From Nitrospiria bacterium (lineage in GTDB: Bacteria > Nitrospirota > UBA9217), in NCBI GenBank assembly GCA_919901555.1, contig CAKKPG010000009.1:1-37717 (forward strand): DNA of 37,717 nt. Direction: 5' to 3'. The notes below the pieces were generated by a model that saw only the letters and a list, made by a program, of their open reading frames with translations, was not told where the DNA came from and searched no databases. A program made the translations under genes and the position numbers. Shown here in pieces: positions 1 through 37,717 of the stretch. Position 1 is the stretch's first letter. Each line of letters begins with the position of its first letter.

Positions 1-52
1 TCAAATATGCAATTTACCATCTTCCGTTTTCAGTGCGACAGAGGGAGTTGTC

Positions 53-589
53 ATGGGACCGAATGAAATTGCAGCCTTGATACAACGCGCATTTTCCGGG
101 GATGTAAAGGAGATAAAGGAATTTCGCGGCCAGGTGTCCATTACCGTAAAAAAAGAGCGGGTGAAGGACATTCTGGGCCATCTCGCCGCCTGGCCGGAGT
201 TCTCCTTCGACTATCTTGAAGACCTCTGCGGCGTGGATTATCTCGGCAAAAAAGAGCCGCGGTTCGAGGTCGTCTATTACCTCCATTCCATGAAACACCG
301 GCACACGATACGGATCAAGGCGGAAGTGCCCGAGGACGATTGCGCCATAGACAGCGTTGTGGACATCTGGGCAGGGGCCGACTGGCATGAACGGGAATGT
401 TATGACCTGTTCGGCATTACCTTTACCGGGCACCCCGACCTGCGGCGGATCCTCATGCCCGAGGACTGGGAGGGACATCCGCTGCGGAAAGACTATCCTG
501 TCCAGAGCGACCTGGGGGACCGGGAGTGGCCGGGGTACACGGACGTGGTCGCAACGGCAAAAAAGAACAAGCGCTACGAGGTCCGATAA
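53..589 (+). CDS. nuoC: NADH-quinone oxidoreductase subunit C, copy 1
   Basis: NuoC is a 30 kDa-type subunit of the peripheral arm of complex I and packs against NuoD near the quinone site. The protein is 178 residues. The family core is clear: [10 protein letters not shown], then [12 protein letters not shown] and the end motif [23 protein letters not shown]. It is separate from nuoD, not fused as in E. coli. Compared with the second NuoC in this window (156 residues) it has a longer tail after the conserved PLRKDYP. ATG is preceded by AGGGAG at 42-47, five bases upstream. It abuts nuoD (TAAATG), so the two are probably translationally coupled. nuoA and nuoB, if present in this operon, lie outside the window. 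Confidence 0.95.
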
Positions 590-1789
590 ATGCCGACCGG
601 AACAAAGGGAATGAGCACACAAGAACTTACCCTCAACATGGGTCCGCAGCATCCGGCCACCCATGGGGTGCTGCGGCTGGTGCTGGACCTGGACGGCGAG
701 ACGGTGGTCAAGTGTACGCCCCACGTGGGCTACCTTCACCGGGGCATCGAGAAGCTTGCGGAAGACAGGTCATACACCTCGGCGCTGCCGCTCACGGACC
801 GGCTGGACTATATCTCGAACATGACGAACAATGTGGGGTATTGCCTGGCCGTGGAAGGGCTCTTCGGCATCGAGGCGCCGGAGCGGGCCAAATATATCCG
901 GACCATCATGTCGGAGATGACGAGGATCAGCAGTCACATCGTCTGGCTTGCCACCCATGCCCTGGACCTGGGGGCGATGACCGTATTTCTGTACTCCTTC
1001 CGGGAGCGGGAACGGCTCCTGGACCTCTTTGAAATGACCTGCGGCGCCCGGCTGACGGTGAGTTATCCGAGGATCGGAGGGGTGCGCTGCGACGTAAGCC
1101 GCGCATTTATCGACGGCCTCTCCGCGTTCACCGAAGAGTTTCCCCGGAGGATCGATGAATACGAAACCCTCATAGACCGGAACAGGATCTGGCTGCAGAG
1201 GACAAAGGGCATCGGAGTCATAACCGCCAAGGAGGCGATCAACCGGGGCCTGACGGGACCGCTGCTGCGGGGCTCGGGCGTCTCCTATGATGTGCGGAAG
1301 GACATGCCCTACGATGCCTATGGCAATGTGGAATTCGATGTCCCCATCGGCAGGAACGGCGATGTCTATGACCGGTACCGGTGCAGGATGGAGGAGCTGA
1401 GGCAGTCGAACCGGATCATCCGGCAGTGCCTCGACAAGCTGCCGGAAGGGCCCATTCTGGCCGATACAGCGCCTGATCTCGATATGCCGGTGGAGGGAGG
1501 AAAAAAACAAGTCCCCGAAATGTCCTACCTGCATGCCAGCATATCGCTGGTGAAGGAATTCGACGCTTTTCCCGCCGGCGAATACTACTCGGCAATTGAG
1601 GCCCCGAAGGGTGAACTCGGTTTTTACCTCGTGAGCGACGGCAATACGAGGCCCTTGCGGATGAGGGTGCGGGCGCCTTCCTTCGTCCATGTTTCGGTTC
1701 TGCCGAAGCTCTGCACCGGCCATCTGCTCGCCGATGTCATCGCGAACATCGGGACCATCGACGTCGTCATCGGTGAGTGCGACCGGTGA
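590..1789 (+). CDS. nuoD: NADH-quinone oxidoreductase subunit D, copy 1
   Basis: NuoD is the 49 kDa-type subunit, related to the [NiFe]-hydrogenase large subunit, and forms most of the quinone-reduction pocket with NuoB and NuoH. The 399-residue protein starts with the diagnostic [15 protein letters not shown], carries GYLHRGIEK and ends with the family C-terminus [12 protein letters not shown]. The hydrogenase nickel ligands are not expected in this family and none are seen. The start ATG directly follows the nuoC stop and has GAGGT at 578-582; a second in-frame ATG at 611 is possible. It is the same length as the second NuoD (16866-18065), and the two align throughout. Confidence 0.96.
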
Positions 1790-1794
1790 GTTTA

Positions 1795-1831
1795 GTTCGG
1801 AGTGCGGATCGCGGAGTACACTATGCGATCC
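1795..1831 (+). repeat. short heptad-like repeat with dyad, nuoD1-nuoH1 gap
   Basis: Three heptads of the form GTTCGGA, GTGCGGA, TCGCGGA run from 1795. The inverted repeat GGATCGC (1806-1812) / GCGATCC (1825-1831) is perfect over 7 bases. It is a small and weak member of the period-7 family seen in other nuo gaps here. Confidence 0.45.
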
Positions 1832-1849
1832 TGATGTGGAGAGCATGAT

Positions 1850-2857
1850 TTGATTCCTGAATTTATCTATACCATCATAGTGATCCTCCTCAAGATAGCC
1901 GTGGTTGTGGGCGTGACCATGCTGCACGTGGCCTATGCCACGTACTTCGAGCGGAAGGTCATCGGCCACATGCAGGTGAGGCTCGGTCCCATGCGGGTCG
2001 GTCCCCACGGGCTGCTTCAGCCGATTGCGGACGGGATCAAGCTCTTCTTCAAAGAAGACATAATCCCGGCGGAAGCGGACAAGACGGTATTCAAGATCGC
2101 GCCCATTGTGCCCGTATTCGCGGCACTGAGCGCCCTCGCGGTCATACCGTTCTTCGAGGGCTTCGTCATTGCCGACATCAACATCGGGTTGCTCTTCATC
2201 CTTGCAATGTCGTCCCTCGGCGCCTACGGCATTGTCATGGCCGGGTGGTCGTCGAACTCCAAGTATTCCTTTCTGGGGGGGCTGCGGTCGTCGGCCCAGG
2301 TGATCAGCTATGAAGTGGCGATCGGGTTGAGTCTCGTCGGCGTGATGATCTTATCGGGCTCGCTGAACCTGACCGAGATCGTGAAGGCGCAGCAGCAGTT
2401 TCGGCACGGGATGTTCTTGTTCCCGCAGTTCGTCGCCTACTTCGTGTTCATGGTCGCGGCCTTTGCGGAGACCAACCGGGCGCCCTTCGACCTGCCCGAA
2501 GCGGAGAGCGAGCTCGTGGCCGGGTATTTCGCGGAATACAGCGGCATGCGGTTCGCGCTGTTTTTCGCCGCGGAATACATCGGGATGATCATCATGTCGA
2601 GCATCGCGGTGCTCTGCTTCTGGGGGGGCTGGACGCTCCCGCCGGCGCTGCTGGACGCGGCGCCGGCACTGGCCGTCGTTCCCGGCATCGTCTGGTTCCT
2701 TCTGAAGGTGTACATCCACATCTTCCTCTTCTACTGGGTCCGGGCGTCGCTGCCGAGGTACCGGTACGACCGGTTGATGAGCCTGGGCTGGAAGGTGCTG
2801 ATCCCGCTGGCGCTGGCGAATATTGTAGTGACGTCGCTGGTGAAATTCTTTCTTTAA
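1850..2857 (+). CDS. nuoH: NADH-quinone oxidoreductase subunit H, copy 1
   Basis: NuoH (ND1-type) is a membrane subunit with about eight helices that joins the peripheral arm to the proton-pumping arm and lines the quinone tunnel. The 335-residue protein has YFERKVIGHMQVRLGPMRVG near the N-terminus and the conserved acidic loop FAETNRAPFDLPEAESELV followed by GYFAEYSGMRF. The best start is TTG at 1850, with GGAGAG at 1838-1843 upstream; the nearby ATG at 1845 is out of frame. In operon 1 it follows nuoD directly, whereas in operon 2 the regulatory cassette and nuoE-G lie between nuoD and nuoH. Confidence 0.94.
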   Translation: MIPEFIYTIIVILLKIAVVVGVTMLHVAYATYFERKVIGHMQVRLGPMRVGPHGLLQPIADGIKLFFKEDIIPAEADKTVFKIAPIVPVFAALSALAVIPFFEGFVIADINIGLLFILAMSSLGAYGIVMAGWSSNSKYSFLGGLRSSAQVISYEVAIGLSLVGVMILSGSLNLTEIVKAQQQFRHGMFLFPQFVAYFVFMVAAFAETNRAPFDLPEAESELVAGYFAEYSGMRFALFFAAEYIGMIIMSSIAVLCFWGGWTLPPALLDAAPALAVVPGIVWFLLKVYIHIFLFYWVRASLPRYRYDRLMSLGWKVLIPLALANIVVTSLVKFFL

Positions 2858-2910
2858 ACAGGGACCGGCGCCGGCAGCGCGCACATAATTTGAAAGGAGA
2901 AACATCCGCC

Positions 2911-3366
2911 ATGAGCACATACCAGGCGCACCCGATGGGTGAACTTACATCGATTCTCCTCGCCACAGACGGCTCGGAGTTCTGCGAAGGCGCAATCCGG
3001 GAAGCAATATCCCTGGCGAAGGCATGCAGGATAAAACTCTCGGCGCTCACCGTGCTGGCGATCAACCCCGAGCTTGAGGCCGAAGGGCAGACGCTGGTGG
3101 AAAAGATGGAAAGAGCCGCACGCGAACATCTGAATGCTATTCAGAAAATGGCCGCTCAGAAAAACGTAGAATGTGAAGCGGTTTTCAAACGGCATGATAC
3201 ACCCGCGGCGGCTATCGTCGAGGAAGCGAAAAAAAGGGCGAGTGATGTTATTGTCATGGGCAGACGCGGGAGAACCGGTCTTCTCAAGGTCCTTATGGGA
3301 AGCGTCACGTCAAAGGTGATAGGGTCCGCCCCCTGTAAGGTGCTGGTAGTGCCGAGGAACGGATAG
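2911..3366 (+). CDS. universal stress protein (UspA family)
   Basis: A small soluble Usp-fold protein of 151 residues. The N-terminus SILLATDGSEFCEGAIREA is typical, and the C-terminal ATP-binding signature G-x2-G-x9-G-S is present as GRRGRTGLLKVLMGSVTSK, so ATP binding is likely. ATG 2911 has AAGGAG at 2894-2899. A TTG at 2890 lies upstream of that site and is unlikely to be used. It sits inside the complex I operon between nuoH and nuoI, where operon 2 has no counterpart. It probably has a stress or energy-status role linked to operon expression, but the exact role cannot be read from sequence. Confidence 0.9.
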   Translation: MSTYQAHPMGELTSILLATDGSEFCEGAIREAISLAKACRIKLSALTVLAINPELEAEGQTLVEKMERAAREHLNAIQKMAAQKNVECEAVFKRHDTPAAAIVEEAKKRASDVIVMGRRGRTGLLKVLMGSVTSKVIGSAPCKVLVVPRNG

Positions 3367-3377
3367 TACGTTTGTTC

Positions 3378-3433
3378 GGCGCGTTTGGGAAACGCGCCCT
3401 ACAAAGGCGTAGGGTCCGTTCCCCGAACGGACC
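3378..3433 (+). repeat. cluster of three perfect hairpins upstream of nuoI1
   Basis: Three stems follow one another: GGCGCGTTT (3378-3386) / AAACGCGCC (3390-3398); CCCTAC (3397-3402) / GTAGGG (3409-3414); GGTCCGTTC (3413-3421) / GAACGGACC (3425-3433). The last stem ends five bases before the nuoI1 ATG at 3439. It could be a REP-like element or a structured RNA that stabilises or attenuates the message. There is no U-run, so it is not a classical terminator. Confidence 0.75.
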
Positions 3434-3438
3434 GCACC

Positions 3439-4020
3439 ATGGAAAATAACAATATGTCGATATATGAGCTGCTGAAAAGGATATTCCTGATCGATATCCA
3501 AAAGGGCATGGCCCTGACGATCAGGAGCATGTTCACCCGCGCGGTGACGCGGCAATACCCGGAAGAGAAAAGGGCGCCTTTTCCGGGTTTCCGGGGGCGG
3601 CATGCCCTGGTGAGGGACCCCGATACGGGACGGGGAAAATGCGTGGGTTGTTTGCGGTGCGTAACGGTTTGCCCCTCCCGGTGCATTCGCATTGAGTATC
3701 GGGAACAGGAAGACGGCGGCAGAATCGTCGAACGATTCGAGATCGAGGCGGCGCGGTGCGTGTATTGCGCGTACTGCGTGGAGGTTTGTCCCGTATGCGC
3801 CCTGGTGATGACCGAGTTCTATGAGTATGCCGTGTCTTCCCGCGCCTCGCTTCGCTTCGACCGGGAGCGGCTGCTGAAAAACTGGGACGAATTCACCGCT
3901 CAACAGGAAGGTGACACGTATTTCAATAAATTCTGGAGACCCGAGGGACTTGATGTGCGGAGAATGCCCGAAGGCAAAAGAATGCAGGGGCCGGTGCGTA
4001 TCAAGGCCAAACGCCGGTGA
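3439..4020 (+). CDS. nuoI: NADH-quinone oxidoreductase subunit I, copy 1
   Basis: NuoI carries clusters N6a and N6b (two [4Fe-4S]) and passes electrons from NuoG towards NuoB. The protein is 193 residues. The two motifs are CVGCLRCVTVCPSRC and CVYCAYCVEVCPVC. The N-terminal amphipathic part (IFLIDIQKGMALTIRSMF) matches the second copy. The start is uncertain: ATG 3439 has no clear Shine-Dalgarno and follows a hairpin; ATG 3454 is a second choice with a weak GGA upstream. Both NuoI copies carry TRAVTRQYP or TPAVTRQYP. The C-terminus is longer and more basic than in copy 2. Confidence 0.92.
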   Translation: MENNNMSIYELLKRIFLIDIQKGMALTIRSMFTRAVTRQYPEEKRAPFPGFRGRHALVRDPDTGRGKCVGCLRCVTVCPSRCIRIEYREQEDGGRIVERFEIEAARCVYCAYCVEVCPVCALVMTEFYEYAVSSRASLRFDRERLLKNWDEFTAQQEGDTYFNKFWRPEGLDVRRMPEGKRMQGPVRIKAKRR

Positions 4021-4056
4021 GGGTTTCCGGGTGACCCGGCCCAGGAGAAGGATGCC

Positions 4057-4569
4057 ATGCTGTCGAAGTTGTTTTTCGGATATTTTGCCGTTGTTCTCGT
4101 GACGTTGTCGATCGTGATCATCACGAGAAAAAATCCGGTGCACAGCGTGCTCTGGATGCTGGTGATGTTCTTTCACATTGCCGGTCTATACCTGTTCCTG
4201 AACGCGGAATTTCTGGCGGCCGTTCAGCTGATCCTCTATGCCGGGGCGATCCTGGTCTTGTTCCTTTTCGTGATCATGATGCTGAACATCAAGGAAGAGG
4301 TGACGGCGAAGCGCTTCATCGGTTGCTGGCCGGCAGGCGCTGCGCTCGGCGTGCTGTTCGTCGTCATGGTCGCGTCCACGCTTCCCGTGTTTCAGCAGGG
4401 TCCCCCCGGGCCATTCAGCATCGAGGCGATAAAATCGGCGACCCACGCGAAGGCCCTGGGAACGCTCCTGTATGCCGAATATCTGTTTCCCTTCGAGATC
4501 GCGTCGCTCATCCTGCTGATCGCCATCGTCGGAGCGGTTGTTCTGGCGAAGAAGGGAAGTAACGAGTAG
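4057..4569 (+). CDS. nuoJ: NADH-quinone oxidoreductase subunit J, copy 1
   Basis: NuoJ (ND6-type) is a five-helix membrane subunit at the base of the peripheral arm. The 170-residue protein shows the third-helix family motif [19 protein letters not shown], followed by further hydrophobic helices. The C-terminus (VVLAKKGSNE) closely matches that of copy 2. ATG 4057 has AGGAG about ten bases upstream. The TAG stop lies inside the first unit of the heptad repeat that fills the gap before nuoK. Confidence 0.94.
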   Translation: MLSKLFFGYFAVVLVTLSIVIITRKNPVHSVLWMLVMFFHIAGLYLFLNAEFLAAVQLILYAGAILVLFLFVIMMLNIKEEVTAKRFIGCWPAGAALGVLFVVMVASTLPVFQQGPPGPFSIEAIKSATHAKALGTLLYAEYLFPFEIASLILLIAIVGAVVLAKKGSNE

Positions 4570-4656
4570 ACGGTAGGCAGTATGCGGTAGACAGTAGGTA
4601 GGGAGGGGTGTAGAAGATTTTCTCTGTCTTCTGCCTGCTGTATGCTGCCTGCTATA
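4566..4656 (+). repeat. period-7 inverted array, nuoJ1-nuoK1 gap
   Basis: Thirteen consecutive heptads in one register. The left side reads GTAGACG, GTAGGCA, GTATGCG, GTAGACA, GTAGGTA; the right side reads CTCTGTC, TTCTGCC, TGCTGTA, TGCTGCC, TGCTATA, whose reverse complements (such as GGCAGCA and TACAGCA) are the same kind of word. The first unit contains the nuoJ stop codon, and the array ends just before the GGAGG of nuoK. The transcript could fold into a long imperfect hairpin. Confidence 0.85.
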
Positions 4657-4670
4657 CCTTGGAGGTTTCC

Positions 4671-4973
4671 ATGGTTCCCTTGAACTGGTATATCGGGCTC
4701 AGCGCAGTGATCTTCTCGCTGGGGATCATCGGGTTTTTAATACGGCGAAACATACTCATCATGCTCATGTCCGTGGAGCTGATGCTGAATGCCGTCAATA
4801 TCTGCCTTGTTGCGTGCAGTCACTATTTACAGGACCTCCGGGGCCAGGTGCTGGTCGTTTTCATCATCACCGTGGCCGCGGCCGAGGCGGCCATCGGTCT
4901 TGCGATACTCGTATCCTTATTCAGGAACAAAGCTACGGTACATACGGACGCCCTGACGGAAATGAAAGGCTAA
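4671..4973 (+). CDS. nuoK: NADH-quinone oxidoreductase subunit K, copy 1
   Basis: NuoK (ND4L-type) is a three-helix antiporter-like membrane subunit. It is 100 residues, the usual family length. The two key membrane glutamates are visible in [11 protein letters not shown] and [16 protein letters not shown] 4671 has GGAGG at 4661-4665 with five bases between, which settles the start over an upstream in-frame TTG. It lies three bases before nuoL. The ribosome site and first codons are almost the same as in copy 2 at 28680. Confidence 0.95.
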
Positions 4974-4976
4974 GCA

Positions 4977-6902
4977 ATGGATCAGTATACGCTCCTCCCC
5001 CTCCTTCCCCTGGCAGCGTTCATCCTGAACATCCTCTTCGGGAGGGGAATATTCAAGGACAAGGCCCACTGGATAGCCATTCCGGCCGTGGCCGGCTCCT
5101 TTGTTCTGGCAATGGCCGCATTCATCGGCGTTCTCGATGGACGGGTGGTCAACCGCGACGTCTATACCTGGATCGTCTCAGGGAACTTCAGGGTTACCGT
5201 CGGTTTTTTGATAGACCAGCTTACCGCGATAATGCTTATCGTGGTAACGAGCGTCAGTCTCCTGGTCCACATATACGCCATCGGGTACATGCACAAGGAC
5301 AAGGGCTACTACCGGTTCTTTGCCTATCTCAGCCTGTTCACCTTTTCCATGCTCATGCTCGTCATGAGCAATAATCTCCTGCAGCTCTACTTCGGCTGGG
5401 AAGCGGTGGGGCTGTGCTCCTATTTCCTCATCGGTTTCTGGTACGAAAAAAAGAGCGCCTCCGACGCGGGCAAAAAGGCCTTTATCGTGAACCGGTTCGG
5501 CGACTTCGGCTTCGGCCTCGGCGTGATCATGATATTTCTGGCGCTGGGGAGCCTGCAGTATGCCGAGATATTCGCAAACGTGCAGTCCCTGCAGGGCCGG
5601 ACCATCAGCCTGTTCGGATATCCTGTTGAGCTCGTGACGGTCATCGCCCTGCTCCTGTTCTGCGGGGCTGTGGGAAAATCGGCCCAACTGCCCCTTCACG
5701 TCTGGCTGCCGGACGCCATGGAAGGCCCCACGCCCGTCAGCGCCCTGATCCACGCGGCCACGATGGTCACTGCCGGGGTGTTCATGGTGGCGCGGTTCAA
5801 CCCGCTTTTCAGCATGTCCGAGACGGCCATGAACACCGTGGCCCTCACCGGGGCGATCACGAGCCTCTTTGCGGCGACCATCGCCCTGGTCCAGAACGAC
5901 ATCAAGCGGATCATCGCCTATTCCACGATCAGCCAGCTCGGATACATGTTCCTGGCCTGCGGCGTCGGCGCCTACGGAGCGGGAGTGTTCCACCTCTTCA
6001 CCCATGCCTACTTCAAGGCGCTGCTGTTCCTCGGAGCAGGGAGCGTCATGCACGCCATGTCAGGGGGGCTGGACATTCGCTCCATGGGCGGGCTCAAGAA
6101 ATATCTGCCCGTGACCTACTGGACCTTCCTGATCGCATCGCTCAGCATTGCCGGAGTCCCGGGGCTTGCCGGGTTCTTCAGCAAGGACGAGATCCTGTGG
6201 CTGGCCTATAACGCGGGACCGGTCGGAAAGATCGCATGGATGACGGGAACAATCGTTGCGGCCCTCACGGCCTTTTACAGCTTCCGGCTGATCTTCCTGG
6301 CTTTCCATGGGACCTTCCGGGGCACCCATGAACAGGAACACCACCTTCATGAATCCCCTCGAGCGATGACCGTGCCGCTCGTCAGCCTGGCAATCGGCGC
6401 CGTGGCCGCGGGATGGATCGGCATGCCGGCGGTCCTGGGCGGGAGCAACTGGATCGGGCATTTCTTCGAACCGGTCGCCGGCCATCCCCCGGTGACGGCG
6501 ACTCATGGCGAGGAGTGGATGGTCATGGGCATATCGGTTGCGAGCGGCGCCGCAGGCATGCTCCTGTCGTGGGTCCTGTACGTGCGGAACCCCGCGCTGC
6601 CGGCGTGGCTTGCAGGGCGAATGAAAGGCATCCACACCGTGCTCCTGAACAAATACTACGTGGATGAGCTCTATGATTTTCTGATCATCAGGCCGATCAC
6701 CTGGGCGGCTAAGAACGTCCTTTCGGCAACCACGGACAACAAGATCATCGAGGGGATCGTGAACGGCGTGCCGAGAGGCATCAGGACCATCGGAGAGAGA
6801 CTGCGAAAACTGCAAACAGGGTACGTCCAGCACTACGGCATCGGTATGGCGATAGGTCTCGTAGTGATTATGGCGCTGGCGCTGATAGCTGCGGGAAAGT
6901 AA
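4977..6902 (+). CDS. nuoL: NADH-quinone oxidoreductase subunit L, copy 1
   Basis: NuoL (ND5-type) is the distal proton-pumping subunit with a long C-terminal lateral helix. The protein is 641 residues, full length. Family landmarks are GWEAVGLCSYFLIGFWYEKK (helix 5 Glu), GKSAQLPLHVWLPDAMEGPT (helix 7 Lys), SALIHAATMVTAGVF, and GFFSKDEILW. The C-terminal lateral helix region begins around residue 540 (NKYYVDELYDFLI), followed by a last membrane helix. The start ATG follows the nuoK stop by three bases. Nothing suggests loss of function. Confidence 0.96.
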   Translation: MDQYTLLPLLPLAAFILNILFGRGIFKDKAHWIAIPAVAGSFVLAMAAFIGVLDGRVVNRDVYTWIVSGNFRVTVGFLIDQLTAIMLIVVTSVSLLVHIYAIGYMHKDKGYYRFFAYLSLFTFSMLMLVMSNNLLQLYFGWEAVGLCSYFLIGFWYEKKSASDAGKKAFIVNRFGDFGFGLGVIMIFLALGSLQYAEIFANVQSLQGRTISLFGYPVELVTVIALLLFCGAVGKSAQLPLHVWLPDAMEGPTPVSALIHAATMVTAGVFMVARFNPLFSMSETAMNTVALTGAITSLFAATIALVQNDIKRIIAYSTISQLGYMFLACGVGAYGAGVFHLFTHAYFKALLFLGAGSVMHAMSGGLDIRSMGGLKKYLPVTYWTFLIASLSIAGVPGLAGFFSKDEILWLAYNAGPVGKIAWMTGTIVAALTAFYSFRLIFLAFHGTFRGTHEQEHHLHESPRAMTVPLVSLAIGAVAAGWIGMPAVLGGSNWIGHFFEPVAGHPPVTATHGEEWMVMGISVASGAAGMLLSWVLYVRNPALPAWLAGRMKGIHTVLLNKYYVDELYDFLIIRPITWAAKNVLSATTDNKIIEGIVNGVPRGIRTIGERLRKLQTGYVQHYGIGMAIGLVVIMALALIAAGK

Positions 6903-6914
6903 CTTTGATTTTTG

Positions 6915-7082
6915 GTGACTACTCAGGTCAGCCGCAAAAAGACGCAGAAGTCACAAAAGGTTGCAGCGTCGGGGTTTACCCCGTTAGAGATTTTTCGCTT
7001 GACGCGATCTCTAACGGGGTTTATCCCCGACGATTAGTCGCCCTCAGTAGATGAGGGCGCTACAGGGGACCTGAGCAGTTAC
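6915..7082 (+). repeat. dispersed inverted-repeat element, copy A
   Basis: The ends are GTGACTACTCAGGTC (6915-6929) and its near-complement GACCTGAGCAGTTAC (7068-7082), matching at 13 of 15 positions. Inside is a strong nested stem: CGTCGGGG (6967-6974) / CCCCGACG (7025-7032) enclosing CCCCGTTAGAGAT (6979-6991) / ATCTCTAACGGGG (7007-7019). A further stem is CGCCCTC (7039-7045) / GAGGGCG (7053-7059). It fills the nuoL1-nuoM1 gap. It has no coding capacity, so it is MITE- or REP-like. Related ends occur at 15092 and 21032. Confidence 0.8.
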
Positions 7083-7109
7083 GCTTTTTTAATCTGTACT
7101 GGAGGATAG

Positions 7110-8624
7110 ATGCAACCGGGTTATCCCATACTGAGCACCATCATCGCTCTGCCCCTCATCGGCGCGCTCATGATCGTTCTCATGAAACGAAGTCAGGGGG
7201 CCGTCATCCGCTGGACCGCGCTGCTCGTGAGTCTCGCGACGTTTCTCCTGAGCATGCCGCTCTACAGCTATTTCGACAAGACCACGCCGGACATGCAATT
7301 CACGGAAACCCATGCATGGGTGCCCTCATGGGGGGTCAACTATGCGCTCGGCGTGGACGGCATCAGCGTCCTCTTTGTCCTGCTCGCAACGCTCCTGAGC
7401 ATTCTCTGCGTTACCGTTTCGTGGAACAGCATCACGGAGAAGACCAAGGAATTCTACGCCGCCCTGCTGCTGATCGAGGCCTCCATGGTCGGCGTATTCG
7501 GCAGTCTCGATCTATTCCTTTTCTACATCTTCTGGGAGGCGATGCTCATCCCCATGTTCATCCTGATCGGCGTCTGGGGAGGGGCGAACAGGGTGTACGC
7601 GGCAATAAAGTTCTTTCTCTATACCCTCGTGGGAAGCGTGCTGATGCTCGTCGGCATCATGGTCCTCTACATCCATACGGGCAAGAGCTTCGACATCGTC
7701 ACGATGATGACGACGACCTATCCCCTCCATTTGCAGTTCATGCTCTTCTGGGCCTTTTTCGCCGCCTTTGCCGTGAAGGTCCCGATGTGGCCCCTGCACA
7801 CCTGGCTGCCTGACGCCCATACCGAGGCGCCGACAGCCGGAAGCGTGATCCTGGCAGGGATCCTGATCAAGATGGGCGCCTATGGATTTCTGCGCTTCAG
7901 CTTGCCGCTCTTCCCCGAGGCGACGAAGGCAATGGCGCCGGCCATGATGGTGCTGTCGGTCATCGCCATTCTCTACGGCGGGATCATCTGCCTCGCCCAG
8001 ACGGATGTCAAGCGGCTCATCGCCTACAGTTCCGTAAGCCATATGGGCTTCGTGACCCTGGGGATCTTCGCCCTGAACACCCAGGGGATCCAGGGCGGGA
8101 TCGTCCAGATGATCAACCACGGCATTGTGACCGGCGCGTTGTTCCTGTGCGTCGGCATTATTTACGAAAGAACTCATACGAGACTGATAGCGGACTACGG
8201 AGGCGCGGCAACAGTGCTCCCGGTCTTTGCCTCGTTCTTCATGGTGCTCACCCTGGCGTCCATCGGCCTGCCGGGGACGAACGGCTTTATCGGAGAATTT
8301 TTGATCATTCTCGGCGGTTTCTCGGCATCAAAGACCATGGGCGCCCTTGCGGCGCTGGGCGTTATCATCGGCGCGGCCTACATGCTCTGGCTGTACCAGC
8401 GGGTGTTTTTCCTGGATGTCAGCCCGAAGGTCCGGGGCCTTCGGGACATGGACTTTCGGGAGTTTTTGACCGTGGCGCCGTTGATCGTACTGGTCCTCTG
8501 GATCGGGGTCTATCCCGCATCGTTGCTGCGCTTCACCGACGCATCAACGCAGCGTATCGTGGAGCGGCTGAACACGGCCGGACACCGGCAGACGGCGCAG
8601 CAGACGAGCGAGGCGGCAAAATGA
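7110..8624 (+). CDS. nuoM: NADH-quinone oxidoreductase subunit M, copy 1
   Basis: NuoM (ND4-type) is an antiporter-like proton-pumping subunit with about 14 helices. It is 504 residues. Landmarks are YALGVDGISVLFVLL, FYIFWEAMLIPMFILIGVWGG (helix 5 Glu), and KVPMWPLHTWLPDAHTEAPT (helix 7 Lys), then HMGFVTLGIFALN and GTNGFIGEF. ATG 7110 has GGAGG at 7101-7105. Its stop overlaps the nuoN start (ATGA). An inverted-repeat element separates it from nuoL, which may lower or uncouple its expression. Confidence 0.96.
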   Translation: MQPGYPILSTIIALPLIGALMIVLMKRSQGAVIRWTALLVSLATFLLSMPLYSYFDKTTPDMQFTETHAWVPSWGVNYALGVDGISVLFVLLATLLSILCVTVSWNSITEKTKEFYAALLLIEASMVGVFGSLDLFLFYIFWEAMLIPMFILIGVWGGANRVYAAIKFFLYTLVGSVLMLVGIMVLYIHTGKSFDIVTMMTTTYPLHLQFMLFWAFFAAFAVKVPMWPLHTWLPDAHTEAPTAGSVILAGILIKMGAYGFLRFSLPLFPEATKAMAPAMMVLSVIAILYGGIICLAQTDVKRLIAYSSVSHMGFVTLGIFALNTQGIQGGIVQMINHGIVTGALFLCVGIIYERTHTRLIADYGGAATVLPVFASFFMVLTLASIGLPGTNGFIGEFLIILGGFSASKTMGALAALGVIIGAAYMLWLYQRVFFLDVSPKVRGLRDMDFREFLTVAPLIVLVLWIGVYPASLLRFTDASTQRIVERLNTAGHRQTAQQTSEAAK

Positions 8625-10012
8625 GTATGCCCATTCCCTTTCCGGACATGAAGCCCGTGATGCCTGAACTGATCATGACCGGGGCCGCTGCCGCCCTGCT
8701 CGTGGCCGAGCTTGTCTTCAGGAAAAAAGCGGTCCTCGGACTTTTCAGCATTCTTGCCGCTGTTGCCGTGTTTTTCGTCCTGTCGATGAGCTTCGGCGAA
8801 ACCTTCAACGGTATGTTCATCAGCGATGCCTACAGCATGCAGTTCAAGGTCATCTTCCTCATCACCCTCATTCTCACCGTCCTCCTCTCGCTTCCCTATC
8901 TTCGACGGGAGCGGGTGGAGAACGGGGAATACTACAGCCTGCTGCTGTTCGCCACCCTGGGGATGATGCTCATGGCGTCCGCGAAGGACCTCATCATCGT
9001 CTATCTCGGGCTGGAACTCATGGCCCTCAGCACGTACATTCTCGCAGGCATCAAAAAGCACGATCTGAAATCCAACGAGGCGGCCCTGAAGTACTTTCTC
9101 CTCGGCTCGTTCTCCTCGGCGCTGCTTCTCTACGGAATAGCGCTCACCTATGGCCTGACGACCACAACGGACCTCGCCGCGATCGCCGCGCAGGTTGGCC
9201 GGGGAGGGACAAGCCCGGTATTGCTCCTGGCGATGATTCTCATAGCTTCGTCTTTTTTGTTCAAGATCGCGGCCGCTCCCTTTCATATGTGGGCCCCTGA
9301 TGTCTACGAAGGCGCGCCGACATCGGTGACCGCCTTCATGTCCGTGGGGCCGAAGGCCGCCGGGTTTGCCGTGATCGGGCGGGTGTTCCTTACCGCGTTC
9401 CCGAGCTTGCAGGCGGACTGGACCGCGATACTCATCGGCGTTGCCATCCTCTCGATGGCGGCGGGAAATATCCTGGCCCTTGCCCAGACCAATATCAAGC
9501 GGATGCTCGCGTACTCGTCCATCGCCCATGCAGGGTATATGCTGCTCGGGATCATCGCCGGCACTCAAAAAGGGCTCAGCGCCGTCTTGACCTATCTTCT
9601 CATTTATGCTTTCATGAACATGGGGGCCTTTGCCGTCGTTATCCTCCTCGACAAGGGGGAAGAAATCAAGGACTACGAGGGTCTGGCAAGAAGCCATCCG
9701 CTCGCAGCGGCCGCCATGCTGGTGTTCATGTTTTCCCTTACGGGAATCCCGCCGACAGCCGGGTTCATCGGAAAATTCACTATCTTCCTGGCGGCCGTGC
9801 AGGCGGGGCATGCCTGGGTCGTGGTGATCGCGGTGATCTTCAGCGCCATATCGGCCTATTACTATTTGCGGGTGGTGCGGAACATGTATATGCGGGAGAG
9901 GGCGGAGGCGACGGCGCTGCGTCCTTCGTGGTCCCTCGGCCTTGCGATCTGTTTAACCGTACTCATGGTATTCATCATCGGTGTCATGCCGTCTGTGGTG
10001 ATCGGCAGATAG
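8621..10012 (+). CDS. nuoN: NADH-quinone oxidoreductase subunit N, copy 1
   Basis: NuoN (ND2-type) is the third antiporter-like membrane subunit. It is 463 residues. Landmarks are LGLELMALSTYILAGIKKHD (helix 5 Glu), FKIAAAPFHMWAPDVYEGAP (helix 7 Lys), NIKRMLAYSSIAHAGYMLLG, and GIPPTAGFIGKF. The frame is open far upstream inside nuoM, but homology starts at the ATG at 8621, which overlaps the nuoM stop as ATGA; a second ATG lies at 8627. Translation is probably coupled to nuoM, because there is little Shine-Dalgarno of its own. Confidence 0.95.
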   Translation: MSMPIPFPDMKPVMPELIMTGAAAALLVAELVFRKKAVLGLFSILAAVAVFFVLSMSFGETFNGMFISDAYSMQFKVIFLITLILTVLLSLPYLRRERVENGEYYSLLLFATLGMMLMASAKDLIIVYLGLELMALSTYILAGIKKHDLKSNEAALKYFLLGSFSSALLLYGIALTYGLTTTTDLAAIAAQVGRGGTSPVLLLAMILIASSFLFKIAAAPFHMWAPDVYEGAPTSVTAFMSVGPKAAGFAVIGRVFLTAFPSLQADWTAILIGVAILSMAAGNILALAQTNIKRMLAYSSIAHAGYMLLGIIAGTQKGLSAVLTYLLIYAFMNMGAFAVVILLDKGEEIKDYEGLARSHPLAAAAMLVFMFSLTGIPPTAGFIGKFTIFLAAVQAGHAWVVVIAVIFSAISAYYYLRVVRNMYMRERAEATALRPSWSLGLAICLTVLMVFIIGVMPSVVIGR

Positions 10013-10082
10013 CAATGATGGACGAGCAGGACATCATCCCGTCAAACGAGACGGACCGCACCAGCTGGTCGGGGAGGCCATC

Positions 10083-10562
10083 ATGGTAGAGAGCAGGGAC
10101 ATAGAAAAGATATCGTTGTTTGACGGACTGACCGATGAAGAGCGGAGGATCATCGCAGGCGCCATGACAGGCGACATCTTTCCCGAAGGGCACGTGGTAT
10201 ATCATGAAAATGAGATCGGCTGCGCCTGCATCTATATCGTCCGGAAGGGGAAGGTGGATGTATTCAAGACGAGCACGGACGGCGACCCCATGACCCTGGC
10301 GGTTTTAAGGGAGGGGAATTTTTTCGGCGAGTTTTCTTTTTTCGACGGAAAGCCGCATTCGGCCACGACGGTCGTGGCTTCTCCCGATACCGTTGTGCTG
10401 TCGCTCCAAAGGCCGGATTTCGACCGCGTGGCGGAGGTCTATCCGCGGATCGGGTACAAGGTCATGATCAATATTGTTCATGAGATCAGCGCGGTGATCC
10501 GGAGAATGAACGCGAGCTACATCGACATGGCGGGCTACATGTTCGGCAGAACGAAGAGGTAG
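10083..10562 (+). CDS. single-domain cyclic-nucleotide-binding protein
   Basis: A 159-residue protein that is almost wholly a Crp/Fnr-type cNMP-binding beta roll (about residues 8-125) with a short helical tail and no DNA-binding helix-turn-helix. The phosphate-binding cassette reads FGEFSFFDGKPHSATTVVA. In cAMP binders the segment is usually P-R-S-A; here Arg is His, so nucleotide binding is doubtful. Such stand-alone modules act as sensors or partners. It sits between nuoN and nuoE in operon 1, two bases ahead of nuoE, and has no counterpart in operon 2. A 24-codon open frame (10015-10089) overlaps its start and might couple it to nuoN, but that is weak. Confidence 0.85.
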   Translation: MVESRDIEKISLFDGLTDEERRIIAGAMTGDIFPEGHVVYHENEIGCACIYIVRKGKVDVFKTSTDGDPMTLAVLREGNFFGEFSFFDGKPHSATTVVASPDTVVLSLQRPDFDRVAEVYPRIGYKVMINIVHEISAVIRRMNASYIDMAGYMFGRTKR

Positions 10563-10564
10563 CC

Positions 10565-11029
10565 ATGCTGAACGACGAGGCCAGAGAGAGAATACGGCTT
10601 GCCGCGCTCCGGTATCCGGAGCCCCGCGCAGCGCTCCTTCCCGCACTCCATATCGCGCAGAAGGAGGCCGGGTATGTGTCCGAAGACGCCATGCGGTTCA
10701 TTGCAGGGCAGTTGAACGTCCCGGAGTCGGAGGTGTTCGGTACTGCCACGTTTTACTCGCTGATCAGGCGGAGCTCTTCGGGCAGACACGTGATCTCCAT
10801 TTGCCATAACCTCCCGTGCACGCTCCTCGGGGCCGAGCCGCTCATCGGGCACTTGAAGAGCAGGCTCGGCGTCGATGAGGGGGAGGTCACGCCCGATGGA
10901 AGGTTCTCCTACCAGAGGATCGAGTGCATCGGCAGGTGCGACGGCGCTCCGGCGATGCTCGTGGATGACGATTATCACGGCGACCTGACGCCGGAAAAAA
11001 TCGACGGGATCCTGGAAAAGTATGCATGA
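10565..11029 (+). CDS. nuoE: NADH dehydrogenase subunit E, copy 1
   Basis: NuoE is the 24 kDa-type thioredoxin-fold subunit holding the N1a [2Fe-2S] cluster next to NuoF. The protein is 154 residues. The N-terminal helical bundle is followed by VFGTATFYSLI and the four ligands Cys80, Cys85, Cys121 and Cys125 (C-x4-C, then C-x3-C as ECIGRC). The start ATG lies two bases after the upstream stop. Its end overlaps the small ORF that follows. With NuoF and NuoG it forms a three-gene NADH-oxidising module at the end of operon 1, in contrast to its central position in operon 2. Confidence 0.93.
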   Translation: MLNDEARERIRLAALRYPEPRAALLPALHIAQKEAGYVSEDAMRFIAGQLNVPESEVFGTATFYSLIRRSSSGRHVISICHNLPCTLLGAEPLIGHLKSRLGVDEGEVTPDGRFSYQRIECIGRCDGAPAMLVDDDYHGDLTPEKIDGILEKYA

Positions 11030-11213
11030 ACGAGGGAATCCTTCGGGCACGGAAAAAGAGTCAGGCATCCTGCCCGACATCCATTGCAAACTGTTTTCTG
11101 ATGTGGTGACGATGCACGTCTGCGCGCTCAGGAGACAGGAGCTGAACAAGCGGGGGAGTTTTTCCTGCGAGGGATGCAGATGGGATAAGGAAATATGGAA
11201 CAGCTGCTCCTGA
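11022..11213 (+). CDS. small Cys-rich protein between nuoE1 and nuoF1
   Basis: A 63-residue ORF whose start overlaps the end of nuoE and whose end overlaps the start of nuoF, a layout typical of translational coupling. It has five cysteines, including MHVCALRRQELNKRG and SFSCEGCRW, so a zinc or Fe-S knuckle (C, then C-x2-C) is possible. I do not recognise the family. There is no convincing Shine-Dalgarno. No counterpart exists between nuoE2 and nuoF2, where hndB sits instead. Its role might be assembly or regulation of the NADH module, but this is a guess from position. Confidence 0.6.
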   Translation: MHERGNPSGTEKESGILPDIHCKLFSDVVTMHVCALRRQELNKRGSFSCEGCRWDKEIWNSCS

Positions 11214-12550
11214 AAAGAATCAATGTTCCGGGAGGCCTGGATATCGACATTGCCATGGCCCACGGCGCATACGGGGCCCTGCGGATCTCCTTCGGCATGC
11301 GTCCGGTGGACGTGATCGACGAAGTAAAGCGGTCGGGGCTTCGGGGCCGGGGCGGGGCCGGCTTTCCCACGGGAGTCAAGTGGGGCTTTGCCGCCATGGA
11401 CCCCAAGATGCCCAAGTACCTCATCTGCAACGCCGACGAGGGCGAGCCGGGCACGTTCAAGGACCGGATCATCCTTGAGCGAGATCCGCATCTGTTGATC
11501 GAAGGCATGATCATCGCCGGGTACGCCATCGGAGCGGAACGGGGATACATTTATCTGCGGGGCGAGTACCCCGCGGCGGCAGACATCCTCGAACGGGCCA
11601 TAACCCAGGCCTATGAGAAGGGATTGCTCGGAAACAATATCATCGGAAGCGGCGTGACCTTCGACCTTTCCCTGCACCGGGGCGCCGGGGCGTATATCTG
11701 CGGCGAGGAAACGTCCCTCATCGAATCCCTGGAAGGCAAGCGCGGCCAGCCTCGCATCAGGCCGCCCTTCCCGGCGAACGCGGGGGCCTGGGGCAAACCC
11801 ACGGTGGTGAACAACGTGGAGACCCTGGCCAATGTCCCCGGCATCATGGCCCTCGGGTCCGAGGCCTATTCGAAGCTCGGCGTGGAAGGCTCAACAGGGA
11901 CGAAAATATTCTGCGTAAGCGGCGCGGTAAACAGGCCCGGTGCATACGAGCTTCCCCTGGGAACGACGCTTCGGGAGATCATCTACACCCATGCAGGCGG
12001 CATCAGGGGAGGCGGGAAGCTCAAGGCGGTCATCCCGGGCGGCGCGTCCACACCCATGCTTACGGCGGAGCATATCGACGTAAAGATGGACTATAGCTCC
12101 CTCCTGTCCACGGGCTCCATGCTCGGCTCCGGCGCGGTGATCGTAATGGATGATTCAACCTGCATGGTGCATGCAACGGCCGTCATCATCAGGTTCTTCG
12201 AACACGAGTCCTGCGGCAAGTGCACTCCCTGCCGCGAGGGTACGGGATGGCTCCATCAGATATATAGCCGAATGCTTCGCGGAGAAGGCGGAGAAAGCGA
12301 CATAGACGTTCTTCTCGGCATCTGCAGGAAGATGAAGGGAAAATGCTTCTGTCCCCTGGGCGAGGGAGCCATCCAGCCGGTCCTGTCCAGCATCAAGTAT
12401 TTCCGGGAAGAGTATGAACGATGTATCCGGGAACGCGGGTGCGGCGGTGAGCAATGCAAAGGGATGATGCAAGGAAGCAAACACCACATGACAAACAAAT
12501 TCCAGGCTCCGAGTACCAAATCACAAACGCTTCGAACATTGGATTTTTGA
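11195..12550 (+). CDS. nuoF: NADH dehydrogenase subunit F, copy 1 (short form)
   Basis: NuoF is the 51 kDa-type subunit that binds NADH and FMN and carries the N3 [4Fe-4S] cluster. The protein is 451 residues. Glycine-rich NADH site GRGGAGFPTG at 51-60, FMN-site NADEGEPGTFKDR near 79-91, and cluster ligands in SCGKCTPC (Cys340, 343, 346) with Cys386. Unlike copy 2 it has no N-terminal thioredoxin-like and no C-terminal ferredoxin domain. A C-terminal cysteine set (about 410, 416, 421) remains. The last 20 residues (from Met432) are encoded by repeat DNA rather than by family sequence. Confidence 0.95.
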   Translation: MEQLLLKRINVPGGLDIDIAMAHGAYGALRISFGMRPVDVIDEVKRSGLRGRGGAGFPTGVKWGFAAMDPKMPKYLICNADEGEPGTFKDRIILERDPHLLIEGMIIAGYAIGAERGYIYLRGEYPAAADILERAITQAYEKGLLGNNIIGSGVTFDLSLHRGAGAYICGEETSLIESLEGKRGQPRIRPPFPANAGAWGKPTVVNNVETLANVPGIMALGSEAYSKLGVEGSTGTKIFCVSGAVNRPGAYELPLGTTLREIIYTHAGGIRGGGKLKAVIPGGASTPMLTAEHIDVKMDYSSLLSTGSMLGSGAVIVMDDSTCMVHATAVIIRFFEHESCGKCTPCREGTGWLHQIYSRMLRGEGGESDIDVLLGICRKMKGKCFCPLGEGAIQPVLSSIKYFREEYERCIRERGCGGEQCKGMMQGSKHHMTNKFQAPSTKSQTLRTLDF

Positions 12551-12590
12551 GTTTGGTTATTATTGGGGATTTGAGATCCGGAGTTTAGCG
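12488..12590 (+). repeat. degenerate inverted repeat overlapping the nuoF1 end
   Basis: The left part has C/A-rich words (CCAAATC, ACAAACG) and the right part their complements (GATTTTT, GAGTTTG, ATTTGAG). Spacing is near seven bases but is less regular than in the best arrays. The left arm is translated as the last 20 residues of NuoF; the right arm lies in the nuoF1-nuoG1 gap. This looks like an older or decayed member of the period-7 family. Confidence 0.5.
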
Positions 12591-12618
12591 TTACACGCCT
12601 CCGAAGACAATAAAACGT

Positions 12619-14802
12619 ATGCAGCTTACTATTACCATTGACGGAAAAGCCGTGAGCGTAAATCCCGGCGCTACGATCCTCGATGCTGCGAACTCCGCGG
12701 GAGCGAGGATTCCCACCCTGTGCCATGACAACAGGCTCCATCCCTATGGCGCATGCAGGATCTGCATGGTCGAGGTGGAGGGCCCCCCGCGCAGGATGAT
12801 GACCGCGTGCACCACGCCCGCAGCGGACGGCATGATTGTCAACACCGCATCGCCCGCGGTCGTTGAGGCCAGGAAAGACATCCTCGAACTGCTCCTCATC
12901 AACCACCCCCTCGACTGTCCCGTGTGCGACAAGGCGGGAGAGTGCAGACTTCAGGACCTCGTCCATGAATACGGACTCGGCCCGAGTTCGTTCGCCGAAG
13001 AAAAAAGGCAGTTGCCTTCCGACCATGATTCCGCCGTGATTGAACGGAACGCGAACCGTTGCGTCCTCTGCGGAAAGTGCGTCAGGATCTGTAAAGAGCA
13101 GAATGCAGTTGAAGAGCTGGCATTTACCCGGAGAGGCGGTCGATCGCGCATCAGCGTCGCCTTCGACAGGCCTCTGGACTGCGAGTTCTGCGGAGAGTGC
13201 GTTGATATCTGTCCGGTGGGCGCTCTCGGCGCCAAGCAGTTCAAGTACAAGGCCAGGGTCTGGAACTTGGAGCAAACACCATCAACCTGCATCTACTGCG
13301 GCTGCGGTTGTCCCGTCTCGTTAGAAGCGCACAAGGGGAGCGTGGTGAGGATAAGCCCTGCCGATGATAACTATCTGTGCGTCAAAGGACGGTTCGGCTG
13401 GGACGCCGTGCACCACGCCGACCGGCTGACCACGCCGAAGATGCGCGTCGGCGGCGAGCTCGTGGACTGCACCTGGGACGAGGCGCTCGCGGTCATCGCC
13501 ACGAACCTCAAGGTGATCAAGAACAAGCGCGGGGCCGACAGCATCGGCGGCCTCGGCTCGGTCCGGACCACGAACGAAGACAACTATGCATTTCAGAAGT
13601 TCATGCGGATGGTCATCGGGACGAACAATATCGACCTGCTTGCGCGTTTCAAAATACCGAGGGGGATCAACGCATCTTTTTTTTCAGGCGAGCTCGGCAG
13701 GATCGGCGAAAGCGACGTCATTCTTATGCTCGATCAGGACACCGGCGACATCAATCCGTTAACCGGCATCGGGATCGTGCGGGCGGTAAACAGGCGCGGG
13801 AGCAAGCTCATTCTGTGCGGCACCGGACGGAACAAGTTCAAGAGCATTGCATCCGTGGTCATCCCGCAGGATACGGGCAGTGCTCTCGCGTCCCTGACCG
13901 CGGGGTTGCGAAGCGCAAGGAGAATCGTGAGCACCCGCGTCAAGCAGGCTGTCGAACTGCTTACATCCGCCGGGAGCGTAGCCCTTATACTGCCTCCGCG
14001 GCTTGCGCCCGACACGTTCACCCTCGTACGGGAACTTGCCGGCATCCTGAAACAGGTAGCATACTATCCCCTCGTCATGCGGGGGAACATTCAGGGAGCG
14101 ATGGACATGGGGGTGCTGCCGGATTATTTTCCCGGGTATCAGGCCGTATCGCCGGAGACCGCGGCCCTCTGGGGAAAGCGCTGGAACGCCTCCCTTCCGG
14201 AAGCGCGGGGGATGAGCGCCGAGGAGATGATGACGGGGATCGAGCGCGGCAAGCTTTCCGCGCTTTATATCATGGGTGACGATCCCGTCTCCAGCATCCC
14301 GGGACTCGTTCCCATCCTGAGGCGTCTGGAGTTTCTTGTGGTGCAAGACATCTTCATGACCGAGACGGCAAAGATCGCCCACGTGGTCCTGCCGGCCGCA
14401 AGTTTCCTTGAAAGGAGCGGCACGTTCACCAACCTTGAGCGGCGGCTCCGGAGAATCTCGAGGGCGGAGGAACCGCTCGGAGAATCAAAGGAGGATTGGG
14501 AAATCATTCAGGCGATTGCGCACAAGATGGGCAGGCCGATGAACTATGCGTCAGTCGGGGGCATCATGAGCGAGATCAGAACAGGTGTGCCATTCTACGG
14601 GCATCTTGCAGTCAATGCCTGCTGGCCGCGGGAACAATCACCCCTGAGCGGCAGCCTTGCTGATCTTTCTCTTTCGTCCGATTCGATCGCGGCCCATGAG
14701 GTGATCACGGCGGGGCGATTACTCTTCTCTTCCGGCGGCATGATCACCCGTTCAAAAGAGATGGGAACCATCGGCCGCGCATCAACGGAAGCTGAAGTGT
14801 AA
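12619..14802 (+). CDS. nuoG: NADH dehydrogenase subunit G, copy 1 (formate-dehydrogenase-like)
   Basis: NuoG is the large Fe-S subunit of the peripheral arm. The 727-residue protein has an N-terminal [2Fe-2S] domain, a His-Cys3 [4Fe-4S] site (HPLDCPVCDKAGEC), two ferredoxin clusters (CVLCGKCVRIC and CEFCGECVDICP), an N7-type cluster (CIYCGCGCP with a later LCVKG), and a molybdopterin-oxidoreductase-like domain. The catalytic Sec/Cys of formate dehydrogenases is replaced by Lys (LARFKIPRG), so formate oxidation is not expected. No clear Shine-Dalgarno precedes ATG 12619. Bases 13393-13588 are identical to nuoG2. Confidence 0.95.
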   Translation: MQLTITIDGKAVSVNPGATILDAANSAGARIPTLCHDNRLHPYGACRICMVEVEGPPRRMMTACTTPAADGMIVNTASPAVVEARKDILELLLINHPLDCPVCDKAGECRLQDLVHEYGLGPSSFAEEKRQLPSDHDSAVIERNANRCVLCGKCVRICKEQNAVEELAFTRRGGRSRISVAFDRPLDCEFCGECVDICPVGALGAKQFKYKARVWNLEQTPSTCIYCGCGCPVSLEAHKGSVVRISPADDNYLCVKGRFGWDAVHHADRLTTPKMRVGGELVDCTWDEALAVIATNLKVIKNKRGADSIGGLGSVRTTNEDNYAFQKFMRMVIGTNNIDLLARFKIPRGINASFFSGELGRIGESDVILMLDQDTGDINPLTGIGIVRAVNRRGSKLILCGTGRNKFKSIASVVIPQDTGSALASLTAGLRSARRIVSTRVKQAVELLTSAGSVALILPPRLAPDTFTLVRELAGILKQVAYYPLVMRGNIQGAMDMGVLPDYFPGYQAVSPETAALWGKRWNASLPEARGMSAEEMMTGIERGKLSALYIMGDDPVSSIPGLVPILRRLEFLVVQDIFMTETAKIAHVVLPAASFLERSGTFTNLERRLRRISRAEEPLGESKEDWEIIQAIAHKMGRPMNYASVGGIMSEIRTGVPFYGHLAVNACWPREQSPLSGSLADLSLSSDSIAAHEVITAGRLLFSSGGMITRSKEMGTIGRASTEAEV
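13393..13588 (+). repeat. 196-base block identical to part of nuoG2
   Basis: Every base of 13393-13588 matches 24927-25122. Identity stops sharply at both ends, and the flanking nuoG sequence has clear synonymous and amino-acid differences. The block encodes about 65 residues, from FGWDAVHH to TTNEDNY. The best explanation is recent gene conversion between the paralogues, though a collapsed or chimeric assembly could look the same. Confidence 0.9.
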
Positions 14803-14814
14803 GGAGGCAGCGAG

Positions 14815-15009
14815 ATGAGTGTTCAGGAACAGGGGAAACGGATAAAGATCGAGACGTTCATCATTGTGCCGGACGCCTGTCCTGCCGGTTGGGAGCTTAC
14901 GTGCGATTGCTGCGAGTATTCTGATGGCGAATTCCAGCTCGTAAAGCCGGCGTCGGGGTCGGAAAAGGGGTTTGGGTTCGTAGCATGTCACTTTGCAGCT
15001 GCGCCATGA
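14815..15009 (+). CDS. small Cys-rich protein after nuoG1
   Basis: A 64-residue ORF with a strong Shine-Dalgarno (AAGGAGG at 14801-14807, seven bases before ATG), which supports its being real. Cysteines lie in DACPAGWEL, TCDCCEY and VACHF, suggesting a metal or Fe-S site. There is no signal peptide or membrane segment. I do not recognise the family. It is the last gene of operon 1, twelve bases after nuoG. It might be an assembly or accessory factor, inferred from position only. Confidence 0.65.
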   Translation: MSVQEQGKRIKIETFIIVPDACPAGWELTCDCCEYSDGEFQLVKPASGSEKGFGFVACHFAAAP

Positions 15010-15282
15010 AACAGAGAACGGAAAACCCGTCGGGATCCTCCTAAAAACGGCAGTTGAACCACGGATAAACATGGTCCAGGAACTAAAAAAGGCAACTACT
15101 CAGGCCAGCCGCTTCGCTTCGGCGCAAGGCGTTCCAGCATGCCAGTGCCCTTCACGCTGTCGGCGCCCGTACCCGCAGCGCTTTCGCTGCGCACGCGCTG
15201 TTGCGGCTGGAGCGGCGCCGCCATGACGCTTTCATAATCATGTTCTAATACAAAACTGATTTAATCCTGTTCAATGTTTTGC
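15010..15282. other. inter-operon spacer with partial repeat element B
   Basis: This spacer separates the operons; 360 bases pass without a gene if the promoter region is included. Bases 15092-15130 match the left end of the element at 21032 with three differences (AACTACTCAGG, then CCAGCCGCTTCGCTTCGGCG). The matching right end CCTGAGTAGTTAC is absent, so this copy is truncated or diverged. GC-rich palindromic stretches continue to about 15225. No intrinsic terminator with a U-run is seen for operon 1. Confidence 0.6.
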
Positions 15283-15311
15283 TTGACAAAAAAGGCGTAT
15301 TGGCTTATTAT
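15283..15311 (+). promoter_or_regulatory. sigma70-type promoter of operon 2
   Basis: TTGACA (15283-15288) is followed, after exactly 17 bases, by TATTAT (15306-15311). The local sequence is AT-rich against a GC-rich background. The expected start of transcription is near 15318, giving a leader of about 50 bases before nuoA, which has AGGGAG at 15358-15363. This is the only strong promoter seen ahead of the 18.8 kb nuoA-N unit. Confidence 0.75.
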
Positions 15312-15369
15312 GCACCCGTTTTAGAAGTTCTGGTAATTTAAAATTTAATAGTAGTGCAGGGAGTAGCGT

Positions 15370-15744
15370 ATGACACCGGGAACTTATCTGCCGGAACACT
15401 TTCTTCCGGTTGTAATTTTCTTGCTCCTCGGTACCGCGGTAGGCGTCGGCATGCTGGTCGCCAGTTGGTTCATCCGGCCGAGGAACCCCTATCCGGAGAA
15501 GTTGATCACCTACGAATCCGGCATCACTCCCTTCATGGACGCCCATCAGAAGTTTTCTATCCGTTATTACATCGTCGCAATGCTCTTCCTCATATTCGAT
15601 ATTGAAGCCGTCTTCCTCTATCCCTGGGCCGTGGCCTACAACCACATCGGCCTGTACGGCTTCGTGGAAATGGTGGTCTTCATCGCCATCCTGCTCGTGG
15701 GTTACTTCTACGCATGGAAGAAGGGGGCTTTGGAATGGGAGTAA
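15370..15744 (+). CDS. nuoA: NADH-quinone oxidoreductase subunit A
   Basis: NuoA (ND3-type) is a three-helix membrane subunit whose first loop reaches the quinone site. The protein is 124 residues. The loop motif [22 protein letters not shown] is present; the position that is often Cys is Ser, as in E. coli. The second-helix motif [15 protein letters not shown] is intact. ATG 15370 has AGGGAG six bases upstream and is the first gene after the operon 2 promoter. It overlaps nuoB by ten bases. It is the only nuoA in the window, so whether operon 1 has its own is unknown. Confidence 0.96.
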
Positions 15745-16220
15745 TACAAAACCTCTTTGAGGAAGGATATATCACCACAACCATTGATTCCTTCCTGAAT
15801 TACTGCCGGGCAAGCTCCATCTGGCCGATGTCATTCGGGCTTGCGTGTTGCGCCATAGAGATGATCCAATATTATGCCGCACCGCAGCATGATTTTGACC
15901 GCTTCGGCACGGTGCCGCGCCCGTCGCCGCGCCAGTCGGACCTGCTCCTGGTGGCCGGGACGCTCTCGAAAAAGATGGCTCCCGTCCTGCGCCGCGTGTA
16001 TGACCAGATGCCGGAGCCGCGGTACGTTATCGCCATGGGGAGCTGCGCGGCCTCCGGGGGGATCTTCAATACCTACAGCGTGGTGCAGGGGGTGGACAAT
16101 ATCGTCCCCGTGGACGTGTATATCCCGGGCTGCCCGCCGAGGCCCGAGGCCCTGATGGACGGCATCATCAAGCTGCAGGAAAAGATCAAGAAAGAGAAGT
16201 ATATAAGGAAAGAAAAATAA
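15735..16220 (+). CDS. nuoB: NADH-quinone oxidoreductase subunit B
   Basis: NuoB (PSST-type) holds the terminal N2 [4Fe-4S] cluster that reduces quinone. The 161-residue protein has the tandem cysteine ligands Cys38 and Cys39 in [11 protein letters not shown], Cys104 in MGSCAASGG, and Cys133 in [15 protein letters not shown]. The ATG at 15735 overlaps the end of nuoA; an earlier in-frame start would add residues outside the family. It is the only nuoB visible. The gap of about 60 bases to nuoC is GC-rich and unremarkable. Confidence 0.96.
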
Positions 16221-16283
16221 GATCCGGCCGCGAAGGCGCCGGGGCCGCATACTGTTCATCCTTTTAGTCCAAACGAGGCAGTG

Positions 16284-16754
16284 ATGGATCCAGCACAGAT
16301 CGCAAAAATGATAGAAGAAAATTTCGCCGGCCACGTGCTCGGCACGGCGACGCACGCCGGGCAGGTCGGCGTCATGCTCAAGAAAGACCTGATCAAAGAC
16401 ATCTGCCGCTACCTCCGCGATGAGCCTTCGCTCAGGATGGACCACCTGGCCGATCTCACCGCCGTCGATTTCTCCCGGTATCCCGGCGATACCGGACCGC
16501 GGTTCGAGGTCGTGTACAACCTCATCTCGACCGTGTACCGTCATCGCATACGCTTGAAGGCGAGGGTGCCGGAAGAGGACCCGCGGATAGACTCGGTCTC
16601 CTCGGTCTGGCAAACGGCCAACTGGCACGAGCGTGAGACCTACGACCTCATGGGGGTCAAGTTCGACGGCCACCCGGACCCCCGCCGGATCCTCCTGCCC
16701 GAGGACTGGGAAGGGCACCCGCTCAGGAAAGAGTACCCGTTGAAAGGATATTAA
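16284..16754 (+). CDS. nuoC: NADH-quinone oxidoreductase subunit C, copy 2
   Basis: NuoC, 30 kDa-type peripheral-arm subunit, 156 residues. It has RFEVVYNLIS, WHERETYDLMGV, and the terminal [20 protein letters not shown], ending soon after, at the usual place. Operon 1 NuoC carries a longer tail. ATG 16284 has GAGG at 16275-16278; a GTG one codon earlier is less likely. It is separated from nuoD by a 91-base heptad array, whereas nuoC1 and nuoD1 abut directly. The array therefore appears to be an insertion into what was a tight junction. Confidence 0.94.
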   Translation: MDPAQIAKMIEENFAGHVLGTATHAGQVGVMLKKDLIKDICRYLRDEPSLRMDHLADLTAVDFSRYPGDTGPRFEVVYNLISTVYRHRIRLKARVPEEDPRIDSVSSVWQTANWHERETYDLMGVKFDGHPDPRRILLPEDWEGHPLRKEYPLKGY

Positions 16755-16760
16755 GGAAAG

Positions 16761-16851
16761 TTCAAAGTTCAAAATTCAAAGTTCAAAGTGATTTGACGTT
16801 TGGATCTGCCATTTGGTGATTCGTTTGAACTTTGGGCTTTGACATTTGACA
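16761..16851 (+). repeat. period-7 inverted array, nuoC2-nuoD2 gap
   Basis: Thirteen heptads in unbroken register. The left arm is TTCAAAG, TTCAAAA, TTCAAAG, TTCAAAG; the middle is less regular; the right arm is TTTGAAC, TTTGGGC, TTTGACA, TTTGACA. The right-arm words are close to the reverse complement of the left. The array starts six bases after the nuoC stop and ends just before the nuoD ribosome site. No gap exists here in operon 1. Confidence 0.88.
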
Positions 16852-16865
16852 TTCATGGTGACCAT

Positions 16866-18065
16866 ATGTCCGTGACGGAAGCGACGGAAAAAAAGATCGT
16901 TCAAAAAGAACTGACCTTGAACATGGGCCCCCAGCACCCGAGCACCCACGGCGTGCTGCGCCTGGTGCTGGACCTGCAGGGCGAAACGGTGGTGGGCGTG
17001 GACCCCCGTCCGGGCTACCTCCACCGGGGCATCGAGAAGTGGATGGAGAGCAGGACCTACCACCAGATCATCCCCATGACCGACCGGCTGGACTATATTT
17101 CGTGCATGTGCAACAACCTCGGGTATGTGGTAGCGGTCGAAAGACTGGCGGGGATCAACGTACCCGAACGAGCCCAGGTCCTTCGGACGCTTACCGCGGA
17201 GCTTACCCGCATCAGTTCACATCTCATCTGGCTCGGCACCAGCGCGGTGGATATAGGCGCCATGACGGTCCTGCTGTATGCGGCGAGAGAGCGGGAGTTT
17301 ATACTCGATCTCCTCGAAATGGCAACCGGCGCGAGATTGACCGTGAGCTATGCGCGCATCGGCGGCGTGCGGAATGACGTCCCCCGCGACTTCCTTGATA
17401 AATGCCGCGAGTTCACCGAGCTGTTCCCCAAACGGCTCGAAGAGTATGACACGCTCATCCGGGAAAACCGCATCTGGCTCAAGCGCACCGTAGGCATCGG
17501 CGTCATGGCCGCCGGGGAAGCGATAAACTATGGACTGACCGGCGCCTCGCTCAGGGGCTCGGGAGTGAACTACGATCTCCGCAAGGTAGAACCCTATGCG
17601 GCATACGACAAGGTGGAGTTCGACGTGCCGCTCGGCAAGAACGGCGATGTGTACGACCGGTACCTTGTGCGCATCAACGAGATGCGCCAGAGCAATCGGA
17701 TCATCAAACAGTGCCTCGACCTGTTGAAGCCCGGTCCGATCACGACAAACGACCCGCGCTATGCCGTGCCTGACAAGATAAACGTGATGAAGAACATGGA
17801 GTCTCTCGCCCACCAGTTCGTGCTCATGAGCAAGTGGGTCCCCATGCCCGCGGGCGAAGTGTATGTGGCCACGGAAGGCTCGAAGGGCGAGCTCGGCTTC
17901 TATATCGTGAGCGACGGGAGCGGCAGGCCCTACCGCATCAAGATCCGCGCCCCGTCGTACGTGAATTTGAGCGCCCTCCCCGCGATGGCGACCGGCCACA
18001 TGATGTCGGACATGGTCGCGTGCATCGGCGCCATCGACATCGTGCTCGGTGAGTGCGACCGTTAG
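16866..18065 (+). CDS. nuoD: NADH-quinone oxidoreductase subunit D, copy 2
   Basis: NuoD, 49 kDa-type quinone-site subunit of 399 residues. It has [27 protein letters not shown], and the C-terminal AIDIVLGECDR. The frame is open upstream through the heptad array, but the ATG at 16866, with GGTGA four bases ahead, gives the family start. Its end is the junction to the regulatory cassette. Its core is very similar to copy 1, while the N-terminal ten or so residues differ. Confidence 0.96.
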   Translation: MSVTEATEKKIVQKELTLNMGPQHPSTHGVLRLVLDLQGETVVGVDPRPGYLHRGIEKWMESRTYHQIIPMTDRLDYISCMCNNLGYVVAVERLAGINVPERAQVLRTLTAELTRISSHLIWLGTSAVDIGAMTVLLYAAREREFILDLLEMATGARLTVSYARIGGVRNDVPRDFLDKCREFTELFPKRLEEYDTLIRENRIWLKRTVGIGVMAAGEAINYGLTGASLRGSGVNYDLRKVEPYAAYDKVEFDVPLGKNGDVYDRYLVRINEMRQSNRIIKQCLDLLKPGPITTNDPRYAVPDKINVMKNMESLAHQFVLMSKWVPMPAGEVYVATEGSKGELGFYIVSDGSGRPYRIKIRAPSYVNLSALPAMATGHMMSDMVACIGAIDIVLGECDR

Positions 18066-18088
18066 AGACCGATGAACGAGGTGGTGGT

Positions 18089-18448
18089 GTGGCCCTGCTC
18101 ACGCTGCGTGCGGTAAAGAAAGCCCTGGGAGCGGAAACGATCTTCGGCGACGAGCTGCTGGATGCCATAGAAGTGGACAGCTGCTACAGCGCCGATCTCA
18201 TGAGCGACGTGCTCGCCCGGTCAAGGGCGAACGGCGTTCTCCTCACCGGGTTGACGAACCCTCAGGCGGTGAGGACGGCGGAGATGGCCGACATCAAAGC
18301 GGTCTGTTTCGTGCGCGGGAAGAAGATCGATAACGGTACGATCCAGCTGGCCCGGGAAAAAAATATTCCGCTCCTCGTCACGAAGCTCACGATGTTCGAA
18401 GCATGCGGCATTCTCTACCAGGCCGGCCTGCGGGGCGTTCCCGAGTAG
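18089..18448 (+). CDS. DRTGG-domain protein 1
   Basis: A 119-residue protein of the DRTGG fold, a small domain also found in HPr-kinase and phosphotransacetylase N-terminal regions. It is typical of gene clusters around ferredoxin/NAD [FeFe]-hydrogenases. The conserved region reads SCYSADLMSDVLARS; the DRTGG motif itself is degenerate here. The C-terminal part (IPLLVTKLTMFEACGILY) matches the second DRTGG protein. GTG 18089 has AGGTG five bases upstream. It begins a five-gene cassette between nuoD and nuoE. The function is thought to be regulatory ligand sensing, but is not proven. Confidence 0.82.
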   Translation: MALLTLRAVKKALGAETIFGDELLDAIEVDSCYSADLMSDVLARSRANGVLLTGLTNPQAVRTAEMADIKAVCFVRGKKIDNGTIQLAREKNIPLLVTKLTMFEACGILYQAGLRGVPE

Positions 18449-18471
18449 GATCGGAGGAGCGGTAACCATAC

Positions 18472-19407
18472 GTGGCGACTGAGCCCAGATTAACGAAGAC
18501 CCAGGAGCTCGTTTACGAGATCACGGTGAGCGAGGCCATGGCCGCCGACGTGGTAACGGTGGGGCCGGACCAGACCATGGCGGACCTCCGCATCATCATG
18601 CGGGACAACCGCATCTCCGGCACCCCCGTGGTGGAAGACGGCAGGCTCGTGGGCATGATCAGCATCGAAGACCTGATCAATGCGCTGCTCAACAACGATA
18701 TCGACGCCCCCATCCGGGAAAAGATGACGACGAAGGTGGAGTGCTTCTACGCCGACGAGCCCCTGGTGCACACCTTCGCGAAGTTTTCCAAGTACGGGCA
18801 CAGCCGGTATCCCGTGCTCGAGCGCGACGGCAGGCTGGCGGGGATCATCACCAAGGGAAACGTTGTCCAGGGCCTGCTCAAAAAGCTCGAGATCGAATTC
18901 GAGATCACCGAGGCGAAACAGGGCTCGTCCCGGCGGGACCGGCCCACGATCCGGAAGTTCTTTGAAGATGTTTACGCCGACGAGATCAGCTTCACCTTCA
19001 AGTACCTTGTGGCGGGCCAGAACCTGAAGGGGACGGGAAAGGCCGCGAGCGAACTGAAGAGCGCGCTCAAAATTCTCGGCGTCTGCCCGAGCCTGCTCAG
19101 GCGGATCGGGGTGGCCACCTATGAGGCCGAGATCAACCTCGCCTCCTATACCAAAGGGGGCGAGATCCGAGCCCTCGTGGAGAAGTGGGGCATCACCGTG
19201 GAGGCCATCGACGGCGGTCCGGGCATTCCCGATGTCGAACTTGCCATGCAGCCGGGGTATTCCACCGCGCCCGACTGGGTCCGGGAGCTGGGGTTCGGCG
19301 CAGGCATGGGACTGGTGAACATCAAAAAATGCTCCGATGAAATGGAGCTCAAGTCCTCGGTACCCGAGGGGACGCATCTGACCATGAAGTTCTACTACAC
19401 GTCCTGA
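18472..19407 (+). CDS. CBS-pair plus anti-sigma-like ATPase
   Basis: A 311-residue regulator with two CBS domains (about residues 20-137, with SGTPVVEDGRLVGMIS and YPVLERDGRLAGIIT), then an RsbW/SpoIIAB-like ATP-binding domain. The ATPase N box is near Asn222 (YEAEINLASYT), G1 is DGGPGIPD near 247, and G2 is GFGAGMGLVNI near 274. CBS pairs usually sense adenine nucleotides and the kinase domain phosphorylates a partner protein, so it could link energy charge to expression or activity of the complex. It starts at GTG 18472, with GGAGGAG somewhat far upstream. It lies between the two DRTGG genes. Confidence 0.87.
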   Translation: MATEPRLTKTQELVYEITVSEAMAADVVTVGPDQTMADLRIIMRDNRISGTPVVEDGRLVGMISIEDLINALLNNDIDAPIREKMTTKVECFYADEPLVHTFAKFSKYGHSRYPVLERDGRLAGIITKGNVVQGLLKKLEIEFEITEAKQGSSRRDRPTIRKFFEDVYADEISFTFKYLVAGQNLKGTGKAASELKSALKILGVCPSLLRRIGVATYEAEINLASYTKGGEIRALVEKWGITVEAIDGGPGIPDVELAMQPGYSTAPDWVRELGFGAGMGLVNIKKCSDEMELKSSVPEGTHLTMKFYYTS

Positions 19408-19419
19408 CCGGGAGGGACC

Positions 19420-19761
19420 ATGAAGCTCAAAGACCTCGTGCGGGAGTTCGGTTTGGAAGTGAAGGCCGGTGCGGGGCTCCTCGACCGGGACGTTACGGGA
19501 GGCTACGTGAGCGACCTCATGTCGGACGTGCTGGCCCATGCTGTTGACGGGAACGTGTGGGTCACGCTCCACATCCACCAGAACATCGTGGCCGTGGCCG
19601 CGCACAAGGGACTCGCGGGCATCATCCTCGTTCAGGGCAGGCAGCCTGAGAAGGACACCGTGGCCAAGGCCGCGGAAGAGGGCATCCCCGTCATGGTGAG
19701 CGCCTTCCCCGCCTTCGAACTGGTGGGCAGATTGTACAAGGCGGGCATCCGTGGCGCTTAG
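19420..19761 (+). CDS. DRTGG-domain protein 2
   Basis: A 113-residue DRTGG protein. The motif is near-canonical: DRDVTGGYVSDLMSDVLAHA at residues 22-41. The C-terminus (VSAFPAFELVGRLYKAGI) is paralogous to DRTGG protein 1, so the pair may form a heteromer. ATG 19420 has GGAGG at 19411-19415. Its end overlaps the start of the PHP gene by eleven bases. It could be a phosphorylation target or partner of the adjacent ATPase, which is an inference from gene order. Confidence 0.85.
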   Translation: MKLKDLVREFGLEVKAGAGLLDRDVTGGYVSDLMSDVLAHAVDGNVWVTLHIHQNIVAVAAHKGLAGIILVQGRQPEKDTVAKAAEEGIPVMVSAFPAFELVGRLYKAGIRGA

Positions 19762-20497
19762 GCGCATCAGGGCCGACCTTCACATACATACCTGCCTGTC
19801 GCCCTGCGCCGGCCTGGATATGTCGCCCCGGGGCGTCGTCCGCGCGGCCCTGGAAAAGGGCCTGGACCTGATCGGCGTGTGCGACCACAACTCGGCCGAA
19901 AACGTTCTGGCCGTGAAGCGGGCGGCTGAACGGCACGGCCTTCTGGTCCTGGGCGGCATGGAGGTTGCTTCTTCGGAAGAGGCGCACTTCCTCGTGTTCT
20001 TTGACCTCGATGACGACCTGCTCCGGTTCCAGGAACTGGTGTACGGGCACCTGAGCGGCACGAATGATGAAAAGGCCTTCGGGCAGCAGGTGGTTGCCGA
20101 CGAGGACGACGGGGTCACCGGATTCAGCGACCGGCTTCTCATCGGCGCCAGCTCCCTTCCGGCGCAGACGATCATCGACGCCGCGCACGCGGGGACAGGC
20201 GAGGGCCTGGTGGTCGCGGCCCATGTGGACCGCGAGGCCTTCAGCATCATCGGGCAGCTCGGCTTCATCCCCGAGGGCCTCAGCCTTGATGCGGTAGAGG
20301 TCTCGGAGCATACGACCGCCGAAGAGGCGAGAGAACGCTTTCCCGACTGCAGGAACTACCCGGTCATTACCGGCTCGGACGCCCATGCACCGGAGGACAT
20401 CGGGAAACGGCATACGTGCTTCATTATGGAAGACGCAAGTGTCGGCGAGATAAAAAAGGCCCTTGCCGGCAGGGACGGCAGGAAGGCGGTCTGCTGA
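19751..20497 (+). CDS. PHP-family metal-dependent phosphoesterase
   Basis: A 248-residue PHP-superfamily enzyme (trinuclear-metal phosphoesterase fold). The metal ligands are visible: His11 and His13 (DLHIHTCLSP), Asp45-His46 (GVCDHNSAEN), Glu71, His158 (VAAHVD), and Asp210 and His212 (GSDAHAPED). The substrate is unknown; relatives hydrolyse small phosphates or nucleotides. The start is GTG 19751, overlapping the upstream stop. In hydrogenase operons a PHP gene is part of this same cassette. It might oppose phosphorylation by the neighbouring ATPases or clear a signalling nucleotide, but this is untested. Confidence 0.88.
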   Translation: MALRRIRADLHIHTCLSPCAGLDMSPRGVVRAALEKGLDLIGVCDHNSAENVLAVKRAAERHGLLVLGGMEVASSEEAHFLVFFDLDDDLLRFQELVYGHLSGTNDEKAFGQQVVADEDDGVTGFSDRLLIGASSLPAQTIIDAAHAGTGEGLVVAAHVDREAFSIIGQLGFIPEGLSLDAVEVSEHTTAEEARERFPDCRNYPVITGSDAHAPEDIGKRHTCFIMEDASVGEIKKALAGRDGRKAVC

Positions 20498-20501
20498 AGG
20501 C

Positions 20502-21035
20502 GTGGAAGATCTATCGCTCCACATCCTCGATATCGCCGAGAACTCCGTACGGGCCCGTGCGAAGAGGATAGAGATCACGATAACAAGGGACGCCGCCGGG
20601 GACCTCCTCACCGTGGAGGTGAAGGACGACGGCAGCGGCATGGACCAGGAGACGCTTGCGCGGGTCCGCGATCCCTTCTTTACGACAAAAGGTAAAAAGA
20701 CCGGCCTGGGCATTCCGTTCCTGGCACAGGCGGCCGAGCAGGCCGGCGGCGCATTGACCATTGACTCGGCGCCGGGCACAGGCACGCGGATGTCGGTCAC
20801 GTTCAAATGGAGCCATGTTGACCGGCCCGTAATCGGCAGCATGGCGGATACGCTGCTCACGCTGATCGCCGGTCATCCGGACCTTGATGTTCTGTACGAA
20901 GAGCGTGACGACGGCGGGGTCTTCCGGTTCGATACGCGCGAGATCAAGAAGGACCTGGAAGAAGTCCCGATCAACGCCCCCGAGGCGCTTGACGCGATCA
21001 GGGCCATGCTGAAGGAGCAGATAAAATTTGAGTAA
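20502..21035 (+). CDS. stand-alone GHKL ATPase (histidine-kinase-like, no H box)
   Basis: A 177-residue protein with a GHKL ATP-binding fold from the first residues. The N box is ILDIAENSVRA (Asn14), G1 is DDGSGMD (42-48), the F box is DPFFTTKG, and G2 is KTGLGIPF (about 67-73). There is no dimerisation/phospho-His domain or sensor, and the C-terminal 60 residues are a separate acidic/basic helix region. It could bind ATP and regulate, or act as a kinase with a separate substrate. GTG 20502 lies four bases after the PHP stop; the start is not certain. Its stop codon falls inside the left end of a repeat element. Confidence 0.83.
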   Translation: MEDLSLHILDIAENSVRARAKRIEITITRDAAGDLLTVEVKDDGSGMDQETLARVRDPFFTTKGKKTGLGIPFLAQAAEQAGGALTIDSAPGTGTRMSVTFKWSHVDRPVIGSMADTLLTLIAGHPDLDVLYEERDDGGVFRFDTREIKKDLEEVPINAPEALDAIRAMLKEQIKFE

Positions 21036-21113
21036 CTACTCAGGTCAGCCACTTCGCTTCGGCGCAAGGCGCGCTTTTTGCGCCTGTGCTCAGCGGCGGA
21101 CCTGAGTAGTTAC
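21032..21113 (+). repeat. dispersed inverted-repeat element, copy C
   Basis: An 82-base element bounded by a perfect 15-base inverted repeat, GTAACTACTCAGGTC (21032-21046) and GACCTGAGTAGTTAC (21099-21113). The interior is GC-rich with further stem potential (GGCGCAAGGCGCG / TTTTTGCGCC). The left end contains the stop codon of the GHKL ATPase gene. It separates the regulatory cassette from nuoE, so it may also act as an RNA processing or decay barrier. Related copies are at 6915 and 15092. Confidence 0.85.
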
Positions 21114-21155
21114 AAATTTGAAATGTGAAATTTCAAATTGCTGAAGAGGTAAACG

Positions 21156-21665
21156 ATGGGTAACGAAGCGGTTGCACAGCAGGCTGCCACGGACAATGAG
21201 ACCATAACCCCGGAGATGTACCGGAGGATCGACTCGATCATCGAGCGGTATAAAGACAAGCCCGGGTCCCTCATCCCGGTGCTCCAGCAGGCGCAGGACG
21301 TATGCGGCTATCTGCCGCACCCGGTACAGCGCTACGTTGCCAAGGGGCTCAGGATGTCGCCCAGCGTGGTGTTCGGCGTGGCCACCTTCTACTCCTTCTT
21401 CACCCTCGTGCCGCGCGGCAAGCATGTCATCCGCGTCTGCCTCGGCACGGCGTGCTACGTGAAGCGGAGCGAAGAGATCCTCGACAAGATCAAGGCCGAA
21501 CTGGAGCTTGAGGTCGGTGAGATCACGAGGGACAAGAAGTATTCCCTCGAGGCCGTGCGCTGCCTCGGCGCCTGCGGCCTCGCGCCGGTGGTGGTCGTGG
21601 ACCAGGACACCTACGGCGACGTGGCAGCCACGAAAGTGATGGATATTCTGAAGAAGTATGAGTAG
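21156..21665 (+). CDS. nuoE: NuoE/HndA-type [2Fe-2S] subunit, copy 2
   Basis: A 169-residue 24 kDa-type subunit. The four cluster ligands are Cys95 and Cys100 (CLGTAC), Cys136 and Cys140 (CLGAC). It is as close to HndA/HydC of bifurcating hydrogenases as to classical NuoE, and the next two genes (hndB and long nuoF) reinforce that link. The N-terminal helical part has VLQQAQDVCGYLPHPVQRYVA and VVFGVATFYSFFTLV. ATG 21156 is preceded by GAAGAGG. It follows the dispersed repeat element. Confidence 0.94.
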   Translation: MGNEAVAQQAATDNETITPEMYRRIDSIIERYKDKPGSLIPVLQQAQDVCGYLPHPVQRYVAKGLRMSPSVVFGVATFYSFFTLVPRGKHVIRVCLGTACYVKRSEEILDKIKAELELEVGEITRDKKYSLEAVRCLGACGLAPVVVVDQDTYGDVAATKVMDILKKYE

Positions 21666-21666
21666 G

Positions 21667-21736
21667 GAATAGCAAATAGTGAATAGCGAGAACCGCTCAA
21701 TCTCTAATGTCTATTAACTATTTTCTTATAATTAAG
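21667..21736 (+). repeat. period-7 inverted array, nuoE2-hndB gap
   Basis: Ten heptads in register: GAATAGC, AAATAGT, GAATAGC on the left and GTCTATT, AACTATT, TTCTTAT on the right, which are near-complements. It starts one base after the nuoE stop and ends at the hndB ribosome site (AAGGA). Confidence 0.8.
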
Positions 21737-21744
21737 GATGAATC

Positions 21745-22128
21745 ATGGCTAAGCTGACAATCGCGGACCTTAAAAAAATCAAGGAAGAGTACCACGCCGG
21801 CCAGGCCCTGCGCGAGGGCGGCTTCAAGGTCAAGATCACGGTCCACATGGGCACCTGCGGCATCGCCGCCGGGGCGCGTCCCATCATGAACGTTATTCTC
21901 GAAGAACTTGCCAAATCCGGCCGGAAGGACATAGCCGTTACCACGTCAGGCTGCGCCGGCCTGTGCAGCAAGGAACCCATGATGACCATTGAACTGAGCG
22001 GCGAAGCGCCGGTGCGGTACATCGCCCTCACCGAGGAAAAGGCCCGAAAGATATTCGCCGAGCACGTTATGGCCGGCAAGCCGGTCAAAGAGTACGCCCT
22101 GGTCGTGGGGCATGAAACTACCTACTGA
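21745..22128 (+). CDS. hndB: HndB-like [2Fe-2S] ferredoxin-domain subunit
   Basis: A 127-residue thioredoxin-like [2Fe-2S] protein of the HndB type. Cysteines are Cys38 (MGTCGIAAGA), Cys70 and Cys74 (SGCAGLCSKEP). The N-terminal helix LADLKKIKEE-like segment and the central fold are typical. In Desulfovibrio the NADP-reducing hydrogenase has a homologous HndB subunit; classical complex I does not. It lies between nuoE and the long nuoF, so it is probably an extra electron carrier in this dehydrogenase module. Only three Cys are obvious, so cluster ligation needs checking. ATG 21745 has AAGGA at 21734-21738. Confidence 0.9.
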   Translation: MAKLTIADLKKIKEEYHAGQALREGGFKVKITVHMGTCGIAAGARPIMNVILEELAKSGRKDIAVTTSGCAGLCSKEPMMTIELSGEAPVRYIALTEEKARKIFAEHVMAGKPVKEYALVVGHETTY

Positions 22129-22135
22129 CGTAGTA

Positions 22136-22219
22136 TTGGAAATTGTAAATTGGAAACTGTAAATTTGAAATTTTAATATAAATACCACAACTTTACAATT
22201 TACAATTTAAAATTTACAG
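22136..22219 (+). repeat. period-7 inverted array, hndB-nuoF2 gap
   Basis: Twelve heptads in unbroken register: TTGGAAA, TTGTAAA, TTGGAAA, CTGTAAA, TTTGAAA, TTTTAAT, then ATAAATA, CCACAAC, then TTTACAA, TTTACAA, TTTAAAA, TTTACAG. The right arm is the reverse complement type of the left (TTTACAA versus TTGTAAA). It is AT-rich in a GC-rich genome and ends ten bases before the nuoF CGGAG site. Confidence 0.9.
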
Positions 22220-22240
22220 TTTTTTTTCGGAGCTACTATC

Positions 22241-24028
22241 GTGGAAACATACCGTTCGAACATAATGATCTGCGCGGGCACGGGCTGCGTGGCAAACGGC
22301 TCACTCAAGGTCAAGGACGCCCTCGAGACCGAGCTTATCAAGCGCAACCTCCAGAAGGAGGTCAAGGTCGTGCTCACCGGCTGCAACGGGTTCTGCGCCA
22401 AGGGCCCGGTGATGGTGGTCTACCCCGAGGACATCTTCTACCAGATGGTGAAGGCCGAGGATGTGCCGCACCTGGTGGAAGAGCATTTCATCAAGGGGCG
22501 GCCGGTCAAGAAGTTCCTCTACACGCCGCCGGCCCAGAAGGACGCCATCCCGGTGATGAACGAGATCCCCTTCTTCAAGCACCAGGTGCTGCGGGCGCTG
22601 CGGAACCGGAGTCTCATCGACGCCGAGAAGATCGAGGAGTATATCGCCCGCGACGGCTACCTGGCGGCGGCAAAGGCGCTCACCGAAATGACGCCCGAGC
22701 AGATCGTGAACGAGGTCAAGAACTCAGGGCTTCGCGGCAGGGGCGGCGCGGGCTTCCTGACGGGGCTCAAGTGGGAGCTCTGCGCACGGGTCTCCGGCGA
22801 GATCAAGTACATCCTGTGCAACGGCGACGAGGGCGACCCCGGCGCCTTCATGGACCGCAGTATCATGGAGGCAGACCCCCACTCGGTCCTTGAAGGTATG
22901 ATCGTTGCGGCCAAGGCCATCGGCGCGCACTATGGATATATTTACGTCCGGGCCGAGTATCCTCTCGCCGTGCACCGCCTGCAGCTGGCGATCGACCAGG
23001 CGAAGGAGAACGGACTTCTGGGAAAAGACATCCTTGGCTCAGGGTTCGACCTCGACCTCGAGATCTACCAGGGCGCAGGCGCATTCGTCTGCGGCGAAGA
23101 GACGGCGCTCATGGCGTCGATCGAGGGAAAGCGCGGCATGCCGAGGCCCAAGCCGCCCTTCCCGGCGGTGAAGGGACTGTGGCAGCGGCCCTCGGTGCTG
23201 AACAACGTGGAGACCTTTGCCAACGTTCCCCCCATCATTCTGAGCGGCGCGGACTGGTTCGCAAGCCTCGGGACCGAGAAGAGCAAGGGCACCAAGGTCT
23301 TCGCCCTCTCGGGCGCGCTGAACAACATCGGCCTCGTGGAAGTGCCCATGGGCATCCCGCTCCGCACCGTTATCTTCGATATCGGCGGCGGCATCAAAGG
23401 CAACCGCAAGTACAAGGCCGTACAGATGGGGGGCCCCTCCGGCGGCTGTATCCCCGAGTCCCTCCTTGACACACCTGTAGATTACGAAAACATCAACAAG
23501 ACCGGCGCCATCATGGGATCGGGCGGTATGGTGGTCATGGACGAGACCACGTGCATGCCGGCCATGGCCAAGTTCTTCCTCGAGTTTACCGAGGACGAAT
23601 CCTGCGGCAAGTGCGTGCCCTGCCGGGTCGGGAACAAGACCCTGCTCACGATCCTCGCCCGGATAACGAAGGGCGAGGGCCGCGAGGGAGACATAGAGCT
23701 TCTCCTCGACCTGTCGCAGCAGATCAAGGACACCTCGCTCTGCGGGCTCGGCCAGACCTCGCCCAACCCGGTGCTCACGACGATCAAGTACTTCCGGGAA
23801 GAATACGAGGCGCACATCAAGGAAAAACGGTGTCCCGCCCGGGTCTGCACGCCTCTCGTCAAGTTTGTGGTGAACGACGAGAAATGCAAAAAGTGCGGCA
23901 CGTGCTTCAAGGCCTGTCCCGCGGGCGCCATCACGTGGGAGAAGGGCAAGGTCGCTTATATCGATCCGGAAAAGTGCACCAAGTGCAAATCTTGCATCAA
24001 GTCGTGCAAGTTCTGGGCGATTGATTAA
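22241..24028 (+). CDS. nuoF: long NuoF/HndC-type NADH-binding flavoprotein, copy 2
   Basis: A 595-residue flavoprotein with three parts: a thioredoxin-like [2Fe-2S] domain (Cys11, 16, 48, 52); the NuoF core with GRGGAGFLTG, NGDEGDPGAFMDR and SCGKCVPC; and a C-terminal two-[4Fe-4S] ferredoxin domain (Cys549, 552, 555, 559 and 579, 582, 585, 589). Between core and tail, Cys501, His525, Cys531 and Cys536 resemble the zinc site of HydB-type bifurcating subunits. The build is that of HydB/HndC rather than classical NuoF. It probably exchanges electrons among NADH, ferredoxin-type carriers and NuoG. GTG start 22241 with CGGAG at 22228-22232. Confidence 0.95.
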   Translation: METYRSNIMICAGTGCVANGSLKVKDALETELIKRNLQKEVKVVLTGCNGFCAKGPVMVVYPEDIFYQMVKAEDVPHLVEEHFIKGRPVKKFLYTPPAQKDAIPVMNEIPFFKHQVLRALRNRSLIDAEKIEEYIARDGYLAAAKALTEMTPEQIVNEVKNSGLRGRGGAGFLTGLKWELCARVSGEIKYILCNGDEGDPGAFMDRSIMEADPHSVLEGMIVAAKAIGAHYGYIYVRAEYPLAVHRLQLAIDQAKENGLLGKDILGSGFDLDLEIYQGAGAFVCGEETALMASIEGKRGMPRPKPPFPAVKGLWQRPSVLNNVETFANVPPIILSGADWFASLGTEKSKGTKVFALSGALNNIGLVEVPMGIPLRTVIFDIGGGIKGNRKYKAVQMGGPSGGCIPESLLDTPVDYENINKTGAIMGSGGMVVMDETTCMPAMAKFFLEFTEDESCGKCVPCRVGNKTLLTILARITKGEGREGDIELLLDLSQQIKDTSLCGLGQTSPNPVLTTIKYFREEYEAHIKEKRCPARVCTPLVKFVVNDEKCKKCGTCFKACPAGAITWEKGKVAYIDPEKCTKCKSCIKSCKFWAID

Positions 24029-24041
24029 TAGAAACCTTCAC

Positions 24042-24128
24042 CGCGGAGGACGCGGAGAACGCAGAGAAAGCAAATTCGAGGCTCAACACTCAAGGTCAAA
24101 ACTCTGCGATCTCAGCGATCTCAGCGGT
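24042..24128 (+). repeat. period-9 inverted repeat, nuoF2-nuoG2 gap
   Basis: The left arm is CGCGGAGGA, CGCGGAGAA, CGCAGAGAA; the right arm is CTCTGCGAT, CTCAGCGAT, CTCAGCGGT, near-complementary. The period is nine rather than seven, and the 33-base middle breaks register. Architecture and position (stop codon to next ribosome site) are otherwise as in the period-7 arrays. Confidence 0.85.
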
Positions 24129-24152
24129 AAAACAGGCTTAAGGTAAAAAACC

Positions 24153-26318
24153 ATGGAAATCACCGTTACCGTTGACGGAAAAGCCGTAAAAGTGAAAGCC
24201 GGGGCCACGATCCTCGACGCCGCGAAGGCGGCGGGCTCCCGCGTCCCGACCCTCTGCCACGACAATAAGCTCCATCCCTTCGGGGCCTGCAGGATCTGCC
24301 TCGTGGAGCTGGAGGGATCGCCGCGCAAGTTCACGCCGTCGTGCACCACGCCGGCGATCGACAACATGGTGGTGCGGACCAGCTCCCCGGCGCTCATCGA
24401 GGCGAGGAGGATGATCCTCGAGCTCCTGCTCATCAAACACCCCCTGGACTGCCCCGTCTGCGACAAGGCAGGCGAATGCCGGCTCCAGGACCTGGTGCAC
24501 GAGTACGGCCTCGGCGAGAGCAGGTTTGATGCGGAGAAGGGATACCTCCCGCCGGACTACGAGAGCGCCGTCATTGAGCGGAACATCAGCCGCTGCATCC
24601 TCTGCGGCAAGTGCGTGCGCATCTGCGACGAGCAGAACGCCGTGGGAGAGTGGGCCTTCACGCGGCGCGGCACGCGGACGAGGATCAGCACCGACTTCGA
24701 CCGGCCGCTGGACTGCGAATTTTGCGGCGAATGCGTGGAGATCTGCCCCGTGGGCGCGCTCACCACGCGTCAGTTCAAGTATAAGGCGCGGAGCTGGAGC
24801 CTCGAGGGGACGCCGTCTGTCTGCAACTACTGCGGCTGCGGCTGCCCCGTCTCCTTTGAACGGCGGGACGGCAAGATCATGCGGGTGAGCCCGGCCAGGG
24901 AGAACTATCTCTGCGCCAAGGGCCGCTTCGGCTGGGACGCCGTGCACCACGCCGACCGGCTGACCACGCCGAAGATGCGCGTCGGCGGCGAGCTCGTGGA
25001 CTGCACCTGGGACGAGGCGCTCGCGGTCATCGCCACGAACCTCAAGGTGATCAAGAACAAGCGCGGGGCCGACAGCATCGGCGGCCTCGGCTCGGTCCGG
25101 ACCACGAACGAAGACAACTATGTGTTCCAGAAGTTCATGCGCGCCGTGATCGGGACGAACAACGTGGACACGCTTGCCCGGCTCAAGGCGCCGCGGGGAC
25201 TGAACACGGCGTTCTTTTCGGGCGAGCTGTCGCGCATGGGCGGTCACGAGGTCATCCTCATGCTCGACAAGGACGCGGGCGAGATCAACCCGCTCACGGG
25301 CATCGAGGTCGTCCGCGCCGTCAATAAAAAGGGCAGGAACCTGATCCTCGTAAACGGCGGGTACAATAAGTTCAACAAGATCGCGTCCGTCGTCCTCGAC
25401 TACAATACTCCCGAGGTCGCCCTCGCGGAACTGCTCCAGGCGATGTCCTCGGGGACCGGCAGCGACGCGATAAAGAAGGCGGCGGAGATGCTCAAGGGCG
25501 CGGGGAGCGTTGCCCTCATCGTGCCGGCCTTCCTGACGGACAAGGAATATGCGCGGACCAGGGAGTTCGCTTCGCAGCTCAAGAACGTCACCTTCTATCC
25601 TCTCGTGCGAAGGAGCAACTTCCAGGGCTCCCTCGACATGGGGGTGCTCCCGGACTACTATCCCGGGTACCAGAAGGCGAACGCCGAGACCACGGCTTCC
25701 TTTGCCAAGGCCTGGGACGCCATCCTGCCCGAGACGGCCGGGATGAACGCCGTTCAGATGATAGACGGCATCAAGTCGGGGAAGCTCGCCGCCCTCTACA
25801 TCATGGGCGACGATCCCGCGGCGAGCAACCCGAACCTCAAGGCCCTTCTCGACGGGCTGGAATTCCTCGTGGTGCAGGATATCTTTATGACCGAGACGGC
25901 CAGGATCGCCGACGTGGTCCTGCCCGCCGCGAGCTGGGTGGAGAAGACCGGGACGTTTACGAACCTCGAGCGGCGGCTCCAGCAGATCAGGTCGGCCGAA
26001 GAGCCCGTTGCCGAGTCCCGTCCCGACTGGGAGATCATCCAGGCCCTTGCAAAGAAGATGGGCGGGTCCCTGCACTATGGCTCGGCACGGGACATCATGA
26101 ACGAGATCAGGTCCACGACGCCCCTCTATGCGGACCTGGCCCCGGGATCGATATGGCCGCAAGAGAAGTCCCCGCTGGCGGGCGCCGATGCCGACCTTTC
26201 CCTTTCGTCGGATGTGATCAACAAGAAGGAAGTGATCGCCGCCGAGCGCCTCCTGTTCTCGTCAGGCATGACGATCACGCGCTCGAAGGAAATAGGGACC
26301 ATACGGCACAATTGCTAA
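24153..26318 (+). CDS. nuoG: NADH dehydrogenase subunit G, copy 2 (formate-dehydrogenase-like)
   Basis: A 721-residue large Fe-S subunit. Ligands in order: [2Fe-2S] Cys35, 46, 49, 64; His96-Cys100, 103, 109; ferredoxin clusters Cys148, 151, 154, 158 and Cys188, 191, 194, 198; N7-type Cys224, 227, 231, 254; then a molybdopterin-oxidoreductase-like domain. The catalytic Sec/Cys of formate dehydrogenases is Lys (LARLKAPRG, near residue 345), so no formate activity is expected. It is closely paralogous to NuoG1. AAGG upstream supports ATG 24153. It takes the place a hydrogenase catalytic subunit would have in an Hnd operon. Confidence 0.96.
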   Translation: MEITVTVDGKAVKVKAGATILDAAKAAGSRVPTLCHDNKLHPFGACRICLVELEGSPRKFTPSCTTPAIDNMVVRTSSPALIEARRMILELLLIKHPLDCPVCDKAGECRLQDLVHEYGLGESRFDAEKGYLPPDYESAVIERNISRCILCGKCVRICDEQNAVGEWAFTRRGTRTRISTDFDRPLDCEFCGECVEICPVGALTTRQFKYKARSWSLEGTPSVCNYCGCGCPVSFERRDGKIMRVSPARENYLCAKGRFGWDAVHHADRLTTPKMRVGGELVDCTWDEALAVIATNLKVIKNKRGADSIGGLGSVRTTNEDNYVFQKFMRAVIGTNNVDTLARLKAPRGLNTAFFSGELSRMGGHEVILMLDKDAGEINPLTGIEVVRAVNKKGRNLILVNGGYNKFNKIASVVLDYNTPEVALAELLQAMSSGTGSDAIKKAAEMLKGAGSVALIVPAFLTDKEYARTREFASQLKNVTFYPLVRRSNFQGSLDMGVLPDYYPGYQKANAETTASFAKAWDAILPETAGMNAVQMIDGIKSGKLAALYIMGDDPAASNPNLKALLDGLEFLVVQDIFMTETARIADVVLPAASWVEKTGTFTNLERRLQQIRSAEEPVAESRPDWEIIQALAKKMGGSLHYGSARDIMNEIRSTTPLYADLAPGSIWPQEKSPLAGADADLSLSSDVINKKEVIAAERLLFSSGMTITRSKEIGTIRHNC
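24927..25122 (+). repeat. 196-base block identical to part of nuoG1
   Basis: Partner of 13393-13588, identical at all 196 positions, inside otherwise diverged paralogues. The block's codon usage (heavy use of GCG, CTC and CGC) fits the surrounding nuoG2 better than nuoG1, which suggests nuoG2 was the donor. Confidence 0.9.
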
Positions 26319-26322
26319 GCCC

Positions 26323-26344
26323 CCTCTCCCTCGGAGGGGAGAGG
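26323..26344 (+). repeat. GC-rich hairpin between nuoG2 and nuoH2
   Basis: The stem is CCTCTCCC (26323-26330) / GGGAGAGG (26337-26344) with a six-base loop, just after the nuoG stop. It is followed by a G-rich GTGAGGGTGA-type stretch to about 26390. There is no U-run, so it may be a REP-like element or a processing site at the boundary between the dehydrogenase genes and the membrane-arm genes. Confidence 0.6.
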
Positions 26345-26417
26345 AAGTGAAGGTGAGGGTGAATCTCCGCTCGGGGCGGGGGTGAGGGTCATAGAGATCG
26401 AAGTGTAGGAGCAGAAC

Positions 26418-27500
26418 ATGCCCGATATATACCAGATGCTGAATATTGTTTCCAGCCACGTTATTCCCGTGGTCGTGCTGCTGGTCTTTCTTCTCATCAA
26501 CATGATGTATCTTCCCTACGTGGAGCGCAAGGTGCTTGCGCATATGCAGTCGAGGCTCGGTCCCATGAGGACCGGCTGGCACGGACTCCTGCAACCCATC
26601 GCCGACGCGGTCAAGTTCCTCATGAAAGAAGACGTCATTCCCGCAAAGGCCGACAAATGGGTGTTCAAGATCGCGCCGCTCATCGTGCTCGCCATGGCAT
26701 TCGGCGCCATGGTCGTGATCCCCTTTGGCCCTCCCCCGGACTCCCTCGGACTCCTCAACAAAGAGGCGCCGCTCTTTGTCTCGAACCTGAACATCGGCGT
26801 GCTCGCTATCCTCGCATTTGCCAGCGTCGGCGCCTACGGCGTGATCATGGCGGGCTGGGCATCGAATAATAAATATTCCCTCATGGGAGGGTTCCGCTCC
26901 GCGGCGCAGATGATCAGCTACGAGCTCCCCATGGCCTTTGCCATCATCACGGTGGTGCTCATGGCCGGGTCGCTGAACCTGTCCGATATCGTGAAGGCCC
27001 AGTCAGAGCGGTGGTTCATCATCTCGCCGGTCGGGCCGGTGGTCTTCTTCCTCTACCTCATCTCGGGCATCGCCGAGACGAACCGCGTGCCCTTTGACCT
27101 GCCCGAGGCCGAGAGCGAGCTCGTGGCCGGCTACTTTACCGAATACAGCGGGATCCGTTTCGGCCTGTTCTTCATGGCGGAATACACGAACATGATCGTG
27201 GTGTCGCTGCTCGCGAGCATCATGTTCCTGGGCGGCTGGCTGCCGGTGCAGATCCTGCCGCAGACGCTCGGCCACATCGCTCCGATCGCGTTCATCAATA
27301 AGATGCTTGCCGCCATACCGCCGACGCTCTGGCTGCTTGCGAAGCTGTACTTGTTCATCTTCTTCTATATATGGCTGCGGGCCACACTGCCCCGGTACCG
27401 GTATGATCAGCTGATGGCGGTTTCCTGGAAGTTCCTCCTGCCCCTTTCGCTCGGCACCCTGCTTGTAGCGGCGGGCATGAAGCAGATGGGATGGATGTAA
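26418..27500 (+). CDS. nuoH: NADH-quinone oxidoreductase subunit H, copy 2
   Basis: NuoH, ND1-type membrane subunit of 360 residues, somewhat longer than copy 1. It has YVERKVLAHMQSRLGPMRTG and the quinone-site loop IAETNRVPFDLPEAESELV. An extra segment (PPPDSLGLLNKEAPLFVSN) after the second helix region accounts for part of the added length. ATG 26418 has AGGAG at 26407-26411. It opens the membrane-arm block of operon 2 (H, I, J, K, L, M, N), which is in the standard order. Confidence 0.95.
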   Translation: MPDIYQMLNIVSSHVIPVVVLLVFLLINMMYLPYVERKVLAHMQSRLGPMRTGWHGLLQPIADAVKFLMKEDVIPAKADKWVFKIAPLIVLAMAFGAMVVIPFGPPPDSLGLLNKEAPLFVSNLNIGVLAILAFASVGAYGVIMAGWASNNKYSLMGGFRSAAQMISYELPMAFAIITVVLMAGSLNLSDIVKAQSERWFIISPVGPVVFFLYLISGIAETNRVPFDLPEAESELVAGYFTEYSGIRFGLFFMAEYTNMIVVSLLASIMFLGGWLPVQILPQTLGHIAPIAFINKMLAAIPPTLWLLAKLYLFIFFYIWLRATLPRYRYDQLMAVSWKFLLPLSLGTLLVAAGMKQMGWM

Positions 27501-27552
27501 ACCCCGCTTAGAGAAGGAAGTCCTCGAACGGGGTAAAGAGAGGTTTCGTGCG

Positions 27553-28032
27553 ATGAAGAAATTGAAGAAGCTGTTCAAAACGATCTTCCTGATCGAAATA
27601 GCCCGGGGCCTGGCCTTGACGCTCAAGACCATGCTGACCCCGGCGGTGACCCGGCAGTATCCGACATTCAAGCGCAAGCCCTTCCCCGGCTCGCGGGGCC
27701 TCCATGCCATGCGGCGGGACGATTCGGGCGAGAAGGAGCGGTGCATCGGATGCGGCCTGTGCGAGGCGGTCTGCCCGTCCAAGGCCATTACCGTGGTGAC
27801 GACGGAAGGGCCGGACCACGAGAAGCTCGTGAATTCCTACGAACTGGACCTGCTCCGGTGCGTGTTCTGCGGCTTCTGCATCGACGCCTGTCCCGTCTCG
27901 GCCATCGTGCAGACGCCGGAATTCGAACTGTCCTGCTATTCCCGGGGGGACGCGTTCTATACCAAGGAACGGCTCATCGAGGTCGGCGACCGGTTCATGG
28001 GCGGAAAGGCGGTAAAGAACCATGATAAATAA
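27553..28032 (+). CDS. nuoI: NADH-quinone oxidoreductase subunit I, copy 2
   Basis: NuoI, 159 residues, with two [4Fe-4S] motifs: CIGCGLCEAVCPSKA and CVFCGFCIDACPVSA. The N-terminal amphipathic helix (TIFLIEIARGLALTLKTML) matches copy 1. The C-terminus is shorter and lacks the basic extension of copy 1. ATG 27553 has AGAGAGG about ten bases upstream. It overlaps nuoJ by eleven bases, so translation is probably coupled. No Usp gene sits ahead of it, unlike operon 1. Confidence 0.95.
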   Translation: MKKLKKLFKTIFLIEIARGLALTLKTMLTPAVTRQYPTFKRKPFPGSRGLHAMRRDDSGEKERCIGCGLCEAVCPSKAITVVTTEGPDHEKLVNSYELDLLRCVFCGFCIDACPVSAIVQTPEFELSCYSRGDAFYTKERLIEVGDRFMGGKAVKNHDK

Positions 28033-28528
28033 GGCCATCTTTATCTATTTCGCCGCCGTTATCCTGCTTTCGGCGGTCCTTGTGATCACCCGGAAGAACC
28101 CGATCCACAGCGTGCTGTTCATGCTGCTCCTGTTCTTCCACATTGCGGGCGTGTTCGTGGTCCTGAACGCCGAGTTCCTCGCGGCGGTGCAGCTCATCGT
28201 GTACGCCGGCGCCATCCTGATCCTGTACCTCTTCGTGGTGATGCTCCTGAACGTGGAGACGGAGAGCAAGGCGTCGCGGGCGAACCGGTACTGGCCGTGG
28301 GCCGCGGGATTCGGCCTGCTCGTCGCGGCCGAGATAGCGCTCCTGGTCGCGCGCGGCACGTTCCCCTTGGACACGGCCCAGCCCATGAGGCTCGGCGCAT
28401 CGGGCGTGAAGGAGCTCGGCATCGTGCTCTATACCAGGTACCTCGTGCCGTTCGAGATCGCGTCCATCATCCTTCTCGTGGGGCTGGTGGGAGCGGTCAT
28501 GCTGGCGAAGAAGAGAAGTAGCGAGTAG
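28022..28528 (+). CDS. nuoJ: NADH-quinone oxidoreductase subunit J, copy 2
   Basis: NuoJ, five-helix membrane subunit of 168 residues. The third-helix motif is [20 protein letters not shown]. The terminal residues MLAKKRSSE match copy 1 closely, also at DNA level around the stop codon (GAGTAGA in both). The start overlaps the nuoI end. It is followed by the longest heptad array in the window. Confidence 0.95.
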
Positions 28529-28532
28529 AATA

Positions 28533-28665
28533 GTAGACAGCATACAGTAGACAGTATACAGTAGATAGTAGACAGTAGACGGTAGACGGTAGACAGTAGG
28601 CTGTATACAGGATGCAGGATGCAGAGATTCTCCCTCCCGCCTGTCTACTACATGCTACCTACTAT
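28533..28665 (+). repeat. period-7 inverted array, nuoJ2-nuoK2 gap (19 heptads)
   Basis: Nineteen heptads in unbroken register over 133 bases. The left arm is long: GTAGACA, GCATACA, GTAGACA, GTATACA, GTAGATA, then four GTAGACA/G, GTAGGCT, GTATACA, GGATGCA twice. The right arm is CGCCTGT, CTACTAC, ATGCTAC, CTACTAT, complementary to GTAGACA-type words. The same word family occupies the same gap in operon 1 (4566-4656). Confidence 0.93.
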
Positions 28666-28679
28666 TTTTGGAGGTTTCC

Positions 28680-28982
28680 ATGATTCCCCTGTCCTGGTAT
28701 GTGATGCTGAGCGCCGGGCTGTTCACCATCGGCGTGGTGGGCGTGCTGTCGAGGCGCAATATCTTCATCATCCTGATGTCCATCGAGCTCATGCTGAACG
28801 CGGCGAACATCAACCTCGTCGCCTTTGCGCACTACCTGCAGTCCCTCACGGGCCATATCTTCGTGATCTTCGTCATCACCGTGGCCGCGGCAGAGGCGGC
28901 TGTGGCGCTGGCAATCATCATCCTGCTCGCCCGGAACCGCGGAAGCGTGTATGTGGATGAGTTCAACCTGATGAAAGGGTAG
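28680..28982 (+). CDS. nuoK: NADH-quinone oxidoreductase subunit K, copy 2
   Basis: NuoK, three-helix membrane subunit of 100 residues. The membrane glutamates are in [11 protein letters not shown] and [16 protein letters not shown] 28680 has GGAGG just upstream in the context TTGGAGGTTTCC, which is the same in copy 1. An earlier in-frame TTG is part of that ribosome site and is not the start. Copy length and hydrophobic profile are normal. Confidence 0.95.
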
Positions 28983-29030
28983 TTTGAAAGGGCGAAAAGG
29001 GCAACGTTTCTCGGCAACGAAGCCCGTATC

Positions 29031-29111
29031 GTGAGCGGTAAGCGGTAACGGTAAAATACGAGCGACGCAACCGAACGACGAAACGGGCATCGTAACCGTT
29101 ACCGTTATCCG
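29031..29111 (+). repeat. mixed period-6/7 inverted repeat, nuoK2-nuoL2 gap
   Basis: The left words are GTGAGCG, GTAAGCG, GTAACG, GTAAAAT; the right words are TAACCG, TTACCG, TTATCCG, whose complements CGGTTA, CGGTAA and CGGATAA match. Period 7 is partly shortened to 6. It lies inside a 188-base gap; operon 1 has only three bases between nuoK and nuoL. Confidence 0.75.
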
Positions 29112-29170
29112 AAGTTTCTTTAGAGAGTTTGAAATTTGCTATATTCGGATTTATCTTTGAGGTGTAGATT

Positions 29171-31099
29171 ATGCTCAAATACGCGCTGATACCGCTGCTG
29201 CCGTTCACCGGCTTCCTGATCGCAGGACTGTTCGGCAAATACCTCAAGGAAAAGGCCGCCTTTGTCGCCATTGCCGGCGTCGTCGGCGCTTTTGTGCTCT
29301 CGGTGAGCGTCTTCCTCGACGTGCTCGGCGGGAAGATCATCGACGAGAACCTGTACTCCTGGATATCCATCGGAAGCTTCTCGGTGAACGTCGGGTTCCA
29401 GATCGACCAGCTTACGTCGGTGATGCTCCTCGTGGTGACCACTCTGAGCTCCCTCATCCATGTCTACTCCGTGGGGTACATGCACGGCGACAAGGGATAC
29501 GCCCGGTTTTTCGCCTACCTGGAGCTCTTTACGTTCTTCATGCTCGTGCTTGTCATGGCCAACAACTTCCTCCTCATGTTCGTGGGATGGGAAGGCGTCG
29601 GACTCTGCTCCTATCTCCTCATCGGGTTCTGGTATGAGAAGAAGTCCGCGGCGGACGCCGGCGTCAAGGCCTTCGTGGTGAACCGGGTGGGAGATTTCGG
29701 GTTCATCCTCGGGATGCTGCTCATCTTCGTCACCTTCGGCACCCTTGATTTCACCGACGTGTTCAAGGCCGTGGCCACGCCGGCCGCGAACCATACCTAC
29801 CTCCTGTTCGGGGCGGAGGTGGGCGTGGTCACGCTCATCGCGCTCCTGCTTTTCGTGGGGGCCACGGGCAAGTCCGCCCAGCTGCCGCTCTACGTCTGGC
29901 TGCCCGACGCCATGGAAGGCCCCACGCCGGTCAGCGCCCTCATCCACGCCGCCACCATGGTCACGGCGGGAGTGTTCATGGTCGCCCGGTGCGCGCCCAT
30001 TTTCTCCCTCTCGCCCACGGCCATGAACGTGGTGGCAGTGACCGGCGGGTTGACGGCGATTTTTGCGGCAACCATCGGCCTGGTCCAGAACGACATCAAG
30101 CGCGTCATCGCCTACTCCACCATCAGCCAGCTCGGGTACATGTTCCTGGGCCTCGGGGTGGGCGCGTTCTCGGCGGGCATCTTCCATCTGACGACCCATG
30201 CCTTTTTCAAGGGCCTCCTGTTCCTCGCCGCGGGCAGCGTGATCCACGCCCTGTCGGGCGAGCAGGACATGCGCAAGATGGGGGCGCTCAGGCCGAAGAT
30301 CAAGATCACCTTCTGGGTGTTTTACCTCGGTTCCTTCGCCCTGGCAGGAATCTTTCCCCTGGCGGGATTTTTCAGCAAAGACGAAATCCTGTGGAGTGCC
30401 TACAGTTCCTCGGAACTCGGCCGCGTCCTCTGGGTGCTCGGAATTACCGGGGCCTTCCTGACGGCGTTCTATTCGTTCCGGTTGATTAATCTGACATTCC
30501 GCGGAAAATCGCGCATCGACCCCGAGGTGGCCCACCACGTGCATGAGTCGCCGAAGGTGATGACCATCCCGCTCATCATCCTCGCATTCTTCTCGGTGAC
30601 CATCGGATGGATCGGCATGCCGGGCGCACTCATACCGCACTCAAACCTGTTCGGCGATTTCCTTGCGCCGGTCTTCCCGGCGGCGGAGCATGCTGCCGAG
30701 GGGACCCATGGACTCGAGCGATGGCTCATGATCTTCTCCGTCTTCGTGGCGCTTGCCGGCATCAGGCTTGCCTATTCCCTGTACGTCAAGCATACCGCCT
30801 GGCCGGAGCGGATCGCGAAGGGCTTCAGGGGCGCCTACAATCTGCTCTTGAACAAGTACCGCGTCGATGAGATCTACAACTATATTTTTGTCGACGGCCT
30901 GGTCCACAGGGTCGCCAGGCTCCTGTATACGGTGGGCGACGTCAAGATCGTGGACGGCGCGGTGAACGGCATCGCGAAGCTGATCGGAAAGACGAGCGAC
31001 AGGGGCCGCAGGGTGCAGTCGGGATACGTGCAGCAGTACGCCTTCACCATGGGCCTGGGCCTGGCGCTGCTGGCGGGGTTGTACTATATACTAAAATAA
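29171..31099 (+). CDS. nuoL: NADH-quinone oxidoreductase subunit L, copy 2
   Basis: NuoL, distal antiporter-like subunit of 642 residues. Landmarks are GWEGVGLCSYLLIGFWYEKK (helix 5 Glu), GKSAQLPLYVWLPDAMEGPT (helix 7 Lys), SALIHAATMVTAGVF and GFFSKDEILW, with the lateral-helix region from NKYRVDEIYNYIF. It aligns with copy 1 end to end. ATG 29171 is preceded by GAGGTG. Nothing suggests degradation. Confidence 0.96.
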   Translation: MLKYALIPLLPFTGFLIAGLFGKYLKEKAAFVAIAGVVGAFVLSVSVFLDVLGGKIIDENLYSWISIGSFSVNVGFQIDQLTSVMLLVVTTLSSLIHVYSVGYMHGDKGYARFFAYLELFTFFMLVLVMANNFLLMFVGWEGVGLCSYLLIGFWYEKKSAADAGVKAFVVNRVGDFGFILGMLLIFVTFGTLDFTDVFKAVATPAANHTYLLFGAEVGVVTLIALLLFVGATGKSAQLPLYVWLPDAMEGPTPVSALIHAATMVTAGVFMVARCAPIFSLSPTAMNVVAVTGGLTAIFAATIGLVQNDIKRVIAYSTISQLGYMFLGLGVGAFSAGIFHLTTHAFFKGLLFLAAGSVIHALSGEQDMRKMGALRPKIKITFWVFYLGSFALAGIFPLAGFFSKDEILWSAYSSSELGRVLWVLGITGAFLTAFYSFRLINLTFRGKSRIDPEVAHHVHESPKVMTIPLIILAFFSVTIGWIGMPGALIPHSNLFGDFLAPVFPAAEHAAEGTHGLERWLMIFSVFVALAGIRLAYSLYVKHTAWPERIAKGFRGAYNLLLNKYRVDEIYNYIFVDGLVHRVARLLYTVGDVKIVDGAVNGIAKLIGKTSDRGRRVQSGYVQQYAFTMGLGLALLAGLYYILK

Positions 31100-31100
31100 A

Positions 31101-31181
31101 GCGCATAGCGCATAGGGCATAGGGCAAAGAGTAGTGAACAAAACGCTCCGCTCCATGCTCTCTGCGCCATGCACGATGCTC
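31101..31181 (+). repeat. period-7 inverted array, nuoL2-nuoM2 gap
   Basis: Left heptads: GCGCATA, GCGCATA, GGGCATA, GGGCAAA, GAGTAGT. Right heptads (31147-31181): TCCGCTC, CATGCTC, TCTGCGC, CATGCAC, GATGCTC, which are complements of GnGCATn words. The array begins one base after the nuoL stop and ends at the AAGGAG of nuoM. The centre shifts register by about four bases. Operon 1 has the unrelated 168-base element in the same gap. Confidence 0.85.
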
Positions 31182-31195
31182 AAGGAGTCATATCC

Positions 31196-32734
31196 ATGTT
31201 CGATTTTATCATACGCCATCTGCTGAGCTTTCTCATATTCGTTCCCGTGGCCGGGGCGGCCGCGCTCCTGCTCGTCAGGGACGCGCGGGCGGCGCGGTCC
31301 ATTGCCCTCCTGGTCTCGCTGGTGGAGCTCGGCCTCTGCGTGCCGCTGCTTGCGAATTTCGACACCGCCACGGCAACGATGCAGTTCGTTGAGGGCCTTG
31401 ACAACAATCTCCCCTGGATCAAGGCCTGGGACATCTATTACAAGCTGGGCGTGGACGGCATCAGCGTCCTGTTCGTCGCGCTCACGGCGCTCCTCACGAC
31501 CATCTCGATCATGGTCTCCTGGAAGGCCGTGACCGAACGGGTGCGGGAGTTCATGGCGGCCATGCTGTTCCTCGAAGCAGGCATGATCGGGGTGTTCACG
31601 GCGCTCGACCTTTTCCTCTTCTACATCTTTTGGGAGGCCATGCTCATCCCCATGTATCTTCTCATCGGCGTCTGGGGCGGCCCGAACCGGATTTACGCCG
31701 CGATCAAGTTCTTCCTGTACACCCTCGTCGGCAGCGTGCTCATGCTCGTTGCGATCCTGGCGGTGTACTTCGCGGCGGGCAAGACCTTCGACGTCCTGGC
31801 GCTCATGCAGTACAAGTACAGCTACACCTTCCAGCTCTATGCGTTCGCGGCCTTCTTCGCGGCCTTCGCGGTGAAGGTGCCCATGTTCCCCTTCCACACC
31901 TGGCTGCCTGACGCGCACGTGGAGGCGCCGACAGCGGGAAGCATCATCTTGGCCGGCATCCTCATCAAGATGGGGGCCTACGGCTTCATCCGGTTCTCCC
32001 TGCCGTTCTTCCCGGACGCAGCCATGAGCTGGACGCCCGCAATTATGGTTCTGTCGGTGATCGCGATCATCTACGGCGCGTACATGGCCTTTGCCCAGAC
32101 GGACTTCAAGAAGCTCATCGCCTATTCCAGCGTGAGCCACATGGGCTTCGTCACCCTCGGCATCTTTGCTCTGAACAGCCAGGGGCTTGAAGGCGGCATC
32201 CTCCAGATGCTGAACCACGGCGTGTCCACGGGCGCGTTGTTCCTGGCCGTCGGCATTATCTACGAGCGGACCCATACGCGGATGATCGCCGACTACGGCG
32301 GGATCGCGGCCCGCGTGCCGGTGTACGCCACGTTCCTCATGATCATCACGCTCTCGTCCATCGGCCTGCCCGGCACGAACGGGTTTATCGGAGAGTTCGC
32401 GATCCTTCTGGGGGCATTCCAGCATTCGGCGCCCTACGCCGTCATCGCCTCCATCGGCATTGTCCTCGGGGCCGGATATATGCTCTGGCTGTACCAGCGC
32501 ATTGCCTTCGGCACGATCACGAACCCGCACAACGAGCACCTGGCGGACATGAACGTCCGCGAGGTGGCTGCCGCGCTGCCGCTCGTGGCCCTCGTGTTCA
32601 TCGTCGGGCTCTATCCGAACGCCGCATTCAGCTTCATGCACGCGTCGGTGTCGAACCTGATCCAGCACGTGAACGCCAAGGCGCAGGTCGCTCCGGCAGT
32701 GGCGCAGATCATCACCCGGGCGTTGGGAAACTAA
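31196..32734 (+). CDS. nuoM: NADH-quinone oxidoreductase subunit M, copy 2
   Basis: NuoM, antiporter-like subunit of 512 residues. Landmarks are YKLGVDGISVLFVAL, FYIFWEAMLIPMYLLIGVWGG and KVPMFPFHTWLPDAHVEAPT, then HMGFVTLGIFALN and GTNGFIGEF. An ATG at 31169 lies inside the repeat and upstream of the ribosome site; the ATG at 31196 has AAGGAG at 31182-31187 and is the better start. It is followed by nuoN fourteen bases later. Confidence 0.96.
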   Translation: MFDFIIRHLLSFLIFVPVAGAAALLLVRDARAARSIALLVSLVELGLCVPLLANFDTATATMQFVEGLDNNLPWIKAWDIYYKLGVDGISVLFVALTALLTTISIMVSWKAVTERVREFMAAMLFLEAGMIGVFTALDLFLFYIFWEAMLIPMYLLIGVWGGPNRIYAAIKFFLYTLVGSVLMLVAILAVYFAAGKTFDVLALMQYKYSYTFQLYAFAAFFAAFAVKVPMFPFHTWLPDAHVEAPTAGSIILAGILIKMGAYGFIRFSLPFFPDAAMSWTPAIMVLSVIAIIYGAYMAFAQTDFKKLIAYSSVSHMGFVTLGIFALNSQGLEGGILQMLNHGVSTGALFLAVGIIYERTHTRMIADYGGIAARVPVYATFLMIITLSSIGLPGTNGFIGEFAILLGAFQHSAPYAVIASIGIVLGAGYMLWLYQRIAFGTITNPHNEHLADMNVREVAAALPLVALVFIVGLYPNAAFSFMHASVSNLIQHVNAKAQVAPAVAQIITRALGN

Positions 32735-32748
32735 GTAAGGAGAAAAAG

Positions 32749-34203
32749 ATGTCCACCCTGTTTCAGGAACTGTTGAAGTACATCGGCGCCATCTATCCCG
32801 AGGTCATCGTGGTCACCGTGGGGCTCACGGTGCTCATCTTCGATTTCTTCGTGGACAAGGAGCGAAAGGCGTTCCTCGGCTGGTACAGCCTGGCCGGCAT
32901 CATCATCGCGGCCGTTGCCACGTATAAATTGATGGGGACGAGCGGTGTCTTTTTCGGCGGCGCCTTCCTCCTCGACCCCTTCTCCACGTTCTTCAAGTTC
33001 GCCTTCTATGCGGCCTGCGGACTCGGCATACTCGTTTCGATCAATTATTTGAAGATCGAGGACATCCACCGCGGCGAGTACTATGCCCTCATGCTCTTCG
33101 CCACGACCGGCATGATGCTCATGGCGTCGGCGGGAGACCTCATCACGCTCTACCTCGGGCTTGAGCTCATGGCCCTTTCCATCTACATCCTCGCCGGCTT
33201 CATGCGGAGCGACAACAGGTCCAACGAGGCCGCCATCAAATACCTGGTCCTGGGCGCGTTCTCGTCGGGGATCATGCTCTACGGCATGTCCCTGCTCTAC
33301 GGGCTGTCGGGCACGACGAACCTCATGGGCATCCTGGCGTTCCTGCGCGGGGCCGACCTCGCGAACCCGGTCCTGTTCCTTGCCATGGTCATGCTCGTGG
33401 TAAGCTTCGGCTTCAAGGTGGGGGCCGTGCCGTTCCACATGTGGGTGCCCGACGTGTACGAAGGGGCGCCGACATCGGTCACCGCCTTCATGTCGGCCGG
33501 GCCGAAGGTGGCAGGCTTCGCCGTGCTTCTTCGCGTCTTTCTCTACGCGCTCGCGCCCCTGCACGGTCAGTCCACGGTCATCTTTTCCATTCTGGCAGTG
33601 CTCACCATGGCCCTGGGCAACATCATGGCCCTGTCGCAGACGAACATCAAGCGCATGCTCGCTTATTCATCCATCGCCCACGCCGGGTATGCCCTGGTCG
33701 GCCTTGCCTCCGGCGGCCCCGACGGCGCGGCCAGCGTGATGCTCTACGTCTTCATCTACGCCTTCATGAACATGGGCGCCTTCGGCGTCGTGATCATGCT
33801 GCGGAAGGCCGGGGCGCGGGGGGAGGAGATAACCGATTACGCCGGTCTCGGCAAGACGAACAAGATGGCCGCGTTCCTGATGCTCATCTTCATGTTCTCC
33901 CTCACCGGCATTCCCCCGACAGCGGGATTCATCGGCAAGTTCTATATCTTCAAGTCCGCCGTGGAGGCAAACCTCATCTGGCTCGCCGTTGCCGGCGTTA
34001 TCTTCTCGTCCATCAGCGCCTACTTCTACCTCCGCGTCATCATGGTCATGTATATGCATGATCCCAAGGGCGAGTTCAAGCTCGCGACAGCGCCGTCGCT
34101 TGCCCTCGCGCTGGCCATCTCCGTGGCCGCCGTGCTCTACATCGGCGTCCTTCCCGCGGACCTCCTGAACTTCGCAAAGGCATCCATCGCCGGGATCATG
34201 TAG
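32749..34203 (+). CDS. nuoN: NADH-quinone oxidoreductase subunit N, copy 2
   Basis: NuoN, antiporter-like subunit of 484 residues. Landmarks are YLGLELMALSIYILAGFMRSD, FKVGAVPFHMWVPDVYEGAP, NIKRMLAYSSIAHAGYALVG and GIPPTAGFIGKF. ATG 32749 has AAGGAG at 32737-32742. It is the last nuo gene; the operon then runs into an inverted-repeat element that may terminate it. It is about 20 residues longer than copy 1, mainly in the N-terminal helices. Confidence 0.96.
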   Translation: MSTLFQELLKYIGAIYPEVIVVTVGLTVLIFDFFVDKERKAFLGWYSLAGIIIAAVATYKLMGTSGVFFGGAFLLDPFSTFFKFAFYAACGLGILVSINYLKIEDIHRGEYYALMLFATTGMMLMASAGDLITLYLGLELMALSIYILAGFMRSDNRSNEAAIKYLVLGAFSSGIMLYGMSLLYGLSGTTNLMGILAFLRGADLANPVLFLAMVMLVVSFGFKVGAVPFHMWVPDVYEGAPTSVTAFMSAGPKVAGFAVLLRVFLYALAPLHGQSTVIFSILAVLTMALGNIMALSQTNIKRMLAYSSIAHAGYALVGLASGGPDGAASVMLYVFIYAFMNMGAFGVVIMLRKAGARGEEITDYAGLGKTNKMAAFLMLIFMFSLTGIPPTAGFIGKFYIFKSAVEANLIWLAVAGVIFSSISAYFYLRVIMVMYMHDPKGEFKLATAPSLALALAISVAAVLYIGVLPADLLNFAKASIAGIM

Positions 34204-34204
34204 C

Positions 34205-34297
34205 TTTGGACCGAGGGAACCGCGTTCCCGTAATCTGGACCGAGGGAACCGCGTTCCCGTGTTTTACTTTACGCCGACACGGTCGGCTCGGTCCAAA
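34205..34297 (+). repeat. 93-base inverted-repeat element after nuoN2, possible terminator
   Basis: The ends are TTTGGACCGAG (34205-34215) and its exact complement CTCGGTCCAAA (34287-34297). Inside, a 25-base unit is repeated twice (34207-34231 and 34236-34260). Each unit has the stem GGGAAC/GTTCCC with loop CGC, and the second is followed by GTGTTTTACTTT. The element could be both a REP-like repeat and a weak transcription terminator for operon 2. Confidence 0.7.
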
Positions 34298-34332
34298 TTA
34301 TGATCTCCCTCATACCGCTCCAGCCCGGTTGA

Positions 34333-34341
34333 TGATATACT
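34333..34341 (+). promoter_or_regulatory. extended -10 promoter, possibly giving a leaderless transcript
   Basis: TG followed by one base and TATACT (34336-34341) makes an extended -10. The ATG of the next gene is at 34348, seven bases after the box, where transcription would start. No Shine-Dalgarno is seen and no good -35 box is present. Read together these suggest a leaderless message, but the evidence is sequence only. Confidence 0.4.
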
Positions 34342-34347
34342 TTCCCC

Positions 34348-35049
34348 ATGAGAAATGAAACGAAAGGCTATATCCTCAAAGAGTACGGCGCCTGGAGCGT
34401 ACTCATCATCGCTTACCTCATAGGGCTCGGCGTCAGCCGGGGATCCACCTGGCAGGCAATCCCGGTGTTCATTGCCCTCGCCCTGCTGATCAACTCCAAG
34501 CAACCGTTCATGAAGTGGAGCCGCCGTCCGTCGGCAAGGAAACCCCTCGTCATTTTTCTCGTCCATATCGCTGTTGCAGCATTCATCCTGGTGACCGTTT
34601 TTGGGAGCAGCATCCCCATGCTCCTGCCGCTGCTCGTCTTCCCCGCAGCCTACCTCGCCATGAACAGGCTGGCCGGAGAACACTTCGTTCTTACCGAGGC
34701 GCTCGGTTTCGTCCTCCTCAGCCTGGCAGCGGTCCTCGCAAAGTTCACAATCACCGGAGGAGTGGATATCAGGCTCCTCGTTGCCGTGGCGCTCTATTTT
34801 ATTGCCGGCGTGTTCAAGGTCAAGGCGGTGCTCCTGAAAAAGACGAGGGACCGGGTCGTAATGGTCCTGTATGTTGTTTTTGCAGCCATCGTGTATCAGC
34901 GTTTTCATATCGCCCTGATCGCGCTCCTTCCCCTGGTAGACAATCTGATCGTGGCTGCGTCCCTCTATCGCGTAAAGCTCCAGACCACGGGCTGGATCGA
35001 GGTGGGAAAGAGCCTGCTCTTCTTAATGCTCATGGCCTTCTACTTCTAA
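34348..35049 (+). CDS. YwiC-like integral membrane protein
   Basis: A 233-residue polytopic membrane protein with about seven or eight hydrophobic segments. The N-terminus ILKEYGAWSVLIIAYLIG matches the YwiC-like family signature (KEHGAW in most members). The family has no established function. It begins 144 bases after nuoN and has no ribosome-binding site, so it is probably transcribed separately. There are no obvious catalytic motifs. Weak homology to UbiA-type prenyltransferases could be considered, but the Asp-rich motifs are not seen. Confidence 0.75.
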   Translation: MRNETKGYILKEYGAWSVLIIAYLIGLGVSRGSTWQAIPVFIALALLINSKQPFMKWSRRPSARKPLVIFLVHIAVAAFILVTVFGSSIPMLLPLLVFPAAYLAMNRLAGEHFVLTEALGFVLLSLAAVLAKFTITGGVDIRLLVAVALYFIAGVFKVKAVLLKKTRDRVVMVLYVVFAAIVYQRFHIALIALLPLVDNLIVAASLYRVKLQTTGWIEVGKSLLFLMLMAFYF

Positions 35050-35314
35050 CCACCAACCCGTCCACGCCGCTTTGAGAGAGTTTTTTTCTCGTGCGAAACA
35101 GCCCATGCTTGACACCCATGCTTAAACCCCTTGCCATTTCCTCATTTTTATAGTAATGTTTTGATCATGGGAGGTTCGGCCCGGGAGATTTGCGATCAGG
35201 AGCAGAAGGCGCGATTTCAGAAGACATCGTGTATCCCGTATCACGGTTCATTTGGTTGAAAAAACGACATTTTATACTAAAATTATTTTAGCAGTCTTCG
35301 AGGAGGTGAGACCT

Positions 35315-35557
35315 ATGGGTGCCGGCACGGCAGTGAAGCTGGAAATGATCGAGGAGGATGTGCTGGAAAAGATGGTTGAGGCTGGTCTTTTCCCGAACAA
35401 GGACGAGGCAGCGCGGGCCGCGATCATCAAGTACGCTTCCGACCTCGGCATGTTCAGCCCCAAAACGCTGTGGGCCAGGATCACCAGGCACAGGCGGAGA
35501 AAGGTGACGCCCGGTCAGCTCATGAAAGACCTCGAGGTCCTCGAAGATGAGGTATAG
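35315..35557 (+). CDS. antitoxin-like protein of a PIN toxin pair
   Basis: An 80-residue protein whose stop overlaps the start of a PIN-domain gene, the usual layout of an antitoxin-toxin pair. The N-terminal part (MGAGTAVKLEMIEEDVLEKM) followed by GLFPNKDEAARAAIIKYA suggests a ribbon-helix-helix-like fold; the C-terminal tail is basic then acidic and could bind the toxin. A near-perfect Shine-Dalgarno AGGAGGTGA (35301-35309) fixes the start at ATG 35315. TATACT at 35273-35278 may be its -10 box, without a clear -35. The 265 bases upstream hold no gene. Confidence 0.75.
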   Translation: MGAGTAVKLEMIEEDVLEKMVEAGLFPNKDEAARAAIIKYASDLGMFSPKTLWARITRHRRRKVTPGQLMKDLEVLEDEV

Positions 35558-35973
35558 GATTTTCCTGGACACGAACGTCTTCATCTACGCTTTCGAATTT
35601 CCTGCAAGCAATTCCCACAGGATTATACAACTGCTCAACGAAGGACACGTCGAGGCGGTCATTTCCGAGCGCGTGTTCTAAGGAAGTACACGCGTACTTC
35701 AAGAAGTTCCACGACAAGGACCATGCATCATTATTCAGAGATTATCTCCTCCGGACATGCACCGTTGTCCTGTCTTCGGACATCAGGAGCGAACTTGCGA
35801 AATACCGCTCTCTGATCAAAGACAAAGACTTGGAGCAGGTAGCGGCGGTGAAGGAACTCGGGATCAAGTATTTAGTAGCCTACGACCGGGATTTCGAAAA
35901 AGTCCGAGAATACATAACCCCAAAAGCATTCATCAAGGAAATGGGGTTTAAGCCGGCAGCAAGCAGTTATTAG
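35547..35973 (+). pseudogene. frameshifted PIN-domain toxin (VapC-like)
   Basis: The gene starts at ATG 35547 (overlapping the antitoxin stop) with RIFLDTNVFIYAFEFP, then hits TAA at 35679-35681 after ISERVF. Skipping one base (T35679) restores KEVHAYFKKFHDKDHASLF and continues to TAG 35971 with YLVAYDRDFEKV. The PIN acidic residues (Asp in LDTN, Glu in SER/KEV, Asp in AYDRD) are all present across the break. The damage is a single +1 shift at TTC-TAA-G, which could be an error, a recent mutation or programmed frameshifting. In its intact form it would be an RNase toxin of about 141 residues. Confidence 0.8.
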
Positions 35974-35988
35974 TTCTGTGGCCACCAC

Positions 35989-36219
35989 GTGACCGGTTCC
36001 GTGACCGCCATGGCCTACGGCGAGCCCCTCCTGACCAATGACATCGATATCGTCGCAGCAATTGAAGAGCGTCGTATTCCCGGTTTGATGGCCGCCTTTC
36101 CCCCGGACGAGTATTACATCAGCGACGAGATGATTCGCGAGACCGTCCGGCATCAGGGCCAGTTCAACATCATCCATCCTTCGTCCGGCCCCTGTGCTCT
36201 GTGGCGACGTCAAGGGTAA
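35989..36219 (+). pseudogene. remnant of a nucleotidyltransferase-fold gene
   Basis: A 76-residue open frame with VTGSVTAMAYGEPLLTNDID, the nucleotidyltransferase motif (GS, then D-x-D) of MNT/AbiEii-type proteins, followed by FNIIHPSSG. The usual N-terminal helix is missing and the reading frame departs from the family after HPSSG. The GS, Asp-Ile-Asp core is intact, but the rest of the domain is absent, so it is probably decayed. It starts sixteen bases after the PIN gene, so the pair may have been part of the same mobile or defence island. Confidence 0.65.
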
Positions 36220-36376
36220 AAAAGCGACCCTCTGGGGTGCCCTACCGGCATTAAAGAAGATCCTTCCTCTGCGGGAACAGAAGTATTTGACTATTCAGAC
36301 GAGCGGAGAAGGTAATGCGCAAGAGGAACCGAAGGCAGATCAAGAAGAACCGGCTGGATTCACGGACTTTCTGTGA
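36181..36376 (+). pseudogene. unrecognised gene fragment after the nucleotidyltransferase remnant
   Basis: In a different frame, 36181-36376 encodes a fluent stretch including LCGDVKGKKATLWGALPALK and REQKYLTIQTSGEG that ends in an acidic tail and TGA. There is no start codon of its own with a ribosome site. I do not recognise the family. It may be the 3' end of another gene joined to the remnant by a deletion. Confidence 0.35.
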
Positions 36377-36428
36377 GCTGTCCTTTCGAGCATGCTGCAG
36401 AGATAATTCGGTGAGTACCAAAATAAAA

Positions 36429-36445
36429 GACCTGACACTCAGGTC
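36429..36445 (+). repeat. short hairpin upstream of the ATPase promoter
   Basis: GACCTGA (36429-36435) / TCAGGTC (36439-36445) with a three-base loop. It shares the CTCAGGTC core of the dispersed elements' ends, which may be chance. Confidence 0.4.
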
Positions 36446-36458
36446 CCGGAAGTAGCCC

Positions 36459-36487
36459 TTGACAACGGGAATAGCGGTATGTAGAAT
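36459..36487 (+). promoter_or_regulatory. sigma70-type promoter of the ATPase gene
   Basis: TTGACA (36459-36464), 17 bases, TAGAAT (36482-36487). Transcription would start near 36494, about 25 bases before the ATG at 36519. The TTG inside the -35 box opens the same frame but cannot be the start if this promoter is used. Confidence 0.7.
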
Positions 36488-36518
36488 AGGAATTATTAAT
36501 TCCAAAATTAGACCACTT

Positions 36519-37652
36519 ATGGAAACAATAAGAAGATATTTTAAACCAGCAAAGCAGAGTTTTTTCCTTCTGGGGCCGCGGGGAACGGGAAAATCAACAA
36601 CGATCAAGGGGCTGTATCCCGAAGCGTTGTATGTGGACCTGCTGCTCCCCGATGTTTACCGGGCATACCTCGCACGTCCTGAACGGCTCCGTGAGGTAGT
36701 TCTCGCCAATAAAGACAAAAACGTGTTCATCCTGGATGAAATACAAAAAGTCCCGCAACTCCTGGAGGTTGTTCACAGCCTCATGGAGGAAAAAAAAGGG
36801 CGGCAGTTCATTCTCACGGGATCAAGCGCGAGAAAACTGAAGAAAACAGGCGCTGATCTGCTCGCGGGCAGGGCGCTCATGAAGCACATGCATCCGTTCA
36901 TCGCGGCGGAGCTGAAGAACAAGTTCAATTTGGAAAAAGCCCTGCGGCTCGGCACGCTCCCGGTGGTTCTGGACAGTGACGATCCAACCGCTTCCCTGCA
37001 CGCCTATATCGACTTGTACATCAGAGAAGAAGTGCAGATGGAAGGACTGACGAGAAATATCGGGAATTTCGCGCGCTTTCTGGAAGCGGCCAGCTTCTCG
37101 CACGGCGCCGTACTGAACGTCAGCAACATCGCCCGAGAGTGCGGCGTGGAAAGAAAGACCGTCGAAGGATACCTTCATGTCCTCGAAGACCTCCTGCTCT
37201 CCTTCCGGCTGCCGGTATTCACGAAACGGGCGCAGCGGGTGACCGCGCAGCATGCGAAATTTTATTTCTTTGACACAGGGATCTATAATGCCCTGCGGCC
37301 GTCGGGGCCCCTCGACCGGCCGGAAGAAAAGGCCGGGGCCGCGCTTGAGGGACTGGTCGCGCAGCATCTCAGGGCATGGATAGATTACCTTCATCCGGAG
37401 AGCAGGCTGTTTTACTGGCGGACCCTGGCGGGAAGCGAAGTGGATTTCGTCGTGTACGGGAAAGACCTGTTCCATGCGATCGAGGTAAAGCACGCAACCG
37501 TTATACATCCCAAGGACCTGAATGCGCTCAAGGCGTTCGGGCAGGACTACCCCGAGGCGAAAAGGACGATCCTGTACCGGGGGAAGGAGAAATTGTTGAA
37601 AGACGGAATCATGATCCAGCCGTGCGCAGACTTTCTCGTGAATTTGGGCTGA
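36519..37652 (+). CDS. AAA-type ATPase with DUF4143 C-terminal domain
   Basis: A 377-residue protein. Walker A is GPRGTGKST near residues 20-28, Walker B is NVFILDEIQKVPQ near 66-78, and ILTGSSARKL is the sensor-1 region. A winged-helix-like middle part (NVSNIARECGVERKTVEGYL) is followed by a DUF4143 domain with nuclease-like residues GSEVDFVVYG and AIEVKH (D and E-x-K of a PD-(D/E)xK-like fold). This family is common in accessory regions and often occurs in many copies; its function is unclear. The start ATG 36519 follows a good promoter but has no strong Shine-Dalgarno. Confidence 0.9.
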   Translation: METIRRYFKPAKQSFFLLGPRGTGKSTTIKGLYPEALYVDLLLPDVYRAYLARPERLREVVLANKDKNVFILDEIQKVPQLLEVVHSLMEEKKGRQFILTGSSARKLKKTGADLLAGRALMKHMHPFIAAELKNKFNLEKALRLGTLPVVLDSDDPTASLHAYIDLYIREEVQMEGLTRNIGNFARFLEAASFSHGAVLNVSNIARECGVERKTVEGYLHVLEDLLLSFRLPVFTKRAQRVTAQHAKFYFFDTGIYNALRPSGPLDRPEEKAGAALEGLVAQHLRAWIDYLHPESRLFYWRTLAGSEVDFVVYGKDLFHAIEVKHATVIHPKDLNALKAFGQDYPEAKRTILYRGKEKLLKDGIMIQPCADFLVNLG

Positions 37653-37681
37653 CCGTGCCAGCGCGCAACCGGATACCTCTC

Positions 37682-37709
37682 GATTGGAGATTGGAAATGA
37701 GGAATGTCA
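37682..37709 (+). repeat. left arm of a period-7 array at the window end
   Basis: GATTGGA, GATTGGA, AATGAGG, AATGTCA in register, 29 bases after the ATPase stop. The right arm would lie past the window. It shows that the period-7 arrays are not confined to the nuo operons. Confidence 0.55.
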
Positions 37710-37717
37710 AGCCGCAA

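Follow-up and report, generated by a model that had tools for sequence, protein, structure and literature searches.

The cassette and its host operon

The window, which is the whole 37,717-nucleotide stretch of Nitrospiria bacterium contig CAKKPG010000009.1 analysed here, contains a complex I operon with a block of five genes located between nuoD and nuoE. ORF and Pfam analysis confirmed the gene order given in the initial annotation, namely DRTGG, CBS plus ATPase, DRTGG, PHP, and GHKL genes, which are intact, lie on the + strand, and fill positions 18053-21035. DRTGG_A (18053-18448; PF07085 7e-5) occupies the same place in relatives, and the GTG at 18089, which the initial annotation took as its start, fits the family alignment better than 18053. 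The second gene (18472-19407) encodes a CBS pair and a GHKL-type ATPase, as determined by Pfam and by its SpoIIAB and CBS folds. It is followed by DRTGG_B (19420-19761), identified by a DRTGG match and the fold of its AlphaFold2 model, a PHP-domain phosphoesterase (19751-20497; PF02811/PF13263), and a GHKL ATPase with no HisKA (20499-21035; PF02518 4.6e-18). The genes are nearly gapless, with spacings of -12, 23, 12, -11, and 1 bp, and the end of the cassette is separated from the start of nuoE by 120 bp. A simple consensus scan of 17900-22100 found no promoter-like sites.

The host operon is encoded on the + strand. Its upstream half consists of nuoA2-nuoB2-nuoC2-nuoD2 (15370-18065; assigned from the ORFs, nuoD TIGR01962 559 bits). 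Downstream of the cassette are nuoE2 (21156-21665; PF01257 7e-51), which is the thioredoxin-like [2Fe-2S] subunit BfuC, an HndB-like [2Fe-2S] protein (21745-22128; Pfam and the profile of alignment A3) that is the genomic companion of the cassette, nuoF2 of the BfuB type (22241-24028; Pfam and residue check), and nuoG2 (24153-26318), whose domain matches are a BfuA-like head and a molybdopterin-oxidoreductase-type domain. The membrane arm, nuoH2-I2-J2-K2-L2-M2-N2 (26418-34203; ORFs), completes the operon, and its gene order is kept in L035 and L036. Schut et al. (2022, PMC9304861) reported Nuo-Bfu for Nitrospirae, a BfuABC core amid a 14-subunit complex I, and described the B2 ligands of BfuB as C438, C/T476, H525, C531, and C536, with the His missing in non-bifurcating homologues. 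NuoF2 retains all of these ligands (C438, T476, H525, C531, C536) and has the BfuB domain set in Pfam, which is an N-terminal 2Fe-2S domain, an FMN domain, the B1 4Fe-4S site, and a C-terminal 2x4Fe-4S domain, so that every BfuB feature tested is present. In NuoF1 from the same window the B2 His is replaced by Cys, and the canonical nuoE1F1G1 set has neither the Bfu residues nor a cassette. With nuoA2 to nuoN2 flanking nuoE2-hndB-nuoF2-nuoG2, the host operon is assigned from its sequence as a Nuo-Bfu complex I of the Bfu electron-bifurcating family. The host operon is thus like that of PMC9304861; however, the five-gene cassette and its link to Bfu are not described there, and that text contains neither a PHP protein nor a kinase.

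The block lies between nuoD and nuoE in 7/8 further genomes of the same family, with 58-81% identity per protein, and this conservation argues that the arrangement is not due to chance. In the eighth genome (L039), CRP, nuoE1, and nuoF1 intervene between nuoD and the cassette. A scan for viral copies of the cassette found none. The statement in the initial annotation that there is no hydrogenase here holds genome-wide, where PF02906, the [FeFe]-hydrogenase model, is absent from an assembly that is 96.5% complete, and also for the sampled genomes of the family. The idea of a hydrogenase hidden elsewhere in the genome was rejected on this ground.

Domain features of the cassette proteins

The CBS-linked ATPase features a CBS pair at residues 19-135 (Pfam CBS 5e-27) and a SpoIIAB/RsbT-like GHKL ATPase domain at residues 175-311 (HATPase_c_2 1.3e-7). 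The CBS domains, which include the sequences GMISIED and GIITKGN, have a GhxS/TxxD-type nucleotide motif, and their structural matches are CBS domains that bind AMP, ADP, or Ap4A. The ATPase domain has the SpoIIAB fold (1til, 1l0o, and 1th8; TMt 0.84-0.85), and its closest solved structures are anti-sigma F factors. The features of a switch kinase are all found, including the GHKL fold, a Glu at N-4, the N-box Asn (YEAEIN at 217), the G1 box (DGGPGI at 247), and the G2 box, and the N-box Glu and Asn are conserved in 90/90 relatives. The fold and the N-box, G1, and G2 residues are therefore shared with the SpoIIAB, RsbT, and RsbW switch kinases, whereas the fused CBS pair, the location in a respiratory operon, and a proposed partner that is a DRTGG and not a STAS protein differ from them.

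Both DRTGG proteins feature an SDLMSDV motif, with Ser51 in DRTGG_A and Ser35 in DRTGG_B, and the SDV serine of DRTGG_B is kept in 90/90 relatives with a full cassette. The Pfam DRTGG scores (7e-5 and 2.8e-4) are under the Pfam cut-off; despite this, the AlphaFold2 model of DRTGG_B (pLDDT 96.7) has the PF07085 fold and matches the solved DRTGG folds 2ioj (TM 0.82), 1ko7, which is the N-domain of HPr kinase, and 3l2b, which is a CBS-pyrophosphatase. A similar SDxxSDV...TGL motif prompted the idea that DRTGG is homologous to STAS, which was rejected because the fold matches are to DRTGG and HPr kinase proteins, with no STAS protein among the DRTGG_B matches listed. A STAS-domain partner was not found in the block by Pfam. 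The CBS-DRTGG region of family II pyrophosphatase (3l2b, 3l31) also pairs CBS with DRTGG as a regulatory unit, but there the two are in one polypeptide on a pyrophosphatase, whereas here they are in separate proteins accompanied by two ATPases and a PHP enzyme.

The PHP protein (Pfam 4.8e-7) retains its metal ligands and features the motifs DLHIH (9), CDHNSAEN (44), ME (70-71), AAHVD (156), and GSDAH (208). The GHKL gene encodes 178 residues, with HATPase_c models as its sole Pfam matches and a conserved C-terminal domain of ~75 residues in the alignment. It has no HisKA-type phospho-acceptor domain, which is the mark of a two-component histidine kinase. BLAST trimming of the segments limits what regex checks of the PHP and GHKL motifs over all loci can show. 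Fusions of cassette proteins include PHP-GHKL (L062, L083), group D-DRTGG_B (L110), and the CBS-ATPase itself, and two cassettes (L130, L131) have neither PHP nor GHKL.

Association with the Bfu module and the sensor position

The initial annotation suggested that the cassette follows the HndB/NuoF module rather than hydA and proposed a phylogenetic profile as the test, which bears this out. The cassette is found in 40/197 Nitrospirota genomes, and these feature HndB in 40/40 and hydA in 0/40, as scored with an HndB model that was derived from cassette loci and so favours cassette genomes. The association holds when stratified by family (CMH p ~1e-9), and it is not due to neighbourhood alone, since the cassette and HndB are on different contigs in 13/40 pairs. 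A histidine kinase gene adjoins the cassette in many Nitrospirota. Among 247 Bacillota genomes the cassette occurs in 35, of which 30 have an HndB/BfuB N-domain match, 12 have a catalytic [FeFe]-hydrogenase, and 23 have no such hydrogenase. The threshold of 1e-20 that leaves five cassette genomes without a match misses some HndB/BfuB proteins, because one of the five (G372/L131) has a BfuB-type NuoF adjoining the cassette. In the 37 loci with long flanks, taken from 80 loci in many phyla, HndB/NuoF is located within 10 kb in 28 and catalytic HydA in 10. The association of the cassette with the Bfu module is well supported, and since many Bfu enzymes have no cassette, it is the cassette that implies Bfu and not the reverse. 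The Bfu modules that adjoin cassettes feed hydrogenase, complex I, formate-dehydrogenase-like, HdrA-like, and Nfn/Stn-like partners. Complex I operons contain the cassette at three sites, nuoD/nuoE in the window, nuoG/nuoH (L137), and between nuoH-N and nuoEBFG (L095), and in the cassette tree these insertions fall on separate branches.

The contrary expectation, that the cassette tracks hydA, fails for the catalytic hydrogenase and is true in Bacillota for one HydA homologue. Many cassettes carry this protein, the group D 'sensory [FeFe]-hydrogenase', while others carry the CBS pair fused to the ATPase, and the two are found together in 0/90 cassettes. Group D was detected in 26 Bacillota cassette genomes and in no other Bacillota genome at the sensitivity used. 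Judged from these sequences, the predicted sensor position of the cassette is exchangeable between a CBS pair and group D. A described member of group D (M2e) is TamHydS, an [FeFe]-hydrogenase with a putative sensory role (PMC8163306, PMC13104023). The group D proteins that fill the sensor position in relatives resemble it in the C-terminal Cx2Cx4Cx16C motif (18/18), in the loss of C299 in the aligned L1 motifs, and in lacking a match to the PAS model in the two proteins scanned. In contrast, the window has a CBS pair instead of group D, and there are relatives with group D whose genomes lack both catalytic hydrogenase and HydF/HydG. Neither maturase was above the cut-off in any of 20 genomes with group D but without catalytic hydrogenase, whereas HydG was found in 10/10 genomes with the catalytic enzyme; therefore, group D is not a normal H2 sensor in those 20 genomes.

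A candidate control unit for bifurcating enzymes

The conserved gene set and order, the co-occurrence with Bfu in two phyla, the independence from hydrogenase, the repeated recruitment, and the exchangeable sensor suggest that the Bfu-type (HydBC/NuoEF-HndB) NADH-ferredoxin module has in this block a control unit of its own that is both dedicated and portable, probably acting as a post-translational switch, a reading that we hold with moderate confidence. The kinase, phosphatase, ligand, and target roles within it are ones that we infer. The sensor, which is expected to be a reader of adenine nucleotides in the lineage of the window (the CBS pair) and is a group D Fe-S/H-cluster-type protein in many other lineages, would drive the SpoIIAB/RsbT-type ATPase. 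The ATPase would phosphorylate or sequester both DRTGG proteins, with the invariant SDV serine as the probable site, and the signal would be reversed or edited by PHP, which in some cassettes is fused to the GHKL ATPase. In turn, the DRTGG proteins would control whether the NuoE-HndB-NuoF core carries out its NADH/ferredoxin reaction, so that, for example, confurcation of ferredoxin and NADH into complex I could be halted at low energy charge or low reduced ferredoxin. The 'complete phospho-switch' proposed in the initial annotation stands in part, as the kinase residues, the DRTGG_B serine, and the PHP ligands would fit it and the second ATPase, with no phospho-acceptor domain, would not. Several observations count against a control unit, including the sub-threshold DRTGG scores, a DRTGG fold that differs from the STAS fold phosphorylated by known RsbT/SpoIIAB kinases, the five Bacillota genomes without an HndB/BfuB match, the absence of the NADH module within 10 kb in 9/37 long loci, and the Bfu enzymes that have no cassette.

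It is unlikely that the block is instead an assembly or maturation set, in which the GHKL ATPases and DRTGG proteins load the Bfu core with clusters or FMN, or join it to its partner, without regulation. The constant link to a cluster-rich core whose partners change is consistent with this, as are a GHKL N-box, ENS(x)DAGA, that reads in the alignment as closer to MutL-type ATPases than to kinases, and the hisK and hydD reported outside a Bfu holoenzyme (PMC9304861). However, many Bfu enzymes are produced where there is no cassette, and an exchangeable sensor together with a phosphoesterase suits signalling better. Transcriptional partner switching, with the ATPase as an anti-sigma-type factor and DRTGG proteins as antagonists that set operon expression, is improbable, because both a sigma factor and a STAS protein are absent from the cassette and from the neighbourhood conserved around it, the DRTGG fold is not a STAS fold, and the cassette is co-directional within the operon at all three positions; the anti-sigma F relatives of the ATPase and the adjoining histidine kinase gene in Nitrospirota are the points in its favour. 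Turnover of a nucleotide signal, in which PHP degrades an Ap4A- or pAp-like nucleotide read by CBS and DRTGG with no protein phosphorylation, is quite improbable. The CBS and CBS/DRTGG structures (3l2b/3l31 pyrophosphatase) that bind AMP, Ap4A, or c-di-AMP and the nucleases and bisphosphate phosphatases among PHP relatives agree with it, but it leaves unexplained both the SpoIIAB-type kinase residues in 90/90 and the cassettes with neither PHP nor GHKL. That the cassette is a relic of hydrogenases is already largely refuted and extremely improbable, since the genes are intact with their catalytic residues, were recruited three times into complex I operons, and share their genomes with a catalytic hydrogenase in only 0/40 Nitrospirota and 12/35 Bacillota, even though hydrogenase operons are known to contain parts of the cassette (PMC4237134, PMC8163306) and group D is a HydA homologue.

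In Halanaerobium hydrogeniformans, Halsa_1862-1871 includes genes for PHP, a histidine kinase, an Fe-S binding hydrogenase, and an anti-sigma/Ser-Thr kinase beside HydABC-type genes (PMC4237134), but that is a single operon list with a hydrogenase present, in which no function is given, DRTGG is unnamed, and there is no CBS fusion. In open-licence literature, mention of DRTGG with hydrogenase, PHP, CBS, or anti-sigma factor is almost absent, and subscription journals may hold an earlier one.

A control unit of the Bfu module could tentatively be extended to a general, transferable Bfu regulator, in which group D is one sensor that may read redox state without hydrogenase or maturases, and the CBS version in the window would control a ferredoxin-using complex I. 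The signalling partners of group D [FeFe]-hydrogenases must be identified (PMC13104023), and two candidates are the SpoIIAB/RsbT-like ATPase encoded next to group D and DRTGG_B, which in one genome forms a fusion protein with group D. The genomes that have group D without maturases are a natural experiment. By these profiles the unit goes with the Bfu core and not with hydrogenase, which makes it a candidate for the switch that keeps bifurcating enzymes from wasting ferredoxin and NADH.

The cassette and its host complex I

Open reading frame listing and Pfam/NCBIfam scans place the genes for DRTGG_A, a CBS-ATPase fusion, DRTGG_B, a PHP protein and a GHKL protein at 18053-21035 (+), between nuoD2 and nuoE2, which confirms the content and order given in the initial annotation. 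The genes overlap or nearly touch one another and nuoD, they run in the same direction as the nuo genes, and a consensus scan detected no promoter-like site inside the stretch. Complex I is encoded twice in the window. The first set (53-14802) features canonical nuoE1F1G1 at 10565-14802 and no cassette; a CRP-like cyclic-nucleotide-binding protein (10083-10562) precedes nuoE1, and a universal-stress-like protein (2890-3366) sits between nuoH1 and nuoI1. The second (15370-34203) features the cassette, nuoE2, an HndB-like protein, a 595-aa nuoF2 and nuoG2. A 196-bp block is identical in nuoG1 (13393-13588) and nuoG2 (24927-25122), outside of which the two genes are roughly 55-75% identical per 150-column block; the shared block marks a recent gene conversion.

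NuoF2 consists of an N-terminal thioredoxin-like 2Fe-2S domain, FMN and 4Fe-4S domains, and two C-terminal 4Fe-4S motifs. The B2 cluster ligands given for the electron-bifurcating Bfu family, C438, T476, H525, C531 and C536, are all present, and the B2 His has been reported as missing in non-bifurcating homologues (PMC9304861). In NuoF1, both end domains are missing and Cys replaces this His. Based on these features, the second complex I is assigned as a Nuo-Bfu enzyme. This type was already predicted for Nitrospirae (PMC9304861), and the new element is the cassette.

Spread of the cassette and its association with the Bfu module

The nuoD/nuoE cassette is found in seven of the eight same-family genomes examined, where each of its proteins is 58-81% identical to that of the window. 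The exception (locus L039) has CRP, nuoE1 and nuoF1 between nuoD and the cassette. This locus (genome G001, 8095-15968) is one operon, nuoABCD-CRP-nuoE1-nuoF1-cassette-nuoE2-hndB-nuoF2-nuoG2-nuoH, so that canonical and Bfu-type NADH modules occur together in a single complex I operon.

When DRTGG_B was searched against GTDB species genomes, at least 562 relatives were identified. The top 80 loci, annotated with the window proteins, come from Nitrospirota, Bacteroidota, Deltaproteobacteria, Planctomycetota, KSB1, WOR-3, Neomarinimicrobiota, Spirochaetes and Firmicutes, and share a single order: DRTGG_A, ATPase, an optional slot X, DRTGG_B, PHP, GHKL. A reduced Bacillota variant (L130, L131, L134) has DRTGG_B, DRTGG_A, ATPase and a group D hydrogenase-like protein, with the PHP and GHKL genes absent; L130 and L131 adjoin a NuoF fusion and a 1256-1266-aa NuoG/Pyr_redox/molybdopterin fusion protein, and L134 is a short contig.

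The partner subunits of the adjoining Bfu genes vary between loci. They include a group A6 HydA hydrogenase (e.g., L065, L124), a formate-dehydrogenase/NuoG-like protein (L048, L051, L091), an HdrA-like protein with or without a VhuG-like subunit (L062, L098), NuoF fused to a pyridine-nucleotide reductase as in Nfn-Bfu/Stn (L053, L084, L095), and complex I. An apparent fusion frame of a NuoG-like 2Fe-2S N-terminus and an amidohydrolase, possibly an assembly error, lies beside a CBS-type cassette (L068:16031-18160). Within complex I operons the cassette occupies three sites: between nuoD and nuoE in the window's family, between nuoG and nuoH in L137 (Nitrospirota), and between nuoN and nuoE in L095 (a deltaproteobacterium). 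These sites map to different branches of the cassette tree, which argues for a repeated, selected association with the NADH module.

Phylogenetic profiles of Nitrospirota and Bacillota, the check proposed in the initial annotation, bore out the proposal that the cassette follows HndB/NuoF and not hydA. These profiles draw mostly on metagenome assemblies, use an HndB model derived from cassette loci, and rely on thresholds chosen after score gaps were seen. Among 197 Nitrospirota genomes, the cassette occurs in 40 and the PF02906 hydrogenase domain in 8, and no genome has both. All 40 cassette genomes gave strong HndB matches (E <= 1e-40), versus 7/157 others (Fisher 6e-35), and five of these seven are fused frames. 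The family-stratified p is ~1e-9, with concordant presence and absence in eight families. The cassette and HndB lie on separate contigs in 13 of the 40 genomes, and linkage alone is therefore insufficient to explain the co-occurrence. In Bacillota, 35 of 247 genomes carry the cassette (E <= 1e-20); only 12 of the 35 have a PF02906 match above 120 bits, and 30 have an HndB/BfuB N-domain match. Some clostridia have Bfu and no cassette, so the association holds in one direction only.

The sensor slot

Slot X, between ATPase and DRTGG_B, is occupied in hydrogenase-type and several other cassettes by a ~455-aa protein that combines ferredoxin motifs at its N-terminus, a PF02906 domain and a Cx2Cx4Cx16C motif at its C-terminus, and lacks both the C299 position and PAS. 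Such features have been published as hallmarks of group D (M2e) putative sensory hydrogenases, for example TamHydS (PMC8163306). Among Bacillota, group D-type proteins were detected in 26 cassette genomes and in zero others at the sensitivity used. In the window, and wherever else the ATPase is fused to a CBS pair, slot X contains no gene. Of the 90 loci that have ATPase, DRTGG_B and PHP, 41 have group D, 20 have CBS, 29 have neither and none has both. In a tree of concatenated cassette proteins, the CBS types form one clade with SH-aLRT 96; nested in it, among HdrA and Nfn types, is the complex I lineage of the window, and the group D types are basal on either side of the midpoint root. This is most simply explained by loss of group D and gain of the CBS pair. 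A ~535-aa histidine kinase lies directly upstream of DRTGG_A in further Nitrospirota loci (L048, L051, L061, L070, L135 and others), whose cassettes have neither CBS nor group D; the one scanned, from L048, has HAMP, HisKA and HATPase domains. This kinase is possibly a third kind of input.

Group D accompanies the cassette without a catalytic hydrogenase in L098, L095, L126-L132, L134, genomes G205, G207 and G265, and others. Across 39 genomes tested for the H-cluster maturases, HydF and HydG exceeded the cut-off in no genome that lacks a catalytic hydrogenase; among those that have one, HydG did so in 10/10 and HydF in 8/10, with that of G311 just below. Both were absent from all 20 tested genomes that have group D and lack a catalytic hydrogenase, the L095 genome being an example. 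These group D proteins cannot acquire a [2Fe] subsite through the known pathway, making H2 sensing by a normal H-cluster unlikely in those genomes. Their conserved cysteines could hold 4Fe-4S clusters, and the proteins closely resemble their group D counterparts in genomes that do have a hydrogenase.

A proposed phospho-switch

The ATPase domain has a SpoIIAB fold (TMt 0.85); the N-box catalytic Glu and Asn are kept in 90/90 and the G boxes nearly always. Both CBS domains carry an adenine-nucleotide type motif, with N for D in the second, and their structural matches are CBS proteins that bind AMP/ADP/Ap4A. The DRTGG fold is common to the DRTGG proteins, as is an SDxxSDV motif; in DRTGG_B the second Ser of this motif never varies. 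The PHP metal ligands are present, and the GHKL protein has ATP-binding boxes and lacks a phospho-acceptor domain. Fusions of group D with DRTGG_B (L110) and of PHP with GHKL (L062, L083) support physical links between these components. A phospho-switch made up of these genes was also envisaged in the initial annotation. From gene content, co-occurrence, folds and residues, we infer every reaction of a hypothetical switch of this kind: the sensor state would set the ATPase, which would phosphorylate or bind the DRTGG pair, PHP/GHKL would reset the switch, and the DRTGG proteins would act on NuoE-HndB-NuoF.

One hydrogenase operon lists parts of the cassette (PMC4237134), and the ATPase neighbor of group D has been noted (PMC8163306). 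The Bfu review does not treat the cassette parts (PMC9304861), a 2026 paper states that group D interaction partners need identifying (PMC13104023), and no description of the cassette as a unit or tied to the Bfu core was found in the open-licence literature. As a regulatory gene set, the cassette is real, occurs widely and has been little described.
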